Positions 1 through 64,000 of a stretch of DNA of 64,000 bases are shown piece by piece. The notes beneath the pieces were generated by a model that was not told where the DNA came from, searched no databases, and was given only the letters and a program-made list of their open reading frames with translations. Numbering within the stretch: position 1 is the first letter of the stretch; every line of letters starts with the position of its first letter. The position numbers were made by a program, and so were the translations under genes. Source of the stretch: Cupriavidus pauculus (GTDB lineage: Bacteria > Pseudomonadota > Gammaproteobacteria > Burkholderiales > Burkholderiaceae); the NCBI RefSeq assembly GCF_002858765.1, contig NZ_PJRP01000011.1:124001-188000 (forward strand). The letters run 5' to 3'.

Positions 1-3000
1 TCGCCAATCAGGGGACGATCACCGCGCGCGGCGACGCAAGCCTCCGTGCGCAATCCATCGACAACGACAACGGCAGCCTGACGGCCAGCGGCGCGCTGCG
101 GATGGCCAGCACGGGATCGACGAGCAACCGAGACGGTGCCATTTCCGCATCTGCAGTGACGCTGAACGCTGCGTCGCTGGACAACGCGGGCGGCTGGGTC
201 GATGGCGATCGCGTCAGCGTGACCACCACGGGGGACTTGTCCAACCAGGGTGGCACGATCAAGCAGTACGGCCAGGATGACACGGCAATCTCCGCAGGCG
301 GCAAGCTCGACAACACGCGCGGCACCATCGCCGCAAACGGTGCCAGCCTGACCGTCGACGCCGGGTCGATCGTCAACGACGGCGGCCAGATTTCCCATGC
401 CGGCACGGGCAGCTTGTCCGTGGCAAGCCAGGGGGTGCTCACCAACGCCGGCGGCGCCATCCAGACCAACGGCGACCTCCAGGCGCAGGCCAGGACGCTG
501 GACAACAGCCTTGGCGTGCTGACCGCCCAGGGCAAGGCGACTGCCATCGCGAGTGGCAACCTGTCGAACCGACAAGGCAGCGTCTACGGAAGCACGGGCC
601 TCTCGCTGGCCAGTGGTGGCACTGTGGACAACACCAGCGGCTCGGCGCAGACCACCGGTGACCTGGCCGTTTCGGCGACGGGGGCCGTGCTGAACCAGGC
701 CGGCACATTGGCGGCAAACGGCGCGCATGGCACCACAACGGTCTCAGCGACGAGCGTCGACAACACGCAGGGCGCGCTGGTCAATGCGGGCGACGGTGCG
801 ACCGTGGTCACGGCGACCAACGCGGTGACCAACACCGCCGGCAGGATGGGCGGCAACGGCGACGTCAGCATCGCCGCGCAGACGCTCGCCAACAATGCGA
901 ATGGCACCGCAGGCGGGCAGGTGGTTGCCGGGGGCGCGCTGGACCTGAAGGTGAAGTCGCAACTCGACAACCGTGGCGGCACGCTGTACGGCCAGCGCCT
1001 GACGCTCGACCAGACCGGCGCAGCACTCAACAACGCCGGCGGCCAGGTGATGGGCGGCACCGACGTCAAACTCAACGTGCAGTCCCTGGCCAACCAGGCA
1101 GGCGCGGTCAAGGCGAACCAGGACGTTGCCGTGTCGGGCGCGATGTCCGGCAGCGGGACGATGATCGCCGGACGCGACCTGACACTCAACGTGGCGGGGG
1201 ATTACACCAACGACGCGTCGAACCTGCTTCGTGCGAACGGCAAGATGCAGCTGTCGGCCAGCGGGACGCTCACCAACACCGGCACGCTCGCCACGGCGGG
1301 CGCACTGACGGTGTCGGGCGCCAATGTGGTGAACGACGCAACGGCGGATATCAATGCGTCGAACACCACCGTCACGGCTGGCAACCTTGTGTCGAACGCC
1401 GGCCGCATCGAGGGCAACACGGTGCAGCTCAACAGCCCGACGATGGTAAACACGGGTACGGTGATCGGCAACAACGTGCAGGTACAAGGTTCCGATATCG
1501 TCAACAACGGACCCTCGGCCCTCATGGCGGCCGTGCAAAACCTGAACCTCTACGCCGGCAACTCGGTGCAGAACCTGGATGGGGCAACGCTCTACAGCGC
1601 AGGCAACCTGCAGATCGCCCGCGATGGCACGCGCGACCCCAACACCGGCCTGCTCGCCAATCAGACCAACGCGCTGATCAATCGCTCGGCAACGATCGAG
1701 GCAGACGGCGACATCGACATCGCGGCCAACCAGGTCAGCAACACGCGCACGAGCATCGTGACCACGGCCGGCACCCCGGTGCAGACGGCGGTCAAGACGC
1801 TCACACTCTGGCAAGGCGGACTTCCCGGTACCGAACTGAACTATCACGGCAGCATCACCTTCCCTGGGTGGAACTGGGCGACTGGCAGCGCGCCGATCAG
1901 CACGCCGCAAACCAACGCCTTGCGGGCGCCGGTCACCGTGACAGTGGACAAGTCGACGGTGACAAACCTGAACCCCGCCAGCCAGACGCTGTCCTTTACG
2001 CAGTCTCCGGTCGAGGAGTATGGCTCCATATTTCAGGGTCCAAACTGCGACATCGATACGTCGATCTGCACGCGCCCGATTGCAACCCGGCCAACGCAGT
2101 ACTACCAGTCCATCACGGACAACGGATCCACCTACAGCATCACCTTCTGGCCGGACTGGGACCCGAACATCCATATCCGGCCCGATGAAGTCCGTCAGGC
2201 GAACTTCGGCACCGACTTCAACGAGATCTCCCGCACGACCGTCACCTATACAGCGACCGACCAGCTCGTGAGCGCGTCCGATGCGGCCAGGATCCAGGCG
2301 AGCGGCAACATCCGCATCAACAGCAACGGCGGAAATATCCTGAACCAGTCCTCGACCATGGCCGCGGGCGGCAATCTCGTGCGGGTGGCTGCCAATGGCA
2401 CGATCCAGGATGTGGGTACGGTGCTAAAGCAGACCGTGACCACACAGGACACCTCCACCTTCTACTGGCACCAGCGTACCGGCAACAGCCAGAGAACGGA
2501 GGTCGTGGCCTATCCGAGCGCACCGCAGGCGCCAACCACGGTGGCGGCGCTGCCGGCCGTTGCGACAGCCAATCAGGCGGTGCAGACCACGGCACAGAAT
2601 GTGACCGTCGCGTCGGTGAATACCGTCGGTGCGGCCGTGACCGGCAGCAGCGTTTCGGGGGGTAGCGCCAGCGGCACCCAACTGGCCAATGAAGCGGGCA
2701 ACGCCGGTGGGGCCGCCGCCGTCAATGCGAACGGAGGCGGCGCGGTTGCGGGTGCGGTGCAGACGCTGGGCACGGGCAAGGGCGGCATTCCCAATCTGAA
2801 ACTGCCCACCAACGGCCTGTACCAGTTCCGCACCGCGCCGGGCGATACGTACCTCGTCGCCACCGATCCGCGCTTTACGCAGTACGGTAATTTCATCTCC
2901 AGCGATTACATGCTCGGCGCGCTGGGCCTGGATCCGCAGAAGACACAGAAGCGGCTGGGCGACGGCTTCTACGAGGAAAAGCTGGTTCGCGACCAGATCA

Positions 3001-6000
3001 CGCAGTTGACGGGCAAGACGTTCCTGACCGGCCACACCGATCAGCTGGAGGAATACAAGGCGCTGATGAACAACGGCGTCGCCTATGCCAAGACCTTCGA
3101 CCTGACCCCCGGCGTTGGCCTGACCGATGAGCAGATGCGCCAGCTCACGACCGACATGGTCTGGATGGTGTCCCAGGACGTGACGCTGCCCGATGGCACC
3201 ACGCAATCGGTGCTGGTGCCGAAGGTGTATCTGGCGCAAGGCAATGGCGTGGACCTGAACGCCACGGGCGCGCTGGTTGCCGGCAATACCGTCGCGATCA
3301 ATGCCGCTGGCACCGTGGAGAACAGTGGCTCGATCGTTGGCGACATCGCCACGCAGGTGGTGGGTGGCAACATTGTCAACCAGGGTGCCATTGGCGGGAC
3401 CGGCACGACCGTCGTGAGCGCCACCCAGGATGTGCGCAACCTCGGTGGCCGCATCGGTGGCAAGGACGTGGTGGTGGCGGCTGGCCGCGACATCGTCAAC
3501 GAGTCGCAGACGATCACGAACACCACGACCCTCGCGAACGGCAACAGTGCCAGCGCCACCGGCATTGGCGCGGTGGCATCGATTTCGGGGTCGAACAACG
3601 TGGCCCTGCTGGCCGGGCGCGACATCAACATGGCAGGGGGCACCGTCAATGCCGGCAACAATGCCCTGCTGGCCGCAGGCCGGGATATGAACATCGGCAC
3701 TACAACGCTGGGCACCACGCAGGATGCAACGGCGCACGGCGGCCAGGACTATCTGCGGGACCGGACGGTCATCAACCAGGGCAGCACCGTGCAAGCCGGC
3801 GGTAGCGTGACGGCCGTGGCCGGGCGAGACGCCACGCTGACCGCTTCCACGATCGATGCGGGCGCAGACGCCGCACTGGTTGCGGGTCGCAACACCACGG
3901 TGACGGCGGCAATGGACTCGCGCACGCAAGAGGCAGGCGCATTCAGCAACAAGGCGTCGCAGTTCACGCAGTCGTCGTATGACGAAGGATCCCGTGGCTC
4001 GACGGTCCAGGCTGGCAACAATGTCACGCTGGGCGCGGGGCAGGCGGCGGCTGTGGGCCAGATCCTGCAGGCCAATGGCATCGCCCCGGCCGCGGTCGAC
4101 GGTAACACCACCGGCAACGTGGCCGTGCTCGGCTCCGCCGTCAGTACGGGCAGCGCGACGACCGACGGCGGCACGGTCAAGCTGGTGGCCACTGGTGACG
4201 TCACCGTTGGGGCGGTCACCGAGCAGCACAACGCCCAGAGCTGGTCGCATACGGAAAGCTCGGGCTTCCTGTCCAAGACCGAAACGACGACGACCTCCAG
4301 TTCACGGGAAACCGTGGCGGTTGGCTCGGTGGTGTCCGGCGACACCATCGTCGGCAGCGCCGGCCGCGACATGACGATCAGCGGCTCGACCGTGGCGGCA
4401 ACGCAGGACGTGTCACTGGAAGCCGGCCGGAACCTGACGATCACCACGGCCGAAAGCACCAGCGAGAGTCAAAGCTATTCGCACACGAAATCCACGGGCT
4501 TCGGCGCCACGGGTGGTGGCCTCTCATATGGCATGCGCGACCAGAAGGACACCGTCAACGACAGTTCGGTCACACAGACCGGCAGCCTGGTGGGCAGTAC
4601 GGACGGCAATGTCAGCCTGAAGGCCGGCAGCACGTTGCACGTAACGGGCAGCCAGGTCATTGCCGCCAAGGATCTGACGGGTATCGGTGCCGACGTGATC
4701 ATCGACGCGGCAAAGGGAAGTGAGCACCACGACGAAACCCACGAGATCAAACAGACCGGTTTTACGCTTGGCGTGAGCGGCGGTGCTATTGGCTCGGCGA
4801 TCAATGCGGGACAGAAGGTCAGCTCGGCGACGAAGAGCCAGGACGGCCGTGCGTCGGCGCTCTGGGGTATCGCGGCTGGGCGAGACGCGTATGACGCGGC
4901 GATGGGTGCCGGCGACGCTATGAAGAGCCTGGCCGATGGCAAAGGTCCGGCAGGAACCGCGCTGACGTTGTCCTTTGGCACCAGCAAGAGCAAGAGCACA
5001 TTTGAGCAGGACAGCACCACGCACACGGGTTCGAATCTGCAGGCTGGGGGCACCGCGACTTTCATCGCCACGGGCGTGGATGCCGACGGCAACAAGACGG
5101 CCGGCAACCTGGACATCATCGGCTCCGATATCTCCGCCGCGAAGGTGGGGCTGGGGGCCAAGGGTGACGTCAATATCGTCTCGGCCACGGACACGTACGA
5201 GAACCACAGCACGAACAAGTCCAGCAGTGGCAGTATCGGTGTGTCATATGGCGCACAAGGCTTTGGCGTGTCGGTGTCGGGGTCTACCAGCAAGGGCAAC
5301 GGTGACACCACGGGCACCACGCAGGTGAACAGCCACGTGTCAGGCAGCGAATCGGTATCGATCGTGTCCGGCAATGACACCAACATTCTGGGTGGGGTGG
5401 TCAGCGGCGGCAAGGTAACGGCCGACGTGGGCGGCAACCTGAACCTGGCCAGCCGCCAGGACACCGAGGAAAGCCACGCGCGCCAGCAGAGCGTGGGTGG
5501 CGGCCTGAGCTGGAGCCAGGGCGGCGGCGTGAGCGGATCGTTCTCGGCGACGAAGGGCAAGGGCGACAGCAGCTACGCCAACGTGACCGAGCAATCGGGC
5601 ATTCTGGCGGGCGACGGCGGCTTCGATATCAAGGTCAAGGGCAACACGGACCTGAAGGGCGCCATCATTGCCAGCACGGCCCCCGAGGACAAGAACAAGC
5701 TGACCACAGCGACGCTGAGCTGGAGCGACATCGAGAACAAGTCGGACTACAGCGCAACGTCGATGGGGCTGAGCGGCGGGTTCACATTCGGCCCGAAGGT
5801 CGAGGACAAAAATTCTGGCCAGACCTCAGGCAAGAACACCGGCGGCGTGAGCCCGATGATCCCGCAGCACGAAAGCGGCAGTCAGCGCGGCGTGGCGCAG
5901 TCGGGTATCGCAGGCGGCACGATCACAATTACCGACCAGGCCAACCAGACGCAAGACGTGGCGACGCTGAACCGGGACACGTCGAACACCAACACGACGG

Positions 6001-7175
6001 TGGGCAAGGGCCCGGACCTCAGCAACGTGCTGGGCAAGCAGGCCGACATGATGGCGGCGGCGCAGGCGGCTGGGGAGGCGGTGGCGAAGACGGTGGGGGA
6101 TATTGCGGGGAGTAAGGAGAAGGCTGCGAAAGATGCCTTGAAGGCTGCCAACGACGCTTACGGCAAGGACCCGAGCGATGCCAACCGTGCGGCGGTTGCC
6201 GAGGCGCAGGCCGATGTCGAAGGCTGGAAGGAGGGTGGCGAATATCGCGCGGCATTGCACGCGGCTGGTGGGGCGATGATCGCTGGACTGGGCGGTGGCA
6301 GTGCGATTGCGGGCGCGGTGGGGGCGGGTATGTCGTCTCTGGCTGCGGACAAGCTTGCATCCCTCGGCAAATCGGTCGCCGACGGCGTCGATAGCGGCAG
6401 CAAGAACTTGGACGAGGCCATCGGCAATCTGGCAGCGAATCTTGTGGCTGGAGGTATTGGTGCTGCGGTGGGTGGTGGGTCAGGGGCGGCGACCGGCGCA
6501 AATGCGGATCGGTTTAATCGGCAGTTGCATCCTGACGAGCGGAAGTGGGCGAAGGATAATGCAAAGGAATTTGCGGACTATTACGAAAAGTCTACGGGCA
6601 AGACGCTCACGGTAGAGCAAGCGGAAAACATGCTGTTGGGCAACGGCTACAGGCTAGTAGACGCAGCAGCAAGTAAAGGCCCTGGCGGGGACAAGTACGC
6701 TGTGGCCTACATTAGCCAGAACGGAGGAAGTTTGTTCTCAACGTCTGACGATTACTACAAGCCATTTTTAAGTGGGGGCAAGGGTGGTCAACTCACACCT
6801 GAGCAAGCTGCCCTGCCGGGGGCAAAGCCAGCAATTGAGCCAGACTATGTTAGTGCTAATCGGTCTGGTGCTGGCTTGGCTGCAAACGCAACCTTGAACC
6901 TACATAATGGTCAGCCATATTTTGGCGGTGGCGGGAGTGTTCCAATTGCGCCGTCCGGCAGTTTCGTGTGGGGCTTCATATTCAACAAGCAAGGCGACCT
7001 CGCTGCCGCTACTGATTCTTTCCTGGATGGAGCTTCGTACGTAGCCGGGGGATGTTGGGGACTTTGCTTTAACATTAATAAAGCCATCGGCGGTAGTTAT
7101 GCTTTGGAGATCGGTTTCGGGTCGGCGGGAATTGCCGCAGGAACCGGTGTAAGTAAGCCAGTAGGTAAGAAATAA
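1..7175 (+). CDS. CdiA/BcpA-like filamentous hemagglutinin exoprotein (5' partial)
   Basis: Secreted TpsA-type beta-helical exoprotein, probably the toxin-carrying stick of a contact-dependent inhibition system. The frame is open from base 3, so the N-terminus with its TPS secretion domain lies left of the window. About 2,390 residues are visible. Bases 1-1750 encode degenerate ~20-residue repeats of the type LDNxxGxLxAxG. Bases 1770-2700 are non-repetitive. Bases 2790-3235 match a conserved block preceding hemagglutinin repeats (TDPRFTQY, SSDYMLGALGLDP, KRLGDGFYE). Bases 3240-5800 carry FHA-type hemagglutinin repeats. An alanine/glycine-rich helical stretch follows, then the pre-toxin motif DRFNRQLHPDE at about 6507-6540. 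The last ~210 residues are an unrecognised, presumably variable, C-terminal effector domain with lower GC. One base separates its stop from the next gene, and the cognate transporter lies 1.3 kb downstream. The VENN motif of enterobacterial CdiA is not seen. Toxin activity is inferred from family and layout only. Confidence 0.9.
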   Translation, partial: ANQGTITARGDASLRAQSIDNDNGSLTASGALRMASTGSTSNRDGAISASAVTLNAASLDNAGGWVDGDRVSVTTTGDLSNQGGTIKQYGQDDTAISAGGKLDNTRGTIAANGASLTVDAGSIVNDGGQISHAGTGSLSVASQGVLTNAGGAIQTNGDLQAQARTLDNSLGVLTAQGKATAIASGNLSNRQGSVYGSTGLSLASGGTVDNTSGSAQTTGDLAVSATGAVLNQAGTLAANGAHGTTTVSATSVDNTQGALVNAGDGATVVTATNAVTNTAGRMGGNGDVSIAAQTLANNANGTAGGQVVAGGALDLKVKSQLDNRGGTLYGQRLTLDQTGAALNNAGGQVMGGTDVKLNVQSLANQAGAVKANQDVAVSGAMSGSGTMIAGRDLTLNVAGDYTNDASNLLRANGKMQLSASGTLTNTGTLATAGALTVSGANVVNDATADINASNTTVTAGNLVSNAGRIEGNTVQLNSPTMVNTGTVIGNNVQVQGSDIVNNGPSALMAAVQNLNLYAGNSVQNLDGATLYSAGNLQIARDGTRDPNTGLLANQTNALINRSATIEADGDIDIAANQVSNTRTSIVTTAGTPVQTAVKTLTLWQGGLPGTELNYHGSITFPGWNWATGSAPISTPQTNALRAPVTVTVDKSTVTNLNPASQTLSFTQSPVEEYGSIFQGPNCDIDTSICTRPIATRPTQYYQSITDNGSTYSITFWPDWDPNIHIRPDEVRQANFGTDFNEISRTTVTYTATDQLVSASDAARIQASGNIRINSNGGNILNQSSTMAAGGNLVRVAANGTIQDVGTVLKQTVTTQDTSTFYWHQRTGNSQRTEVVAYPSAPQAPTTVAALPAVATANQAVQTTAQNVTVASVNTVGAAVTGSSVSGGSASGTQLANEAGNAGGAAAVNANGGGAVAGAVQTLGTGKGGIPNLKLPTNGLYQFRTAPGDTYLVATDPRFTQYGNFISSDYMLGALGLDPQKTQKRLGDGFYEEKLVRDQITQLTGKTFLTGHTDQLEEYKALMNNGVAYAKTFDLTPGVGLTDEQMRQLTTDMVWMVSQDVTLPDGTTQSVLVPKVYLAQGNGVDLNATGALVAGNTVAINAAGTVENSGSIVGDIATQVVGGNIVNQGAIGGTGTTVVSATQDVRNLGGRIGGKDVVVAAGRDIVNESQTITNTTTLANGNSASATGIGAVASISGSNNVALLAGRDINMAGGTVNAGNNALLAAGRDMNIGTTTLGTTQDATAHGGQDYLRDRTVINQGSTVQAGGSVTAVAGRDATLTASTIDAGADAALVAGRNTTVTAAMDSRTQEAGAFSNKASQFTQSSYDEGSRGSTVQAGNNVTLGAGQAAAVGQILQANGIAPAAVDGNTTGNVAVLGSAVSTGSATTDGGTVKLVATGDVTVGAVTEQHNAQSWSHTESSGFLSKTETTTTSSSRETVAVGSVVSGDTIVGSAGRDMTISGSTVAATQDVSLEAGRNLTITTAESTSESQSYSHTKSTGFGATGGGLSYGMRDQKDTVNDSSVTQTGSLVGSTDGNVSLKAGSTLHVTGSQVIAAKDLTGIGADVIIDAAKGSEHHDETHEIKQTGFTLGVSGGAIGSAINAGQKVSSATKSQDGRASALWGIAAGRDAYDAAMGAGDAMKSLADGKGPAGTALTLSFGTSKSKSTFEQDSTTHTGSNLQAGGTATFIATGVDADGNKTAGNLDIIGSDISAAKVGLGAKGDVNIVSATDTYENHSTNKSSSGSIGVSYGAQGFGVSVSGSTSKGNGDTTGTTQVNSHVSGSESVSIVSGNDTNILGGVVSGGKVTADVGGNLNLASRQDTEESHARQQSVGGGLSWSQGGGVSGSFSATKGKGDSSYANVTEQSGILAGDGGFDIKVKGNTDLKGAIIASTAPEDKNKLTTATLSWSDIENKSDYSATSMGLSGGFTFGPKVEDKNSGQTSGKNTGGVSPMIPQHESGSQRGVAQSGIAGGTITITDQANQTQDVATLNRDTSNTNTTVGKGPDLSNVLGKQADMMAAAQAAGEAVAKTVGDIAGSKEKAAKDALKAANDAYGKDPSDANRAAVAEAQADVEGWKEGGEYRAALHAAGGAMIAGLGGGSAIAGAVGAGMSSLAADKLASLGKSVADGVDSGSKNLDEAIGNLAANLVAGGIGAAVGGGSGAATGANADRFNRQLHPDERKWAKDNAKEFADYYEKSTGKTLTVEQAENMLLGNGYRLVDAAASKGPGGDKYAVAYISQNGGSLFSTSDDYYKPFLSGGKGGQLTPEQAALPGAKPAIEPDYVSANRSGAGLAANATLNLHNGQPYFGGGGSVPIAPSGSFVWGFIFNKQGDLAAATDSFLDGASYVAGGCWGLCFNINKAIGGSYALEIGFGSAGIAAGTGVSKPVGKK
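6507..6532 (+). repeat. Exact 26-bp direct repeat, copy 1 (pre-toxin seam)
   Basis: This 26-nt stretch, which encodes the DRFNRQLHP pre-toxin motif of the exoprotein, recurs exactly at 8293-8318. Sequence immediately around both copies also encodes similar protein (GGIGAA upstream, E-E/D-E downstream). It marks the junction where the constant part of the exoprotein ends and the variable C-terminal module begins. Confidence 0.9.
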
Positions 7176-7176
7176 A

Positions 7177-7608
7177 ATGAAAAGCAATTTAAGAATATAT
7201 CTCTCGTTGATCTTTGTTGTAACCATAGGAGCGTTAATTGGCTATTCGTGCCAATCAGGACCATCCCTGAGGGAGATACGGGAGGCTCGGAAGATGCTGA
7301 GAGAAGATATGGATGTAATTCGTCAAGAATCCGCGCAGATCAGCGACTTCGACGACGATAGGAAGACGAAGATCGGAAGCGCGATGCTCGCAATTACTAT
7401 TTCGCCAGCATCATGGTCTCCAGCTTTGATCGTGAAATATAAACAAATATTGAATTCTCTGGGGTGGTCAGCCGGGAATGTGAGCGATGGGGATGCTTTT
7501 TTTTGCAAGGGCGGCGCGTCGGCACTAATCAAGCGTTATCGATATGGAGAAAATGGATATCTATACATGAAATATCCATCGGATCCACGGGCGGCATGTG
7601 GAAAGTAG
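7177..7608 (+). CDS. Putative CDI immunity or accessory (BcpO-like) protein
   Basis: A 143-residue protein starting one base after the exoprotein stop, so almost certainly translated with it. Residues 5-23 form a hydrophobic segment followed by Cys25 (context IGYSC, a poor lipobox), so it is probably membrane-anchored or exported. The rest is mixed alpha/beta with a charged region at residues 30-60 and two further Cys residues. GC content is visibly lower than in flanking genes, as is usual for exchangeable toxin-immunity cassettes. Burkholderia CDI loci run A, I, O, B, where I is the immunity protein and O a small lipoprotein, and this position fits either. I recognise no domain. Real coding sequence is likely from position, start spacing and composition. 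Confidence 0.65.
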   Translation: MKSNLRIYLSLIFVVTIGALIGYSCQSGPSLREIREARKMLREDMDVIRQESAQISDFDDDRKTKIGSAMLAITISPASWSPALIVKYKQILNSLGWSAGNVSDGDAFFCKGGASALIKRYRYGENGYLYMKYPSDPRAACGK

Positions 7609-7973
7609 ATGGCTGGTCTGCGTGACGTCGGCTCATGCGACTTGCAATTCAAAATGCTTGGAGGTGCCGGTGGGGAATTGAAGAGCGCATTCAAAAATGT
7701 CCGCTACGGTAAAAAAACAGCGTGGGATATGCTGCGGCCATAGGTGGTCTCGCGGGTGCCGCCGGATATCTTGCAGGTGCAGGTTTGACACAAGGGGTCG
7801 CACAAGTAGCTCGCCCCATAGTCTTTCCCCGACAAATTGACCCGAAAGTTCCCACCATACTTCAAGGAGTTCGCAATCCTCTACCCGGTATGGCCGGGGC
7901 CACAAGAGGGGCAATTGTCCAGGGGGGCGTATCGTTCGTGCCCAGCTATGAAAATAAACCTGGTAAGAATTGA
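7609..7973 (+). pseudogene. Displaced exoprotein C-terminal fragment, frameshifted
   Basis: From 7609 the frame reads a hemagglutinin-type tail (MLGGAGGELKSAFKNVRYGK). At an A7 tract (7711-7717) it must shift frame to continue into a glycine/alanine-rich stretch (VGYAAAIGGLAGAAGYLAGAG) and a ~50-residue end stopping at 7973. Adding one A or removing two restores one continuous frame, so this looks like the tail of another CdiA-type protein with no secretion part. No independent start or ribosome binding site is evident. It is best read as an orphan toxin module left behind by C-terminal exchange. A GTG at 7722 could start the downstream half alone, which I think less likely. Confidence 0.6.
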
Positions 7974-7995
7974 AAGGGACGACGGAAATTATCTT

Positions 7996-8214
7996 ATGAA
8001 CCTTAGCAAGAAGCTTGATGCCATCGTTCTTGCCCCCAACGGAATTGGGGCAATCTCCCGTATAGGTGGAGTAGCGATTGTCTACCTCATAGTTCGCTTT
8101 CTGCCGGAGATCTTTGAGTTCCTGTCCAGATATACGGGACTTACGCCACTCTCGGCAGAAAATATTGCTCGCAATTCGAATGTCGCGAGCATATTCTCGG
8201 AATTCTATGCCTGA
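7996..8214 (+). CDS. Small membrane protein, putative orphan immunity
   Basis: A 72-residue protein with one clear membrane segment (about residues 18-38, IGAISRIGGVAIVYLIVRFL), starting 22 bases after the end of the orphan exoprotein tail. Its AT-richer composition matches the toxin cassette region. The pairing of a displaced C-terminal tail with a small following ORF repeats the layout of the main toxin/immunity pair, so a cognate immunity role for the orphan module is the simplest guess. An earlier in-frame ATG at 7948 would overlap the preceding fragment. The start at 7996 is preceded by a purine-rich GAAAGGGA at a rather long spacing. No family is recognised. Confidence 0.5.
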   Translation: MNLSKKLDAIVLAPNGIGAISRIGGVAIVYLIVRFLPEIFEFLSRYTGLTPLSAENIARNSNVASIFSEFYA

Positions 8215-8247
8215 CCATCATTGTGGACGCCATTTATGCGGTTGTCA

Positions 8248-8367
8248 GGTGGCATAGGCGCAGCCGCGAGTGATGGTGAGAGATGTTCCGCAGATCGGTT
8301 TAATCGGCAGTTGCATCCGGAAGAGCTGCTTTGCACTGGAGACGAAGCGGTCGAGTCGCCCTTTTGA
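8248..8367 (+). pseudogene. Second pre-toxin remnant of a CdiA-like exoprotein
   Basis: An in-frame piece encoding GGIGAAAS then ADRFNRQLHPEE, ending in a stop at 8365-8367. It copies the pre-toxin region of the main exoprotein (bases ~6450-6540) but is only about 40 codons long and has no start signal. It overlaps the leader region of the transporter gene downstream. This is a scar of a former C-terminal module, not a functional gene. Confidence 0.7.
8293..8318 (+). repeat. Exact 26-bp direct repeat, copy 2
   Basis: Identical to 6507-6532 and in the same orientation. The two copies bracket 1,760 bases that hold the current C-terminal domain, its neighbour gene, the orphan tail and the orphan small membrane protein. 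Homologous exchange between copies would delete this cassette and leave the exoprotein fused to the short end after 8318. Confidence 0.9.
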
Positions 8368-8456
8368 CCGAATCGGCTAACACGGACCGGGTTAGCCGCG
8401 ACACCACTATTAACACACTCGTCAGGCGGGCATCCCGCCTGACCCCTGTCACGCCG

Positions 8457-10229
8457 ATGTCCTTGAATTCGTCGCATATTGCCAGGCTCGCGTCATTCGC
8501 ATTTGGCCTTTCTACGTTCTCGCCGATTGTGTCGGCCCAAGTCCCACCTTCACCCGGCCAAGCCACAGCTCTGACCAACGCCGAGCAAGACCAACGCGCG
8601 CGCCAGCAGCAGGAAGCCCGCGAACGCGCCTCCATCGTTGATGCACCGGCAGTGCGCGCCGAGACAACCGCCCGCGCCGAGCATCCAGCGTTGCCGCAGG
8701 AAACCCCCTGTTTTCGGGTCAGTCGCTTCGTTCTCGAAGCTCCCAAGAACTTGCCGGCCGATCAGCAAACCGCAGGCGCCTCGGCCTTGCCGATGGACCC
8801 CTTCGCCTTCGCGCAACTGTGGCTTGAGCACTATCAAGGCGAATGTGTTGGCAAGCAGGGAGTGGAGATGCTGGTCAAGGGGCTGTCGCAAACGATCCTG
8901 TCGAAGGGCTACGTCACCACGCGCGTGCTGGTGCCTGAGCAGGACCTGTCCTCCGGCACACTAAAGCTGGCCCTGATCCCGGGCGTGATCGGCGATATCC
9001 GCTTCAGCGAGCCTGATCTGTGGGGCACGTGGAAGTCAGCGTTCCCCACTGCCCCTGGCGAGTTGCTGAACCTGCGCGATCTGGAGCAGGGCCTGGAGCA
9101 AATGAAGCGCGTGGCCAGCCAAGACGTCGACATGCAGATCGTGCCGACGTCGACGCCCGGGCGCAGCGATGTCGTGATCGCTGTCAAACGCGGCAAGCCG
9201 TGGACGCTGGTAGCCTCCGTCGACAACTCGGGCTCGCGTTCCACCGGCAAGTGGCAAGGCAACGTGAGCGTCGGCATCGACAATCCGCTGGGCCTGAGCG
9301 ACATGTTCAACGTCGGTTACAACCAGGACTTGATGTTCAGCAACAAGGAACATGGGACGCGCGGCTGGAATGGCTTTTATTCGATTCCGTGGGGCTACTG
9401 GACAGCGACGCTCTCGGCCTACAGCAGCAATTACTTCCAGCAGATTGCTGGCGTAAATGCGACGTTCGTGTCGAGCGGGAAATCGGAGAACGTCGACCTG
9501 AAGCTGCACCGGGTGCTGCGCCGCAGCCAGAGCGACGTGCTTGGCATGCAGGTGCGCCTGACGCGCCGGTTCGGCAAGAGCTATATCGAGGACACCGAAA
9601 TTCCGCAGCAGCGCCGGAATAATACGATCCTCGAATTCGGTGTGACGGACCGCCATTACTTCGGCCAATCGCAGCTCGATGCCACGCTGTCACTCCGCCA
9701 GGGTATCGGCGCCTTCGGCGCGCAGGACGACACGCTGGCGTCGCTGGATGGCCCAACCTGGCGATACCGGATGATGGTGCTCGACGCCAACCTTTCGGTG
9801 CCCTTCAAACTGGCCGAACAGCCATTCCGCTACGTCACGACAATTCGTGGCCAATTCACCAATGACCGGCTGTACTACGTTGATGATCTGACGATCGGCA
9901 GCCGATATACCGTGAGAGGCTTTGATGGCGAAAGCCAGCTTGCCGGCGAACGCGGATTCTATTGGCGCAACGAACTGCAGGCGCCGCTGGGAGCGAGCGG
10001 CCAGGCGCTATATATCGGACTCGACTATGGCCGTGTGTACGGACCATCGACCCAGGCGCTTGTCGGATCGCAACTGGCTGGTGCGGTGATCGGCATGCGC
10101 GGCGGCGTGGGCACGCAGAGGTTTGGCGGCGTCTCGTATGACGTGTTCGTAGGGATGCCCGTATACAAGCCGGAGCAGTTCAACACGGCCGGGATGACGG
10201 CGGGGATGCAGATGGTCTATCAGTATTGA
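8457..10229 (+). CDS. TpsB/CdiB-type outer-membrane transporter (ShlB/FhaC/HecB family)
   Basis: A 590-residue two-partner secretion transporter that would export the exoprotein upstream. The ATG at 8457 gives a clean signal peptide ending near VSA-QVPP. The frame is open further upstream to 8331, but those residues look like non-coding leader. A charged, Gln-rich region (about residues 40-75) is followed by POTRA-type domains (about 80-240) and a 16-strand barrel domain to the C-terminus, with family-typical segments such as KPWTLVASVDNSGSRSTGKWQG, VRGFDGE and RGFYWRNEL. It ends in an aromatic-containing strand (MQMVYQY). The order exoprotein, small genes, transporter matches Burkholderia-type CDI loci. 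Confidence 0.93.
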   Translation: MSLNSSHIARLASFAFGLSTFSPIVSAQVPPSPGQATALTNAEQDQRARQQQEARERASIVDAPAVRAETTARAEHPALPQETPCFRVSRFVLEAPKNLPADQQTAGASALPMDPFAFAQLWLEHYQGECVGKQGVEMLVKGLSQTILSKGYVTTRVLVPEQDLSSGTLKLALIPGVIGDIRFSEPDLWGTWKSAFPTAPGELLNLRDLEQGLEQMKRVASQDVDMQIVPTSTPGRSDVVIAVKRGKPWTLVASVDNSGSRSTGKWQGNVSVGIDNPLGLSDMFNVGYNQDLMFSNKEHGTRGWNGFYSIPWGYWTATLSAYSSNYFQQIAGVNATFVSSGKSENVDLKLHRVLRRSQSDVLGMQVRLTRRFGKSYIEDTEIPQQRRNNTILEFGVTDRHYFGQSQLDATLSLRQGIGAFGAQDDTLASLDGPTWRYRMMVLDANLSVPFKLAEQPFRYVTTIRGQFTNDRLYYVDDLTIGSRYTVRGFDGESQLAGERGFYWRNELQAPLGASGQALYIGLDYGRVYGPSTQALVGSQLAGAVIGMRGGVGTQRFGGVSYDVFVGMPVYKPEQFNTAGMTAGMQMVYQY

Positions 10230-10335
10230 GCGATATGCCAGAAGGGCAAGCCAGCGCGATGACCCTGCTGTGATGGTAAGTCTGCAGATCTAGCACGAGT
10301 CAGCCTTCAAAAAGCAAAGACCCTGCGAGATTTAT

Positions 10336-10354
10336 GCGAATGAGAAGTATTTGT
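10336..10354 (+). promoter_or_regulatory. Candidate Fur box
   Basis: The 19-bp site GCGAATGAGAAGTATTTGT matches 11 of 19 positions of the classical Fur consensus, including the AATGA-AA core and ATT. It lies 45-63 bases before the siderophore receptor start, where iron-responsive repression would act. Assignment is by eye. Confidence 0.45.
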
Positions 10355-10398
10355 ATCTAGACGGGTACATTACGGGCATTCCACTCTGCAGTTTGAAG

Positions 10399-12519
10399 AT
10401 GTCTTTGATTCCGCCGTACCGGCGCAGCGTTATCGCGCGCCATGCCTGTCACGCTAGCCTGTTGTTCCTCCCCTTTGCAGACTTGGCATACGCCGAAGCC
10501 GATGCAGTTACCACCTCAGAGTTGCCCGAGGTAAGGGTCACCGCAAGCGCTTCTCCGTCTTACGTCCCGACGGAAGCCGGCGGCGCAACGCGAACGGAAA
10601 CACCGCTACGTGAGGTGCCGCAGTCGGTTCGTGTGGTCACGTCGGCGCTCATCCAGGACCTCGGGGCTACCCGTTTGTCCGACACCGTGGACTATGTCAG
10701 CGGCATCGCCAGACAAAACGACTTCGGTGGGACCTGGGACAACTATGCAATTCGGGGCTTCAGTAGCACCGATATGGGATACCTGGTTAATGGCTTTCCA
10801 GGGTCTCGCGGCTACAGCCCCATGCGGGATACGGCCACGGTAGAGCGGTTTGAGTTTCTGAAAGGTCCCGCAGCCGCGCTGTACGGCAGCAGCGAGCCGG
10901 GAGGAACGATTAACATCGTCACAAAGAAGCCGAAGTTCACGCGGTCGACGACAGCAGAGGTGAGTGGTGGCACGCTCGGCTTCGCGCGCGCAACGGTTGA
11001 TACGACCGGCCCAATCAACGACAAATTTGCATACCGCTTGAACGTGATGGCCGAGGACGGCGCCAGCCGCAGCTCGCTCATCGACAATCACAAGTATCTG
11101 ATTGCCCCTGCGCTGACCTGGGCCATCGATAACGACACGCTGCTCCAATACGAGGGCGAGTTCATGCGCGTGCAGACGCCCTTGGACCGCGGTGTCATCA
11201 ATGTGAACGGCAAACTTGTCCTGCCACGCGACAGATACCTGCAAGAGCCAAGCGACCCCAACCTCCAGCTTTCCAGCAATACGCACCAACTGACGCTCGA
11301 CCGGGATTTGGCGCCAGGATGGCGTACGCGACTCGGCGTGAGCTACAAGGAGTCCGGATTCGAAGGCGACGCTGCGGAGTTCGGAAGCCTGCTGGCGGAT
11401 GGCCGCACGCTGACGCGCCGCAATAGCTGGCGCTCGTTGCCGTCGCGCGATACGTCTGCACAAGCGGAAGTGGAAGGGAATTTCAAGACGGGCGGCATCG
11501 GCCATCGCATGCTCGTGGGCATCGATGTCTCGCGGCTGTATATGGGCATGGACATCGCGTACTCGAATCTCGCGACGAACCCGTATGCCATCGATATCTA
11601 CAATCCCATTTATGGGCAAGCGAAGCCGCCGGTCACACTGAGTACATCTACCCGAGAGAACCAACGAAACTTCGGTGCATACGTGCAAGACGAGATTTCG
11701 CTGGGGCAAAAGTGGAAGCTGCTGGGGGGTGTGCGATTCGATAGCTATCAGCAGTCGGTCGACAACCTCATGACTGCGAAGACAACCAGTCAGCATCAAA
11801 CGGCTGTGTCGCCACGCGTGGGCCTCACTTGGCTGCCGACCGCCCAAACCTCTGCATACATGTCGTTCGGCAAATCATTCCGACCCAACAGCGGGGTGGA
11901 TGAATCTGGCAACGCCTTCAGTCCCCAGCACGGTCGTGCCGTGGAGGCTGGGGTGAAATGGCAGTCGACGGATGCCAAGCTCGGCGCAACACTGTCTGTG
12001 TACGACATTCAAAAGAGCAACGTCCTAACCCGCAGCCCTACCAACCCCAATTTCAACATCGCAGCGGGCGAAGTGACGAGCCGCGGCCTTGAAATCGACG
12101 CGTTCGGTCAAGTGGACCAGAACTGGCGCATCAGCACGAGCTTCTCCCTGATTAACGCCAAGGTCACCGAGGACAACGCGATCGCACCTGGAACTCGCCT
12201 TACCAACATCCCAAAGGTGAGCGCGAGCTTGCTGGCAATCCGCGAAGATGCCATGCCGTGGGTTGGCGGTCGCTATGGCGTTGGTGCGGGCGTTGTCTAT
12301 GTCGGTTCGCGGTCCGGCAACGCGACGGACACCTACTCGCTGCCCGCGTATGCAACGGTAAAGCTGGTCTCGTATTGGCAAATCGACCGTCGTACCAAGG
12401 TCTACTTCGATATCCACAACCTTTTCGACAAGACCTACTACCCTGCGTCTTGGGGCAACCTTGCCGTTATCCCTGGCCTTGGTAGGCAATTCGTCGCAGG
12501 TCTGCGCTATCAGTTCTGA
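10399..12519 (+). CDS. TonB-dependent ferric-siderophore receptor
   Basis: Outer-membrane gated channel for a ferric siderophore, FoxA/FhuE/FpvA-like, 706 residues from the ATG at 10399 (a TTG at 10351 is an alternative). The signal peptide ends near AYAEA. A possible TonB box lies around ELPEVRVTA. The plug domain is clear: PLREVPQSVRVVTSALIQDLG, IRGFSSTDMGYLVNGFPG, and VERFEFLKGPAAALYGSSEPGGTINIVTKKP. The beta-barrel ends in the family signature (NLFDKTYYPASWGN near the end) and a terminal Phe in GLRYQF. No siderophore synthesis or sigma/anti-sigma genes are adjacent, so it probably takes up a xenosiderophore. The candidate Fur box upstream fits iron control. Confidence 0.92.
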   Translation: MSLIPPYRRSVIARHACHASLLFLPFADLAYAEADAVTTSELPEVRVTASASPSYVPTEAGGATRTETPLREVPQSVRVVTSALIQDLGATRLSDTVDYVSGIARQNDFGGTWDNYAIRGFSSTDMGYLVNGFPGSRGYSPMRDTATVERFEFLKGPAAALYGSSEPGGTINIVTKKPKFTRSTTAEVSGGTLGFARATVDTTGPINDKFAYRLNVMAEDGASRSSLIDNHKYLIAPALTWAIDNDTLLQYEGEFMRVQTPLDRGVINVNGKLVLPRDRYLQEPSDPNLQLSSNTHQLTLDRDLAPGWRTRLGVSYKESGFEGDAAEFGSLLADGRTLTRRNSWRSLPSRDTSAQAEVEGNFKTGGIGHRMLVGIDVSRLYMGMDIAYSNLATNPYAIDIYNPIYGQAKPPVTLSTSTRENQRNFGAYVQDEISLGQKWKLLGGVRFDSYQQSVDNLMTAKTTSQHQTAVSPRVGLTWLPTAQTSAYMSFGKSFRPNSGVDESGNAFSPQHGRAVEAGVKWQSTDAKLGATLSVYDIQKSNVLTRSPTNPNFNIAAGEVTSRGLEIDAFGQVDQNWRISTSFSLINAKVTEDNAIAPGTRLTNIPKVSASLLAIREDAMPWVGGRYGVGAGVVYVGSRSGNATDTYSLPAYATVKLVSYWQIDRRTKVYFDIHNLFDKTYYPASWGNLAVIPGLGRQFVAGLRYQF

Positions 12520-12913
12520 ATCAGTGCTAAGTCGTGACATCGCCCGCGCTGCCTTCCGTAACCCGGTAGGGCAAAGGTATGAGGGTGGCGCCGCGCGGAA
12601 GGTGTGCCCGGTCGTGGCTTCGCGTATTGGCCGGGCAAGGCTTGGAGGTTGGTGTGGGGTGGGCGATAAGAGCTGTCGCCGTGCAATAGTCGTGCACAAG
12701 AAGTCCCACCTTGAGGGCCTCTGGAAGGCGGGAGTTGCACATCTCACGCTCGACCAGATAGAATCTCGCAGCCGAAAATAGAGTTGCAGGTTGGTATCTC
12801 CTGCGCCCATCTAGGGTTCTTCCGTCCACGGCGTCATCCTTGAACAAGCATGCTTGAGGAGGCGCACGTGGTCAAATCCTTGTGTGCCCCTCACCCAAGA
12901 GGATTTTGCACAC
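12520..12913 (+). other. Intergenic, no gene recognised
   Basis: 394 bases with several open frames on both strands but no ribosome binding site, homology or codon pattern I trust. The minus-strand frame at 12527-12847 reads superficially protein-like but matches no family I know. Confidence 0.5.
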
Positions 12914-13630
12914 ATGCCATCCGTTTTCTCACCGATTCCCCAAGCCGGCGATGAGGCTATCACTGGTCTCACCCTGGGCCGTGACGACCTGCTTCAACTG
13001 CTGGCGAGTATCGGCACCGACCCTACTTTCGAAAACTGCGTGTTCGATGGCGAAAATCTGTCTGGCCTCGATTTTCGCAACGCTAGATTCTCTCGCTGCT
13101 CATTCGTGGCAGTTGATTTCGAACGGGCGAATCTTGCGAACACGCGCTGGCTCGGTTGCAAGGCTGGTGCGGCCAAATTTCGCTACGCGGATCTGACGGA
13201 CGCACGTCTTTGCCGGTGCGATTTGAACAACTCGCAGTGGTCTGGAGCCAAGCTCGCATCGGCAATGTTTGTGGAAGTAAAGCTCACCGGTGCGCGTCTC
13301 AACGATGTGCATTCCCTCGGGCTCAGCTTTCACGACTCACAACTGGTGGCAGCCGACCTCAAGGCGTTTTCCTTTCGAAAGCAGAGAATCGAGCTCCTGA
13401 ATCTATCCGAAGCAGATTTGTCAGGTTGTGACTTTCGTGACGCCGTTTTTGAGGGTGGGAGCTTACGAAATGCAATCTTGCGCAACGCGCGTTTCGACGG
13501 TGCTGACCTCCGGTCCGTAGACCTTGGTGGGTTAAGACTCGCAGATATGGGGAAGGACTTCAAAGGCGCGATCATTTCGATGGAGCAAGCTGCTGCACTG
13601 GTCGGAGAGTATGGAATCAGGGTTGGCTGA
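12914..13630 (+). CDS. Pentapeptide-repeat protein, Qnr-like layout
   Basis: A 238-residue protein starting at the ATG at 12914 after a poorly defined ribosome site. From about residue 35 to 215 it consists of A(D/N)LxX-type pentapeptides (FENCVFDGENLSGLDFRNARF, DLTDARLCRCDLNNSQWSGA, LSEADLSGCDFRDAVFEGG). These build a right-handed quadrilateral beta-helix. The C-terminal ~25 residues (LRLADM ... MEQAAALVGEYGIRV) resemble the short dimerisation helix that closes Qnr-type DNA-mimic proteins, and the length is slightly above that family's ~215-220. Whether it protects gyrase cannot be told from sequence. Other pentapeptide proteins serve as effectors or structural modules. It stands alone, downstream of the siderophore receptor. 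Confidence 0.8.
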   Translation: MPSVFSPIPQAGDEAITGLTLGRDDLLQLLASIGTDPTFENCVFDGENLSGLDFRNARFSRCSFVAVDFERANLANTRWLGCKAGAAKFRYADLTDARLCRCDLNNSQWSGAKLASAMFVEVKLTGARLNDVHSLGLSFHDSQLVAADLKAFSFRKQRIELLNLSEADLSGCDFRDAVFEGGSLRNAILRNARFDGADLRSVDLGGLRLADMGKDFKGAIISMEQAAALVGEYGIRVG

Positions 13631-14050
13631 GCCTGCAAAGCGTTTCGCGACTGAGGCGCGCAATGTGCGCGTAGACGAGACGCAGCAATCTTCGCTACCT
13701 TCAGTCCGTCTCGCATGCATTGGTACTCTTCCGACAACGGCAATTTCACAATTGCCGGCCTCATAAAGCCTGCCGCCAGCAGGGCATCGAGATTTTATTC
13801 AAATCGGGGCTGGCCGTCCTTCGTCGACAGTCGGGCTGGACTCCGTGCTGCAATCAAATTTGGCTGTCGTTACCGGAAAGAAGGTTCCTCGATGAAAATG
13901 TAGAAAAAGGCACACCGTGGTGGAGGCCAGGCCATGAACCGAGCCAAGCCTTCGCGTTGCTCTCATGAAGCGGCGCATGTGCTGACGTTCTTGGCAAGTG
14001 GCACGGCCTTCACGGGTTTGTTCGTGAGTTCGTGATGGGACGTCCGATGC
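13631..14050 (+). other. Intergenic, no gene recognised
   Basis: 420 bases between two convergent genes. Only short frames are present and no obvious strong hairpin terminator or repeat was found. Confidence 0.5.
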
Positions 14051-15550
14051 TTAGAAGTTCTTCAAGGTATCGAGTTGCTGCTGTGTCAGGCCACGCTGGT
14101 ACAGCACGTCGGTGCGGAAATTCGCGGCGATCGAGGCGGCCTGAGTATCCACCTCGGTGGCGCGGGCAGCGGTGCTCGTAGCGCGGATCCAGGTATTCGT
14201 GCCCGTCAGGATCAGGAAATTTACCAGTGTGACCGTGCCGCCTGCCGGCACCGTGATGGCGAAGTCCATTGTCACCATGTTACTGCCGTCCGACACGTTG
14301 AGCATCGACGTAGAGGTATACGCGACATCATCTGCCGCACCGAAGACGAATCCCGTATCGCGGCCTGTACCCAAGCCGTCCCACGACGCGAGCGCCTTCT
14401 GTAGCGCGCCTACGGGTGGGTAGATGACCCCCGCGCCTAAGGATCCCAGAAAGCTGGTGTAGCTCGCCCTCGCCGTGATCGGCGAGCCCGAGGGATTGTG
14501 GAAGGTGTCGGTCAAACGCGCCCAAGGCTGATCAGGTTGCGCGTAGAACGTGCGCTGGACCTCGAGCCCGCGCAGCATCCTAACGCCGGAGCGGATGTTC
14601 TGTGCTCCCCGCGACTGTGACACGGTCCAACCCGACAGGCCCGCACTGAAGTCGCCATTGACAATGAAGCTCCGTGGCCGGGGCGCGCTATCATCTACCG
14701 ATACCATTTCGATTGAAGTGCCCTGGCCGCGCTTGCACTGTTCGAAGGACAGTACGACCACTTGGCCGACGAAGGCCGTGAGCCATGCGAACCCCCACGT
14801 ACCCAACTGGCCGCCGCTATCGACTCTGAATAGCGTGGTGAGCAGCCCACCGCTAGTGTCGCGCAGCACCACCTGCATGAAGGCCGGCTCGTCTCTGAAA
14901 TTGCCGCGTAGAGCGCCCCACGTGCCCGTCCATCCGAGGCTTACTCGGCCGACTGCCTGCCGCAAGTCCAGAGTCTGCTGCAGCCGCGCATCGGGCACCG
15001 GGTGAAGGAAGGCAGCAACACCGTTCGACTGGAACTGCGGATCGGTCGTGGTCGATACAACCTTCAGGCCGTCGGTTTGGGTCATCTCGGGGCCCAGCGG
15101 AGTCAACTCCGCAAAGGTCTGGTCGCTGTTGAAGCTGGATGAAGTGCCGCCTACGTTCACACTTAACGCCAGCGCCCCTCCGCCCAAACCTGCGAACTGG
15201 TTGTTCCAGCCGTTCCCGATGCTGAAGTCGGGCATCAGGTCCCAGAAATTTGCTTGGCCAGGGCCGACGCCAGCGTCGTTGTCGTGATTGACGAGACTCT
15301 GCTCGAGGATCGTCGATGCGGGCAGCGAGGTCGGCGTTGCGAGCTCAGGGCCAGGTTGCTCAGGGCCAGGTTGCCCAGAACCAGGTTGCTCAGGGGTAGG
15401 CGACGCCGGGCTGGATGGCTCATTCGGTGCAGGGGTGAGAGGAGCGCCAGTAGGCGGTTCGTCACCGCCGCCACACCCACTCAGCACCGCAATCGCAATA
15501 TTTACCGAGGTCAGCGCAAACCTTCTACGATTCAAAATGAACTCCCTCAT
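14051..15550 (-). CDS. Surface or periplasmic lipoprotein of unknown function
   Basis: A 499-residue lipoprotein. The signal peptide ends in a good lipobox, LSGC, with lipidated Cys26. Residues 30-85 form a Pro/Gly/Glu-rich tether containing repeated PGPEQ units, followed by a ~400-residue extracytoplasmic domain rich in beta-strand sequence (NGDFSAGLSGWTVSQ is typical of carbohydrate-binding-like jelly rolls, which often begin this way). I recognise no catalytic motif. The ATG at 15550 is used here. A TTG at 15535 sits 6 bases after AGGGAG and would give MNRRRF, so the true start may be 5 codons later. It is monocistronic and transcribed toward the pentapeptide gene. Confidence 0.8.
   Translation of the reverse strand: MREFILNRRRFALTSVNIAIAVLSGCGGGDEPPTGAPLTPAPNEPSSPASPTPEQPGSGQPGPEQPGPELATPTSLPASTILEQSLVNHDNDAGVGPGQANFWDLMPDFSIGNGWNNQFAGLGGGALALSVNVGGTSSSFNSDQTFAELTPLGPEMTQTDGLKVVSTTTDPQFQSNGVAAFLHPVPDARLQQTLDLRQAVGRVSLGWTGTWGALRGNFRDEPAFMQVVLRDTSGGLLTTLFRVDSGGQLGTWGFAWLTAFVGQVVVLSFEQCKRGQGTSIEMVSVDDSAPRPRSFIVNGDFSAGLSGWTVSQSRGAQNIRSGVRMLRGLEVQRTFYAQPDQPWARLTDTFHNPSGSPITARASYTSFLGSLGAGVIYPPVGALQKALASWDGLGTGRDTGFVFGAADDVAYTSTSMLNVSDGSNMVTMDFAITVPAGGTVTLVNFLILTGTNTWIRATSTAARATEVDTQAASIAANFRTDVLYQRGLTQQQLDTLKNF
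15343..15400 (-). repeat. 15-bp tandem repeats in the lipoprotein tether
   Basis: About four copies of a 15-bp unit (plus-strand form GCTCAGGGCCAGGTT and variants), in frame within the lipoprotein gene and encoding PGPEQ-like pentapeptides. In-frame units like this can change copy number without breaking the gene, altering tether length. Confidence 0.8.
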
Positions 15551-16191
15551 TGACGGGAAAACTAAATCGGCGGCGGTTCTTACCCCGCTCACCTATGACG
15601 CGTGCCCAATGTGTTCCGTCCGGCCTGATCGAGCGTGCGGGAAATGGCGCGGCTGACGGCCAGACACCCGGTCATTGATCGCTGCAATGGGCAAAGATTG
15701 TGATACGGGCAAACTACGCTGATCGATCTGCGATGAGGATCGGTCGCGATGAGTGGGTAGACGGTGTAGGCTCGCAGTGCGTCGCAGAGTAGGCGGTAAC
15801 TGTGCCAGGCCGGTTGACAAGCCAAGCCAAGGGAAGCCTGCGCGCCAGCGGGCATAGCATGCCCAAGTGAGACGGTCCTTCGCCCGCATAGCTCTCGTCG
15901 CCGTTCTTATTCTGGATTGCTATTGCCGACTACTACTATGAGCATCGGAGGGTGGTCCGTCGATGGTCAACGGTCCATCGAAACAGCCGGCGAGAAAGTG
16001 TCAATGCATGGTCCCGACCCGAATCCGTTGAAGCGCACCACCTGGTGGGAGCGCCTGTGCCCGATCCCGAACGCTAGCGCAACTCTAGCAGGGGGGAGAA
16101 ATATTCGCGTCCCCTGTGTTGGGGACAAGTGCATGGCATTGAGCGTGGCTTTTTCAGACGATGGCGGGCTCTTTGAGCTGGATGTCTGATT
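15551..16191 (+). other. Intergenic, no gene recognised
   Basis: About 640 bases upstream of the lipoprotein gene. Open frames exist on both strands (for example 15917-16189 plus) but none shows a start signal or recognisable family. Together with the recombinase remnant that follows, the stretch looks like decayed DNA. Confidence 0.5.
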
Positions 16192-16330
16192 TCAAACCGG
16201 GGAAATGCCGTGATCAACCAAATAGCGTTGATAGCGCCGTAGGTCCTCGGTGCTGGTCGACGGGCAGGCCCGGCGACTGGGTGTTTTGCCGGAGGCAACC
16301 AAGAGCGACGAACTTCTCGACTCGCCACAG
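16192..16330 (-). pseudogene. Remnant of a tyrosine recombinase N-terminal (SAM-like) domain
   Basis: The minus strand reads TEDLRRYQRYLVDHGIS in frame, closely resembling the core-binding helix found in integrase-type recombinases associated with IS91-like elements, and is then cut by a stop at about 16192. Upstream, pieces such as KFVAL occur in a different frame, so at least one frameshift is present. No catalytic R-H-R-Y region remains. It is a scar of a mobile element. Confidence 0.4.
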
Positions 16331-16536
16331 GGGGATGGACTCCACCACGGTTGGTGCCTGCCCACACGCACGATGTCCGCCCCTCCAAACTGCGACCGCC
16401 GCCTGAGCGTGAATAGTCGTTGACATGGCCTGGGAGCGCGGATCGCAGCGTTTCGTGCGCATGGTGTCTTTGCTGAGTCCGCCGGCGTCAATCCGATCAA
16501 TGGAAAGTGATCACCGCGCTCGGCTGGGGAAAACCA

Positions 16537-16559
16537 TTATTTGACTGGGTATCAAAAAC
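16537..16559 (+). promoter_or_regulatory. Operator-like palindrome upstream of porin
   Basis: TTATTTGA-N7-TCAAAAAC, a variant of the perfect TTATTTGA-N7-TCAAATAA sites at 17941 and 26571. The first half is identical and the second half matches at 6 of 8. The embedded TTGACT (16541-16546) can act as a -35 box, so a protein bound here would compete with polymerase for the promoter of the porin starting at 16687. Confidence 0.6.
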
Positions 16560-16686
16560 ACCGTACCTTTAATTGTGTGGATGTCAATTAATGCGGTGCC
16601 GTAGTGCATGCCCCCATGCCGGCCGCGCAGGACAGCACATCGCAGGCCGCTTCAGGCCGCGATCGAAGACAAATTACGGAGGAGCA

Positions 16687-17745
16687 ATGAAAAGAAGCCT
16701 GGCCATCGCCGGTGCGCTGCTAGCGACCGGCGCGACCGCGCACGCCCAATCGTCTGTCACGCTGTACGGCGTTGCAGACGCGGGTATTGAATATCTGAAT
16801 CACGTACCGAACGCCGCGAAGCAATCGTCAAGCCTCGTGCGCATGACGTCCGGCAACATCGCCGGCAGCCGCTGGGGTTTGCGTGGCGTGGAAGACCTGG
16901 GTGGCGGGCTGAAGGGCGTGTTCCTGCTTGAAGGCGGCATGGTGCTCGACTCCGGCATGGCCGCGCAGGGCGGGCGGTTGTTTGGCCGCCGCGCATATGT
17001 CGGCCTCGACACGCCGTATGGGCAGGTCACGATGGGGCGCCACCACAACCTGACGTTCGACCTGATCATCGGCTTCGATCCGATGTATTTCGCCCCCAAG
17101 TATTCGTCGTACTCGCATGACACCTGGTTGGCAGGGCGTACTGACAACGCGGTGAAATACACCGGCAAGTTCGGCGGGCTCACCGCGTCGGCGCTCTACA
17201 GCTTCGGCGTGGATTCGACGATTGCGAACGGCAGCGAAGTGCCGGGCAACAGCCGGGTGGGCCGGGAAATGAGTGCAGGGTTTTCCTATGACATGGGCAA
17301 GTTCCGCGTGGCCGGCGTGTTCGATCAGCTCAATGGCACCTCCGCAGCTACGGCCGGACGCACCGAGCGTCGCTACGTGGCATCGGCTGCCGCTGACTTT
17401 GGCCCCGTGTCAGCCTACTTGGGGTATCGCCGACTGGTCAGCCAGATCCTGACCTCGATGACTCGTACGGACCTGTTCTGGACGGGTGCGACCTATAACT
17501 TCAACCAGGCGTTTGCGCTGACCGGGGCTGTTTACAAGACCAACGACCGCACATCGGCGAAGGATCCGATGTCGTTGGTGATGTCTGCCGACTACCGGTT
17601 TTCGAAGCGCACAGACGCCTACCTGACGGCGTCATACACCTTGAATAAGGGCGGTTCCGCGCTGGGTGCCAACGGGTATGACGGCTCCGTGATTGCGGGT
17701 GCCAACCAATTTGGTGCCGTGATCGGGCTGCGCCACAACTTCTGA
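16687..17745 (+). CDS. OmpC-type general/specific porin
   Basis: A 352-residue outer-membrane trimeric porin of the Gram-negative porin 4 family. The ATG at 16687 follows a strong GGAGGAG. The signal peptide ends at AHA-QSSVTLYG, and the first barrel strand QSSVTLYGVADAGIEYL is diagnostic. Internal signatures include SRWGLRGVEDLGGGLKGVFLLEGG and GRLFGRRAYVGL. The C-terminus ends in the BAM-recognised aromatic, GLRHNF. The gene precedes the aromatic-acid operon and shares its operator, so it likely admits that operon's substrate. It is separated from the operon by about 260 bases containing the operon's own promoter. Confidence 0.95.
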   Translation: MKRSLAIAGALLATGATAHAQSSVTLYGVADAGIEYLNHVPNAAKQSSSLVRMTSGNIAGSRWGLRGVEDLGGGLKGVFLLEGGMVLDSGMAAQGGRLFGRRAYVGLDTPYGQVTMGRHHNLTFDLIIGFDPMYFAPKYSSYSHDTWLAGRTDNAVKYTGKFGGLTASALYSFGVDSTIANGSEVPGNSRVGREMSAGFSYDMGKFRVAGVFDQLNGTSAATAGRTERRYVASAAADFGPVSAYLGYRRLVSQILTSMTRTDLFWTGATYNFNQAFALTGAVYKTNDRTSAKDPMSLVMSADYRFSKRTDAYLTASYTLNKGGSALGANGYDGSVIAGANQFGAVIGLRHNF

Positions 17746-17940
17746 GCAAACACCCAAGGTAGGGGCTCTGCCCGAATCGGGTACGCCGGGATCTGTGCGG
17801 GGCGGTGTCCTGTCATGGGCATTCCTACCGATTTGTTGTCGACTGGACGCGCCGGCTGGGTCGCGTCTTGCGGGTGTGTCGCCCCGGCGGCACACCTTTT
17901 TTTCGGTGGTGCCCTACCTAGTCAGTGCAGTACAGCGGAA

Positions 17941-17963
17941 TTATTTGACAGCATATCAAATAA
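17941..17963 (+). promoter_or_regulatory. Perfect operator palindrome of the catabolic operon
   Basis: TTATTTGA-N7-TCAAATAA with perfect 8-bp arms. It covers the -35 box and most of the -10/-35 spacer of the promoter at 17945-17973, the geometry expected for a repressor. The same motif occurs at 26571-26593 (perfect) and 16537 and 26538 (variants). The TetR gene at 25678 is the nearest candidate binder. Confidence 0.8.
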
Positions 17964-17973
17964 ATACTAGATT
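17945..17973 (+). promoter_or_regulatory. Sigma-70 promoter of the catabolic operon
   Basis: A consensus TTGACA (17945-17950), a 17-bp spacer, then TAGATT (17968-17973, 4 of 6). The first gene starts at 18006, leaving a short leader that includes AAGGAG (17995-18000). Confidence 0.7.
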
Positions 17974-18005
17974 ATTGAGACGGTAGCATTTACGAAGGAG
18001 ACAGC

Positions 18006-19259
18006 GTGAGCGAACAAGACAAGCCGCAAGTGACGGCGGGGATGCGAGGTGCCTCATGGGATGCACGGCTGATGAATCGGCCGTACCAGATGGTGCCCTA
18101 TGCCTTGGGCACGGCCGATGGGCAGCGAACGCTTGGTTTCCTGTTCACCGCCACCGGCAAGGAGAAGACCGTTGTATCGCTGATGCATCCGCGCGAAATG
18201 GCGATCACCCACTATCTGGTGCCGTTCGTGCTCGATGCCGGGTGCGCTTGCTGGGTGCAAGGTCCGCGCTCCATTGGCAACGACCTGCGCCTGGAACACG
18301 AGATCGCGTTGTTCGATGTTGCGGCCGGCATGACGCACCTGCGTGAACTCGGCTACGAAAAGATCGTGCTGCTTGGCAATTCGGGCGGAGCGGGCTTGTA
18401 CACGTTCTACAATCAGCAGGCGCTGACACCCCGTGAAATGCGGATTGCCCGGACGCCGGGTGGCCGCCCGACGAACCTGGGTGAACTGCATATGCCGGAA
18501 GTCGATGCGTTCATCCTTGTGTCGCCGCATCCGGGGCAGGGCAAACTGCTGATGAGCGGCATTGACCCGTCGGTCACCGACGAAGACGATCCCATGCAGA
18601 CGGATCCGACACTCGATCCGTTTTCGAAGGCCAACGGGTTCGATGTGGAATCCGGCAAGGGCCGATATGCGCCAGAGTTCATCGAGCGATATCGCGTCGC
18701 CCAAACCGAGCGCGTTGCGCGCATCGATGCACGCGCCAGGGACATGCTGCGGGCCAAGCAGGCGGCGCGCCAGCAGGTGAAGGCGGGCTCGGCGACCGAT
18801 GCAGACCGCCGACTCGCTGCCCATGCACCGATTTTCGAGGTCTGGCGCACTGACGCCGACCTGCGCTCCTGGGACATCTCCCTGGACCCGTCTGACCGGA
18901 AGACCGGCTCGCTCTGGGGCAAGGACCCCTTTGTGTCCAACTGGGGCAGTGTGGGGTTCGGGCGCGTCGTTACGCCGGAATCGTGGCTCTCCACGTGGTC
19001 TGGGCTGTCATCGAATGCAGCACTGGACAAGACGCTCGGCGCGCTGCATCAGCCAACGCTGCTGCTCGAATACACCGGCGACCAGTGCACGTTCCCGGCT
19101 GATATTCGTGCCATCTACGATCAGATCCCTGCGGAGCACAAGCGCCACATTCGTGTGCGTGGCAACCACCATGGCATGGCGTTGAGCCGCGATGAGGAGC
19201 CCGGCCAGCGCGTTGCCGGCCGCCATATCGTCGAATGGCTGCGCGAATCGCTCGGTTAA
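18006..19259 (+). CDS. Alpha/beta-hydrolase-fold enzyme, first gene of aryl-CoA operon
   Basis: A 417-residue protein from a GTG preceded by AAGGAG. The nucleophile elbow is GNSGG with Ser126. A likely acid and base are in the YTGDQC segment and RGNHHGMAL near the C-terminus. Inserted helices at about residues 210-265 (Arg/Ala-rich) may form a lid. There is no signal peptide, so it is cytoplasmic. Within the operon it could hydrolyse a ring-cleavage product (for instance to maleate plus a keto acid) or an ester entering the pathway. I cannot assign a substrate. It is 41 bases upstream of the ligase gene and controlled by the operator at 17941. Confidence 0.8.
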   Translation: MSEQDKPQVTAGMRGASWDARLMNRPYQMVPYALGTADGQRTLGFLFTATGKEKTVVSLMHPREMAITHYLVPFVLDAGCACWVQGPRSIGNDLRLEHEIALFDVAAGMTHLRELGYEKIVLLGNSGGAGLYTFYNQQALTPREMRIARTPGGRPTNLGELHMPEVDAFILVSPHPGQGKLLMSGIDPSVTDEDDPMQTDPTLDPFSKANGFDVESGKGRYAPEFIERYRVAQTERVARIDARARDMLRAKQAARQQVKAGSATDADRRLAAHAPIFEVWRTDADLRSWDISLDPSDRKTGSLWGKDPFVSNWGSVGFGRVVTPESWLSTWSGLSSNAALDKTLGALHQPTLLLEYTGDQCTFPADIRAIYDQIPAEHKRHIRVRGNHHGMALSRDEEPGQRVAGRHIVEWLRESLG

Positions 19260-19300
19260 GCGGTGCACAGACCCAATATAAGTACAGAGGTAGACAAACA

Positions 19301-21007
19301 ATGCTGCAACCCACCCATGTGCGCCCATCCGTCCTGTTGGACGGCGTGCGCTATCCCGATGAAGACCGCCTGCGCCGATACGTGGGCGAGGGCTATCTGA
19401 CTGGCGAGACACTGGTCGGCGCCTTCCGCCAGTCGTTCCGTGATCACCACGACCGTCTGGCGCTGGTCGGTCCGGAAGGCGAGTTCACCTATCAGCGACT
19501 GGACGAGTACACCGACCGACTCGGCGCTGCCTTGCTGGCGCTTGGGCTCCGACCGCTCGATCGCGCCGTCTTTCAATGCGGGAACAGCAATGAGTTGCTG
19601 TTCGCATTTCTCGGATGCCTGAAGGCCGGCATCATCCCGCTGTGCTCGCTACAGGCATTCCGCAAACTGGAAGTGGGCTATCTAGGCAATTTGTGTGAGG
19701 CGCGCCTGCATTTCGTGCAGGGCGATGACCCGAAGTTCGATGACGTCGCGTTTGCCGAGGAGATGCAGGCCGAAGTGCCAAGCCTCGAGTTCATCCTGCA
19801 GGCGCGCGGCGAGCGCCGCGGCCGCGCCGTGCTGCTGGCGGACCTGATCCGCGACATGCCGCTGGAGCGGGCGCAGCAGATGCTGGCCGAAGTCACCCAC
19901 GAGCCGTTCCAGGCCGCGGTGTTCCAGCTTTCAGGTGGCACCACGGGCGTGCCGAAGATCATCCCGCGCTTTCAGAACGAGTACCTGTACAACATGCGCG
20001 CAGTGGCGGCCTGCAACGGCTATACCGCTGATGACGTGCTGTTCTTCCCGACGCCGTACATGCACAACCTCAACATGGGCTGCTTCTTCGGGCCGTTCCT
20101 GTTGAGCGGCGCCAAGGTGACGGTGGCGCCCGATATCGGCGAGGAAACGCTGCAGTCGCTCGTGCGCGATTACGAGCCGACGTGGTTCGGCGTCGCCGGG
20201 CCGATCCTGAATCGCATCGCGCCGGAACTGTTGCGCGGCACCGCTGCCGACAAGGCGCGCCGGAACTTCATCGCACCGAAGAACGCCGCCAACCTGACTC
20301 GCCTGACCGGCTCGCCCACACATCATATTTTCGGCATGACCGAGGGCGTAATCATGTTCACGCGCCCGGAAGACCCAGCGGAGATTCGCGACCAATCGAT
20401 TGGCTACCCGGTATCGGATGCCGACGAAGTGCACATCGTGCATCCAGGCACCGAAGATCCCGTAGAAGATGGCGAGGTAGGGGAGGCGCTGTTCCGGGGC
20501 CCGTACACCATCCGTGGCTACTACAAGTCCGAGAAGGAGGATGTCACGCGCTTCACCGCCGACGGCTTCTACAGGTCTGGCGACCTGATGTCGGCGCAGG
20601 TAGTGGACGGCAAGCGCTACTACTTCTTCCGCGGCCGGATCAAAGACGTTGTGGATCGCGGCGGCGAAAAGATCAATGCCGAAGAGCTGGAAAACGTCAT
20701 CAACGAGCACCCCGCAATCCTGGCGTCTGCGGTCGTTGGCATGCCCGACAAGGTCTACGGCGAGCGGGTTTGCGCGTTCGTGCTGCTCAAGCCGGCCGCG
20801 GCGGCATCGGGCCTGACCTTGCCCGCACTCACCCAATACCTGCAGGAAGCCGGCCTCGCCAAGTTCAAGTGGCCCGAGCGGTTGGAGGTTATCCCCGAAT
20901 TCCCGCTGACGGCATCGGGAAAGCTCAGCAAGGTCCTGCTGCGTGACCGCATCGTCCAGATGCTGCGCACCGAAGCGGACAAAGACACTGTTCACCACGC
21001 AAAGTGA
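19301..21007 (+). CDS. Aryl-acid AMP/CoA ligase, EntE/DhbE-like
   Basis: Adenylate-forming enzyme, 568 residues from the ATG at 19301. The P-loop is SGGTTGVPK (residues 211-219). Downstream are the A5-type motif (FGMTEG), A7 (YRSGDLM), A8 (RIKDVVDRGGEKINAEELE) and the catalytic Lys in TASGKLSK near the end. The closest look is to 2,3-dihydroxybenzoate/salicylate-AMP ligases. The HN pair (His255-Asn256, in YMHNLNM) lies where DhbE uses His-Asn to bind the ortho-hydroxyl of its substrate. That suggests a 2-substituted aromatic acid. As the operon holds a CoA thioesterase and a CoA-type hydroxylase, the product is probably the CoA thioester, a known second half-reaction for some members. Confidence 0.85.
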   Translation: MLQPTHVRPSVLLDGVRYPDEDRLRRYVGEGYLTGETLVGAFRQSFRDHHDRLALVGPEGEFTYQRLDEYTDRLGAALLALGLRPLDRAVFQCGNSNELLFAFLGCLKAGIIPLCSLQAFRKLEVGYLGNLCEARLHFVQGDDPKFDDVAFAEEMQAEVPSLEFILQARGERRGRAVLLADLIRDMPLERAQQMLAEVTHEPFQAAVFQLSGGTTGVPKIIPRFQNEYLYNMRAVAACNGYTADDVLFFPTPYMHNLNMGCFFGPFLLSGAKVTVAPDIGEETLQSLVRDYEPTWFGVAGPILNRIAPELLRGTAADKARRNFIAPKNAANLTRLTGSPTHHIFGMTEGVIMFTRPEDPAEIRDQSIGYPVSDADEVHIVHPGTEDPVEDGEVGEALFRGPYTIRGYYKSEKEDVTRFTADGFYRSGDLMSAQVVDGKRYYFFRGRIKDVVDRGGEKINAEELENVINEHPAILASAVVGMPDKVYGERVCAFVLLKPAAAASGLTLPALTQYLQEAGLAKFKWPERLEVIPEFPLTASGKLSKVLLRDRIVQMLRTEADKDTVHHAK

Positions 21008-21020
21008 AGAAGGAAGAGAC

Positions 21021-21899
21021 ATGAACCCATCCACGCAAGGCGCCCACGCCAACGTGCCCGTCGTTGCATTGCACGGCGTGCATCACACTGCCCGGCCCAC
21101 CTGGAAACTTGCAGAAACGGTGCATTTCTATCGCGACCTGCTTGGTCTACCGCTCGTTCATGCTATCTCAGCGAAAGGGTGGGGGCCCGACAACCACGCG
21201 GATTTCCTGCACTTTTTCTTCGATAGCGGCAATGGCAGCACTATCGCCTTCTTCTACTACATCGGCACCGAACGCCCCGACTGGCTCACCGTTCGCGAGC
21301 ACTACCAGGACCGCGCCACGCACACTGCATGGCGGGTACGCGACGAAGCGGAGCTGCTGCAATGGCGCCAGCGCGTGGAGGCCGTTGGTATTCCGCTGCG
21401 CTACCAGATTCGTCATGAGGTGATCGAGTCGATCTACTTTAACGACCCGAATGGCTACCCGATTGAAATCACCTGGCAGGTGCGCCCGTTTAGCGACGCC
21501 GACAGGCAGGATGCAGCGTTCACGATGGATTCGGCCATCGAACTGGAGCGTGCACGGGAGAAGGGCGCAGCCTTTGCATCGATCGAACCCGTCTGGCAGC
21601 GCAAGGCGGAGCGGATCGAGCGAGCCGTGCCGAGCGCGGACAAGGCCTCGGTCTACGTACTGGATGTACCCGAGTTCGCGCCACTGATCGACGTGGCGCG
21701 TAAAACCGATGGTTACCAGACCACGACGCTCGGTAATGGTTACGTGCGCATCGACGGCAATCCGACACTGCAATTCCGGCGCAAGGAACTCGGCTTCAAA
21801 CCGGCGGTATGGTACGGGGCGCTGACGGGCGGCCTGGCAGGTAGCATCCGTCAATTCGACATGGATGCGCTGGTGGTGGCGCCGGGAGACGCGCAATGA
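21021..21899 (+). CDS. VOC-superfamily metalloenzyme, candidate ring-cleavage dioxygenase
   Basis: 292 residues, ATG at 21021 after AGGAAGAG. The N-terminal half is a vicinal-oxygen-chelate module with metal ligand candidates His21/22 (GVHHTA), His101 (RATHTAW) and Glu149 (NGYPIEITW), the type-I extradiol/glyoxalase pattern. Residues 170-292 are a second region with weaker similarity that may be a degenerate VOC module or a cap. In the operon it sits between ligase and hydroxylase, overlapping the latter by ATGA. A ring-cleaving dioxygenase is the missing step of the pathway and this is the only candidate. A glyoxalase- or isomerase-type role is possible. Substrate unknown. Confidence 0.7.
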   Translation: MNPSTQGAHANVPVVALHGVHHTARPTWKLAETVHFYRDLLGLPLVHAISAKGWGPDNHADFLHFFFDSGNGSTIAFFYYIGTERPDWLTVREHYQDRATHTAWRVRDEAELLQWRQRVEAVGIPLRYQIRHEVIESIYFNDPNGYPIEITWQVRPFSDADRQDAAFTMDSAIELERAREKGAAFASIEPVWQRKAERIERAVPSADKASVYVLDVPEFAPLIDVARKTDGYQTTTLGNGYVRIDGNPTLQFRRKELGFKPAVWYGALTGGLAGSIRQFDMDALVVAPGDAQ

Positions 21900-23056
21900 A
21901 GGTGGCGATCATTGGTGGCGGGCCGTCGGGGTTGTTCCTGTCGATCCTGCTGAAGGAGCGGATGGCGCAGGTCGACATCGATGTCTTCGAGCAGAATCCG
22001 GAAGATGCGACGTTTGGATTCGGCGTGGTCCTGGCCGATACGGGCCTGTCGAATCTGCGGTCGGCTTCACCGGTTGTGGTGGATCGCCTGGCAAAGGCCA
22101 TGCGTTTCAACGACCAGCATTCGATCGTCAGTCACGAACACCCTATCGTCATGAAGAAGCCGGGTGCGGGCGGCGGCGCTATTCCGCGCATCAGCCTGCT
22201 GACGGTACTGCAGGCGCGCGCCAAGGAGTTGGGCGTACAGGTGACGTACAACAAGCGCATCGCCGATTTCGATGCGCTCGATGCCGATCTGGTCGTCGGG
22301 GCGGATGGCATTGGCTCCCAATTGCGTACGGCCAATGAAGCTGCCTTCGGCACGACGCGCCGTACGCTGACCAATCATTTCGCCTGGTTCGGTGTGGCAA
22401 AGCCCTTTGCGAGTCCGGCCCTGGTGTTTCGCAAGTACGAGGGCGGCTACTTCGTGGCCCACTACTACCCGTACTCCGATTCGATGAGCACGTTCGTGGC
22501 CGAGTGCGACCACCAGACCTGGGTCGACTTCGGCATGGAGGAGATGAGCGCGGAAGCGCGGCAAGCCCTGTTTGAGTCGGTATTTGCGCCGGAGCTGGCG
22601 GGCCACGGATTGGTCTCGAACAACTCGATCTGGCGGCAGTTCCCGGTGATCCTCAATGCCAACTGGCATGTGGGCAAGCAGGTCCTAATTGGCGATGCAC
22701 TGACCAGCGCCCATTTCTCGATCGGCTCAGGTACCAGGATCGCCATGGAGGATGCCATGGCCCTGGCGGACGCCATCGTGGCGCACCCGGACGACGTCCC
22801 GGCCGCGCTGGAACAGTACGAAGCCGTGCGCAAGCCGGAGAAGGCCAAGCTGATCAGTGCTTCCGAGGCGTCTTACAACTGGTACGAACGCATCCGCGAG
22901 TGGATGGACGTGCCTACCCCGCACGAGTTCGTGTTCCGCTTCATGACGCGCACGGGTCGCGTCGACGTGGAGCGTCTGCGGGCGCAGTTTCCGGCGCTGA
23001 TGGCCGAGTTGGCCGCAGGCGGCGTCACGGCACTGGCCGCAGAAGGGCAGTCATGA
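21896..23056 (+). CDS. FAD-dependent monooxygenase, salicylyl-CoA 5-hydroxylase-like
   Basis: 386-residue class A flavoprotein hydroxylase. The FAD-binding GGGPSG lies at residues 7-12 with the ribose-binding acid Glu32. The second FAD/NADPH motif is VVGADGIGS (about 133-141), and the GD motif is IGDA (265-268). The TFGFGVVLAD segment and overall length resemble SdgC-type salicylyl-CoA hydroxylases and the N-terminal part of 2-aminobenzoyl-CoA monooxygenase, enzymes that hydroxylate CoA-bound ortho-substituted benzoates. It starts within the VOC gene stop (ATGA) and ends in an ATGA with the thioesterase, so these are translationally coupled. Role inferred: hydroxylation of the aryl-CoA made by the ligase. 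Confidence 0.85.
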   Translation: MKVAIIGGGPSGLFLSILLKERMAQVDIDVFEQNPEDATFGFGVVLADTGLSNLRSASPVVVDRLAKAMRFNDQHSIVSHEHPIVMKKPGAGGGAIPRISLLTVLQARAKELGVQVTYNKRIADFDALDADLVVGADGIGSQLRTANEAAFGTTRRTLTNHFAWFGVAKPFASPALVFRKYEGGYFVAHYYPYSDSMSTFVAECDHQTWVDFGMEEMSAEARQALFESVFAPELAGHGLVSNNSIWRQFPVILNANWHVGKQVLIGDALTSAHFSIGSGTRIAMEDAMALADAIVAHPDDVPAALEQYEAVRKPEKAKLISASEASYNWYERIREWMDVPTPHEFVFRFMTRTGRVDVERLRAQFPALMAELAAGGVTALAAEGQS

Positions 23057-23502
23057 TTCGCGCCACCGAGTATGTGCTGAGCGAGCGCCCTTTTGTCGTC
23101 AGACGCACCGTGCGCTGGGGCGACTGCGACCCAGCCGGCGTCGTCTACACGGGTCGGTTCACCGACTACCTGCTCGGTGCGGTCGGCCTCTATACCGCGC
23201 ACATGGCGGGCGGCGACGGCCGGCTCGGGGACGCCCATGGCGTCGGTACACCATGCAAGGCGATGCGATTCGAATTTATTGGCACGCTCTGGCCAGACGA
23301 TGTGATCGATATCACCTGCACCGTCGAAGCCATTCGCACCCGGTCGTTCGATATCCGCTGCGTGGCCCGCCGGCCCGATGGCACCCCGGTCTTCGACGCC
23401 ATGTTCTCGCCGATCTGCGTACGCCAAGACCGGCGCGAAGGCACGCCCATCCCCGACTCGCTGCGCGCGGTGCTGAACCGCTTCCTCTCGCCAGCCCTGT
23501 GA
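23053..23502 (+). CDS. Hotdog-fold aryl-CoA thioesterase (4HBT type)
   Basis: 149 residues, starting at the ATG overlapping the hydroxylase stop. The motif WGDCDPAGVVYTGRF matches the active-site helix of 4-hydroxybenzoyl-CoA thioesterase; Asp26 corresponds to catalytic Asp17 of the Pseudomonas enzyme. It would release the hydroxylated aromatic acid from CoA after the flavoprotein step, as needed before ring cleavage of a gentisate-like diol. Its stop overlaps a GTG that could begin the next gene. Confidence 0.88.
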   Translation: MIRATEYVLSERPFVVRRTVRWGDCDPAGVVYTGRFTDYLLGAVGLYTAHMAGGDGRLGDAHGVGTPCKAMRFEFIGTLWPDDVIDITCTVEAIRTRSFDIRCVARRPDGTPVFDAMFSPICVRQDRREGTPIPDSLRAVLNRFLSPAL

Positions 23503-23522
23503 ACCTGTACCTGGAATCGTCA

Positions 23523-24281
23523 ATGTCGAAGTATCGAATCGGGCAGATCGTGCCCAGCTCCAATATCACGATGGAGCGCGAAGTCCCTGCCATCTTCCAT
23601 GCCCGTATGCAGGTGCTCCCCGAGCAGTTCAGCTTTCACGCAAGCCGCGTGCGCATGCATCGCGTGGTGGCCGAGGAACTGGAGAGGATGAACCGGGATA
23701 TGGGGCGTTGCGCGCTGGAACTGGCCGACGCGCGCGTGGATGTCATGAGCACGGCGTGCCTGGTGGCCACCATGTGCATGGGCAACGGTTATCACCGTCA
23801 GGTCATCGAAGAACTCGGTGCCGCCATTGGCGATGCGCCGTATCGTCCCCAGATCATGACATCGGCCGGTGCACTGGTGGAGGAACTCAAGGACTTCGGT
23901 GCGCGCCGCATTTCGCTGATGGCGCCGTACAGCGACGCCCTGACGAAAACCGTCGTCGAGTACATCGAGCACGAGGGCATCGAAGTCAAGGATGTGATCA
24001 ATTTCTCGATCCTCGACAACCTGGAGGTGGGCGAGCGCGATCCGCTGCAACTGCTCGAAGACGTGAAGCGTCTGGACACCAAGGGTGTGGATACCGTGGT
24101 CCTGTCCGCCTGCGTGCAGATGCCGTCGTTGGCGGCGCTTGAGCCCGCCCAGCAAGCGCTTGGCATTCCGGTGACGTCGACGGCGGCCTGTACCGTGCGG
24201 CAAATGCTGCGCAGGCTTGGGCTGGAAGCCAAGGCACCGGGCGCAGGCGCTTACCTGGGCAGCCAGACCGGATTGCGCTGA
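23523..24281 (+). CDS. nicE: Maleate cis-trans isomerase, NicE-like (Asp/Glu racemase superfamily)
   Basis: 252 residues, the same length as NicE (~250). The N-terminus YRIGQIVPSSNITMEREVP and the two half-site cysteines, Cys79 (STACLVA) and Cys197 (SACVQM), match the catalytic pair of maleate isomerases, which convert maleate to fumarate. The ATG at 23523 is chosen by homology. A GTG at 23499 overlapping the thioesterase stop would add eight residues and give tight coupling. Its presence implies that the operon's ring-cleavage route yields maleate. There are no nicotinate genes around it. An arylmalonate-decarboxylase-type relative is the main alternative, but the QIVPSSN start favours maleate isomerase. 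Confidence 0.85.
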   Translation: MSKYRIGQIVPSSNITMEREVPAIFHARMQVLPEQFSFHASRVRMHRVVAEELERMNRDMGRCALELADARVDVMSTACLVATMCMGNGYHRQVIEELGAAIGDAPYRPQIMTSAGALVEELKDFGARRISLMAPYSDALTKTVVEYIEHEGIEVKDVINFSILDNLEVGERDPLQLLEDVKRLDTKGVDTVVLSACVQMPSLAALEPAQQALGIPVTSTAACTVRQMLRRLGLEAKAPGAGAYLGSQTGLR

Positions 24282-24345
24282 GCATCCGCTCATTCACAAG
24301 GCGGCCGCCCACGGAAGGCGGCGCCAAGACCACGGAGACCCTGAT

Positions 24346-25593
24346 ATGCAAGACGCCCCCCAAGTATTGCCCCGTGCCACCGGCTGGATCTACGTCAGCG
24401 TGATCCTGGGCGCGGCGCTCGGCATGCTGGCCGGATACGCCCCCTTGTTCAATGCGACGGCCGGCGTCTTCGTCAGGCCGCTGGCCGCGGAGTTCGGCTG
24501 GGGACGCTCGCAGGCGTCCCTGTCGTATGCCGCGTCGATGTTCGGGCTGGCCATTGTCAGCCCGATTGTTGGCGCCATGATGGACCGGTTCGGTATTCGT
24601 CGGGTCATCGTGTGTTCGGCGATCGTCTTTGGCCTGGCCACCGCTGCGATGTCACTGCAGAACGGCAGCATGCTGATGTGGGTGGCGCTTTCGGTCGTTG
24701 TCGGCGTGTCCGGTGCGGCCACCTCGGTGCTGGGCTACCTCGCGGTGCTGCCCCAGTGGTTCGATCGCCGGCTAGGGCTCGCGCTGGGCATTGCGATGTG
24801 TGGCCTGGGGGCAGGTACCGTCATCCTGCCGATCACGGCGCAATTTCTCGTCACGACATTTGGCTGGCGTATGGCCTATGTCGGTCTGGGTGTCGGCTCG
24901 GTCGTGCTGTCGTTGGTGGCCTGTGGCCTGTTGCGGGAGCGGTTCTCCGGTGCTCGTCGGGCCAGGCACGCGCCGGGAGGCGTGGCACTGGCAGTGGCGA
25001 TGCGTAGTTACCGGCTCTGGGCGATCTGGCTGGTGTTCGTATTGAGTTCGGCGGCCACCTTGTCCTTGGGGCCGCATCTCCCATCACTGTTTGCGGATCG
25101 CGGCTTCGATGCGGGGATGGCTGCGCGGAGCGCTTCGATGGTCGGTGTCGGACTCCTCGTCGGACGACTCCTCACCGGGTTGCTGATCGACAAGATTCAT
25201 GCGCCTCTGGTGGCAAGCGTATTCTTCGTTGGCGGTGCCATCGGGGTATTCCTGCTGCGCGGGACGCATGATTACACGGCGTTGCTGGTAGCGACCACCC
25301 TCATCGGCCTGACCATCGGCGCGGAAGGCGACCTGATTTCCTACCTGGTGCGGTCATACTTCGGCCTCGCGTCGTTTGGCTCACTGTTCGGCATTGCCTT
25401 TTCTGGCTACGGCCTCGGTGCGGTCATTGGTCCGATTGGGCTGGGCGCCTGGTTCGACCGGCATGGCAGCTACGATGTGCCGTTGCTGGTCCTGCCCTGT
25501 ATGCTGCTGGCCGCCGCTGCGCTGGTGCTGTCGCTCGGACGCTACAGAGCCGGCGCGCATGGGCAGGACGTAACGGCGGTCGTGTCTGCCTAG
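24346..25593 (+). CDS. MFS transporter, likely aromatic-acid uptake
   Basis: 415 residues with about twelve hydrophobic helices and the MFS loop 2-3 motif (GAMMDRFGIRR). The second half repeats the pattern (GRLLTGLLIDKI). ATG at 24346 after ACGGAGAC. It resembles monocarboxylate/oxalate-formate-type carriers. It is the last structural gene of the operon, 64 bases after the isomerase, so a role in bringing in the pathway's acid substrate is likely, complementing the porin and the Bug receptor. Confidence 0.88.
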   Translation: MQDAPQVLPRATGWIYVSVILGAALGMLAGYAPLFNATAGVFVRPLAAEFGWGRSQASLSYAASMFGLAIVSPIVGAMMDRFGIRRVIVCSAIVFGLATAAMSLQNGSMLMWVALSVVVGVSGAATSVLGYLAVLPQWFDRRLGLALGIAMCGLGAGTVILPITAQFLVTTFGWRMAYVGLGVGSVVLSLVACGLLRERFSGARRARHAPGGVALAVAMRSYRLWAIWLVFVLSSAATLSLGPHLPSLFADRGFDAGMAARSASMVGVGLLVGRLLTGLLIDKIHAPLVASVFFVGGAIGVFLLRGTHDYTALLVATTLIGLTIGAEGDLISYLVRSYFGLASFGSLFGIAFSGYGLGAVIGPIGLGAWFDRHGSYDVPLLVLPCMLLAAAALVLSLGRYRAGAHGQDVTAVVSA

Positions 25594-25631
25594 GGTACAC
25601 GGAGGATGGCATCCGGGGCGATCAGCGATAG

Positions 25632-25650
25632 AATTGGCATACCACCAATT
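25632..25650 (+). promoter_or_regulatory. Inverted repeat before TetR gene
   Basis: AATTGG-N7-CCAATT, perfect 6-bp arms with the same 7-bp spacing as the operon operators but different arm sequence. It lies between the MFS stop and the TetR start and could be an autoregulatory site. Confidence 0.35.
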
Positions 25651-25677
25651 TTCAGTCGGTCTGATCGTCCAACGCCC

Positions 25678-26484
25678 ATGCCTGCCGCCCGCAAGTCGCC
25701 TGCTGCCAAGGTTGCCGCACAGCCCACGCCCAATCCGGTGCCGCGCCGTCGTGGCCGGCCGCCGAAAACGGAGTCTCCGATTGGCGCCGAGCCCATGCTC
25801 AGTCGCACGACGATCCTGCAGCATGCGATCCAGCTGACGAAGACGGTGCCGCTGGACCAGATTTCGATGGTCCAGCTTGCCAAGGACTTTGGCGTGGCAC
25901 CGGGGCTGATCCACTATTACCTGGGCGGCCGCGATCAACTGGTGTCCGGCGTGCTGAACGACTACTATCGCCAGCGCACCCTCCGTATCCCAGCGCTGAC
26001 AGGGGATTGGCGCGCAGATGTCGAGCGCATTGCTCGGCTCAGCTTCCAGGTAGCGGTGGAGAATCCCGGCGTGAGCAACTATGTGGCATCGCATAACCGG
26101 TACCGCCTATTCCAGGAGGTGCAGCCGGGCGAAACCGACTATGGCCTGGAGTTCTTCAACCGCATGACGTCGGCCATCATGCAGGGCGGGTTTTCCGCCG
26201 AACAGGTTGCGCTGGGGTACCACTTGCTGGCGCAGTACCTTGTCGCGGCAAGCATGGCCGAAGCCTCGCGCCAACTGCCTGCCTATCACCAGGCCTTCAT
26301 CCAGAACAAGCTGGATTCCGTGTCGGCCGAGCAGTATCCCGGTGCACGCTTTGTCAGCAAGCCGTTTTCCCACCTTTCCTCCGATACCGCCTTCGAGGAA
26401 GGCCTGCGCATTACGCTCGATGGCATCGAAGCCTGGCAGCGTGACGCAAAACCCGTGAAGAAGAAGAGCGCGCGTTCCGCGTAA
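25678..26484 (+). CDS. TetR-family regulator of the catabolic island
   Basis: 268 residues from the ATG at 25678. There is a long basic, Pro/Ala-rich N-terminal extension with an AT-hook-like RRRGRPPK (about residues 23-30), then a TetR HTH: ILQHAIQLTKTVPLDQISMVQLAKDFGVAPGLIHYYLGGRDQLVSGVLNDYY (about 47-97). The C-terminal ligand-binding domain ends in a lysine-rich tail (KPVKKKSARSA). It follows the MFS gene by 84 bases in the same orientation. Most likely it represses the porin, operon and Bug promoters through the TTATTTGA-N7-TCAAATAA sites, released by a pathway intermediate such as the aryl-CoA. That link is inference. Confidence 0.88.
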   Translation: MPAARKSPAAKVAAQPTPNPVPRRRGRPPKTESPIGAEPMLSRTTILQHAIQLTKTVPLDQISMVQLAKDFGVAPGLIHYYLGGRDQLVSGVLNDYYRQRTLRIPALTGDWRADVERIARLSFQVAVENPGVSNYVASHNRYRLFQEVQPGETDYGLEFFNRMTSAIMQGGFSAEQVALGYHLLAQYLVAASMAEASRQLPAYHQAFIQNKLDSVSAEQYPGARFVSKPFSHLSSDTAFEEGLRITLDGIEAWQRDAKPVKKKSARSA

Positions 26485-26511
26485 CCCGCAGGGCGGGCGT
26501 CACCGCGTCGC

Positions 26512-26534
26512 GATACCACCTTGCTAGTGGTATC
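26512..26534 (+). promoter_or_regulatory. Perfect 8-7-8 inverted repeat after TetR gene
   Basis: GATACCAC-N7-GTGGTATC, 27 bases after the tetR stop. It may be a rho-independent-like hairpin, but no T-run follows, or an operator with the same geometry as its neighbours. I cannot decide between these. Confidence 0.45.
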
Positions 26535-26537
26535 TAC

Positions 26538-26560
26538 TTATTTGAGATGCAGTCAATAAA
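26538..26560 (+). promoter_or_regulatory. Operator variant O1 upstream of Bug receptor gene
   Basis: TTATTTGA-N7-TCAATAAA. The left arm is identical to the operon operator and the right arm matches at 6 of 8. It covers the region where a -35 box for the -10 TACAAT at 26563 would lie. Confidence 0.55.
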
Positions 26561-26562
26561 AC

Positions 26563-26568
26563 TACAAT
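26563..26568 (+). promoter_or_regulatory. -10 element TACAAT between two operators
   Basis: TACAAT (5 of 6 to consensus) lies between O1 and O2. A weak -35 (TTTGAG, 26541-26546, 16-bp spacing) lies within O1. Transcription would start inside O2, so occupancy of either site should block it. Confidence 0.5.
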
Positions 26569-26570
26569 CC

Positions 26571-26593
26571 TTATTTGACTGTATATCAAATAA
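26571..26593 (+). promoter_or_regulatory. Perfect operator O2 upstream of Bug receptor gene
   Basis: TTATTTGA-N7-TCAAATAA with perfect arms, the same as at 17941. It overlaps the expected transcription start of the Bug gene and lies 33 bp from O1, about three helical turns, allowing same-face binding. Confidence 0.8.
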
Positions 26594-26638
26594 GTGCCGC
26601 GACGATGGGGTCGCCGGTACGCCAGACGTGGAGACAAC

Positions 26639-27595
26639 ATGAAACGCCCCTTCCTCGCCCTGACGCTGCTCGCCATGGCTTTGCCGGCCGTCGCCAGCAC
26701 GTATCCCGACAAGATGGTTCGGATTCTCGTGCCATCGATCGCGGGCAGCGCGCCGGATATCATCGCCCGCCAGGTTGCCGAACGCCTGACGAACACCTGG
26801 AAGCAGCAGGTGATCGTGGAGAACAAACCAGGCGGCAACGGCATTGTCGCGATGAGCGCGCTCAAGCAGGCGCCGGCCGACGGATACACCCTGGTGCTGT
26901 TTCACGCGGCGGCGGCTGTCACGACGCCCGTGATGTACAAGGAAGCGAAATTCGACATCCAACGCGACACCGAAGTGGCGGCGACGCTGGCGTACACGCC
27001 GATGATGTTCGTGGCCGGTCCCGCGACGCTCTACAAGACGCTCGGCGACGTCATCAAGGACGCCAAGGCACGTCCTGACGACGTTGTGATCGGAAGTCCG
27101 ACCCGTGGCTCCGTTCCTCATCTCACGGCGGAAATGATGGGACAGCTGCAGAAGGCGAAGTTCCGGCAAGTGAGCTTCAGCGGAACGACGCAAGCCATCC
27201 AGGCCGTGGTGAAGGGCGATATCCCAATCTATGTCGATGGCATCGCACCGCTCGTGCCGCTGGTGCGTGGCGGTCGCCTGAAGGCGCTTGCGGTGACGTC
27301 GGACGTAAACCTGCCCGGCCTGGAAGGTATTCCACTGGCCAAGGACGTGGCGCCTGGTCTTGTCGCCAAGGGCTGGTTCACGATCTTCGCACCCAAGGGT
27401 ACGCCAGTGCCGGTGCTGGATCGCGTCAATGCTGCCGTCAACCAGTCATTGACGCAGCAGCAGTTTATCGACCGGCTCAAGGACCTGGGCACGTATCCGA
27501 TGCCGATGTCGCGGCCGGAAGGCGCAAAGTTCATCGAGGCCGAGAAGCTCCGTTGGGAGAAGGTGATTTCGGACGCCGGTGTGAAGCCGGAATGA
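26639..27595 (+). CDS. Bug-family (TctC) periplasmic solute receptor
   Basis: 318 residues with a signal peptide ending near AVA-STYPDK. The family pattern is clear: YPDKMVRILVPSIAGSAPDIIARQVAERL, QVIVENKPGGNGIVAM, ADGYTL, and a C-terminal KVISDAGVKPE. Bug receptors bind carboxylates and aromatic acids in the periplasm. No TctAB membrane partner is encoded nearby, as is common in Cupriavidus and Bordetella relatives. Two operators flank its promoter, tying it to the upstream operon. Ribosome site GGAGACAAC precedes the ATG. Confidence 0.92.
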   Translation: MKRPFLALTLLAMALPAVASTYPDKMVRILVPSIAGSAPDIIARQVAERLTNTWKQQVIVENKPGGNGIVAMSALKQAPADGYTLVLFHAAAAVTTPVMYKEAKFDIQRDTEVAATLAYTPMMFVAGPATLYKTLGDVIKDAKARPDDVVIGSPTRGSVPHLTAEMMGQLQKAKFRQVSFSGTTQAIQAVVKGDIPIYVDGIAPLVPLVRGGRLKALAVTSDVNLPGLEGIPLAKDVAPGLVAKGWFTIFAPKGTPVPVLDRVNAAVNQSLTQQQFIDRLKDLGTYPMPMSRPEGAKFIEAEKLRWEKVISDAGVKPE

Positions 27596-27618
27596 TGCCG
27601 GAAAGATGCCGGAATGAT
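27586..27618 (+). repeat. Three tandem 11-bp repeats spanning a stop codon
   Basis: GCCGGAATGAT, GCCGGAAAGAT, GCCGGAATGAT in tandem. The first copy contains the stop codon of the Bug receptor gene. Probably replication slippage. Confidence 0.85.
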
Positions 27619-27652
27619 GCCAGTTCAGTCCTGACCTTCCTTCGGAGAACCC

Positions 27653-28798
27653 ATGCGTGACATTCTTTCCCGGGCAGAGATCGGCCCGGTCAATGGCTTG
27701 CGCCTGCTTTGTGCGGGAGCATGCGCGGCGCTCGCCGTCCTGGCGTCGACTTCCCATGCAGAACCGGCCGGAAAGCCGCACCCTCTCTCGGTGGCGCAGC
27801 CCGGCCCAAGCCTCGTACTGCTGGGTACGGCCGGTGGCCGGACTTCATGGCGAGGTTCGCAGTCTGCGGGAATCGCCTCGGCAGTAGTGGTTAACGGCCA
27901 GGTCTACCTCGTGGATTTCGGCGCGGGCTGGCTGCGGCGCTACTTCCAGGCGGGCTTGGGCGCGCCGCCACCGGGACGGGGCCTTGAAACGCTACGGGCG
28001 GCGTTCATCACCCATATGCATGCGGACCACATCGTCGACTATCCGTCGCTCGTCCTGTTTGGCGCGTCGGACGGCTTGGCCGAACGGCGTCAGAAACTCA
28101 AGGTGATCGGGCCTGGCTCGCGCGGGAAACTGCCACCTGCGAGCGGCGGCCACGACGGTGTAGCGGAGGTCGTGGCACCCGAGCAGCCAATGCCTGGCAC
28201 CGTTGCCATGACCGAAGCGCTATACCGTGCCTTCGCGGCGGACATCAATGACAACATTCTGGATAGCCGCAAGCCGAATCCTCATAGCCGCGTCGATGTC
28301 ATGGATATCACGCTGCCGACTGGCCTTGACGTGGATCCCGATCGCGATCCCGCGCCGAAGATGGCACCGTTCGAGATCTACCGGGACGAGAACGTCAGGG
28401 TGACGGCAACACTGGTCAACCATGCTCCCGTCTATCCGGCATTCGCGTATCGGTTCGACACCTCGAATGGGTCCGTTGTCTTCTCTGGCGATACCAGCCC
28501 CGACCCGAATCTGATTCGGTTGGCGCAAGGCGCTGACGTGCTGGTGCATGAGGTGATCGACACCGCGTGGGTGGATGCCCTGTACCCGAAGCCCAGGAGC
28601 GCGGCGCAGGAGGCCAAGGCGCACCATCTTGTGCATGCGCATACCGCTGCATCGGATGTCGGTGCCATCGCCGAAGCGGCCCACGTCAAGACCCTCGTCC
28701 TGTCGCATCTGGCCCCCGCCGACAGTGACCCCCGTCGATGGTCAGCAGCCAGACAAGGCTTCTCGGGGAAGGTGATCGTTGGTCGCGATCTCCAGTGA
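27653..28798 (+). CDS. Exported metallo-beta-lactamase-fold hydrolase
   Basis: 381 residues. The first ~36 residues look like a signal peptide (LLCAGACAALAVLASTSHAEP), placing it in the periplasm. The zinc motif HMHADH (His121, His123, Asp125, His126) and downstream FSGDTSPD and LSHLAP segments are those of the arylsulfatase/RNase Z-like branch of the MBL fold. It lies 57 bases after the Bug gene, so it is probably cotranscribed. A periplasmic hydrolase here could unmask a conjugated aromatic (ester, lactone or sulfate) before import. Substrate unknown. Confidence 0.82.
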   Translation: MRDILSRAEIGPVNGLRLLCAGACAALAVLASTSHAEPAGKPHPLSVAQPGPSLVLLGTAGGRTSWRGSQSAGIASAVVVNGQVYLVDFGAGWLRRYFQAGLGAPPPGRGLETLRAAFITHMHADHIVDYPSLVLFGASDGLAERRQKLKVIGPGSRGKLPPASGGHDGVAEVVAPEQPMPGTVAMTEALYRAFAADINDNILDSRKPNPHSRVDVMDITLPTGLDVDPDRDPAPKMAPFEIYRDENVRVTATLVNHAPVYPAFAYRFDTSNGSVVFSGDTSPDPNLIRLAQGADVLVHEVIDTAWVDALYPKPRSAAQEAKAHHLVHAHTAASDVGAIAEAAHVKTLVLSHLAPADSDPRRWSAARQGFSGKVIVGRDLQ

Positions 28799-28973
28799 AT
28801 ACCCCTTGTTCCCCTTGCTCCCGCATCAAAGGAGCGCACGGGAACCACGCCCTAGCTTCCCAAGCCTTTCCTGTGGCCTATGCACGCCCACAGCGTGCGG
28901 CCCGCGCTCGTCCCGACGGCGAGGCTGACGATTCCTGCAAGCCAGATGTATTACGACAATAAAGGAGACAGTG

Positions 28974-30149
28974 GTGAAATTGAATCGTTTTGCAGCAGTT
29001 GCCCTGGCCGCGTGCTCGGGTTCCGCATTGGCCCAGTCGAGCGTCACGCTCTATGGCGTGGTCGACGCAAGCATCGAGTACGTGAACAACGTGGGCGCGG
29101 TGCCCACAGCGGCCAATGGATTCAATCCAGGGCCGGCGCATGACGTCGTTCGCATGAATTCGGGTGGCTTATCGGGTTCTCGTTGGGGTATTCGCGGCGT
29201 GGAGGATCTCGGCACAGGAACACAGGCTGTGTTTGTGCTCGAAAATGGATTCAACGGCGACACCGGCACGATGCAACAGTCGAGCCGACTGTTCGGTCGG
29301 CAGGCTTTTGTAGGGATAAAGAACGCGACGTATGGCCAGATCAGCCTTGGGCGTCAGTACACCTCACTATTCGACAGCATCGTCAACTTTGTGCCGGCGT
29401 ACTTTGCCACTCAGTATGAGCCCATCACGCTCTTCACCGGTGCGAACTTCCGCGAAGACAATACAATCAAGTACACCTTGAATGCGGGCCAATTCACCGG
29501 CGTCGCGCATTATTCCTTCGGCACCGGCGTGGCGTTGCCACAGACCGTGCAGTCGGGCCTGGCGATCGGCGGCAATGGCGAAGTGCCGGGCCAGGCGCGA
29601 AGAGACAGCGCTTATGGCGCGTCCCTGTCATACACCGGCGGGGCGCTGTGGGCTGCGCTTGCGTATGATCAGTTCAACCCCTCCATCGGCACCACGACCA
29701 GTGCGAGTAGTGGCAGCTTCAAGAAAGCCACGGCAGCGCTCAGCTATAGCCTGCCTTGGGGGCGGATCATGGGCGGCTATCGTTGGGGACAAAACAAGAC
29801 GCCGGCGGGTGCGACGATCGGACGCGATGACTTCTTCTGGATCGGCGGAATTTACCAGGTAACGCCGGCATTCAGCCTGACGCTCGAGTACGACTATGAC
29901 AAGGTCCGAAATGTATTCGGCAATACCAACGTTGCAAATCCCTGGCAGGTCAACCTTATCGCCGACTACAACTTCTCCAAACGAACGGACGTGTATCTGT
30001 CCGCAGCCTATGCGAAGAACGCGGGGTTGATGTTTGACTCTGCGTTGATTGCCTATGCGAATAGCCTCTCGCTTGGCAACAGCTATGTACTTGGCAACGG
30101 CAAGTCGTCAATGATGGGTGTGTCGATTGGCGTCCGGCATAAGTTCTGA
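28974..30149 (+). CDS. OmpC-type porin
   Basis: 391 residues from the second of two adjacent GTG codons (28974), which has better spacing to AAAGGAG than the first. Signal peptide ends at ALA-QSSVTLYG. The barrel segments SRWGIRGVEDLGTGTQAVFVLENGF and SRLFGRQAFVGI are typical, and the protein ends in GVRHKF. It is 175 bases downstream of the MBL gene without the shared operator, so it is probably the end of the same transcriptional island. It converges on the next porin across a strong hairpin. Confidence 0.94.
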   Translation: MKLNRFAAVALAACSGSALAQSSVTLYGVVDASIEYVNNVGAVPTAANGFNPGPAHDVVRMNSGGLSGSRWGIRGVEDLGTGTQAVFVLENGFNGDTGTMQQSSRLFGRQAFVGIKNATYGQISLGRQYTSLFDSIVNFVPAYFATQYEPITLFTGANFREDNTIKYTLNAGQFTGVAHYSFGTGVALPQTVQSGLAIGGNGEVPGQARRDSAYGASLSYTGGALWAALAYDQFNPSIGTTTSASSGSFKKATAALSYSLPWGRIMGGYRWGQNKTPAGATIGRDDFFWIGGIYQVTPAFSLTLEYDYDKVRNVFGNTNVANPWQVNLIADYNFSKRTDVYLSAAYAKNAGLMFDSALIAYANSLSLGNSYVLGNGKSSMMGVSIGVRHKF

Positions 30150-30408
30150 CGTTCCAGGAGCGCATACCGTCCGGTCCCGTACTGCCAACTGCGGGTAGGT
30201 GTTATCGGACGGATTTTCCGGGACGCCATTCTTGGCGCGTTGACCCTAAGTCGACTTCGTATGGAAGCGTCAACGTAGTACTGGATGATCTAAAGAAGAC
30301 CGCGCTAACGGGCAAGACAGCCATAGATACCGCTACGCTCATTCGAACCCGTTCAGCGCCGGCTCCAAGAAGTTGCGAATGAAGTTTGGCAGCCGTACTT
30401 ATAGAGCA

Positions 30409-30434
30409 AGCCGGCCGCTTTTGAGCGGCCGGCT
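30409..30434. terminator. Bidirectional hairpin between convergent porin genes
   Basis: Perfect 11-bp arms AGCCGGCCGCT / AGCGGCCGGCT around a TTTG loop, in the 311-base gap between two convergent genes. No long U-tract follows in either direction, so termination may be Rho-assisted. The rest of the gap (30150-30408) shows nothing I recognise. Confidence 0.75.
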
Positions 30435-30460
30435 GTCGGCCTTCAGGTACGAGTAATTCC

Positions 30461-31513
30461 TTAGAACTTATGCCGAATACCGGTCGTCACACCAATGCGG
30501 GTGCTATGGCCATAAAACGGTGTGACAAAGGTCGGCTGCGCGGCGAGCGTGCGCCATGTTCCAGTGAGCGCGGTGTAGTCGGCCTCCACATAGACATCGG
30601 TACGCTTGCTGAAGTTGTAGTCAAGCATCACGGCGCCGGTGAAGCGGTTGCCGCTATCGCCGTTGATCTTCATGCGGTCATACGTGCCGGTGACCAGCAG
30701 CATCCAGGCGTCGCCGAAGGGATGCTTGGCGCCGGCGTAGAAGGCGTTGTCGCGATAGCCGGCTTTGTTATAGGTGCTGCGGGTAAAGCCGGCGTTGAAT
30801 TGTGTGTTGGCGAGTTTGTATGTGCCGCCAACTGACCAGACCTGCTGGTCGCTCAACGGCACGGCCGTGCCAAAGTAGGTGTTGGTGTCGCGCATGATCT
30901 GGTAGCCGCCGGCGAGCTTGAGCGGTCCGCTGGCGTACGTCACGCTGGCCCCGGTTGACGAGGACGTGGCAAAGCTGCCCGCAACTTCGCCGAATGCGTG
31001 CTGCGCGGCCAGCGTCACGGGGCCGAACGTGCCGCCATATTTCAGCATGTTGTCTTGTCGCACGCCGCCCGTATAGTTGCCGCTCTGGAAAGCGACCAGG
31101 CCGAGGTTGGGCAGCGCCATGGTGTCGTAGCTGGCAATCACTTCATGGATCACCGTGAAATCGCGGCCAAGTTTCAGCGTGCCAAAGTCGCCAGCCAAGC
31201 CGACATAGGCCTTGCGACCGAACAGCCGGCCGCCTTGCGAGGCCATGCCGGTGTCGGGCAGGAAGCCGTTTTCCAGTACGAACAGCGCCTGGTAACCCCC
31301 GCCGAGGTCTTCCGTGCCCGCCAGACCGAAGCGTGTGCCGGTGAGCACGCCGTCCCCCATCTGCACCTTGCCGCTCCCGTTTGCATTCTCATGCGTGGTG
31401 TAGCGGATGGTGGTGTCGACCAGGCCATACAGTGTCACGCTCGATTGCGCCAGGGCCAGTGTCGGGCTCGCGCCGCCGCAGGCAAGGCACAGCGGCAGGA
31501 TGAACTTCCTCAT
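30461..31513 (-). CDS. OmpC-type porin of the uronate island
   Basis: 350 residues. The ATG at 31513 has GGAGACAAC upstream and the signal peptide ends at ALA-QSSVTLYG. Barrel motifs TRFGLAGTEDLGGGYQALFVLENGF and GRLFGRKAYVGL are present, with C-terminal GIRHKF. It lies 95 bases downstream of the dehydrogenase gene on the same strand and likely forms an operon with it, giving entry for a sugar acid. Confidence 0.94.
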   Translation of the reverse strand: MRKFILPLCLACGGASPTLALAQSSVTLYGLVDTTIRYTTHENANGSGKVQMGDGVLTGTRFGLAGTEDLGGGYQALFVLENGFLPDTGMASQGGRLFGRKAYVGLAGDFGTLKLGRDFTVIHEVIASYDTMALPNLGLVAFQSGNYTGGVRQDNMLKYGGTFGPVTLAAQHAFGEVAGSFATSSSTGASVTYASGPLKLAGGYQIMRDTNTYFGTAVPLSDQQVWSVGGTYKLANTQFNAGFTRSTYNKAGYRDNAFYAGAKHPFGDAWMLLVTGTYDRMKINGDSGNRFTGAVMLDYNFSKRTDVYVEADYTALTGTWRTLAAQPTFVTPFYGHSTRIGVTTGIRHKF

Positions 31514-31608
31514 GTTGTCTCCGTATTTTTTTGGATGAATATGGGCGGCTGCTGTTGTTTGCGCACCGCCGTGGGACTGCAAAAATCGTGTGGCCGATGC
31601 GAGTGGCG

Positions 31609-33042
31609 TCAGGCGCGGATATACGAGGTCTTGCTCGTGGTGAAAAACTCGCGCGCCGCCCAGCCCTGTTCGTGCGGGCCGGAGGACGATCCCTTTGTGC
31701 CGCCGAAGGGGACGTGATAGTCGACACCCGCCGTTGGCGTGTTCACCATGACCATGCCGGCCTGCAGGCCGCGACGAAACCGCGTGGCCTGTGCCAGTGA
31801 TTGCGTGCAGACGCCAGCCGACAGGCCAAAATCTGAGTCGTTGGCGAGGGCCAGCGCATGATTGCTGTCGCTAGCGCGAAGTACGGCCGCGATGGGACCA
31901 AAGATCTCGTCGCGCGCGATGCGCATGTCGGGGCGACAGTCGGCAAAGATGGCCGGGGCGAAGAAAAAGCCATCGTTGGCGGCACGGATGCGCTCGCCGC
32001 CGACGAGAAGGCGGGCGCCTTCGTCCTGGCCGAGCGAGACATAGCGCAGGTTCTTGTCGAGCTGCGTAGCATCTACGGCCGGGCCGACGTCGGTGCTGTC
32101 CTCCAGGGCATGGCCGACACGCAGGTTCCTGGTGGCGGCTTCGAAGGCAGACAGGAAGCGGTCATGGATGCCATCGGTGACGATGATGCGGGACGTGGCC
32201 GTGCAGCGCTGGCCAGTGGAGTAGAAGGCGCCCTGGACTGCGGCGTCGACGGCCACGTCCAGCGCGGCATCGTCGAGTACCACGAGTGGATTTTTGCCAC
32301 CCATCTCCAGTTGCAGCCGCTTGCCAGTGGTCGCCGCCGCCTGTGCAATGCGTCCGCCGGTGGCTTCCGAACCGGTAAAGGAGATGGCAGTGACGCGCGG
32401 GTCGGTCGTGAGCGCGGGGCCGAGTTCGGCACCATGGCCCATCACCAGATTGAACACGCCGCGCGGCAGGCCGCTGCGTGAGAGGATTTCCGCCAGCGCC
32501 CACGCGCAGCCGGGCACCAGTTCGGCCGGCTTGAACACCACGCAGTTGCCGAAGGCGAGCGCAGGGGCGATTTTCCAGGCCGGAATTGCGATCGGGAAAT
32601 TCCACGGCGTGATGATGCTGATCACGCCGACGGGCTCCGCCGTCACCTCGATCTCGATGCCGGGCCGGACCGAAGGCAGGTGCTGGCCGTGTGGGCGCAG
32701 CACTTCCTGCGCGTAGTACTTGAAGATCTGACCGGCGCGCACCACCTCGCCAATCGCCTCGCGAAGTGTCTTGCCTTCCTCCCTGGCAAGCAGCCGGCCC
32801 AATTCGTCCTTGCGGGCCACAATCTCCAGGCCTACGCGCTCCAGAATCTCAGCACGCTGCTGAATGGGCCCTTGCGACCAGGTGCCGAAGGCGTTCGACG
32901 CGGCTTCGATGGCCAGTTCCGCCATGTCGGGCGTGGCCATGGCCACATATCCCACCACATCGGCTAGTTCCGACGGATTGACGTTCGGCGACCAGCGCTC
33001 GCTGCCGATCCATTGCCCGTCGATGAAGTTTTCGTATCTCAT
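31609..33042 (-). CDS. Aldehyde dehydrogenase, alpha-ketoglutarate semialdehyde type
   Basis: 477 residues, start MRYENFIDG at 33042. Catalytic residues are visible: Cys280 (GQRCTA), Glu246 (LEMGGKN) and Asn148 (PWNFP), with the NAD-site GSEATGG (about 224-230). Sequence and length fit the NADP/NAD ketoglutarate-semialdehyde dehydrogenases that end oxidative uronate, aldarate and pentose routes by making 2-oxoglutarate. The start codon overlaps the palindrome at 33041-33069, shared with the divergent GntR gene, so both transcripts are probably controlled there. Succinate-semialdehyde dehydrogenase is the alternative; the neighbours argue for the former. Confidence 0.85.
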   Translation of the reverse strand: MRYENFIDGQWIGSERWSPNVNPSELADVVGYVAMATPDMAELAIEAASNAFGTWSQGPIQQRAEILERVGLEIVARKDELGRLLAREEGKTLREAIGEVVRAGQIFKYYAQEVLRPHGQHLPSVRPGIEIEVTAEPVGVISIITPWNFPIAIPAWKIAPALAFGNCVVFKPAELVPGCAWALAEILSRSGLPRGVFNLVMGHGAELGPALTTDPRVTAISFTGSEATGGRIAQAAATTGKRLQLEMGGKNPLVVLDDAALDVAVDAAVQGAFYSTGQRCTATSRIIVTDGIHDRFLSAFEAATRNLRVGHALEDSTDVGPAVDATQLDKNLRYVSLGQDEGARLLVGGERIRAANDGFFFAPAIFADCRPDMRIARDEIFGPIAAVLRASDSNHALALANDSDFGLSAGVCTQSLAQATRFRRGLQAGMVMVNTPTAGVDYHVPFGGTKGSSSGPHEQGWAAREFFTTSKTSYIRA

Positions 33043-33069
33043 TGGATTTTGGATTTTGGAAAATCCAAT
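33041..33069. promoter_or_regulatory. GntR-type operator between divergent dehydrogenase and regulator
   Basis: ATTGGATTTT-N9-AAAATCCAAT, perfect 10-bp arms. The spacer repeats GGATTTT, so there is an extra half-site. It overlaps the ALDH start codon and, on the other strand, the -35 side of a promoter whose -10 is TATAGT (33071-33076). Natural candidate site for the GntR protein encoded at 33117. Confidence 0.75.
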
Positions 33070-33116
33070 GTATAGTAAGCTCATGGTTCACCAAACGCAA
33101 CCGGGTTTCCACGACC

Positions 33117-33770
33117 ATGCAACGGATCAACACCCCCACTTACGTTCGACTGCGCGAGCAGATTCGGGCCGATATCGCCGCTGGAATCTGGCCGCTCGGT
33201 GCGCACATCACGCTTGCGCAGATGGTCGACCGGTACGAGGTCAGCCTCAATCCTGTGCGCGAGGCGCTCCTGCATCTGCAGGGCGAGGGCGTCATCGACA
33301 TGCAGATGCACCGCGGCGCGGTGATTCCCACGGTCGACGCGACGTACATTGCCAACATCTATGACATGCGTGGCGCTATCGAGCAGATGCTGGCGGCCAA
33401 GGTCGCCACGCTGGCAACACCCGAAGACCTGGAAGTCATCGACGCGGCGCGACTGCGACACGAGGAACTGGTGCATGGCACCGACATCGGTGCGTGCGTG
33501 GCAGCCAACCGTGAGTTCCATCGCGTATTCAACGGCGTGGCGGGCAACCAGCCGGCCGTGGACGTGCTGGGTTCGCGTGCCAGCCTCGTGGATGCGCTGC
33601 GGCGCTCGCTAGGCTATGGCGCACAGCGCAAGGAAGCCGTGATCGCGCAACACCGCAAGCTGGTGGCCGCCGTGCGCAAGGGTGATCCGGCACTGGCCGC
33701 GAAGGTTGCCCTTGAACATGCGGAATCCGCGCGAGACGACCTGCTGCGCATGATCGACAAGTCGCACTAG
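33117..33770 (+). CDS. GntR/FCD-family regulator of the uronate island
   Basis: 217 residues from the ATG at 33117. The winged HTH lies at residues 8-70 (YVRLREQIRADIAAGIWPLGAHIT, VSLNPVREALLHLQGEGVI). The FCD effector domain follows with metal-ligand-like histidines (REFHRVF, AQHRKL, LEHAESAR). FCD regulators typically repress sugar-acid genes and bind short palindromes with TGGAT-like arms, as found at 33041 and 38535. It is divergent from the dehydrogenase and leads a plus-strand run of six genes, so autoregulation is likely. Confidence 0.9.
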   Translation: MQRINTPTYVRLREQIRADIAAGIWPLGAHITLAQMVDRYEVSLNPVREALLHLQGEGVIDMQMHRGAVIPTVDATYIANIYDMRGAIEQMLAAKVATLATPEDLEVIDAARLRHEELVHGTDIGACVAANREFHRVFNGVAGNQPAVDVLGSRASLVDALRRSLGYGAQRKEAVIAQHRKLVAAVRKGDPALAAKVALEHAESARDDLLRMIDKSH

Positions 33771-33830
33771 CCGTGCGCGCCCGACGGGGCGCCACGAGAA
33801 AATTTCCAACAAATCAAGGAGACAGCCGAA

Positions 33831-34817
33831 ATGAAATTCGGTAAGGGCGTCCTGCGCCTTGCATTTTTGTTCACCGCCGGCGTTGGGCTGGCCAACTCCG
33901 GCGCCGCGGCGCCCGCAGCCTATCCTTCCCGGCCCATCCAGCTCATCGTCGGCTTCGCGCCCGGCGGCGCCGCCGACACCGTGGCGCGCGCGGTGGCCGA
34001 GCAGATGGCAAAGACGCTCGGACAGCCCGTCGTGATTGATAACCGGAGCGGCGCCTCCGGCAACATCGCCACGCAAACCGCGCTGGCCGCGCCTGCCGAT
34101 GGCTATTCGGTGATCTTCGCGGCCATCCACCTGGCCACCAATCCGTCAATGATCGGTGTGCCATACAACCCGCGCACCGATATCGCGATGGTGGGGCAGA
34201 TGACCAGCGTGCCTGTGCTGATGCTGGCTGCCGCCTCGTCGCCCTACAAGACGGCGGCCGATGTAGTGGCGGCTTCCAGACGGACCGATGGCGGGCTCCG
34301 GGTCGGCAGCGGCGGGATCGGGACATCGTCTCACCTGGCATTGGAACTGTTCAAGCGCGCGGAACACGTGCAGGCCCTGCACGTTCCCTACCGAGGTGGC
34401 ACTCCCGCGCTGCAGGGGCTGATGTCTGGCGAAGTGGACGTGATGTTCGACCTCGGCTCCGGCACGCTGAAGTCGTACATCGACGCCGGCAAGGTACGCC
34501 CGCTGGCGGTCATGCAGGCCGAACCCGTGGCCAGCATTGCCGCGCCCACCGCGTCGACGGCCGGATTGCCGAAGGAGACGTATATCCGGAGCTGGCAAGG
34601 ACTGGCCGTGAAGGCTGGTACGCCGCCGCAAGTCATCGCCCGGCTGCATGACGCGCTGAACCAGGCCCTGCAGCAACCGGCGGTCCGCGCGCGGGTGCAG
34701 GCGCTTGGCATGGAGGTCAAGCCCAGCGCAGCACCGGCCGATTTCCAGAAACTCTATGTCGACGAGCTGGACCGCTGGTCCGCGCTGATCAAGTCGGCCA
34801 ACATCAAGCCGCAGTAA
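33831..34817 (+). CDS. Bug-family periplasmic solute receptor
   Basis: 328 residues. AAGGAG precedes the ATG at 33831. Signal peptide ends near GAAAPAAYPSRP, and the mature start YPSRPIQLIVGFAPGGAADTVARAVAEQM is the standard family signature, with PADGYSV and a C-terminal SANIKPQ. Second gene of the plus-strand uronate run and expected to bind a sugar acid or aldarate, although Bug ligands cannot be read from sequence. No TctAB partner is adjacent. Confidence 0.92.
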   Translation: MKFGKGVLRLAFLFTAGVGLANSGAAAPAAYPSRPIQLIVGFAPGGAADTVARAVAEQMAKTLGQPVVIDNRSGASGNIATQTALAAPADGYSVIFAAIHLATNPSMIGVPYNPRTDIAMVGQMTSVPVLMLAAASSPYKTAADVVAASRRTDGGLRVGSGGIGTSSHLALELFKRAEHVQALHVPYRGGTPALQGLMSGEVDVMFDLGSGTLKSYIDAGKVRPLAVMQAEPVASIAAPTASTAGLPKETYIRSWQGLAVKAGTPPQVIARLHDALNQALQQPAVRARVQALGMEVKPSAAPADFQKLYVDELDRWSALIKSANIKPQ

Positions 34818-34831
34818 TCGCATTGGCAAAC

Positions 34832-36019
34832 ATGAAAATTACTCAGGTCAATGTTCATCTGATGCAGGCGGGCGCCCCCACCCATACCGCATGGGGTGGG
34901 GCGGGAAAAAGCGCGCTGGCATCGGGACGCAACTGGTTGTTCGCGGAAGTCCATACGGAAGAAGGGCTCGTCGGGCTGGGCGAGGGTTCCGGGTGGCCAC
35001 GCGTGGTGGCGGCAGCGCTGCCTGACCTTGCGCCGCTCCTGGTTGGGGAAGATGCCTTCCAGACCGAGCGGCTGCACCAGAAGCTGCGCGTCGCCATGAT
35101 GGGCCACGGCCACCTGGGCGTGGTCGGCAGCGGCGCGTTGGCGGCCATTGACACTGCCCTGTGGGACATCAAGGCCCAGGCCCTGGGGCGCCCGTTGTGC
35201 GACCTGCTGGGCGGACGTGTCAGGGACCGGGTTCCCTACTATGCGCACGTCAAGGATGCCGAGACGGCGCGGGCCGCCGTGGCGCGCGGCGTACGTGCGT
35301 TAAAGGTTGGCGGCACGCAGCAGATCGTGGAACGTGCGTGGGCGATCCGCGAAGCCATCGGCCCGGATGTCGATCTCATCGTCGACCTGCACGGCCCAGC
35401 GTGGCTGACCGGCGCCGACGCGGTGGCGGTGGGCCGGGCACTCGAAGGCGCGCACCTTCTTTTCCTGGAGGAACCGGTGGCGCCCGACGATCCGCTCGGC
35501 TGGCGCCGCGTGCGCGACAGCGTGGCACTGCCGCTGGCGGCCGGCGAGCGACTGGGCACGCTGGCCGAATTCGACCAGCTTATTGTCAGCGGCCTGGTCG
35601 ACGTGGTGCAACCCGATACCGGGCGCACGGGCGGTCCGACCCAACTCAAGAAGATCGCGGCGCTGGCCGAGGCCAGAGCGCTGATGCTTGCGCCGCATTC
35701 GGGTTCGCTCGGACCGGTTGCAGAGTTTGCCGCTGTCCATTGGATGGCCGCTTCCACCAACGGCCTGATCCTGGAGCGACTGGAGCCGGACTGGGTTGGC
35801 AAGCAGGCGGCCGTGACCCGTTCCCTGCAGGCCAGCGGCGGGTACATCGCGGTGCCCGCCGACGCGGGCCTTGGCACCACGCTCGACCATGCATTCGTCG
35901 CCGCGCATCCGAGCGAGCGCAACATCGCGTTGCCGGCGGGCGGCTGGGAGCCTGGAACCGAGCAAGAGATTTCCTACCTGCAGGCGCGGCGCACCCGCGC
36001 ACGCATCATCGACCGATAA
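34832..36019 (+). CDS. Enolase-superfamily sugar-acid dehydratase (mandelate racemase subgroup)
   Basis: 395 residues from the ATG at 34832 (a TTG at 34823 is an alternative). An N-terminal capping domain is followed by a modified TIM barrel. Metal ligand candidates are Asp185 (VDLHG), Glu213/214 (LEEP) and Glu239 (AGERL). General acid/base candidates are Lys158 (LKVGG, a single Lys rather than KxK) and His289 (APHSG). This pattern belongs to acid-sugar dehydratases. With uronate dehydrogenase and a lactonase next door, galactarate or glucarate dehydration to keto-deoxy-aldarate is the best guess. A cycloisomerase of the lactone is possible. Confidence 0.82.
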   Translation: MKITQVNVHLMQAGAPTHTAWGGAGKSALASGRNWLFAEVHTEEGLVGLGEGSGWPRVVAAALPDLAPLLVGEDAFQTERLHQKLRVAMMGHGHLGVVGSGALAAIDTALWDIKAQALGRPLCDLLGGRVRDRVPYYAHVKDAETARAAVARGVRALKVGGTQQIVERAWAIREAIGPDVDLIVDLHGPAWLTGADAVAVGRALEGAHLLFLEEPVAPDDPLGWRRVRDSVALPLAAGERLGTLAEFDQLIVSGLVDVVQPDTGRTGGPTQLKKIAALAEARALMLAPHSGSLGPVAEFAAVHWMAASTNGLILERLEPDWVGKQAAVTRSLQASGGYIAVPADAGLGTTLDHAFVAAHPSERNIALPAGGWEPGTEQEISYLQARRTRARIIDR

Positions 36020-36043
36020 CATAGAAACGTAGAGACCACGACC

Positions 36044-36769
36044 ATGCCTTTGTCCGAAAAATCGCGCGAGATCCTGATGCGGGTCTCCACTGCCACCTTG
36101 ACCACCATCATGTTCAAGCGAGGCTTCCGCAATGTCTTCCTGCAAGGCCTGAAACCACTGAACCCGCAGGCCTGCCGCTTCGTCGGACCGGCCTTCACGC
36201 TGCGCTACATTCCGGCGCGCGAAGACCTCGATCCGATCACCGCGTTCGAGGATCCGCGGCATCCCCAGCGCGTTGCCATCGAGGAGTGTCCCGCTGGCCA
36301 TGTACTGGTGATGGACAGTCGAGGCGATGCCAGCGCGGCGTCGTCGGGCAGTCTGCTGGTGACGCGCCTGTGGAAGCGGGGAGGCGCGGCTGTGGTCACG
36401 GATGGCGGTTTCCGCGACAGCCCCGAGATCGCCGCGATGGAATTCCCGGCCTGGCACAGCCGCCCGTCGGCACCGACCAACCTGATTCGTCACCACGCCG
36501 TCGATCTTCAGCTGCCCATTGCCTGTGGGGGCGTGAGCGTCTACCCCGGCGACATCATGGTGGCGGACGAAGAGGGCATTGTCTGCCTTCCGCAGCACCT
36601 GGCCGAAGAGGTGGCGTTGGAGTCGGTGGGCCAGACGATGTACGAAGACTGGGTCAACGAGAAGATCCTGGAAGGCGCCCGCTTGCCGGGCTTGTATCCG
36701 TTGCTGGATCCGGCGTTGCAGGTGGAGTACGCGGAATGGAAGACGCGGGAGAGCCATCGCTATGCCTGA
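36044..36769 (+). CDS. RraA-like protein, candidate aldolase/dehydratase in uronate route
   Basis: 241 residues of the RraA/HMG-aldolase-like fold. Conserved segments are GPAFTLRYIPAREDLDP, AGHVLVMDSRGDASAASSGSLLVTRL, GGAAVVTDGGFRDSPEI, and GGVSVYPGDIMVADEEGIVCLP. The G-G-x-x-D-G-x-x-R-D core is where pyruvate and metal bind in the aldolases of this fold. It is often labelled a ribonuclease activity regulator, but its place between a dehydratase and uronate dehydrogenase (stop overlaps the next ATG) argues for a metabolic step on a keto-deoxy acid. No KdgD-type dehydratase/decarboxylase is nearby, so it may fill that gap. Function inferred. Confidence 0.72.
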   Translation: MPLSEKSREILMRVSTATLTTIMFKRGFRNVFLQGLKPLNPQACRFVGPAFTLRYIPAREDLDPITAFEDPRHPQRVAIEECPAGHVLVMDSRGDASAASSGSLLVTRLWKRGGAAVVTDGGFRDSPEIAAMEFPAWHSRPSAPTNLIRHHAVDLQLPIACGGVSVYPGDIMVADEEGIVCLPQHLAEEVALESVGQTMYEDWVNEKILEGARLPGLYPLLDPALQVEYAEWKTRESHRYA

Positions 36770-37583
36770 CCAGACTCCACCGGTGGTGGCACTGACCGGC
36801 GCCGCGGGACGCCTGGCGCAACACGTGCGGCCGCTTTTGGCGCAAGTGGCCGCGGAAGTGCGGTTGTGCGATCAGCGCGCCGTGACGCCGCTGCATGCGA
36901 ACGAGACGGCGTGGCAGTGCGCGCTGGAGGACGCCGATGCGCTGGACCGGATGCTGGAGGGCGTCGACGTGATCGTGCATTTTGCCGGGTATCCGCGCGA
37001 AGCCCAGTGGGACGTGATCCTGCCTGCCAATGTGGCGGGCGTGGCCAATTTGTGGGAGGCCGCACGGGCAGCCGGGGTGCGTCGTATCGTCTATGCCAGT
37101 TCCAACCATGCGGTTGGCATGTATCCCCGCTCGGTGATCGTGGGCAGTAGCGATGTGCCGCGCCCCGACTCGCGCTACGGTGTGGCCAAGGTGTTCATGG
37201 AGGCGGTAGCCAGTCTGTATGCGCAGAAGTTCGGCATCAAGGCCTTCGGCATGCGCATCGGCCACTGCTCCGACGCGCCTGTGGATGCCCGCATGCTGTC
37301 GCACTGGATCAGCCCGCGCGACCTGGCGCAACTGGTTCGCGTGGGCATGACGGCGGAGATCGACGAGGCCATCGTCTACGGCGCGTCTCACAATTCCATG
37401 ACGTGGTGGGACAATTCGCGCGCCTATGCGCTTGGCTATGCGCCCCAGGATTCGGCCGATGCCTATGTCGATGCGCTGCGCGACAAGACATCCGCGGATC
37501 CGGTTGCAGAGTTCTACCAGGGCGGCAGCTTTGCCGCGGAGGAGTACGACGGTGATCGTTCCGCATTCGACGCGCCTCGTTGA
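36762..37583 (+). CDS. udh: Uronate dehydrogenase (NAD-dependent, SDR/epimerase fold)
   Basis: 273 residues, ATG at 36762 inside the preceding stop. The nucleotide-binding motif is TGAAGRLA and the catalytic set is YGVAK (Tyr139, Lys143) with Ser113/114 in YASSNHAVGMYP. The segments SSNH, RPDSRYGVAK, RIGHC, RMLSHW and WWDNSRAYALGY correspond closely to bacterial uronate dehydrogenases, which oxidise glucuronate or galacturonate C1 to the aldarolactone. The protein length is also right. The lactone product is the substrate class of the SMP-30 protein encoded next, overlapping by 32 bases. Confidence 0.88.
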   Translation: MPDQTPPVVALTGAAGRLAQHVRPLLAQVAAEVRLCDQRAVTPLHANETAWQCALEDADALDRMLEGVDVIVHFAGYPREAQWDVILPANVAGVANLWEAARAAGVRRIVYASSNHAVGMYPRSVIVGSSDVPRPDSRYGVAKVFMEAVASLYAQKFGIKAFGMRIGHCSDAPVDARMLSHWISPRDLAQLVRVGMTAEIDEAIVYGASHNSMTWWDNSRAYALGYAPQDSADAYVDALRDKTSADPVAEFYQGGSFAAEEYDGDRSAFDAPR

Positions 37584-38478
37584 GGTCCGGGAGCAGCGTA
37601 CCGCCGAGGGGGTGCACCTGCGGGAGTTCCGGGTTGGCAACCGCGTTGGCGAGTGTCCGGTATGGGATGGCGGCCAGCTATCGTGGATAGATGTGCGGGC
37701 GCCGGCCTTCCATATGCTGGACCCGCAGACGTGCATGATGTCGACGTGGCGTCTGGACAAGCCTGTCGGCGCCCATTGTCGGCGGGTCGACGGCCGCGTC
37801 GTGCTGGCGCTCAGTGACGAACTGGCTGTCCTGGATCCTGCCAGCGGCGCGTTGAGCACGGTGGCACGGCCCGAGCCGGACCGGCCGGGGAATCGGCTCA
37901 ACGAAGGGCGGGTATCTCCCTGCGGCAACTGGTTCCTGTTCGGTTCGATGGACGACTCCGGGGCACGCCAGCCAACCGGTCGCATCCACGCGCTGCATGC
38001 GTCAGGCCGCTGCCACATCGTGCACGATGGGCTGTACGTCGCCAATGGTTTCGCGTGGGCGCCAGACGGCCACACCCTCTACTTCTCCGACAGCATGGCC
38101 GGCGTCGTCTACCGCGCGCGTTGGCAGCCGGATGCCGGAACCATCGGGGACATCGAGCCGTGGGTCCATGCCGACGAACGGGCAGGGCGACCGGATGGCG
38201 CCTTTGTGGACGACCTTGGCCACTACTGGTCCGCCGGGGTCTCGGCCGGGCGCATCAATATCTATACGCAGGCGGGGAAGCGGGTGGCCGTCGTGGCGCT
38301 GCCCTGCCAGGCGCCAAGCATGCCATGCCCAGGGCCGGACGGTTCCGTATTTGTGACCTCGCTGATCCGACCGCAATGGCAGGCCCATGAGGTGCGCCCG
38401 GAGGACGGGCAACTCTTTCAACTGATGGATGTGTTGCGGGCCGGCGCGCGGCCTTCACCGCGTCTGTCCATTCTCTAG
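37552..38478 (+). CDS. SMP-30/gluconolactonase-family aldarolactonase
   Basis: 308 residues from a GTG at 37552 that has GGAGG upstream and overlaps the udh end. Six-bladed beta-propeller. Metal ligands are visible as Glu34 (VGECPVW), the Asn of LYVANGFAWAPDG and the Asp of GAFVDDLGHYWSAG. It would hydrolyse the galactaro- or glucaro-lactone formed by uronate dehydrogenase, as UxuL-type lactonases do. Closest relatives by eye also include L-arabinolactonase-type enzymes. Confidence 0.85.
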   Translation: MIVPHSTRLVEVREQRTAEGVHLREFRVGNRVGECPVWDGGQLSWIDVRAPAFHMLDPQTCMMSTWRLDKPVGAHCRRVDGRVVLALSDELAVLDPASGALSTVARPEPDRPGNRLNEGRVSPCGNWFLFGSMDDSGARQPTGRIHALHASGRCHIVHDGLYVANGFAWAPDGHTLYFSDSMAGVVYRARWQPDAGTIGDIEPWVHADERAGRPDGAFVDDLGHYWSAGVSAGRINIYTQAGKRVAVVALPCQAPSMPCPGPDGSVFVTSLIRPQWQAHEVRPEDGQLFQLMDVLRAGARPSPRLSIL

Positions 38479-38534
38479 GAGCAAGACCAACCGATTGGCC
38501 AGGAAGTCAGCATGTTGTTCGCTTGCGTGAATTA

Positions 38535-38545
38535 TGGATTATCCA
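38535..38545. promoter_or_regulatory. Short palindrome, candidate second GntR site
   Basis: TGGAT-T-ATCCA, in the 117-base gap before the glycosidase gene, flanked by an ATTAT on the left and AAAATG on the right. It shares TGGAT/ATCCA half-sites with the operator at 33041, so it may bring the glycosidase under the same regulator. Confidence 0.5.
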
Positions 38546-38595
38546 AAATGCATGCAAAGGATGGTTACGTCATCAAAACCCAAAAGAGGAGACAC

Positions 38596-40329
38596 ATGTA
38601 CCAGCGCAACTTGACCCGCATCGCCACCATGTTCGCCGTTACCGCCCTGACCGCTGTGCTTGCCGGCTGCGGCGGTGAGGATTCGCCGGAGTCGGTGAGC
38701 ACGACACCACCGCAAGCCAGCCCGCCGACGCAGCCCGGACCCACGCCGGTCTCTATCAATCCGCCAGTCAGTGCCGCCACACGCGCGATTCTCGACGCGG
38801 ATCCGGCCAGCTACGCCGCCTTGCAGCCAATCGCGCAAAACGGCTACACGCCGCTCGGCCGCATCAGGCCGCGCACCACGATGGAACTTAAGGCGCAAGG
38901 CCTGAGCAGCACCCTGATGATCGGCGGCGAGACCACGGACCGGGGCTTCAGCGTGTTCTCCAACTGGCGCGAGTACCTGAACCCGCTGGGGACGACGAAG
39001 GTGCGCGTTCAATCCGGTTGGAACGACATCGAGCAGACCATCACCACACCCGCGACCTACAACTTCGCCAAGCTTGACGAGATCGTCGACGGCGCGCTGG
39101 CCCAAGGGCAGGCGCCGCTGGTCTTCCTTGGCTATGGCAACGTGCGGCCCGGTTGCACGGACTGCGGCACTGCGGGGCTCGGCGGCACCTTCCCGACCGG
39201 AGAGGGCAAGGAGCGCTTCCTGAACTTCGTCGCTGCCACGGTGACGCGATACAAGGACAAGGTAACCGACTGGCAGATCTGGAATGAGCCCACCAAGGAT
39301 CTCGATACCTACAAGAGTTTGATTGTCGATACCGCCAAGCTGATCAAACGCATTCAGCCAAATGCGAAGTTGACCATCGGTTCCTGGTACACGGTGCACT
39401 ATGTGTTGAGTTGTATGCAGAACTGCAACGACAGTGCAGCGAACCAAGACGCCCGCAACTACATCCTCACGTCGCTCAAGTATTTCTACGACAACAAGGG
39501 CCCCGCTGTGCCGAGCGAAGATGTGTACGTAGCCTTCCACCCCTACACGACCAGTGTCGACTACGACCACGTGGTCTGGGACAAGCAGAGCATGGACAAT
39601 TTCCTGAGCCTGCTGGCCGGCTATGGTTTTCGCGCGCGCATGGACGAGAACGGTGCGCCGTCGACGCCCTGCAATACGTACGCGATGTGCAACCAGGGGG
39701 CCTTGGCGTGGACCGAGAAGAACCAGGCCAAGTACAACCTGCGCCGGGTGCTTGGCGATCTGGCGCGCGGCATCGAGACCAGCATGTTCACCATCACCGA
39801 CCTGCACTATGACGATGCCAAGAACACCAAGGGGCTGCTGACGACCGGAGTATGGGATCCCAGCAACGACACGCCGTTCCTTAACGGCGACCAGCGTGTC
39901 AATGGCAAGAAGATAGTCTACGGAGCCTTCCAGAACGTCACGGCGCTGTTTGACAACCGGATGCAACCGGTGCCGGACCATGGCTGCGTGGCGCCGGCCG
40001 GCTACATTGCCCACGCCTGGCGCCAGATGAAGGACGGCGCGCCGTCCACTGTCATCGGGGTGTGGAAGATGACCACGTTGCCTGTGCCGGACGACGCGGA
40101 GCCACGCGCCGCCGTGCAGGTCACCTGCAGCCATATCGGATTTAGCGAGTTGGCAACCTCGGGCAGCCAGCCGCGCTATGTCGACATGATGGATGGCAGG
40201 GTGTACGCGCTGCCGGCTGGCAGCATCGCCGCAAATGGCTCGAATGCCGTGACGCTGTCTGTTCCGGTCGCCGATTGGCCGGTGCTGATTGTCGACGCGT
40301 CAGTGGCCTCGGCCGCTGCATTGCGATAA
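38596..40329 (+). CDS. Lipoprotein glycoside hydrolase of clan GH-A (GH39-like)
   Basis: 577 residues from the ATG at 38596 (GAGGAGACAC upstream). Lipobox LAGC with Cys25, then a Pro/Thr-rich linker (30-60) and a catalytic TIM barrel. The acid/base is Glu231 in the hallmark WNEP, and the probable nucleophile is Glu351 in DENGAPS. Several Cys residues suggest disulfides, fitting an envelope location. It ends the uronate island and could release uronic acids or sugars from glycosides or oligosaccharides at the cell surface. Substrate not predictable. The minus strand is also open across most of the gene, a GC-bias artefact. Confidence 0.82.
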   Translation: MYQRNLTRIATMFAVTALTAVLAGCGGEDSPESVSTTPPQASPPTQPGPTPVSINPPVSAATRAILDADPASYAALQPIAQNGYTPLGRIRPRTTMELKAQGLSSTLMIGGETTDRGFSVFSNWREYLNPLGTTKVRVQSGWNDIEQTITTPATYNFAKLDEIVDGALAQGQAPLVFLGYGNVRPGCTDCGTAGLGGTFPTGEGKERFLNFVAATVTRYKDKVTDWQIWNEPTKDLDTYKSLIVDTAKLIKRIQPNAKLTIGSWYTVHYVLSCMQNCNDSAANQDARNYILTSLKYFYDNKGPAVPSEDVYVAFHPYTTSVDYDHVVWDKQSMDNFLSLLAGYGFRARMDENGAPSTPCNTYAMCNQGALAWTEKNQAKYNLRRVLGDLARGIETSMFTITDLHYDDAKNTKGLLTTGVWDPSNDTPFLNGDQRVNGKKIVYGAFQNVTALFDNRMQPVPDHGCVAPAGYIAHAWRQMKDGAPSTVIGVWKMTTLPVPDDAEPRAAVQVTCSHIGFSELATSGSQPRYVDMMDGRVYALPAGSIAANGSNAVTLSVPVADWPVLIVDASVASAAALR

Positions 40330-40339
40330 ATCTCGATAG

Positions 40340-40368
40340 GTCGGGGCGGCATAAAGCATCGCCCTGAC
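40340..40368 (+). terminator. Imperfect hairpin after the glycosidase gene
   Basis: GTCGGGGCG ... CGCCCTGAC, 9-bp arms with one mismatch and an 11-base loop, 11 bases after the stop. No clear T-run. Nothing else is evident up to 40620. Confidence 0.4.
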
Positions 40369-40620
40369 TTCATAAAGGCTTGCGACGCTGCTTCAGATTC
40401 CACGACGACAGCAATGACTGTTGGCGAGCTGGGACCTGTGGGTTGAACGTCCTGGCGAGTTCGCTCGTGATGACCGCCTTGTGGCCCGCCCCGACCTTCG
40501 AGCCACGCAGGCAGGGGCTTGCCGGTACCAGGTGCGACGATCGACTCAACTCGGCCATCGGCGCGCTGAGCAGCGGACGGCAGCGACGGATTCGGACAGT
40601 CGACAGGCGTTCATTGGTGG

Positions 40621-41979
40621 TTAGCAAAGCACGACGTTTACAGCCAGGCCACCCAGGGACGTCTCCTTGTACTTGGCTGCCATATCGGCGCCAGTAGCGC
40701 GCATCGTTCGAATGACGGCATCCAGGGAAACCTTGTGCCCACCGTCACTGCGGACCGCCATGCGCGCTGCATTGATCGCCTTGACTGAGGCGATGGCATT
40801 CCGCTCGATGCAGGGTATCTGGACAAGACCGCCGACCGGATCGCAAGTCAGCCCCAGGTTATGCTCCATGCCGATCTCTGCCGCGTGTTCCACCTGCTCC
40901 GGTGTGCCGCCTAGTACCGCGGCCAGGGCGGCCGCGGCCATGGAACAGGCGACACCGACTTCTCCCTGGCAGCCTACCTCTGCCCCGGAAATGGACGCAT
41001 TCAGCTTGTAGAGCATGCCGATTGCGGCTGCGGTCAGCAGAAAGTCGCATATTCCGTCCTCATGGGCGCCTGGGACGAAATCAACGTAGTAATGCAGGAC
41101 TGCGGGCACGATGCCGGCCGCGCCATTTGTGGGGGCAGTCACCACGCGGCCGCCGGCGGCATTTTCCTCGTTGACCGCCATCGCGAACAGATTCACCCAG
41201 TCCATCGACGTAAGGAAGTCGTCTGATTTGGCCGCATCGGCCTGCAAGCGCCGAAGCAGGTCGGGCGCTCGCCGGCGAAGGCCTGACGAGAGTGGCGCGT
41301 TATTCATAGACCCTCGCAAGACGCAGTCCGCCATGGCCTTCCAGATCTGTAGCAGCCGGGACCGAACCGATTCCGCATCGGCCCACGCCATCTCGTTGGC
41401 CAATACAAGCTCCGCAATGCTGAGTCCGGACTGGTGACACTGGGCCAGCAGCGACGCCCCGGAGTCAAAGGGATAGGGCGGTGCCGCCCGATCCGTGACC
41501 GGCGCCGCCGTCACATCGGTCGTAATAAACCCCCCGCCAACTGAGTAGTAGGTCTGGGTAGACAGCGAAACCCCGGTGGCATCGAAGGCCGAAAGGGTGA
41601 GGGCGTTAGGGTGGTCAGGCAGCGGGGCTGGGAGATAACGAATGTCCTCGGCAACGTTGAATGCGACGCCATGGCTTCCCATCAGCGCAATGGTGCCATG
41701 GCGGCGCATCATCTCAAGCTGTTCCTCGATGAAGTCCGGGTCGACCGTATCGGGCTGTTCCCCCATCAAGCCGAGCATGACCCCGCGGTCTGTGGCATGG
41801 CCCCGGCCGGTCGCGCCTAGTGATCCGTGCAGATCGACCTGTATCCTGTGCGTCAGCGAGAGCGTCCCGCGCTCGCCAAGCGCTCGTGCAAACGTGAGTG
41901 CTGCGAGCATCGGCCCCACCGTATGGGAACTCGATGGTCCAATGCCAATCTTGAATAGGTCGAAGGTACTGAGATACAT
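40621..41979 (-). CDS. sdaA: L-serine ammonia-lyase (iron-sulfur type)
   Basis: 452 residues, full length for the single-chain bacterial enzyme. The N-terminal SdaA beta domain starts STFDLFKIGIGPSSSHTVGPM, and the C-terminal alpha domain includes cluster-binding cysteines (GEVGVACSMAAA, TCDPVGGLVQIPCIERN). It deaminates L-serine to pyruvate and ammonia in the cytoplasm. It is the last gene of a minus-strand run with an MFS carrier (36-base gap), an M20 amidohydrolase and a porin, instead of standing beside gcv or central metabolism genes. That hints that the amidohydrolase releases serine. Confidence 0.95.
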   Translation of the reverse strand: MYLSTFDLFKIGIGPSSSHTVGPMLAALTFARALGERGTLSLTHRIQVDLHGSLGATGRGHATDRGVMLGLMGEQPDTVDPDFIEEQLEMMRRHGTIALMGSHGVAFNVAEDIRYLPAPLPDHPNALTLSAFDATGVSLSTQTYYSVGGGFITTDVTAAPVTDRAAPPYPFDSGASLLAQCHQSGLSIAELVLANEMAWADAESVRSRLLQIWKAMADCVLRGSMNNAPLSSGLRRRAPDLLRRLQADAAKSDDFLTSMDWVNLFAMAVNEENAAGGRVVTAPTNGAAGIVPAVLHYYVDFVPGAHEDGICDFLLTAAAIGMLYKLNASISGAEVGCQGEVGVACSMAAAALAAVLGGTPEQVEHAAEIGMEHNLGLTCDPVGGLVQIPCIERNAIASVKAINAARMAVRSDGGHKVSLDAVIRTMRATGADMAAKYKETSLGGLAVNVVLC

Positions 41980-42015
41980 GGCGTTCGTGAGGTGTTGGGG
42001 CGTGCGGTTTTGCAG

Positions 42016-43329
42016 TTAGTGCGCGGCCTTTCGCTCGCGAAAGACCAGTAGGGCGACGAAACTTGCGATGCAGCAGGCCTGAACGTACCAGCCAGCCGAC
42101 AGCGGATTGCCGGTGCGGTCGATGAGCCACGTCACCACGAACTGCGCCGTACCGCCGAAGAACGTCACTGCGATGGCGTAGGGCAGCGCCATCCCGGTCG
42201 CGCGCATGGCAGGGGGAAACGCTTCGAGCAGCATCAGGACCATTGCTGCGCCGCCCAGGGTCATGACCGCCGTGAAGGCCGCCACGGCTGCCACAACCAG
42301 GAACGCGCTTTCCGGCGTCGCGTGGACCACAACGAGAAAGACCGGCATGACAAGTGCGGTCATGGCGCCATAGGTACACAGCAGAAGCGGTTTGCGAAAC
42401 TTCAGTCGGTCGGCAAGCAGGCCGGACAGTGGCGAGACGATGAGCAGCACCAACGCCGACACGGTCGCCGACATGAATCCTGTCTGAGGCGGCATGTGCA
42501 TGACGCGGGTCAGGTAGCTGGGCATGTAGTAGACGAGCGTGTAAAGGGACACGGTTCCACCCATGATGAGCAACGCACCGAGCACCACAACAGCGCCTTG
42601 CTCGCGAAGCAGTGAAACGACCGGCAATGCCTCTTGCGTGGCGGATTGGGGTTGCCCAGCGTGAGTGTCGTGCAGTGCGCGGCGAATGTAGATGCCGACA
42701 GGTGCCACGAGCAGCCCAACCAGGAACGGGATACGCCAGCCCCAGCTATAGAGTGCATCCTGCGCCAGGGATTGACTCAGTACCATGCCGAATCCCGCGC
42801 CTACCAGTGCTGCGGCCGCCTGACTGGTCGTTTGCCAGCTCACATAGAAGCCGCGGCGCGAAGCAGGACCCGATTCCATGAGGTACGTCGTGGCCGCGCC
42901 AACTTCTCCGCCGGCGGCAAATCCCTGAAGCAGGCGTCCGATCAGGACAATGATGGGTGCGAACACGCCGATCGATGCATACGGCGGACACAGGCCAATC
43001 AGGGCTGTGCCAAGGGCCATCAGCCAGATAGTCATGGTCATCGCCGCGCGACGCCCGACGCGGTCTGCATAGCCACCGAGCAGCACGGCGCCAAGCGGCC
43101 GCATGAGAAAGCCCAGGCCAAACGTCCCGACGGAGAACAACAGAGACGTGATCGGGTCGCCAGAAGGAAAAAACTGGGCGCCAATCATGGCGGCAAAGAA
43201 GCTGTAGACCGTAAAGTCGAAGATCTCTAGTCCGTTGCCAATCGAGGTGGCGACGATGAGGCGAGCCTGGCTTGGCTTGGCACGCACATCGCTGGCGCGC
43301 TGGCCGGGAACTGCAGTGGTAGGCATCAT
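42016..43329 (-). CDS. MFS transporter, metabolite:H+ symporter (MHS) type
   Basis: 437 residues, twelve predicted helices, with the MHS signatures GNGLEIFDFTVYSFFA at helix 1, GGYADRVGRRAAM after helix 2 and GRLLQGFAAGGEVGAA before helix 4-5. Such carriers import carboxylates, betaines or amino-acid-like compounds with protons. It lies between the amidohydrolase and serine deaminase genes and presumably imports the substrate of the former. Confidence 0.92.
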   Translation of the reverse strand: MMPTTAVPGQRASDVRAKPSQARLIVATSIGNGLEIFDFTVYSFFAAMIGAQFFPSGDPITSLLFSVGTFGLGFLMRPLGAVLLGGYADRVGRRAAMTMTIWLMALGTALIGLCPPYASIGVFAPIIVLIGRLLQGFAAGGEVGAATTYLMESGPASRRGFYVSWQTTSQAAAALVGAGFGMVLSQSLAQDALYSWGWRIPFLVGLLVAPVGIYIRRALHDTHAGQPQSATQEALPVVSLLREQGAVVVLGALLIMGGTVSLYTLVYYMPSYLTRVMHMPPQTGFMSATVSALVLLIVSPLSGLLADRLKFRKPLLLCTYGAMTALVMPVFLVVVHATPESAFLVVAAVAAFTAVMTLGGAAMVLMLLEAFPPAMRATGMALPYAIAVTFFGGTAQFVVTWLIDRTGNPLSAGWYVQACCIASFVALLVFRERKAAH

Positions 43330-43480
43330 GATTGCGATTGCTTGATGGATGGCACGTCAACGCGTGGATTGCAGAGACGCGGGGCACAGGCTGTGCATTG
43401 CCCTGCGTCTCTGCATTGGCCGGTCATTAGTCGGTCATTGGCCAATAATTGGCCAGTCGGGTCGTAGGGACGTTTTCCCG

Positions 43481-44932
43481 TCAGGCGGCCAACGCCACGT
43501 CTGCCTGAGGCAAAGGGGGCTGCACTTCTGCCGGGATCGGACACTCGTACGACTTGCCATCGATGCGTTCTACCAGCTCTTCCCGGGCCAGCGTCAGCAG
43601 TTCCGGACGCACGAAGAGCTCCAACGCCGTGGCGGCAATCGTTTTGGCCGCGAGCAGCATGCCCTTGTGAGCGATCGGGCTCTTTCCCTGGGATACCCAT
43701 TGCCACGAATGTGGCGAGCTACCGAACGTGAAGCAGGCGGTCATGCATTGGGCGGTGGGCGTGACCCAACTGACATCGCCGACGTCCGTGGAGCCATGCA
43801 TACGTTGAGGTCGGGTCGAATCGAGGGGTTCAACGCCGTCAAAAAGCGGCTTCGGGTTGCGCCAGGCAGCGGTGAGCATGCGTCCGGCCATTTCGACTTC
43901 GTCCTTGCGCAGTGTTTTGTGAATCGACGCGGCGAAATCGAGCTCGTTCGCTTCGTAGCGCGGCGCCCCCAGTTCGCTGAGTTTCTCGTGCATCAACTGG
44001 TTCAACACCGTGTTCAGGACGATGTTGGAGCAAGCGGAATGCACTTCGACCTCTACCTGGCAACCTGTCATCAGTGCGGCGCCCTCTGCGATCGCACACA
44101 CGCGTTCGTAGAGTTCCTGAACCTGGTGGTTGTGAGGGGCTCTCACCATGTAGAGTGCCTCCGCACGCGGCTGCACGACATTTGGCGCTACGCCACCCGC
44201 GTCAGTAATGGCGTAGTGGACGCGCGCGTCGGGAAGCATGTGTTCTCGCAGGAAATTCACGCCCACGTTCATCAGCTCTAGCGCATCGAGTGCGCTGCGA
44301 CCCAGGTGCGGCGAGGCGCCTGCGTGTGCGGACACCCCTGTAAAGCGGAAGTACGCCTGTTTCACGGCCAGGGCTTCGATGTTCATCACCCCGTTGAAGA
44401 CCCCGGGGTGCCAGGTCAGCGCCGCATCCAGGTCGTCGAAAAGCCCTGCCCGGGCCATATACGTCTTGCCATAGCCGCCTTCTTCCGCCGGGCAGCCATA
44501 AAAGCGCACCGTGCCCGGAAGGCCATGCGCCTTCAGGTATTGGTGGACGGCCACTGCCGCGTAGTGAGCGCTGGTGCCAAGCAGGTGGTGGCCGCAACCA
44601 TGTCCGTTACCGTTGGTAATCTCGGACGATGGTTGGCACGATGTGGCCATGCTTTGCTGGCTCAGGCCGGACAGCGCATCGAATTCGCCCAGGATGCCAA
44701 TGACGGGACCGCCGCTGCCGGCCTCGGCCACGAACGCGGTAGGGATGCCGGCCACGCCTTCCTGCAGCGTGAATCCTGCCTCGTTCAGATAGGCAATGTG
44801 GGCGGCAGACGATTGCCATTCCTGGTAGCCAAGCTCCGCCTGGTTCCAGATGGAATCGGACAGCTTGACATAGTGGTCGCGGTGACTCTCGATGAATTCG
44901 TCAACAAAGCGAGTGGATACGGATGTTGTCAT
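43481..44932 (-). CDS. M20-family amidohydrolase (AbgB-like)
   Basis: 483 residues, AGGAGG before the ATG at 44932. Metallopeptidase motifs are GHGCGHH (metal ligands), CPAEEGGYGK (catalytic Glu), the lid-domain FTGVSAHAGASPHLGRSALDA, and HGSTDVGDVSW. The closest family is the aminobenzoyl-glutamate and indole-acetyl-amino-acid hydrolase group, which cuts amide bonds between an acyl or aryl acid and an amino acid. No partner subunit AbgA is adjacent. Cotranscribed with porin, carrier and L-serine deaminase, so the released amino acid may be serine (inference). Confidence 0.88.
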   Translation of the reverse strand: MTTSVSTRFVDEFIESHRDHYVKLSDSIWNQAELGYQEWQSSAAHIAYLNEAGFTLQEGVAGIPTAFVAEAGSGGPVIGILGEFDALSGLSQQSMATSCQPSSEITNGNGHGCGHHLLGTSAHYAAVAVHQYLKAHGLPGTVRFYGCPAEEGGYGKTYMARAGLFDDLDAALTWHPGVFNGVMNIEALAVKQAYFRFTGVSAHAGASPHLGRSALDALELMNVGVNFLREHMLPDARVHYAITDAGGVAPNVVQPRAEALYMVRAPHNHQVQELYERVCAIAEGAALMTGCQVEVEVHSACSNIVLNTVLNQLMHEKLSELGAPRYEANELDFAASIHKTLRKDEVEMAGRMLTAAWRNPKPLFDGVEPLDSTRPQRMHGSTDVGDVSWVTPTAQCMTACFTFGSSPHSWQWVSQGKSPIAHKGMLLAAKTIAATALELFVRPELLTLAREELVERIDGKSYECPIPAEVQPPLPQADVALAA

Positions 44933-44969
44933 TAGTGCCTCCTACTTGGGAATGGGCGGCGGGTCGCCG

Positions 44970-46136
44970 TTAGAAGTTGTGATACATGCCGATGGACGCG
45001 TCGGACACGGTGTTCCCGGCGGATACCGGCACGTTCGTGGTGTCGTAGTCGTAGATCAGGCTCGACTTCGGGCCGTTCTTCAGCACACTGACGCGGGCAT
45101 AGAGGGCCGTCCGTTTTGACAGGAAGTGATCGACGCCGACCGTGCCGCCATAGGCATAGTTCTGGTCTGCCGTGGTGTGCCGATAAGCCAGGCCAATGCG
45201 AAAGAAGTTGCGGCCGACCATGCGCTGCGCACCGACCGTGTAGAGGTCAGCCGTGTGGGCACCAGGGGCCTTGGGGTCAAAGCGCAACCAGGCCGCTTGT
45301 CCGACGAAAGCGCCGAAGTCATGCAGCGCGCTGACAATCCATGTGTCTGTGCGCAGGGTTGGGGCGGCCGCGTCCGTGCTGGTGCAACTGCCGGTGATGG
45401 CGGGATCGCAATAGCTTTGGCCGTATCCGACGCCGACCATGGTGGCGCCGTCGCTGTAGTTGGCGGACAACGTCTTCGCATGCATCGATGTGCCAACGCT
45501 GCGATCTCCCTTGAAAGACAGGCTGGCATCGAGCGAGACGTTCAGGATGCGCGGCGAGATATAGCGGATGGTCTGGTTCAGCCGCGCCACAGCATCGGTG
45601 TTGGCCGCGCCACCCAGGCCAGAGGTGGTCAGCAGGTACGTGTGGACCGATTCATGCCCGTTGGCCAGAAAGGGGTCCGCGCCAATGGCGGCAGAGCCGA
45701 TGGACGTGTACTGGCGACCCAGCACAAGCTGCCCATAGTTTCGGCTGTGCATGCCGATGTAGGACGCGCGGTTGAAGAACGACTTGGAATCCTGGACGGC
45801 GCCAGTATCGGCGGCGAAACCGGATTCCAGACGGAAAAACGTTGTCCAACCCTGGCCAAGGTCTTCCTGGCCATAGATGCCAAACTTCGACGTCCAGACG
45901 TTGCCGCTTTGCATGCGCACCTGAGACTGCGATCCAGCGCGAATGTAGTTGATGGCCATGTCCACCGTACCGTATAGCGACACGATATTGCGGCCCGGTG
46001 CGATGCCTAGCGCTTGCGCACCGAAGCCCGTCCCATTTGATGCGTAGATGCTGCCGAGTTGACTGTCTTGGGCCAGCACCGGAACGGATACCGCCATCGC
46101 GGCAACCGCAGTCGACAACCGAATGAGATGTCTCAT
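44970..46136 (-). CDS. OmpC-type porin, first gene of amidohydrolase operon
   Basis: 388 residues, signal peptide ending at VLA-QDSQLG. It has an unusual ~25-residue mature extension before the first strand NIVSLYGTVDMAINYI, then KFGIYGQEDLGQGWTTFFRLESGF and a C-terminal GMYHNF. It starts the minus-strand operon and faces the LysR gene at 46513 across a 376-base control region. Confidence 0.93.
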   Translation of the reverse strand: MRHLIRLSTAVAAMAVSVPVLAQDSQLGSIYASNGTGFGAQALGIAPGRNIVSLYGTVDMAINYIRAGSQSQVRMQSGNVWTSKFGIYGQEDLGQGWTTFFRLESGFAADTGAVQDSKSFFNRASYIGMHSRNYGQLVLGRQYTSIGSAAIGADPFLANGHESVHTYLLTTSGLGGAANTDAVARLNQTIRYISPRILNVSLDASLSFKGDRSVGTSMHAKTLSANYSDGATMVGVGYGQSYCDPAITGSCTSTDAAAPTLRTDTWIVSALHDFGAFVGQAAWLRFDPKAPGAHTADLYTVGAQRMVGRNFFRIGLAYRHTTADQNYAYGGTVGVDHFLSKRTALYARVSVLKNGPKSSLIYDYDTTNVPVSAGNTVSDASIGMYHNF

Positions 46137-46512
46137 GAATCGATTCAGGGGGAGGAATCAAAAATTGAAGGCAGGCGATTCGGTCGTAGCTGCTGACCTG
46201 GTTGGGGCCATTTCTTCGATGACTTCCCGGACGCGTTGCCTGATTGGTCCGGTGTTGTGCGAGACGTAGTGTGTGGATTTTCTTCGCGCAGCGCCCGCGA
46301 CATTTTTTCAAAGCGATCACTTTTGCTCATCAGGCGTACTGCCTGTCGGAATATTGTCTTGGGTCCGGAATTTGCTCACGCCATCCCTGATTTGGCCGAC
46401 GTACACCCGGGTAGGCCCGGAGTGCAAGGCTGGTGCACGGTTGGCAGAATCCTGCACAGTTTTGATGCAAAAGTTCTCGAGCGAATCGCTGGGGACGTAG
46501 ACGAGGCAGGCG
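46137..46512. promoter_or_regulatory. Divergent control region between porin operon and LysR gene
   Basis: 376 bases without a gene I trust. GTGCA-N15-TGCAC (46433-46457), 56 bases before the LysR start, is a possible LysR-type binding site. No confident -35/-10 was found. Confidence 0.35.
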
Positions 46513-47451
46513 ATGAAATTCAATCAACTCAAGGCATTGCTGGCGATTGCGGACGCCGGCAGCATTCATGAGGCCGCTCGGCTGCTGCACCTGACGCAAT
46601 CCGCCCTCAGTAAGTCCATCAAGGAGCTGGAGCGGGAAGTTGGCACCGAACTGCTTGTCAGGTCCGCGAAGGGCGCAACGCTGACGGAGTGCGGGCTGAT
46701 GATGATCCGACGGTCTCGCTCCATCGAAAAGGAAATGGGGCGGATGTGGGAGGAAATCGGCAGCTACCGGGGGGAGGTGGGTGGACGACTGACCATCGGT
46801 CACACAGGACCGGCCGCGACGCTGGCACTGGCTGAGGCCGTCGCTGAGTTTGTCCGGAAGCGTCCGATGGTAAAGGTGTCCGTCCTGGAGATGCGCGGCG
46901 GACAGATTGCGGAAGGCCTGCGCAACGGTACGCTGGACCTGGGGCTTGTCAGTCAGTACGGTGAGCCGGATACCGACCTGTGCTGGAGAAAGATGCTCAG
47001 CCACGAGACCATGCTGGTCTCCGGCCCGCGCGAGACCCCCGAGACGACGCTTGAGGCGCTGATTGACGAGCCATGGCTGACGTTGGACCCCGAAGACGAC
47101 GCCGAGAGCTGCATCTCCACGCTCTTCGCGCACTACGGATTGACGCCGCCTTCACGCATCGTGCGGAGCTCCTCGGTGACGCTGTATATCCAACTGGCGG
47201 TTCGCATCAACGCCGTGATGCATTGGATGGACGCGGTGCGCCCAAGTTTCGAGCGCTATTTTGAGCAAGGGTCGATGACGCGCCTGGTACTTCCGCACGA
47301 TATGCCCAAGCTGAACGTCTTCCTCCAGTACCGCGATCAGGATCTTCTTACCGCATCCGCGGTGGAGTTCGTCGACCTATATGAGCGCGGTTGTGCGCGC
47401 TGGTCCGGTCGAACGGCCGAGTCCTTCCTGAAGGTCGAGATGGCCTCGTGA
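46513..47451 (+). CDS. LysR-family activator of the amidohydrolase operon
   Basis: 312 residues. N-terminal HTH MKFNQLKALLAIADAGSIHEAARLLHLTQSALSKSIKELEREVG, then the two-lobed effector domain from about residue 90. Divergent to the porin/amidohydrolase/carrier/serine-deaminase operon, the classic arrangement for a LysR protein activating its neighbours in response to the substrate and repressing itself. Confidence 0.92.
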   Translation: MKFNQLKALLAIADAGSIHEAARLLHLTQSALSKSIKELEREVGTELLVRSAKGATLTECGLMMIRRSRSIEKEMGRMWEEIGSYRGEVGGRLTIGHTGPAATLALAEAVAEFVRKRPMVKVSVLEMRGGQIAEGLRNGTLDLGLVSQYGEPDTDLCWRKMLSHETMLVSGPRETPETTLEALIDEPWLTLDPEDDAESCISTLFAHYGLTPPSRIVRSSSVTLYIQLAVRINAVMHWMDAVRPSFERYFEQGSMTRLVLPHDMPKLNVFLQYRDQDLLTASAVEFVDLYERGCARWSGRTAESFLKVEMAS

Positions 47452-47568
47452 CAAGGAAGGGGCGGCTACCATAGCCCCTGGCTGATTTCGCGTCATCGAC
47501 GAAGCGCTCCCGTTCAAGGCGCCATGATGTCATGACGGACACGATTCACAACAAAGAAGGGGCATGAC

Positions 47569-48237
47569 ATGGGATTTCGGGTTTTGGTCGCCGGGGGCAC
47601 CGGGCAGGTCGGGTCGGCGCTGGTGCGAGCGTTGCTGGCTATGCCTTCCTGCCTCGAGGTGATTCTGGTTAATCGTCGACCCGCTTCGCTTGCGAGCGAC
47701 GTGCGATTGCGCGAGGTGGTCATGGATACCGGTGGCGTAGATTTCGCCGGCGACGTCGAGACACTTGCCCGATCCAGCGGGCGGCCGGGCGAAACGCTGG
47801 TTGCGGCGTCATGCATTGGTATCGGCAAGGGGAGCCAGCAGTGGAGTGACGAGGCCATAAGGGATTTGGAGATCGGCGTCGTTGGTGCATTTGCGCGTGG
47901 CTGCCTGGCAGGAGGCATCGAGGCGTTCGGTTTGCTGTCGGCGGCGGGAAGCAGCGCGACGAGCCGGATTCGCTACGCGCGCATCATGGGAGAAAAGGAG
48001 CTCGCGGTACGGCAGGTCGGGTTCAAGCGGCTGGCCATTTTTCGCCCCGGCATCATTGCCGGCAATGTGCATACGCCGGGGTATCTCGCGTGGCTGGGGC
48101 GTCTTGTCCCGGGATCCTTCGGGACGATCGATCAAGATGATATCGGCCGTGCCTTTGCCGCCGAGCTGCTCCATGGCCAGGACGGCATCACGATTCTTGA
48201 GAACGCGGCGATCAGGCAGCGCGCGCGAGCCCGGTGA
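47569..48237 (+). CDS. NAD(P)-binding Rossmann protein (atypical SDR, HTATIP2-like)
   Basis: 222 residues after AAGGGG at the usual spacing. The nucleotide-binding loop VLVAGGTGQVGSALVRAL is at residues 5-22. The catalytic Tyr/Lys is not canonical (RYARIMGEKEL, about 137-147, a Y-x-x-x-x-x-E-K form seen in atypical SDRs). FRPGIIAG and a C-terminal QDDIGRAFAAELL complete the fold. Function unknown: possibly NAD(P)H-dependent oxidoreductase or regulator. Stands alone downstream of the LysR gene. Confidence 0.75.
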   Translation: MGFRVLVAGGTGQVGSALVRALLAMPSCLEVILVNRRPASLASDVRLREVVMDTGGVDFAGDVETLARSSGRPGETLVAASCIGIGKGSQQWSDEAIRDLEIGVVGAFARGCLAGGIEAFGLLSAAGSSATSRIRYARIMGEKELAVRQVGFKRLAIFRPGIIAGNVHTPGYLAWLGRLVPGSFGTIDQDDIGRAFAAELLHGQDGITILENAAIRQRARAR

Positions 48238-48425
48238 AGGCCAGGGCGGCGACGATGGCGTGAGTCGTCATGTCATCTCGCGAGCGCTGTCATCCCCCAA
48301 GAACCACAAGCCACGCCGGGCCCTACATAGCTGCGGCCGGGGTTGGGAAAATTCAGTGCCATGTTGGCATCCTGTGTTCTACGCCTTTGAGGAACCAGGT
48401 TGCCAACCAGCGCGCATCGCTACCG

Positions 48426-48743
48426 CTACTTCGTATCTTCTTTCATGCTCTCGGCTTCTATCGCAGCATGCAATTCCTCGTACGCCTCGATTGGCTCCAT
48501 GTCCTGGTCGACGAACGCGGTCGCGCGCTCAACGGCAGACACCGCACCGCGCGGGATGTCGCTCTGGCTGTCATCTTCGGCGCTCGGCGGCAGCAGCATG
48601 TCCTCAAGCATCCCTCGTAGCTCGGGGGTATTCCATGGCTTGCCCAGTCTGGTCTTCCTATTCAGGTAGTGACGAATTTCCGCGTCCTGCTCGGCGGTGA
48701 GGGGGAGCCCGCGAAAAGTGGGGTCCGTGTTGTGATGGATCAT
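48426..48743 (-). CDS. Small conserved acidic protein of unknown function
   Basis: 105 residues starting MIHHNTDPTF at 48743 with GGAGGCG upstream. Predicted helical, acidic, with no membrane segment. It resembles short hypothetical proteins common in Ralstonia and Cupriavidus. The plausible ribosome site and absence of a competing gene support it. No function can be assigned. Confidence 0.6.
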   Translation of the reverse strand: MIHHNTDPTFRGLPLTAEQDAEIRHYLNRKTRLGKPWNTPELRGMLEDMLLPPSAEDDSQSDIPRGAVSAVERATAFVDQDMEPIEAYEELHAAIEAESMKEDTK

Positions 48744-48853
48744 GATGCGCCTCCCGAAGCGGTCTGCGCTTTCAATGTAGAGCTAGGAATTCCCTGGGGT
48801 GAACGATGCAAGTCGCGTGAGATTGTCGTGCCGTGTGTCTGCGGCGAACCGAC

Positions 48854-48991
48854 TTACGTCTTCTTCTTGGCGACGCCTTCGTTCCCAACCCGCGAATGAA
48901 CTGTGCTGAATGGGGTCGCTGGCACCGACGGTTTCTTTGGCTGTTTGGGCTTCTTCGCCTCGCGAGTGCTGCGTAGTTGACTCTTTGCCAT
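48854..48991 (-). CDS. 45-residue lysine-rich small protein
   Basis: Reads MAKSQLRSTREAKKPKQPKK and ends GVAKKKT. A GAG-rich ribosome-site-like stretch lies 5-8 bases before the ATG at 48991. Strongly basic, Lys/Pro-rich and soluble, it resembles short basic proteins seen in many Burkholderiales genomes. It may bind nucleic acid. It lies in an alternate frame to a longer open frame at 48772-49035 that has poorer composition. Confidence 0.6.
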   Translation of the reverse strand: MAKSQLRSTREAKKPKQPKKPSVPATPFSTVHSRVGNEGVAKKKT

Positions 48992-49362
48992 GGTGTGCTC
49001 CTAGTGCTGGCTTGCCACATTGGCAGTTTCAGCATACGCGCTTAGAAGCGCTAACAACATGACTTTCATGACGACCGCACAAAAAAGGCGCACGGCCACC
49101 GTGTGGCCCGCGGCAGCCATGCGATCGGGGAACTTTCTCTGTAGATCGAGTCATTGGTGGGGCAAGAGACGGGCGTGATCGTGAGCCGGTGCCTCAGCAA
49201 GACCCAACGGATTCTCTTTCTGCAATGCTCTCCCGCCAACGCGGCACTGGAAGCATGTCATGGCGCACCCTGGTGGGCAAGAAAGATAGCCAGCCCGGCC
49301 ACCACGCTTTTCTGATCCATCCGACGACATGCGATGGGCCTCTTTTTCACCGTCGATCGGTG
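48992..49362. other. Intergenic, no gene recognised
   Basis: 371 bases. A small hairpin GGCCAC-CGT-GTGGCC (49094-49108) has an A6 run on its left (49081-49086), which reads as a weak terminator for minus-strand transcripts from the luxR side. Open frames here lack support. Confidence 0.4.
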
Positions 49363-49617
49363 TTACGCGGCCTGCTTGGGGGCGTCTACGGAGATGTACT
49401 GGCCGACACTCGGCGGATTGCGCGGTACCTGGCTGAGACGCTCGCCATCAAACTTCAATGGGTTTGCCAACAACTTCAGGTCGTCCTTGCGCGGGTGGGG
49501 AACCTGACCAATCATGCCGACCTCTTCGACGAATGGATTGTCTAGTGCCTGTTTCAGGTTCAAAACCGGGGCAATCGGCAATACACCGCGCAAAGCATTG
49601 AGCCAATGCTCTCAGGC
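49363..49617 (-). pseudogene. C-terminal fragment of a family III CoA-transferase (CaiB/BaiF)
   Basis: The minus strand reads EHWLNALRGVLPIAPV, LNLKQALDNPFVEEVGM, PHPRKDDLKLLANPLKFDG and stops at 49363. These are the conserved last ~80 residues of formyl-CoA-transferase-like enzymes. An in-frame stop at about 49617 precedes it and the LuxR gene begins 14 bases away, so over 80 per cent of the gene is gone. It marks a deletion or insertion junction next to the LuxR gene. Confidence 0.75.
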
Positions 49618-49630
49618 TGCTTCCTGCTGC

Positions 49631-50371
49631 TCATGTTGTCAGCAGCTCGGGATTGGAGGACATGACGGGGCCAATTTCGCCGCTTGCTAATGCAAATCTC
49701 ACGGCTTGAGCCGTGGTAGCCACGCCTAAGCGATGACGAGCATTGCGCAAATGATTCTCTATGGTTCTTTCCGAAAGCCCTAAGGTGGCAGCGATCTCGG
49801 CCTGACGCTTGCCGGCGGTAACCCACTGAAGAATTTCACGTTCACGCGGTGAGAGGCCAGGAGGAAGGGTGGGAACAGGCTGACCGTCTATGAGTTTGCG
49901 GGCGGCGCGGAAAGCGGCCATGCCAACCTGACTTAGAAGTATGCGTGCTTCAGGACTGCTATCGATGTTCTTGCCCCCAAGGCTGAGCGCACCCTCAAGG
50001 CCAGTAGGTCCGAAGATCGGTATCTGTAGGCCGTGGATGTCACTGCCGCGCGGATGCCGTACGATGCGATATCGTTCTCCGCGAACAGTGTGCTGTTTAG
50101 TCCAAAAAAATGGATCGCTTTCATCGAGTAGATGTCGAGTGACGGGGCAGATCTGCATATAGCGTGCTGCGGTGACTTTCGATCCGTCGTCAAACCAGTT
50201 GCCTTCGATCCAGTAGATCCGTTTAACGGGATGTTCGTAAGATGGGCTGGCAGAGAAAAGAATAAAGCGATCGAAGCCATGCGCTTGGCCGAGCGATCGA
50301 ACTATATCAGTAATGATGTTCAGTCGGTTGGCTTTTTCTGTAGCGATAATGGCGTCGATACTGGTTATCAT
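49631..50371 (-). CDS. LuxR-type quorum-sensing regulator (solo)
   Basis: 246 residues: an N-terminal autoinducer-binding domain (about 15-165, with the aromatic/acidic pocket pattern W-x-x-G-N-W, ARYMQICPV, DPFFWT) and a C-terminal LuxR HTH (LSPREREILQWVTAGKRQAEIAATLGLSERTIENHLRNARHRLGV). No LuxI synthase is in the window, so it is a solo that may sense exogenous acyl-homoserine lactones or plant-type signals. AT-richer than its neighbours, particularly at its upstream end, suggesting transfer. Hsp31 gene upstream on the same strand is 161 bases away. Confidence 0.9.
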   Translation of the reverse strand: MITSIDAIIATEKANRLNIITDIVRSLGQAHGFDRFILFSASPSYEHPVKRIYWIEGNWFDDGSKVTAARYMQICPVTRHLLDESDPFFWTKQHTVRGERYRIVRHPRGSDIHGLQIPIFGPTGLEGALSLGGKNIDSSPEARILLSQVGMAAFRAARKLIDGQPVPTLPPGLSPREREILQWVTAGKRQAEIAATLGLSERTIENHLRNARHRLGVATTAQAVRFALASGEIGPVMSSNPELLTT

Positions 50372-50532
50372 GATATTTTTCCGAAACAGAATATAATCAT
50401 TCAGATCTCATCGAAAAAATCGCGGCGCGGTTTTATTGAGGTATCCCGCGCCGCAGCAAGAGGCGAATCAGTGTCTAAGAAACTGTGCTAGCCAAAGTGC
50501 CTGATTGGATAATGTCTCTGACGACAGAAGAA

Positions 50533-51414
50533 CTAGCGCCCGTCTGTTTTCTGCACTTCGTCCAGCAACGTCCGTGCAGCCAGTTTGCCAAGGTTGTTGG
50601 CCGCGAACGGGCTGTCGCCGGTTAGGACTTTCCGGTCCCGGAAGGTGCTTCCATCAATGTTGGTGTTTACAATTTCAACACCCATAGCAGCAAGCTTTTC
50701 GCCGAAGAACCAGCGCAAAGCACCGGGCATATAGCCAATGTCCGGCGTCTGCTTGTCCAGGGCATCAGGAAACGCGCAGATGCGGTAGCCGCGGAAAAGA
50801 TCTCCACCGTTAGGTTCGTCGACGCCAGCGGAAAGTAAGGCGGCAGGCCCGTGACACAGCGTGACAATAAATCTGTCGTTCTGCATAGCCCACTGCAGGG
50901 TTGCTTTCATGTCTGCGCTGAAAGGTAGCCCCATCAAAGCACCATGACCTCCTGGGATGAAAACCGCAATATAGTTTGCATCCTTATCCAACGAATTTAC
51001 CACGTCAGAAAGCTTGAGCGGCTGCTGGAATTTCTGCTCGTACTTTGCGTAGAAGGACTTTACTTCGTCGTCTTCGGAGGGGAAAGCCCACCATTCGAAC
51101 TTGGTCGGATTGCCAGATAACGTAGCAATATCAAACTCAAATCCTGCACGGTCCATGTGATACATGGGCAGGAGTGTTTCGATCGGATGGTTTCCAGTAG
51201 AAAAGAAGGTGCCGTTATCGGTCAGCAGATAGCGCTCGTCTGCAGCGACTAGAAGTACTTTCCAGCGGCTCCCCTGATAGGCATCTGGATAGTCGGCATC
51301 AGAGAGATCTGACTTTGGCGAGGTAAATTGTGAGAGCGAGTAAGGGGACGGAAAAAACGCCTTACGCTCGGCCGGATCTTGCGTTGGTTGCTTGCTGTCT
51401 GTCTGGGTTGTCAT
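50533..51414 (-). CDS. hchA: Hsp31/HchA-type glyoxalase III and chaperone (DJ-1/PfpI superfamily)
   Basis: 293 residues, near the 283 of E. coli Hsp31, with GAAGGAAG upstream of the ATG. Catalytic nucleophile Cys187 in TLCHGPAAL with His188, and the partner Glu79 in NHPIETLLPMYH, match the E. coli triad region (Cys185, His186, Glu77). Known activities are methylglyoxal conversion to lactate without glutathione and holdase chaperoning. Cytoplasmic stress protein. No operon partner is obvious. Confidence 0.92.
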   Translation of the reverse strand: MTTQTDSKQPTQDPAERKAFFPSPYSLSQFTSPKSDLSDADYPDAYQGSRWKVLLVAADERYLLTDNGTFFSTGNHPIETLLPMYHMDRAGFEFDIATLSGNPTKFEWWAFPSEDDEVKSFYAKYEQKFQQPLKLSDVVNSLDKDANYIAVFIPGGHGALMGLPFSADMKATLQWAMQNDRFIVTLCHGPAALLSAGVDEPNGGDLFRGYRICAFPDALDKQTPDIGYMPGALRWFFGEKLAAMGVEIVNTNIDGSTFRDRKVLTGDSPFAANNLGKLAARTLLDEVQKTDGR

Positions 51415-51597
51415 GATGGACTTCCTTCTAAAGAAAACGAGCTTTGGAGCTTAATTTCCACTGACCTTCACACCAAATGAGGGAAATTCCTCAATCACAG
51501 CATTTCGATGCCTTGCTGCCTCTCTTGCACTTGCCCGCTCGTATCCAAGCCTCCGTGCGCCTGCAGGCAAGCAGCGCGCGGAGGCAGGTTTGATCGC

Positions 51598-52563
51598 TTA
51601 ATCGGCGGGCGGCAACTTCGCAGACAGATCGGGAAAGTGGAGTTCGCCTTCGTAGGTTTCCGCGCCCGCTGCGAGAATCGCTTTCACGCGCGCCTGTATC
51701 GCGTCGTTGGCTACGCAACGATCGGCCTCGTGCGCCTCTATCAACAGCCCTTCGGAGAAGGAGGCGTCGGACCCCATGTCCACGGCCGCTTTCAGATGAG
51801 CAATGGTAGTAGGGGGGAAGGTCGCAATGCGGCGTGCAAGATTGTCCACGAATGGCCCCAGTTCCCCGGCCGGCAGCGCACGATTGATGTAACCGTAGTG
51901 GTCGGCCAGTTCTGCGGAGAAGTCTCCGCCAACCAGCAGGACCTCGAGGGCGCGGGCGCGCCCCATGCGCCGCGGCAGGCGCTGGGTGTTGCCGCCTCCG
52001 GGGACGAGTCCGCAGACAACTTCCGGCTGGCCGAACACAGCCTTGCCAATCGCGCCAAAACACATGTCCGCGGCCAGCGCGATCTCGCAGCCACCGCCAC
52101 GGGCGATGCCTTCGACTTTTGCGATCACAGCCTTCGGCATATTGCGCAGGCGCTCGCCGAGCATCTGGGTCAGGCGGAAAGTGCGTGTATTCGAAATGGT
52201 TTTCGGCGCCGAACCGACACGGTGCAGGCCGGAGTGCGCGATAAAGAACTTCGGAACAGCGCTCTGCAAGACCACGACTCGTACGCTTGCATCCTGTTCT
52301 AGCTGACGAGTTACCCGGTCGAATTCCTCCGACAGTACCTCATCTAGGAGGTTGAAAGGCGGGTAGTTCAACGTAACGGTGGCGACGCCGCGGTCCTGGG
52401 CGACCAGGATATGTTTGTAATCGGCGTAATCTGCGCCGGCTCTCTGGGGCGGGGCGGAGCTTTCGACCACAGCCTTGGCCTCCGCGGATGCAACCAACAC
52501 TCCTGGCGCGAGTGTAGCGGCACCGATAGATTGGACAAAGGAACGTCTTGAGATAGTCGACAT
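51598..52563 (-). CDS. Crotonase-fold (enoyl-CoA hydratase/isomerase-like) protein with Tat signal
   Basis: 321 residues. The N-terminus MSTISRRSFVQSIGAATLAPGVLVASAEA is a twin-arginine signal (SRRSFVQ with hydrophobic core and AEA end), odd for an enzyme normally acting on cytoplasmic CoA thioesters. The rest is a complete crotonase domain: oxyanion-hole segments HSGLHRV (in place of the usual A(F)xAGAD-like loop) and RGGGCEIALAADM, and GLVPGGGNTQRLPRRMG. The usual catalytic Glu positions are not clear in the first loop. Either a periplasmic hydrolase/isomerase of non-CoA substrates or a misplaced start; an internal start after the signal would need a different Met, and none is well placed. 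Confidence 0.8.
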   Translation of the reverse strand: MSTISRRSFVQSIGAATLAPGVLVASAEAKAVVESSAPPQRAGADYADYKHILVAQDRGVATVTLNYPPFNLLDEVLSEEFDRVTRQLEQDASVRVVVLQSAVPKFFIAHSGLHRVGSAPKTISNTRTFRLTQMLGERLRNMPKAVIAKVEGIARGGGCEIALAADMCFGAIGKAVFGQPEVVCGLVPGGGNTQRLPRRMGRARALEVLLVGGDFSAELADHYGYINRALPAGELGPFVDNLARRIATFPPTTIAHLKAAVDMGSDASFSEGLLIEAHEADRCVANDAIQARVKAILAAGAETYEGELHFPDLSAKLPPAD

Positions 52564-52584
52564 GGCAGGGATCCGTGGTTGTGT

Positions 52585-52779
52585 TTATCGCGCGCCAGCG
52601 GGGTCGCGTTCGGCCCTTCGTTTGCGGCCGAGTTGAGTGGCGCGATTGACCGCCATCGGCGCGCCGTGCTTACCACAGGCGCTGCGGATGAAGGCGACTA
52701 AGTCAGCAATGTCAGCATCACTGAGGCGGAAATCGATGGCAGGCATCGTCGAGCTACTCCTGAATGCTTGGAACTGCAC
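52585..52779 (-). pseudogene. C-terminal remnant of a c-type cytochrome
   Basis: Reads STMPAIDFRLSDADIADLVAFIRSACG, the last helix and axial-Met region of a class I cytochrome c domain. No CxxCH haem site lies upstream in any frame I could follow. It is immediately upstream of the Tat-signal crotonase on the same strand, so a former cytochrome-crotonase operon may have been truncated. Confidence 0.5.
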
Positions 52780-53309
52780 GTGTCACTCTATGACGAGATC
52801 CGCATCGGATTGAAGAAGCAAGTCTCGCTGATGCAATGATCCGCGTATCGTTGCGTCGATCGCAAGGAGCCTCCCTAATTGGGGGGGAGCCTCGGTACCG
52901 GCCACGGGTGCAATGTCGAAGTAGATGTTCTGCTATAGCCCGCAAGCCTTTGGCACAGCACAAAGGATGTTCGGCGATAGCGCGGAAATGGATTGTCTGG
53001 GAAGCCCCCCCGCCTTCCCCCCCTCTGACGGTCTCCCATGCCCTTGTGGCTTGACTTTCGTTTCGGCGATCATCTAATACAGTCGTACCCGAATCACCTC
53101 GGCTGATCCCAGTGAAGGAGAGTTAAACAGGCGTGGCAAGAACATCCTCTTGTCTTGACGGCTTCAGAGGTATCCGGATATCGATCGGGCGACAGGCGGC
53201 TGGCTGGACGTCACTGTTCACTTTGTCAAGATAGTTGAGCGGTGGCGCTATCAGATCGACTATGTGTCCCACGAAATAGCGTACCCGCCAGTAGCGACTA
53301 ACCGCCTGC
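52780..53309. other. Degraded intergenic DNA
   Basis: About 530 bases with no intact gene. There is local sequence with runs of G and C (52876-52889, 53008-53022). It borders two gene remnants and looks like decayed sequence. Confidence 0.45.
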
Positions 53310-53898
53310 CGGCAGGTCTGTGCAAGCTCGATGTGCTGGACAGATCGACCGGCAGCGTGCGTTCCAACATGAGATCGATGCTGTTCAACAATGCTGTCCT
53401 CATGGAGGGGGGGCGGTGTTGGAGATTCCCGTCGCCCGTGTGCGACAGGTCTTCGAGACCAATTTGTTGCGGCACTAGAGGTGGCGCAGGGCTTTGCCGC
53501 GCAGATGATCTGGCGTGGTCTGTCGCAGGGTTGATCAAAGTGCCGCGGGTGGGCGCATACGCGGCGTCCAAGCATGCGGTCGAGGCACCATGAGCATCGA
53601 TGCGCGAGGAGCCGAAACCGTATGGAGTTCAGGTCGCGACGGTGAATCCCGGAGCCTATCAAACGGGTTTCAAAGATACTGGCATGGAAAGTATGGATCA
53701 GTGGTGGGAAGATGACCGCAGGCGATGAGGCCACGAACAAGGCGCTCGCTGATCAATCAGCATGACCCGCAGGAAATGATTAATGCCATGATTGCAGTCA
53801 TCGCCGCCGAATCACATCGCTACCGCACAGTAAAACCTGAGTCTGCCGCAGAAATGGTGCGCCGTGAGCAGACGGACGAATGGGACTTGATCGTCTAG
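53310..53898 (+). pseudogene. Short-chain dehydrogenase with several frameshifts
   Basis: Pieces of one SDR appear in order but in different frames: KLDVLDRS, MLFNNAVLMEGG, then VLEIPVARVRQVFETNL, AALEVAQGFAAQMIWRG, VGAYAASKHAVEA (the YxxxK site), YGVQVATVNPGAYQTGF, and a final LINQHDPQEMINAMIAVIAAE ending at 53898. The nucleotide-binding N-terminus and the Ser-containing strand are missing. At least three frameshifts are needed, so the gene is dead. Confidence 0.75.
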
Positions 53899-53928
53899 TG
53901 AGTCCCACTAACCACCAGCGCGAGCCAG

Positions 53929-56778
53929 ATGCCCCGATCCTCACTAGCTGTTGCAGCGCAGCAGCCACAATGGCCACCAGCCTTGATCCATACCAAGCTG
54001 GCCCCGCCGCGCACGCGCCACTACATCAAACGTCAGCGTGCCATTGCCCTGCTGCGCTCTGGTCTGGAGCGAAAGCTGACAGCGCTGACCGCACCTGCCG
54101 GCTTCGGCAAGACATCGCTGCTGAGTGAGTGGAAGGCAGTCCTGGCAGAGGAAGGATGGGCTGTTGGCTGGCTGAGCATCGACCGTGATGACGACGATCT
54201 GTTCCAGTTCGGCGCCTACTTGCTCGCCGCGGCCAGGGATGCCTTCAATGAAGTCTCCAGTGAAACCGGGGGTGACGCTTTAGCGGAGGTCGGTAGTTCT
54301 GTTGTGTGCCGCTTGGAGCCGGATCCGCTGGCGCCGGCCGACGCGATGTTTGCCGATCTGCTCAATGCGGTCGCGGCTCAGCCCCGCCGGATGGTACTGG
54401 TGCTGGATGATTTCGACCGGCTGGTGTCGCCAACCATTCACGAAGCCGTGTTTCGATTGCTGCGCTATGCTCCGGAGAACCTGCACCTCCTTATTGCCGG
54501 GCGTGGCGAACCGGCCTTTCCTCTCAGCTATTTCGAGGCACGGGGCCAGCTGCTGAAGCTGGACGCGGAAGCCCTGCGCTTCGACAGTGCGGAGACTCGG
54601 GCTTTTCTATCGGCTGTAGCAGGCCGTGTACCAAGCCCCGCCCAGACAGAGGTGCTGTTGCAGGCGACGGAAGGCTGGGTGGCGGGGTTGCAGCTGGCCT
54701 CTTTTGCATGGAGTGCGGACGATTCGAGCGGCGTCCCGGCCGACCGCTTGCCTTTCGCCCGGCGCAGCATCGAGGCATATCTCAACGAGAACGTGTTTGT
54801 TCATATCCCGGAGCCGCTACAGGCTTTCTTGCTACAGACCTCGGTGTTGGAGCGGATGTCAGTGCCCTTGTGTAATGCGGTAGTCGGCACCGATACCGCG
54901 CATGCCAGCCTGGACTGGTTGGTCGCACGGAATATGTTCGTCAGGCTGCTGGATGCCGAAGGCCACTGGTACCGCTTTCATGCATTGTTTGCCGGCTACC
55001 TGAGAAAACGGCTGGTCCGCGAGCAACCGCACCTGGTAGCCGAACTGCATCGCCGGGCCAGTGAATGGTTTGCGTCGCAATCGCTCTGGGCGGAAGCGGT
55101 CAAGCATGCCTTGGCGGCCGGCGATGTCGACCGCGCGGCTGGCTGGGTAGAGGAATGTGCGATGCATCTGGTTGAGGCCAGTGACGTTCGCATCGTCCTG
55201 AGCTGGGTCGCCAAGCTACCCCCAGAGGCGGTGCGCGGCCGGCTGCGCCTACGTTTGGCGCACGCCTGGGCGCTTGCGTTGACAATGGAGACCGTTGCGG
55301 CAAAGGCTGCGTTGCAGGCGGTGGAGGATGACATCGAGTGCGGGCGGCTTCCTGTGACCGAAGTGGTGCGGGTCGAACTAGAAGCGGTCAAGGCGCTGAT
55401 CGCTGGTCTGTCGGATGAGAGTCAACGTTCGTTAGAAATGGGGCGCAATGTTCTGGAACTTGGTCCTGCAGCAGGTTCGTGGGCAGAGGGTATTGGCCTG
55501 ACAACGTTGATCTTCGGGCTCAGCTATGCATCCGGGTTCGATAGTGTCGAACGCTTGCGCCATAAGCTGACCTTTGGCATCGCGGCGGAAGCGCCAATCT
55601 ATGCGCTGGTGTATCGGCAGAGCATGATTGGGCTCAGCCTGTTTGTGGAAGGTAGGTTAGGCGAGGCTGTCGAGACGCTCGAAGATGTGCTGCGCGAGTC
55701 CAACGCTCGTGCCGGCAGGCAGTCCGCCGCTTCTGTACTCCCGGTTGGCTACCTAGCAGCCATCCACTACGAATGGAATGATCTGGCCCGTGTCGCAGAA
55801 TTGCTGGAAGGGCGGCTTGAGATTGCCCTGCAATCATGCTCGCTGGGTCCCCTGGTCGGCTTCTGCGTGACACTTGCGCGGCTGCAGTTGCTTGCCGGCA
55901 AGCAGGACGAGGCCTACCGAATGCTGGAAGACGCGGAAGCCGTTGCCAGGAGCCGGCAATGGATACGCATGCAGGTCGCGTGTAAGGCCGAAGCGATTCG
56001 GATCAGCATCCGGTCTGGCGACATGGGTCGTGCCGCGCGGATTGGTCACGAACTGGAAACCCTGATGGGGCCAAAGCCGCCGACCTTGCAGGGCAGCTAC
56101 CTCGAGACTTGGCAGCGTTTTCAGGTAGCGCATTGTCGCCTGCTTGTGGCTTGTGGCCGCCCCGACGACGCTGCGCATATCCTGCAAGGCGTGCAGGCGG
56201 AGCTGCGCGCAACGGGCATGCAGTACTTGACCGCGCAGATTTCGGTGGTGCTGGCCGTCGCACTTCATAGCGCCGGGCACGGTGCGGAGGCTTTACAGGC
56301 GATGGCGGCTGCAGTCGCATATGGCCAGAGGAACGGCCTGCATCGTGTGTTTCTTGACGCCGGACCGGTGGCGCGTGAGATCCTTAACGGCCTGCGTCAG
56401 CAGGCGAGCCCCCTGGAAGATGTGGAGCCTTGGTATGTGAATGGGCTCTGCGCCGGCTTTGATGCGAAAGCCAGTGCACCTGACGTTGTGTCCAACGCAG
56501 TCTCCCAGTATCAGCCAGAGCCGATGACCGGCAGCCGGTTAAGTGCCCGGGAAGTGGAGATTCTGGACTACGTAGCGAGAGGGCTTTCTAACAAGGAGAT
56601 CGCCCGAGCTATTCGCGTCGCACCAGAAACGGTGAAATGGCACCTGAAAAATATCTTTGAGAAGCTGAAGGTGAACTCCCGTATTCAGGCCGTCCGCAGT
56701 GGCTTGGGCCGCGATCTCCCTCTGGTCTCGGAACGAGGTGCGTCGCGGAACGACTCGGGGCGCGAGGGTTCGAGGTGA
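53929..56778 (+). CDS. MalT-type large ATP-binding LuxR regulator
   Basis: 949 residues. Walker A is APAGFGKTS (residues 55-63), and a Walker B-like stretch MVLVLDDFDRL is in the STAND NTPase domain (to about 330). A long helical TPR-like sensor region runs to about 860, then the C-terminal LuxR HTH (LSAREVEILDYVARGLSNKEIARAIRVAPETVKWHLKNIFEKLKV). Such STAND activators bind an inducer and oligomerise with ATP. Its target is unclear. The broken SDR upstream may once have been it. The downstream quinone reductase is convergent. Confidence 0.9.
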   Translation: MPRSSLAVAAQQPQWPPALIHTKLAPPRTRHYIKRQRAIALLRSGLERKLTALTAPAGFGKTSLLSEWKAVLAEEGWAVGWLSIDRDDDDLFQFGAYLLAAARDAFNEVSSETGGDALAEVGSSVVCRLEPDPLAPADAMFADLLNAVAAQPRRMVLVLDDFDRLVSPTIHEAVFRLLRYAPENLHLLIAGRGEPAFPLSYFEARGQLLKLDAEALRFDSAETRAFLSAVAGRVPSPAQTEVLLQATEGWVAGLQLASFAWSADDSSGVPADRLPFARRSIEAYLNENVFVHIPEPLQAFLLQTSVLERMSVPLCNAVVGTDTAHASLDWLVARNMFVRLLDAEGHWYRFHALFAGYLRKRLVREQPHLVAELHRRASEWFASQSLWAEAVKHALAAGDVDRAAGWVEECAMHLVEASDVRIVLSWVAKLPPEAVRGRLRLRLAHAWALALTMETVAAKAALQAVEDDIECGRLPVTEVVRVELEAVKALIAGLSDESQRSLEMGRNVLELGPAAGSWAEGIGLTTLIFGLSYASGFDSVERLRHKLTFGIAAEAPIYALVYRQSMIGLSLFVEGRLGEAVETLEDVLRESNARAGRQSAASVLPVGYLAAIHYEWNDLARVAELLEGRLEIALQSCSLGPLVGFCVTLARLQLLAGKQDEAYRMLEDAEAVARSRQWIRMQVACKAEAIRISIRSGDMGRAARIGHELETLMGPKPPTLQGSYLETWQRFQVAHCRLLVACGRPDDAAHILQGVQAELRATGMQYLTAQISVVLAVALHSAGHGAEALQAMAAAVAYGQRNGLHRVFLDAGPVAREILNGLRQQASPLEDVEPWYVNGLCAGFDAKASAPDVVSNAVSQYQPEPMTGSRLSAREVEILDYVARGLSNKEIARAIRVAPETVKWHLKNIFEKLKVNSRIQAVRSGLGRDLPLVSERGASRNDSGREGSR

Positions 56779-57067
56779 ACTGATTCAGCTTCTCGCATGT
56801 CCTTTTTGGCCATATCTGTGTTTGTTGTCTGCCGTATTCGGCAGCAACACCTCGGCCTGGTCGTCGCAACGCACGGGTTTGGTGAAGCGCTGATTCTGCT
56901 TTCGCCTATGGCGGCCCTTGCCACTGTGTTCTTCCATCTACCTCATCGTGGCAAGAGCATGCGTTTGGGCTAGTGGGACGCAGCCTCGGCGCACGCCCAC
57001 GAAGATGTCACCAGCCGAGGGCGGATGGTGTCGTCCACGTCCGCCGCTGGCGGCCCTGGTGTTGCCG

Positions 57068-58087
57068 CTACCGGCCCATCGTCAGGACGATCTTGCCGAT
57101 GTGGGTGCCAGAGTCCATCAGTTCATGCGCGGCGCGCGCCTGCTCCAGCGGATACGTTCGGTAAATGACCGGCTTGACCGCCCCGGACGCCATCAGCGGC
57201 CACACCTGGGCCTCGAGTTCGCGGATGATTTCGGCCTTTTCCTGAGGCGTGCGCGAGCGCAGGGTCGAGCCAATATGAGTGAGTCGCTTGGTCAACATGG
57301 GGAAGAGGTCGACTTCCTTCGCCACACCCTTTATTACGCCAATCTGCACAATACGCCCGTTGATGGCCGCGGCCGCGTAATTCTTGGGGACATAATCACC
57401 GGCGATGATATCGACCACAATGTCAACGCCCTTGGCGTCGGTGACGCGCATGACAGCGCCAACAAAATCCTCTTCGAGATAATTGACGGCGTAATCAGCG
57501 CCAAGGGCGAGGCTGGCGTCGCGTTGCGCGTCCGTGGCGACGGTGGTGATGATCTTCGCCGCGCCGAAGGCCTTGCTGAGCATGGTGGCAGTGGTACCGA
57601 TGCCGGAAGCGCCGCCATGGATCAGCACCGAGTCTCCCCGCTTGAACTGCCCCCGTTGGAACAGGTTCAGCCATACCGTCATAAACGTTTCCGGCATGGC
57701 AGCGGCCTCCACCAGACGCAAGCCCTTAGGCAGGTGCAGTGTGTTGTGTTCGTTGGCGACGCCATACTCAGCGTAGCCACCGCCAGGGATCAATGCGCAA
57801 ACGAGGTCACCTACCTGGAACCTAGTGACGCCAGCGCCGATGGCCGCAACCTCTCCAGCGACTTCGAGTCCCGGAATGTCCGAGGCGCCAGGAGGCGGGT
57901 CGTACAGCCCCTTGCGCTGAAACACATCGGGACCATTGATACCAGCCGCCTGGTGGCGGATCAGCAATTCTCCCGGGCCGGGCACGGGCACAGGTCGCCG
58001 TGTTGGCACCAGCACTTCCGGGCCGCCAGGATGCGTGATCTCGATGGCCGTCATCATCTCGGGGATATTGTTCAAAGGCGAATGCAT
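57068..58087 (-). CDS. Zinc-independent quinone oxidoreductase (PIG3/QOR type MDR)
   Basis: 339 residues with the GroES-like N-terminal domain (GPEVLVPTRRPVPVPGPGELLIRHQAAGINGPDVFQRKGLYDPPPGASDIPGLEVAGEV) and the Rossmann domain (HGGASGIGTTATMLSKAFGA). Zinc-binding cysteines are absent, as in NADPH:quinone reductases of the PIG3 group. The first ten residues may be extra; a Met pair at 58057/58054 fits homologues (MTAIEI). Divergent from the LysR gene at 58249, its probable regulator. Confidence 0.9.
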   Translation of the reverse strand: MHSPLNNIPEMMTAIEITHPGGPEVLVPTRRPVPVPGPGELLIRHQAAGINGPDVFQRKGLYDPPPGASDIPGLEVAGEVAAIGAGVTRFQVGDLVCALIPGGGYAEYGVANEHNTLHLPKGLRLVEAAAMPETFMTVWLNLFQRGQFKRGDSVLIHGGASGIGTTATMLSKAFGAAKIITTVATDAQRDASLALGADYAVNYLEEDFVGAVMRVTDAKGVDIVVDIIAGDYVPKNYAAAAINGRIVQIGVIKGVAKEVDLFPMLTKRLTHIGSTLRSRTPQEKAEIIRELEAQVWPLMASGAVKPVIYRTYPLEQARAAHELMDSGTHIGKIVLTMGR

Positions 58088-58248
58088 GGATTGTCCTGAT
58101 TAACTCGTGAAACGCGTCGAGGCCTCCATCACGGTTGGGCCGCGCGGTTGGAAGTGAGTATAGGTAGCAGCGGTTTGATTCGGTGATGCAGGTTTTCATG
58201 GCTGCCATGCAAAATCGCATCGAGTGATCTGGGGTATGGGAAGGCAAT

Positions 58249-59120
58249 ATGAACTGGGACGATGCCCGGGTGTTTCTCGCGCTTTATCGGGATGGCACGT
58301 TGCGCGCCGCGGCGCGGTCGTTGAGTGTGGACCAAGCGACTGTCGGCCGGCGCCTTGCGGCGCTGGAGGGCGAGGTTGGGGCAATCCTATTTCTACGTAC
58401 GTCCAGCGGCTATGTGCTGACCGCAGCGGGCGAAAGCGTGCTCGACGCCGCGCAACGTATGGAGCAGTCGGCCAATGACTTTCAGCGCTTGACGCAAGGC
58501 GTCGATGATCGTCTTGCCGGCGAGGTGAGGATTACCACGACCGATTCGCTGGCGATGGACTTCCTGATGCCGGCCCTTGATGGCTTGCACGCCAAGTATC
58601 CGAGCGTGGTCGTGCACATTCACACATCGAACCAGATGTTGAACCTGGTGCGGCGCGAAGCAGATATCGCAATCCGCACCGCCCGGCCCGAGAATCCGGA
58701 CCTCATTGCACGGCGCCTCGCTCAATGGCCCATGGGTCTGTACGCCTCGAACAGCTATCTACAGGCACACGGAATGCCCGAGGTCGGAGGCGCGTTTGCT
58801 GGCCATGACTTGGTCGTGTATCAACCGTACATGCTGGCATCCATGGAACCAACGCTGGCAGGGGAATCGATCGCGGGCGGCAGCGTCGTGGCCGCAGTCA
58901 ATTCCAGCCTAATGCTACGCACGGCCATCAAGACTGGATTGGGTATCGGCGAGATTCCGGTCTATATGGGCGAGGTGGACGGACTGGTCCGTTATGGCCG
59001 GAGCGCAGTCGTGAGGCGCCCTACGAGGTATGGCTTGTGACTCATCAGGACCTGCGGCGCAGCGCCCGCATACGCGCCACGATCGACGAGATCGCGCTGA
59101 GCTTTGAGCGTCGGCGCTAG
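58249..59120 (+). pseudogene. LysR-family regulator with a C-terminal frameshift
   Basis: The plus frame from 58249 encodes the HTH (MNWDDARVFLALYRDGTLRAAARSLSVDQATVGRRLAALE) and nearly the whole effector domain, then runs out of frame near 58990 and stops at 59040. In the next frame the expected end continues (WPERSREAPYEVWLVTHQDLRRSARIRATIDEIALSFERRR) to a stop at 59118-59120. One extra base or a two-base loss at about 58990-58994 explains it. The short form, 263 residues, lacks the last strand and helix. Could be a real inactivation, a phase-variable state or a sequencing error. Divergent to the quinone reductase. Confidence 0.82.
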
Positions 59121-59257
59121 GGAACGGCGGGCAATTGAGCACCACCCCTTTGGGGAGGGGCATTGACTAGGATTGCCCAAGCAGGATGATAGGTAGGGAC
59201 GGACTGTCGCATGCAAGGGCCCCGCGTCGTCCGTGAGCAACCTTTGGGAGACCCACG

Positions 59258-59674
59258 ATGAGCCAGATCGAAACCGTTGCGACGTTCTTCGCGCGCTACC
59301 GTGCACATGACATAGGCGGCATGCTTTCACTGTTCGCGCCAGGCGCGCAGATTGACTATGTTCCAATCCTGCTGTCGGGGCCGGTCGACGAAACAGGAAG
59401 AAGTATCTGGCGCACGCTGATTGACGGGTTCCCTGACCTAAGCAATCAGGTCACCGCGATCTATTCCGACGGCGACCGGCGTACCGTGGTTGCTGAAGTC
59501 ATCATGTCGGGAACGCAGGCGCGGGATGTGCTGGGGATCGCGAACCGTGCACAGTCGTTCTCGCTGCCACACGTCTTCATCGTGCGTGTGGACAGCCAGG
59601 CCAGGATCGAATTCATGCGCGCCTACTGGGACAACGCGACGCTCTATGCCGCGTTGTCCCATGCCGAGTCCTAG
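59258..59674 (+). CDS. NTF2-like/SnoaL-like small protein
   Basis: 138 residues after GGGAGACCC. The cone-shaped NTF2 fold is suggested by TVATFFARYRAHDIGGMLSLFAPGAQIDYVP, RSIWRTLIDGFPDLSNQVTAIYSDGDRRTVVAEVIMSGTQ and a closing FIVRVDSQARIEFMRAYWDN. Members are isomerases, polyketide cyclases or binding proteins; here the activity is unknown. Follows the frameshifted LysR gene by 137 bases. Confidence 0.75.
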   Translation: MSQIETVATFFARYRAHDIGGMLSLFAPGAQIDYVPILLSGPVDETGRSIWRTLIDGFPDLSNQVTAIYSDGDRRTVVAEVIMSGTQARDVLGIANRAQSFSLPHVFIVRVDSQARIEFMRAYWDNATLYAALSHAES

Positions 59675-59703
59675 CCTGGTCTGCGAGGCAGTGCGCCTGG
59701 GTG

Positions 59704-61275
59704 TCAGTGCTTGGCCGCTGCCGCGGCCCCATGGCCGGTCTGCGCGCGCACCAGTTGCGTGTCGAATGCCTGCCGCTCGGCATTCGCCCGCGGGCTATTG
59801 TCGAAGCGCGAACACAAGTAGGTGACCAGGAACGCTAGCGGGACCGTAAACAGCGCTGGATGATCGTAGGGAAAGATGGCAGTGGGGTGGCCCAACACGT
59901 TTTTCCAGACGGCCGGGGAGAGGACTACGAGCGCGACCGATGACAACAGGCCGGCCGCGATGCCCCAGACGGCACCACGGCTGGTCAGGCCCCGCCAGTA
60001 CATCGAAAGTACCAGCACTGGGAAATTTGCTGAGGCAGCCACATTAAATGCAAGCGCGACCAGGAACGCGAGGTTCTGCCCTCGAAAGGCAATCCCCAAC
60101 AGCACCGCGATGACGCCAATGACCAATGTGGCCCTCTTGGTGACGGCGATCTCCGCCGCTTCGGTGGCGGTGCCGCGGCACAAGACGCTGGCGTAGACGT
60201 CGTGTGAGATCGCGGAGGCGCCAGCCAACGTCAGGCCCGACACGACGGCGAGAATCGTGGCAAATGCGACCGCCGCCAGGAACCCGAGAAACATGTTGCC
60301 TCCGGTTGCGCTGGCGAGATGCATCGCGACCATGTTGCTACCGCCGAGCAGCTTTCCCCCGACCTGACCTCCTTCAAAGAACTGGGGGTCGGTACCGACA
60401 ATCACGATGGCCGCGAGCCCGATGGCGAACATGGCGAGGAACATGTAGCCAATGCACGTGCTGGCCACCAGCACGCTCTTGCGTGCCTCGCACGCATTCG
60501 GCACCGTGAAGAAGCGCATCAGGATGTGCGGAAGGCCCGAGAGGCCGAGCACCGTCGCCATGCAAAGGGAAAGCGCAGAGATTGGATCGGCGAAAAGCGT
60601 GCCGGGGGCGAGCAGGGCCGGGCCGCTGCGGTGTACGGCGACCGCGCGGGCGGCCAGGTTTTCGAAGCTGAAACTGAAGTGTGCCAGAGACAGCAACATC
60701 AGCAGAGAGCCGCCGAACATCAGTAACACAGCCTTGACAATCTGGACCCACGTCGTCGCGACCATGCCGCCCACGGTCACATAGATCATCATCAGCGCAC
60801 CCACGCCGACCACGGCATAAACATAATCGATGCCGAACAACAATTGCACCAATTCGCCCGCGCCTACCATCTGCACGATCAGGTAGAGCAGCACGACCAC
60901 TAAGCTGCTGCCCGCGGCGACGCAGCGCGTGCTAACCGGGTCAAGCCGGTCCGAGATGATATCCACAAAGGTGAATTTTCCCAAATTGCGCAACCGCTCG
61001 GCCATCAGGAATAGCATCACCGGCCAGCCGATGAAAAAGCCGACGATATACAGTAGCCCGTCGAAGCCACGCGCATAGACCAAGCTGACGACGCCAAGCA
61101 GCGTGGCGGCTGACATGTAGTCGCCGGCGACAGCCAGGCCATTCTGTGTGCCGGTGATACCGCCGCCGGCGGTAAAGAAATCGTTGGTTGTCCGGGTGCG
61201 CGAAGCAGCCCGGTAAGTGATGCCCAGAGTTAGCGCGACGAAGAGCAGGAACATGCTGATGGCCTGGAGATTCAT
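59704..61275 (-). CDS. actP: Sodium:solute symporter, ActP-like monocarboxylate permease
   Basis: 523 residues from the ATG at 61275, inside the stop of the DUF485 gene (ATGA-type overlap). About thirteen helices and SSF motifs: TTNDFFTAGGGITGTQNGLAVAGDYMSAATLLG near the start and FATILAVVSGLTLAGASAISHDVY in the middle, as in acetate/glycolate permeases. The paired DUF485 gene upstream is the constant companion of ActP. With the acyl-CoA ligase upstream on the same strand it suggests uptake and activation of a short or medium carboxylate. The exact substrate may not be acetate. Confidence 0.88.
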   Translation of the reverse strand: MNLQAISMFLLFVALTLGITYRAASRTRTTNDFFTAGGGITGTQNGLAVAGDYMSAATLLGVVSLVYARGFDGLLYIVGFFIGWPVMLFLMAERLRNLGKFTFVDIISDRLDPVSTRCVAAGSSLVVVLLYLIVQMVGAGELVQLLFGIDYVYAVVGVGALMMIYVTVGGMVATTWVQIVKAVLLMFGGSLLMLLSLAHFSFSFENLAARAVAVHRSGPALLAPGTLFADPISALSLCMATVLGLSGLPHILMRFFTVPNACEARKSVLVASTCIGYMFLAMFAIGLAAIVIVGTDPQFFEGGQVGGKLLGGSNMVAMHLASATGGNMFLGFLAAVAFATILAVVSGLTLAGASAISHDVYASVLCRGTATEAAEIAVTKRATLVIGVIAVLLGIAFRGQNLAFLVALAFNVAASANFPVLVLSMYWRGLTSRGAVWGIAAGLLSSVALVVLSPAVWKNVLGHPTAIFPYDHPALFTVPLAFLVTYLCSRFDNSPRANAERQAFDTQLVRAQTGHGAAAAAKH

Positions 61276-61586
61276 TGGGCGGCCTCCGACAGGATCTGTT
61301 GCACCATCGTCTCCAGCTCGCCATTGGCCTGGCGTACATAGAACCAAGTAGTGGCCCAACCCAGCAGCACGATTGCGACGGCAATGACGATGCCGAGGTT
61401 GAGCCATGTGCCAGGTTGAAGCGACTGGGCTAGGCGCTGCGGCTGCAGCGCGACAATAAGCATCAGCGTGAGATAGGGCGCTAGAACCAGGATCAGCAGG
61501 GTCCACGAAAGTCGGGCGCGCCGGCGGATCAGCTCACCGAACCTTGGATGGCGCCTGATGCGCTCTGTTGTTGTGGAATCTTGCAT
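61272..61586 (-). CDS. DUF485 membrane protein (YjcH-like), partner of ActP
   Basis: 104 residues, GGAGGC upstream of the ATG at 61586. Two membrane helices (about 30-50 and 65-87) and the family segment RHPRFGELIRRRARLSW. It overlaps the permease gene and is expected to act with it in the inner membrane. Confidence 0.88.
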   Translation of the reverse strand: MQDSTTTERIRRHPRFGELIRRRARLSWTLLILVLAPYLTLMLIVALQPQRLAQSLQPGTWLNLGIVIAVAIVLLGWATTWFYVRQANGELETMVQQILSEAAQ

Positions 61587-61653
61587 GGCTTTGCCTCCTG
61601 AAGCTGTATTGGTAGTAAATACGCACGTTCCACGCCTAGCAGCGCTGCCACGG

Positions 61654-63333
61654 CTATGGATGGGTGACGGAAGGGGGCAGGCCTGTCTGGTACTGCTCGC
61701 GAAGCAGGCGTTTGTTGATCTTGCCAACACTGGTTTTCTCGATCGCGTCAACAAAGAGCACGCGGTCCGGGACGGCATACTTTGAGATGGTGCCGCGACG
61801 GACGAATTCACGCAGATGGTCCTGAATGTCCGTAGTATTGGCCACCTGTCCCGGCCGGAGCACGATCAGCGCCAGCGGGCGCTCGCCCCACCGCGCGTCT
61901 TTGACACCGATGACCGCCACTTCGTTGATGGCGGCGTGACGCGAGATTAGGTCTTCGAGCTCCAGTGACGACACCCACTCGCCGCCGCTTTTGATCACAT
62001 CCTTGATGCGGTCCGTGACCTGCAGATAGCCATCGCTGTCGATCGAGCCGATATCGTTGGTATGGAGGTAGCCGCCTGCCCAAAGGTGTTCAGACTCTGC
62101 TGCGTTGCCAAGGTAGCCTTGCGTAAGCCATGGTGCCCGCACCACGATTTCACCACTGGCCTTGCCATCGTGCGCAACATCGCGCATGTGCGCATCAACG
62201 ATGCGCAGATCTACTAGAGGGATGGGTAACCCGGTCTTGGTGCGCACGTCGAGCTCGGTGTCCGCATCGTCTAGCAACGTCGTTTTGACCTGCGCCAGCG
62301 TGAGAATGGGGCAGGTCTCCGACATGCCGTAGCCGGTGAACACGTCGATGCCGCGATCGATGGCGGCCTGCGCCAAGCCGCGTGGCAGTGCTGATCCACC
62401 AACAATGATCTTCAGGCCACTCAGGTTGACGCCGGCTGAATCCGGGTGCGAGAGGATCATGTGCAATAGCGTTGGAACGCCGTGGGAGAACGTCACACGC
62501 TCGCGCTGTATCAGGCGCAGAAGGTGATCCGCGGAATATCGCCCCGGATAAACCTGTTTCATGCCGAGTGCAGTGGCTACATAGGGCATCCCCCAGGCAT
62601 GCACATGGAACATCGGCGTGAGCGGCATGTACACATCGTCTCGATGTACGCGTCCCTGCCTCGGGGCGCTGGTGAGCGCGGCCATAGTCGCCAACGTATG
62701 GAGCACGATCTGCCGATGGCTGAAATACACGCCCTTGGGCAACCCTGTAGTGCCGGTTGTGTAGAAGGTCGTTGCCCGCGCGTTTTCGTCGAAGTCGGGA
62801 AAGCTATAGTCTGGTGGAGACTCGCTCAGAAGCACTTCGTACTCTGCGACAAAGCCGTCCGGCAGTGGAGTGCTCTCGATTGAGAGTGTGTCTTCGCCGA
62901 TCAGAACCAGGCGCTCGACGGATTCGAGCTGGTCACGAATCGCTTCGATTATGGGCAAAAAGTCCACGTGGACAATCAGCAGTTTGACCCGTGCGTGATT
63001 CAGTGTATAGGCGATCTGCTCGGGCGAGAGGCGCACATTCACCGTCATCAATACCGCACCCATCATAGGAACGCCGAAATAGCTTTCGAGATATCGGTGG
63101 CTATCCCAGTCCATCATTGCGACCGTATCCCCCGGCTCGATGCCCAGCGAATGCAAGCCGCTGGCTAGTTGGCCAATTCGGTGCCGCATGGTCCAGTAAC
63201 AGTGGCGAACCTGCTCGCGATAAACGACCTCCTGCTCGGGGTTGACCGCAAGGGGGGTATGCAACAACTGTTTGATGAGCAGCGGATAGGCGTACGCGGA
63301 TGGCGTGCGGTCAATAGGGGTGGGCCGTGACAC
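61654..63333 (-). CDS. Fatty/aryl acyl-CoA ligase (AMP-forming)
   Basis: 559 residues from a GTG at 63333, which lies 7 bases after GAGGAG. The frame is open to an ATG at 63399, but that lacks a ribosome site. Motifs: TFYTTGTTGLPKGVYFSH (P-loop), GYGMSETCP, GYLHTNDIG, DRIKDVIKSGGEWVSSLELED, and catalytic Lys in KTSVGKINKRLL. It resembles medium/long-chain fatty-acid-CoA ligases such as those in alkane or branched-acid pathways. Transcribed with the DUF485/permease pair (67-base gap) and divergent from an SDR gene. Confidence 0.88.
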   Translation of the reverse strand: MSRPTPIDRTPSAYAYPLLIKQLLHTPLAVNPEQEVVYREQVRHCYWTMRHRIGQLASGLHSLGIEPGDTVAMMDWDSHRYLESYFGVPMMGAVLMTVNVRLSPEQIAYTLNHARVKLLIVHVDFLPIIEAIRDQLESVERLVLIGEDTLSIESTPLPDGFVAEYEVLLSESPPDYSFPDFDENARATTFYTTGTTGLPKGVYFSHRQIVLHTLATMAALTSAPRQGRVHRDDVYMPLTPMFHVHAWGMPYVATALGMKQVYPGRYSADHLLRLIQRERVTFSHGVPTLLHMILSHPDSAGVNLSGLKIIVGGSALPRGLAQAAIDRGIDVFTGYGMSETCPILTLAQVKTTLLDDADTELDVRTKTGLPIPLVDLRIVDAHMRDVAHDGKASGEIVVRAPWLTQGYLGNAAESEHLWAGGYLHTNDIGSIDSDGYLQVTDRIKDVIKSGGEWVSSLELEDLISRHAAINEVAVIGVKDARWGERPLALIVLRPGQVANTTDIQDHLREFVRRGTISKYAVPDRVLFVDAIEKTSVGKINKRLLREQYQTGLPPSVTHP

Positions 63334-63451
63334 GGAGAGACTCCTCGATCGTTGTGGCGGCGGGCGGGGCAGCATGCCTTGAAGTCCGGAAATGCTCATG
63401 CGGAGGCCGCCGGATTCCTGGCAGCGTAAGCGCCATGGCCCTGCTTTCCAG

Positions 63452-63503
63452 CCCCCCGATAGGGGAGGCGCCGCGACCTGCCGGGGGCTCCCCTATCGGG
63501 GGG
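63452..63503. repeat. Long perfect inverted repeat between divergent genes
   Basis: 16-bp perfect arms CCCCCCGATAGGGGAG and CTCCCCTATCGGGGGG separated by 20 bases, in the 300-base gap between the acyl-CoA ligase and the SDR. The arms are G/C-run rich. It could form a strong cruciform or transcript hairpin, or be a regulator site or a degenerate repeat element. Confidence 0.85.
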
Positions 63504-63633
63504 GCCTCCCCATTAGGGTGGCTGGCTGCTCAGATACGGCCGCTTAATCTGTGCGAACCATTCGGGAGCGGGCGACGAACCAACGTTGTGAAGGGTGTCC
63601 GCTCCGCATACCGTTTTGAAGGAGACCCAAAAT

Positions 63634-64000
63634 ATGGCTTCCACACCCCGTTTTTCTCCTGTCTTTCCGGACCTGGAAGGCAAAGTGGCACTTGTCACTG
63701 GCGCGTTTAGTGGTCTCGGTCGTCACTTCGCGCTCACATTGGCGAAGGCGGGATGCAGGGTGGCGCTCGCCGGTAGGCGCGTGGCAGAAGGGGAGTACCT
63801 GAGGGACGAAATTCTGGCGATGGGAGGAATCAGTTGCGTCGTGCAGCTGGATGTCTGCGACCCTGATTCCGTATCCGGCGCCTTCTTCAAGACTGAGCAA
63901 GCGCTGGGCGTTGTAGAAATTGTGGTCAACAGTGCTGGTATTGCAACGACGGGGCCAGCGCTGGAAACGACCGAGCAGGATTGGCAGCGGGTCATTGATA
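63634..64000 (+). CDS. Short-chain dehydrogenase/reductase (3' partial)
   Basis: The first 122 residues are visible, with AAGGAG upstream of the ATG at 63634. Nucleotide-binding TGAFSGLG (Gly pattern TGxxxGxG), an adenine-pocket LDVCDPDS and the structural NSAGIA motif are classical SDR. The catalytic S-Y-K lies beyond the window edge. Divergent from the acyl-CoA ligase, suggesting a hydroxyacyl-CoA or alcohol dehydrogenase role in the same pathway (inference). Confidence 0.88.
   Translation, partial: MASTPRFSPVFPDLEGKVALVTGAFSGLGRHFALTLAKAGCRVALAGRRVAEGEYLRDEILAMGGISCVVQLDVCDPDSVSGAFFKTEQALGVVEIVVNSAGIATTGPALETTEQDWQRVID

Follow-up and report, generated by a model that had tools for sequence, protein, structure and literature searches.

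The window, that is, the whole stretch of 64,000 nucleotides that was analysed, carries on its + strand seven open frames for a probable catabolic operon. All of them lie where the earlier note had placed seven same-strand genes, and their start codons were refined with the sequence and its relatives. The ATGA overlaps described in that note are two, between the VOC and flavoprotein genes and between the flavoprotein and thioesterase genes. The profile matches (AMP-binding, Glyoxalase, FAD_binding_3, 4HBT_2, maleate isomerase, and MFS) agree with the families assigned before. The features of the locus are the following:

16538..16558, no strand assigned: operator copy with one mismatch to TATTTGA-N7-TCAAATA, beginning 149 bp upstream of the porin gene
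16687..17745, + strand: Gram-negative porin (Porin_4, 3.6e-48), probable outer-membrane entry for the acid
17942..17962, no strand assigned: perfect operator copy, beginning 64 bp before the first start codon of the operon
18006..19259, + strand: alpha/beta hydrolase of an unnamed family, GTG start with AGGAG ahead; near the VOC gene in 79 of 80 loci
19301..21007, + strand: aryl-acid adenylating ligase (AMP-binding) with an HN....C motif, proposed salicylate--CoA ligase
21021..21899, + strand: VOC metalloenzyme (Glyoxalase) with a small C-terminal domain, proposed gentisate ring-cleaving dioxygenase
21896..23056, + strand: FAD monooxygenase (FAD_binding_3), proposed salicylyl-CoA 5-hydroxylase
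23053..23502, + strand: 4HBT-type hot-dog thioesterase (4HBT_2), in 58 of 80 loci, proposed gentisyl-CoA thioesterase
23523..24281, + strand: maleate cis-trans isomerase (product fumarate), 50% identical to 4fq7, with both Cys motifs
24346..25593, + strand: MFS carrier (MFS family match), probable acid uptake
25678..26484, + strand: TetR-family regulator, proposed to bind the palindrome
26539..26592, no strand assigned: two operator copies (two and zero mismatches) upstream of the TctC gene
26639..27595, + strand: TctC/Bug-type solute-binding protein (TctC, 3.3e-49), assigned to the same regulon
27653..28798, + strand: MBL-fold hydrolase 3' of the TctC gene, regulon membership less sure
28971..30149, + strand: second porin (Porin_4, 1.4e-46), membership uncertain

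The unit extends beyond the seven genes, and the porin at 16687, the TetR regulator, and TctC belong to it as well. The seven genes of the earlier note are real and conserved; the note had overlooked the operator, the porin, TctC, and that the VOC protein consists of two parts. The MBL-fold hydrolase adjoins the operon in some Cupriavidus only, and was present in 6 of the 80 named loci.

Conservation of the gene arrangement

Conservation was assessed in 80 named loci, the best 80 of 388 VOC relatives. A ligase was near the VOC gene in all 80 loci, the hydrolase in 79, the flavoprotein in 78, the thioesterase in 58, and the isomerase, the least frequent, in 51. The thioesterase was not found in 22 loci and the isomerase in 29; some of these stretches end at contig ends. 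In a search that started from the hydrolase in 399 Burkholderiales genomes, this one included, 8 of 21 matches had a VOC match no more than 3 kb away (hand count; up to four and up to six candidates scored per genome). An earlier suggestion had been to survey genome neighbourhoods for these genes, and they do co-occur.

The same gene arrangement was seen in 21 Cupriavidus loci, in Burkholderiales, Pseudomonas, and Alphaproteobacteria, and in part in Actinobacteria; judged by this recurrence, it is not due to chance.

Operator palindrome and regulation

At no more than one mismatch, the palindrome TATTTGA-N7-TCAAATA has three sites in the 7.4 Mb genome, all within this locus, preceding the porin, the operon, and TctC, respectively; the palindrome read backwards had none in the same genome. 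It was present 5' of the hydrolase gene in 21 of the 21 Cupriavidus loci that have this TetR and in none of the nine that lack it. The corresponding figures for the named loci were 30 of 45 versus 3 of 33, with two loci skipped and some genomes shared with the Cupriavidus set. The real palindrome matched 33 named loci, versus a mean of 0.37 (maximum 12) for 197 scrambled palindromes. We propose that the TetR protein binds this palindrome; the genes are apparently switched together by one repressor. The operator palindrome is a new observation.

Proposed pathway

The reading that we favour, with somewhat better than even confidence, is that the locus serves the catabolism of salicylate under TetR control. 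It would work via CoA thioesters, gentisate, cleavage by the VOC protein, and hydrolysis of maleylpyruvate to maleate, and then form fumarate. We infer from sequence both the catalytic steps and their order. The porin, the MFS carrier, and the TctC protein would import the acid, and the ligase would convert salicylate to salicylyl-CoA. The flavoprotein would hydroxylate this thioester at C5 to gentisyl-CoA, from which the hot-dog thioesterase would release gentisate. The VOC protein with its fused small domain would then cleave gentisate between C1 and C2 to give maleylpyruvate, the alpha/beta hydrolase would split it into maleate and pyruvate, and the isomerase would produce fumarate. Taken together, the evidence favours the chain put forward in the earlier note (acyl-CoA, 5-hydroxylation, release of a diol, VOC cleavage, maleate, and fumarate).

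The ligase and the choice of acid

The His-Asn pair noticed before in the acid pocket of the ligase was kept in all 106 ligases compared (from 110 loci, four of them without an aligned ligase). The residue five positions past HN was Cys in 69, Tyr in 36, and Val in one. The best solved matches of the window ligase are salicylate- and dihydroxybenzoate-AMP ligases. According to the alignments, this position is Cys in 5wm2 and PchD, which use salicylate, and Ser in 6e8o, 1md9, and 4iz6, which use 2,3-dihydroxybenzoate; the window ligase has the Cys of the former and not the Ser of the latter. In aryl-acid ligases, this Cys or Ser residue sets the preference for salicylate or dihydroxybenzoate. 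The acid activated is likely to be salicylate, which is narrower than the ortho-substituted aromatic acid proposed earlier.

A second class of this operon differs in gene order and has Tyr where the ligase otherwise has Cys, so that the module is probably used for several acids. This class and the variation of the transporters among related loci could also mean that the present operon takes a substituted salicylate, or some other aromatic or heteroaromatic acid with an ortho substituent. We consider this improbable, though it is the foremost of the alternatives, since the window ligase carries the salicylate-type Cys and growth of Cupriavidus metallidurans CH34 was +++ on salicylate and absent on anthranilate (PMC8879955). 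Anthranilate was discarded as a substrate on the same growth result.

Flavoprotein and thioesterase

The best NCBIfam match of the flavoprotein was the N-terminal half of PRK08255, "salicylyl-CoA 5-hydroxylase/oxidoreductase" (317 bits, residues 1-367). The score falls below the cut-off of 1078, which was made for a fusion of 768 positions, and the flavoprotein is without the C-terminal half. It also resembles VioD (209.5 bits, cut-off 620). We propose that it is a salicylyl-CoA 5-hydroxylase and that the hot-dog protein is a gentisyl-CoA thioesterase.

Alternatively, CoA could be retained through ring cleavage, with the VOC protein opening gentisyl-CoA and the hydrolase, the thioesterase, or both releasing the acids later. 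The 22 loci in which the thioesterase was not found would fit this, as would the Rhodococcus qingshengii stretch, in whose incomplete gene table no thioesterase is listed, and the thiolase present in 14 of the 80 named loci, for which the proposed route offers no explanation. However, general thioesterases occur in cells, the 2,4-dioxoacyl-CoA to be expected would not be an obvious thiolase substrate, and the best VOC match with a named activity, 9u42, uses a free acid, by its title. We regard retention of CoA as unlikely, and slightly more so than a different acid, and keep to the release of gentisate before cleavage.

The VOC protein and its small extra domain

The VOC fold spans about residues 17-205, and the last 85 residues or so form a small unannotated domain. 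Six residues (H23, H65, H102, H133, Y140, and E150) were invariant in 40 sequences, among them the two His and the Glu named in the earlier note, H23, H102, and E150. We take these three to be the metal site and H133 and Y140 to be the His and Tyr of the pocket. All six were matched in the alignment to 9u42, a VOC-fold protein entitled "Homogentisate 1,2-Dioxygenase from Acinetobacter", which was the best solved match by phmmer, by profile, and by Foldseek E-value. A precedent for VOC enzymes that open a hydroquinone-type acid exists in 9u42, by its title, and PcpA/LinE are a further precedent.

The Foldseek superposition of the VOC model on 9u42 was poor (rmsd 17.3, TM 0.23/0.37), and BphC-type dioxygenases and methylmalonyl-CoA epimerases superposed better. 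The model had a mean pLDDT of 72; the last 44 residues were below 50, and the model therefore does not resolve the fused domain. We propose that the VOC protein is a ring-cleaving dioxygenase acting on gentisate.

VOC proteins have many activities, and both FosB and the epimerases are among the matches. The protein might then be an epimerase, an isomerase, or a thiol transferase that cleaves no ring, and salicylate would be degraded elsewhere, for example via catechol. One flavoprotein of this genome scored below the cut-off both for salicylate 1-monooxygenase (177 bits, cut-off 446) and for 3-hydroxybenzoate 6-monooxygenase (247 bits, cut-off 459), so a side route may exist. Salicylate 1-monooxygenase had no match at 1e-80 in nine genomes, a result that is uninformative alone because the control was silent. 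Against this reading, H133 has a counterpart in 9u42 and none in the alignments shown for FosB and 1zsw, and the co-conserved hydrolase and maleate isomerase would fit ring cleavage, while we see no epimerisation step that they would suit. We judge it very unlikely and retain the dioxygenase assignment.

The small protein has a gene of its own in records of Tistrella, Pseudosulfitobacter, R. qingshengii, Mycobacterium avium, and Streptomyces; the same holds for the three Cupriavidus loci of the second type that we examined. This unannotated protein, which is joined to the VOC protein in the window and stands alone in other loci, is a new observation. A relationship to MmoB/DmpM was set aside: two relatives gave E values of 0.031 and 0.012, below the cut-off, and the window's own domain had no such match in the profile search.

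Hydrolase and maleate isomerase

The hydrolase had no Pfam family match at E 0.001. Its predicted structure has the alpha/beta-hydrolase fold (mean pLDDT 91), and S126, D359, and H389 were invariant in 38 sequences; by our assignment, they are the Ser-Asp-His triad of this fold. Its matches to solved sequences were weak (best E 1.2e-4) and its fold matches were varied hydrolases of the alpha/beta fold, so neither gives a clue to the substrate. We propose that it is a C-C hydrolase that converts maleylpyruvate to maleate and pyruvate.

The isomerase had been called NicE-like. It shares 123 of 246 residues with the solved maleate isomerase 4fq7, with which its ACLVA and SACVQMPS Cys motifs align, and this 50% identity indicates maleate as the product of the route.

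It is conceivable, at slightly less than even chances, that the VOC protein, the small protein, the hydrolase of the unnamed family, and the maleate isomerase together constitute a new and widespread lower pathway for hydroquinone-type aromatic acids. It would consist of a two-part dioxygenase and direct hydrolysis to maleate, and salicylate and at least one further acid would enter it through ligase/flavoprotein pairs of their own.

Gentisate genes elsewhere in the genome and the genus

The lack of a cupin gentisate dioxygenase, noted before for the neighbourhood, holds for the whole genome (draft, 99.92% complete), with no match at E 0.001; a standard gentisate module elsewhere would thus lack its first enzyme. 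C. metallidurans CH34 had no match either. The enzyme was over the cut-off in 40 of 60 Cupriavidus genomes; among 14 control genomes, four had a match and none was over the cut-off. Maleylpyruvate isomerase and fumarylpyruvate hydrolase, said before not to be nearby, were not among the ten locus proteins scanned. Two MaiA-family proteins were over the cut-off elsewhere in this genome.

A genus-wide replacement of the cupin dioxygenase by the operon was rejected. By hand count, the cupin enzyme was over the cut-off in 14 of 20 genomes with the operon versus 26 of 40 others, which means that the two are not mutually exclusive.

Salicylate growth of C. metallidurans CH34

In a 2022 study, the well-studied, metal-resistant strain CH34 grew strongly on salicylate without genes for any described pathway, and the authors suggested that the genus has pathways still to be described (PMC8879955). 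We found the operon in CH34 (NC_007974.2), where all ten genes checked are open, and it may explain this growth; it is a concrete candidate for the gap. CH34 also grows on other compounds for which it lacks known genes, 3-hydroxybenzoate among them (PMC8879955), so its growth on salicylate is not unique evidence. 3-Hydroxybenzoate 6-monooxygenase was over the cut-off in two of eight searched genomes, the same two that have a cupin dioxygenase, and had no match at 1e-60 in CH34. Growth on 3-hydroxybenzoate was therefore set aside as support and is neutral.

Comparison with known systems

The operon probably encodes an undescribed route for the degradation of salicylic acid to maleate; judged by titles and abstract openings, none of the open-access papers found deals with it. 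If the proposal is true, it represents a salicylate route of known kinds of enzymes in a new order, in which a VOC enzyme stands in for the cupin gentisate dioxygenase. It would further contribute a regulon marked by a defined palindrome and two protein families that, as represented in the window, have no Pfam match above the cut-off. Because plants use salicylate as a defence signal, it is important how far such routes have spread among bacteria.

The nicotinate nic pathway has the NicE maleate isomerase step in common with the proposed route. In contrast, NicX-, NicD-, or NicF-type genes were absent among the ten proteins scanned, and we rejected a pyridine route for the isomerase on these grounds.

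The salicylate-CoA/gentisate pathway consists of SdgA, SdgC, a thioesterase, and gentisate 1,2-dioxygenase. Its likeness to the present locus lies in the CoA ligase, a flavoprotein related to salicylyl-CoA 5-hydroxylase, the hot-dog thioesterase, and the expected gentisyl-CoA and gentisate; the sdgC step is described in PMC13215587. However, the window ligase most resembles aryl-acid ligases of the siderophore type, the flavoprotein is without the C-terminal half of PRK08255, a cupin gentisate dioxygenase had no match, and the lower pathway would be another one.

The homogentisate dioxygenase 9u42 shares with the VOC protein the fold, the six matched invariant residues, and a hydroquinone-type acid as the presumed substrate. 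Its chain has 182 residues, without the extra unit of 85 residues, and the superposition of the models is poor.

The hydrolytic branch of the gentisate pathway uses maleylpyruvate hydrolase to form maleate and pyruvate. The products proposed here would be the same, whereas the dioxygenase of the window comes from another family.

Gene content and conservation

All seven genes reported in the earlier note were found in the window as it had described them, with slightly refined start codons, and its family assignments agree with ours.

16687-17745, +, porin
18006-19259, +, hydrolase
19301-21007, +, ligase
21021-21899, +, VOC protein
21896-23056, +, flavoprotein
23053-23502, +, thioesterase
23523-24281, +, maleate isomerase
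24346-25593, +, MFS carrier
25678-26484, +, TetR
26639-27595, +, TctC
27653-28798, +, MBL-fold gene
28971-30149, +, second porin

The source genome is a 7.4 Mb draft, and the window covers positions 124001-188000 of its contig 3. The closest relative of the VOC protein in named genomes was that of Cupriavidus sp. D384 (98%), and relatives at E 1e-20 or better occurred in 25 of 100 sampled genomes (this genome counted), all 25 within Cupriavidus.

The earlier note had also proposed a survey for co-occurrence of the seven genes. The set recurs, with gaps, in named-genome loci and in 21 Cupriavidus loci (L039-L059), which share the order hydrolase-ligase-VOC-flavoprotein-thioesterase-isomerase-MFS-TetR; the MFS match is absent in L047 and L052 and the thioesterase in L059, and the flavoprotein of L053 is split in two pieces. 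Seven Cupriavidus loci (L060-L066) have a second type, hydrolase-VOC-ligase-isomerase-flavoprotein, followed in 3/3 mapped loci by a different carrier gene, confirmed as MFS in one. L067 and L068 have VOC and hydrolase genes and no ligase or flavoprotein match; this reduced pair (L067:7082-11189) adjoins RraA-like, TctC, cupin, and intradiol dioxygenase genes.

The named-genome scan gave 388 VOC relatives. Near the VOC gene in the best 80 of these (tblastn 1e-15) were the ligase (80 loci), hydrolase (79), flavoprotein (78), thioesterase (58), isomerase (51), window-type TetR (45), TctC (31), and MFS (23). Because these loci were selected by VOC similarity, the ligase and flavoprotein are members of large families, and the window's hydrolase has no Pfam family, the hydrolase is the most telling partner. 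In the reverse search, it was present in 14 of 399 Burkholderiales genomes; 8 of the 21 scored matches had a VOC match no more than 3 kb away (counted by hand, with this genome among them).

A thiolase gene was present in 14 of the best 80 loci (L087, L088, L098-L101, L104-L109, L119, L144). It lies 3' of the operon in seven mapped loci (L087, L098, L099, L101, L104, L108, L109), some of which also have SDR, SMP-30, or FadL-type genes, and several kb off in L119; the L101 region was checked with Pfam. The thiolase perhaps supplies salicylyl-CoA from a longer side chain. In Paraburkholderia oxyphila (L108:14532-18986), Hydantoinase A/B-type (acetone-carboxylase-like) genes lie downstream of operon and thiolase.

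Elsewhere in the window, 102-12516 encodes a filamentous haemagglutinin-type protein (2357 aa), an ShlB/FhaC-type transporter, and a TonB-dependent receptor, and another cluster of catabolic appearance occupies 30461-38475 (porin, aldehyde dehydrogenase, TctC, mandelate-racemase-type, RraA-like, epimerase-type, SMP-30). Frames at 14051-15592 (-, 513 aa) and 38512-40326 (+, 605 aa) had no Pfam match at 1e-5; the latter may not be a gene.

A palindrome and the predicted regulatory unit

When 16 regions upstream of the hydrolase gene were aligned, the palindrome TATTTGA-N7-TCAAATA was conspicuous. The window holds five matches with up to three mismatches, against 0.34 expected. At one mismatch or fewer the genome has three sites, every one in this locus, and the palindrome read backwards has 0:

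16538, before the porin
17942, before the operon
26572, before TctC

In 21/21 Cupriavidus loci with this TetR versus 0/9 without, and in 30/45 versus 3/33 named loci (2/80 skipped), the hydrolase has a site no more than 350 bp upstream; related loci are non-independent in these counts and the two sets share some genomes, which makes the corresponding Fisher values inexact. Across 197 scrambled palindromes, the mean was 0.37 named loci hit and the maximum 12, versus 33 for the real one. The placement of the sites and their co-occurrence with TetR argue that porin, operon, TetR, and TctC constitute the predicted regulatory unit, to which the MBL-fold gene and the second porin may also belong.

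Two classes of ligase

The best solved relatives of the ligase are the salicylate-AMP ligase 5wm2 and 2,3-dihydroxybenzoate-AMP ligases. The HN pair was conserved in 106/106 ligases (110 loci, four without an aligned ligase; some genomes in twice). The residue five after the Asn was Cys in 69, Tyr in 36, and Val in one; in five printed alignments it was Cys in 2/2 salicylate enzymes and Ser in 3/3 dihydroxybenzoate enzymes. The order hydrolase-ligase-VOC was found in 66/69 Cys-class and 0/36 Tyr-class loci. Judged by this split, the operon falls into two classes, which probably serve two acids.

The VOC protein and a proposed lower pathway

Sequence, profile, and Foldseek E-value all ranked PDB 9u42 first for the VOC protein. 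This entry is titled homogentisate 1,2-dioxygenase from Acinetobacter; a literature search found no paper for it. The two superposed poorly (rmsd 17.3, TM 0.23/0.37). Because superposition was better for BphC-type dioxygenases (rmsd 3.5-3.7 at ranks 2 and 3) and, measured over the shorter target, for methylmalonyl-CoA epimerases, the fold by itself does not decide between activities. Residues H23, H65, H102, H133, Y140, and E150 were invariant in 40 sequences, and the alignment to 9u42 has a match for each; no counterpart of H133 appears in the alignments to FosB and 1zsw printed alongside.

The last 89 residues matched no Pfam family at E 1. This small part is a separate gene directly 3' of VOC in Tistrella, Pseudosulfitobacter, Mycobacterium avium, Rhodococcus qingshengii, and Streptomyces chartreusis (25%-42% identity to the window's residues), and in second-type Cupriavidus its frame lies between VOC and ligase (3/3 loci examined). 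Since it is its own gene in other loci, the window's protein reads as a fusion, which suggests that both parts work together. On M. avium plasmid pP7a (L166:7481-12351) the pair adjoins P450 and reductase genes, with no ligase or maleate isomerase among the genes listed in an incomplete gene table.

A Ser, an Asp, and a His of the hydrolase are invariant; its predicted structure models well as an alpha/beta hydrolase, with no close relative among solved structures. The isomerase shares 50% identity with a solved maleate isomerase over 246 residues. With the VOC enzyme beside these two as the predicted source of maleylpyruvate, the lower pathway is most simply read as follows: the hydrolase would split maleylpyruvate into maleate and pyruvate, and the isomerase would convert maleate to fumarate. 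On a Streptomyces chartreusis plasmid (L169:2146-10128), transposase genes stand between an isomerase-VOC-small protein-hydrolase set and neighbouring genes annotated as cupin, FAA hydrolase, and mycothiol-dependent maleylpyruvate isomerase; therefore, both lower routes may lie side by side there.

Gentisate enzymes and known salicylate routes

The earlier note held that a coregulated standard gentisate module elsewhere in the genome would speak against its pathway; the cupin gentisate dioxygenase of such a module gave 0 matches in this draft genome, which has two MaiA-family proteins over the cut-off. The cupin enzyme exceeded the cut-off in 40/60 Cupriavidus genomes and in 14 of the 20 that bear the operon. 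The other six are this genome, C. metallidurans CH34 (G030), G051, and G023, and, with weak matches only, G020 and G035.

CH34 carries the operon (ten genes checked, all open), and its locus (L040) has the palindrome. According to PMC8879955, CH34 grows on salicylate (+++) and not on anthranilate, and the ten central pathways given there do not include gentisate; its authors found no genes of described pathways for salicylate and several other compounds and suggest undescribed pathways in Cupriavidus. Our literature search (titles and abstract openings, open papers) found no account of the operon.

The locus is a genuine catabolic unit that is conserved and has a palindrome of its own. Most probably it degrades salicylate, by a route that would use a VOC dioxygenase and end hydrolytically via maleate; a CoA-linked salicylate route with sdgC is already known (PMC13215587).
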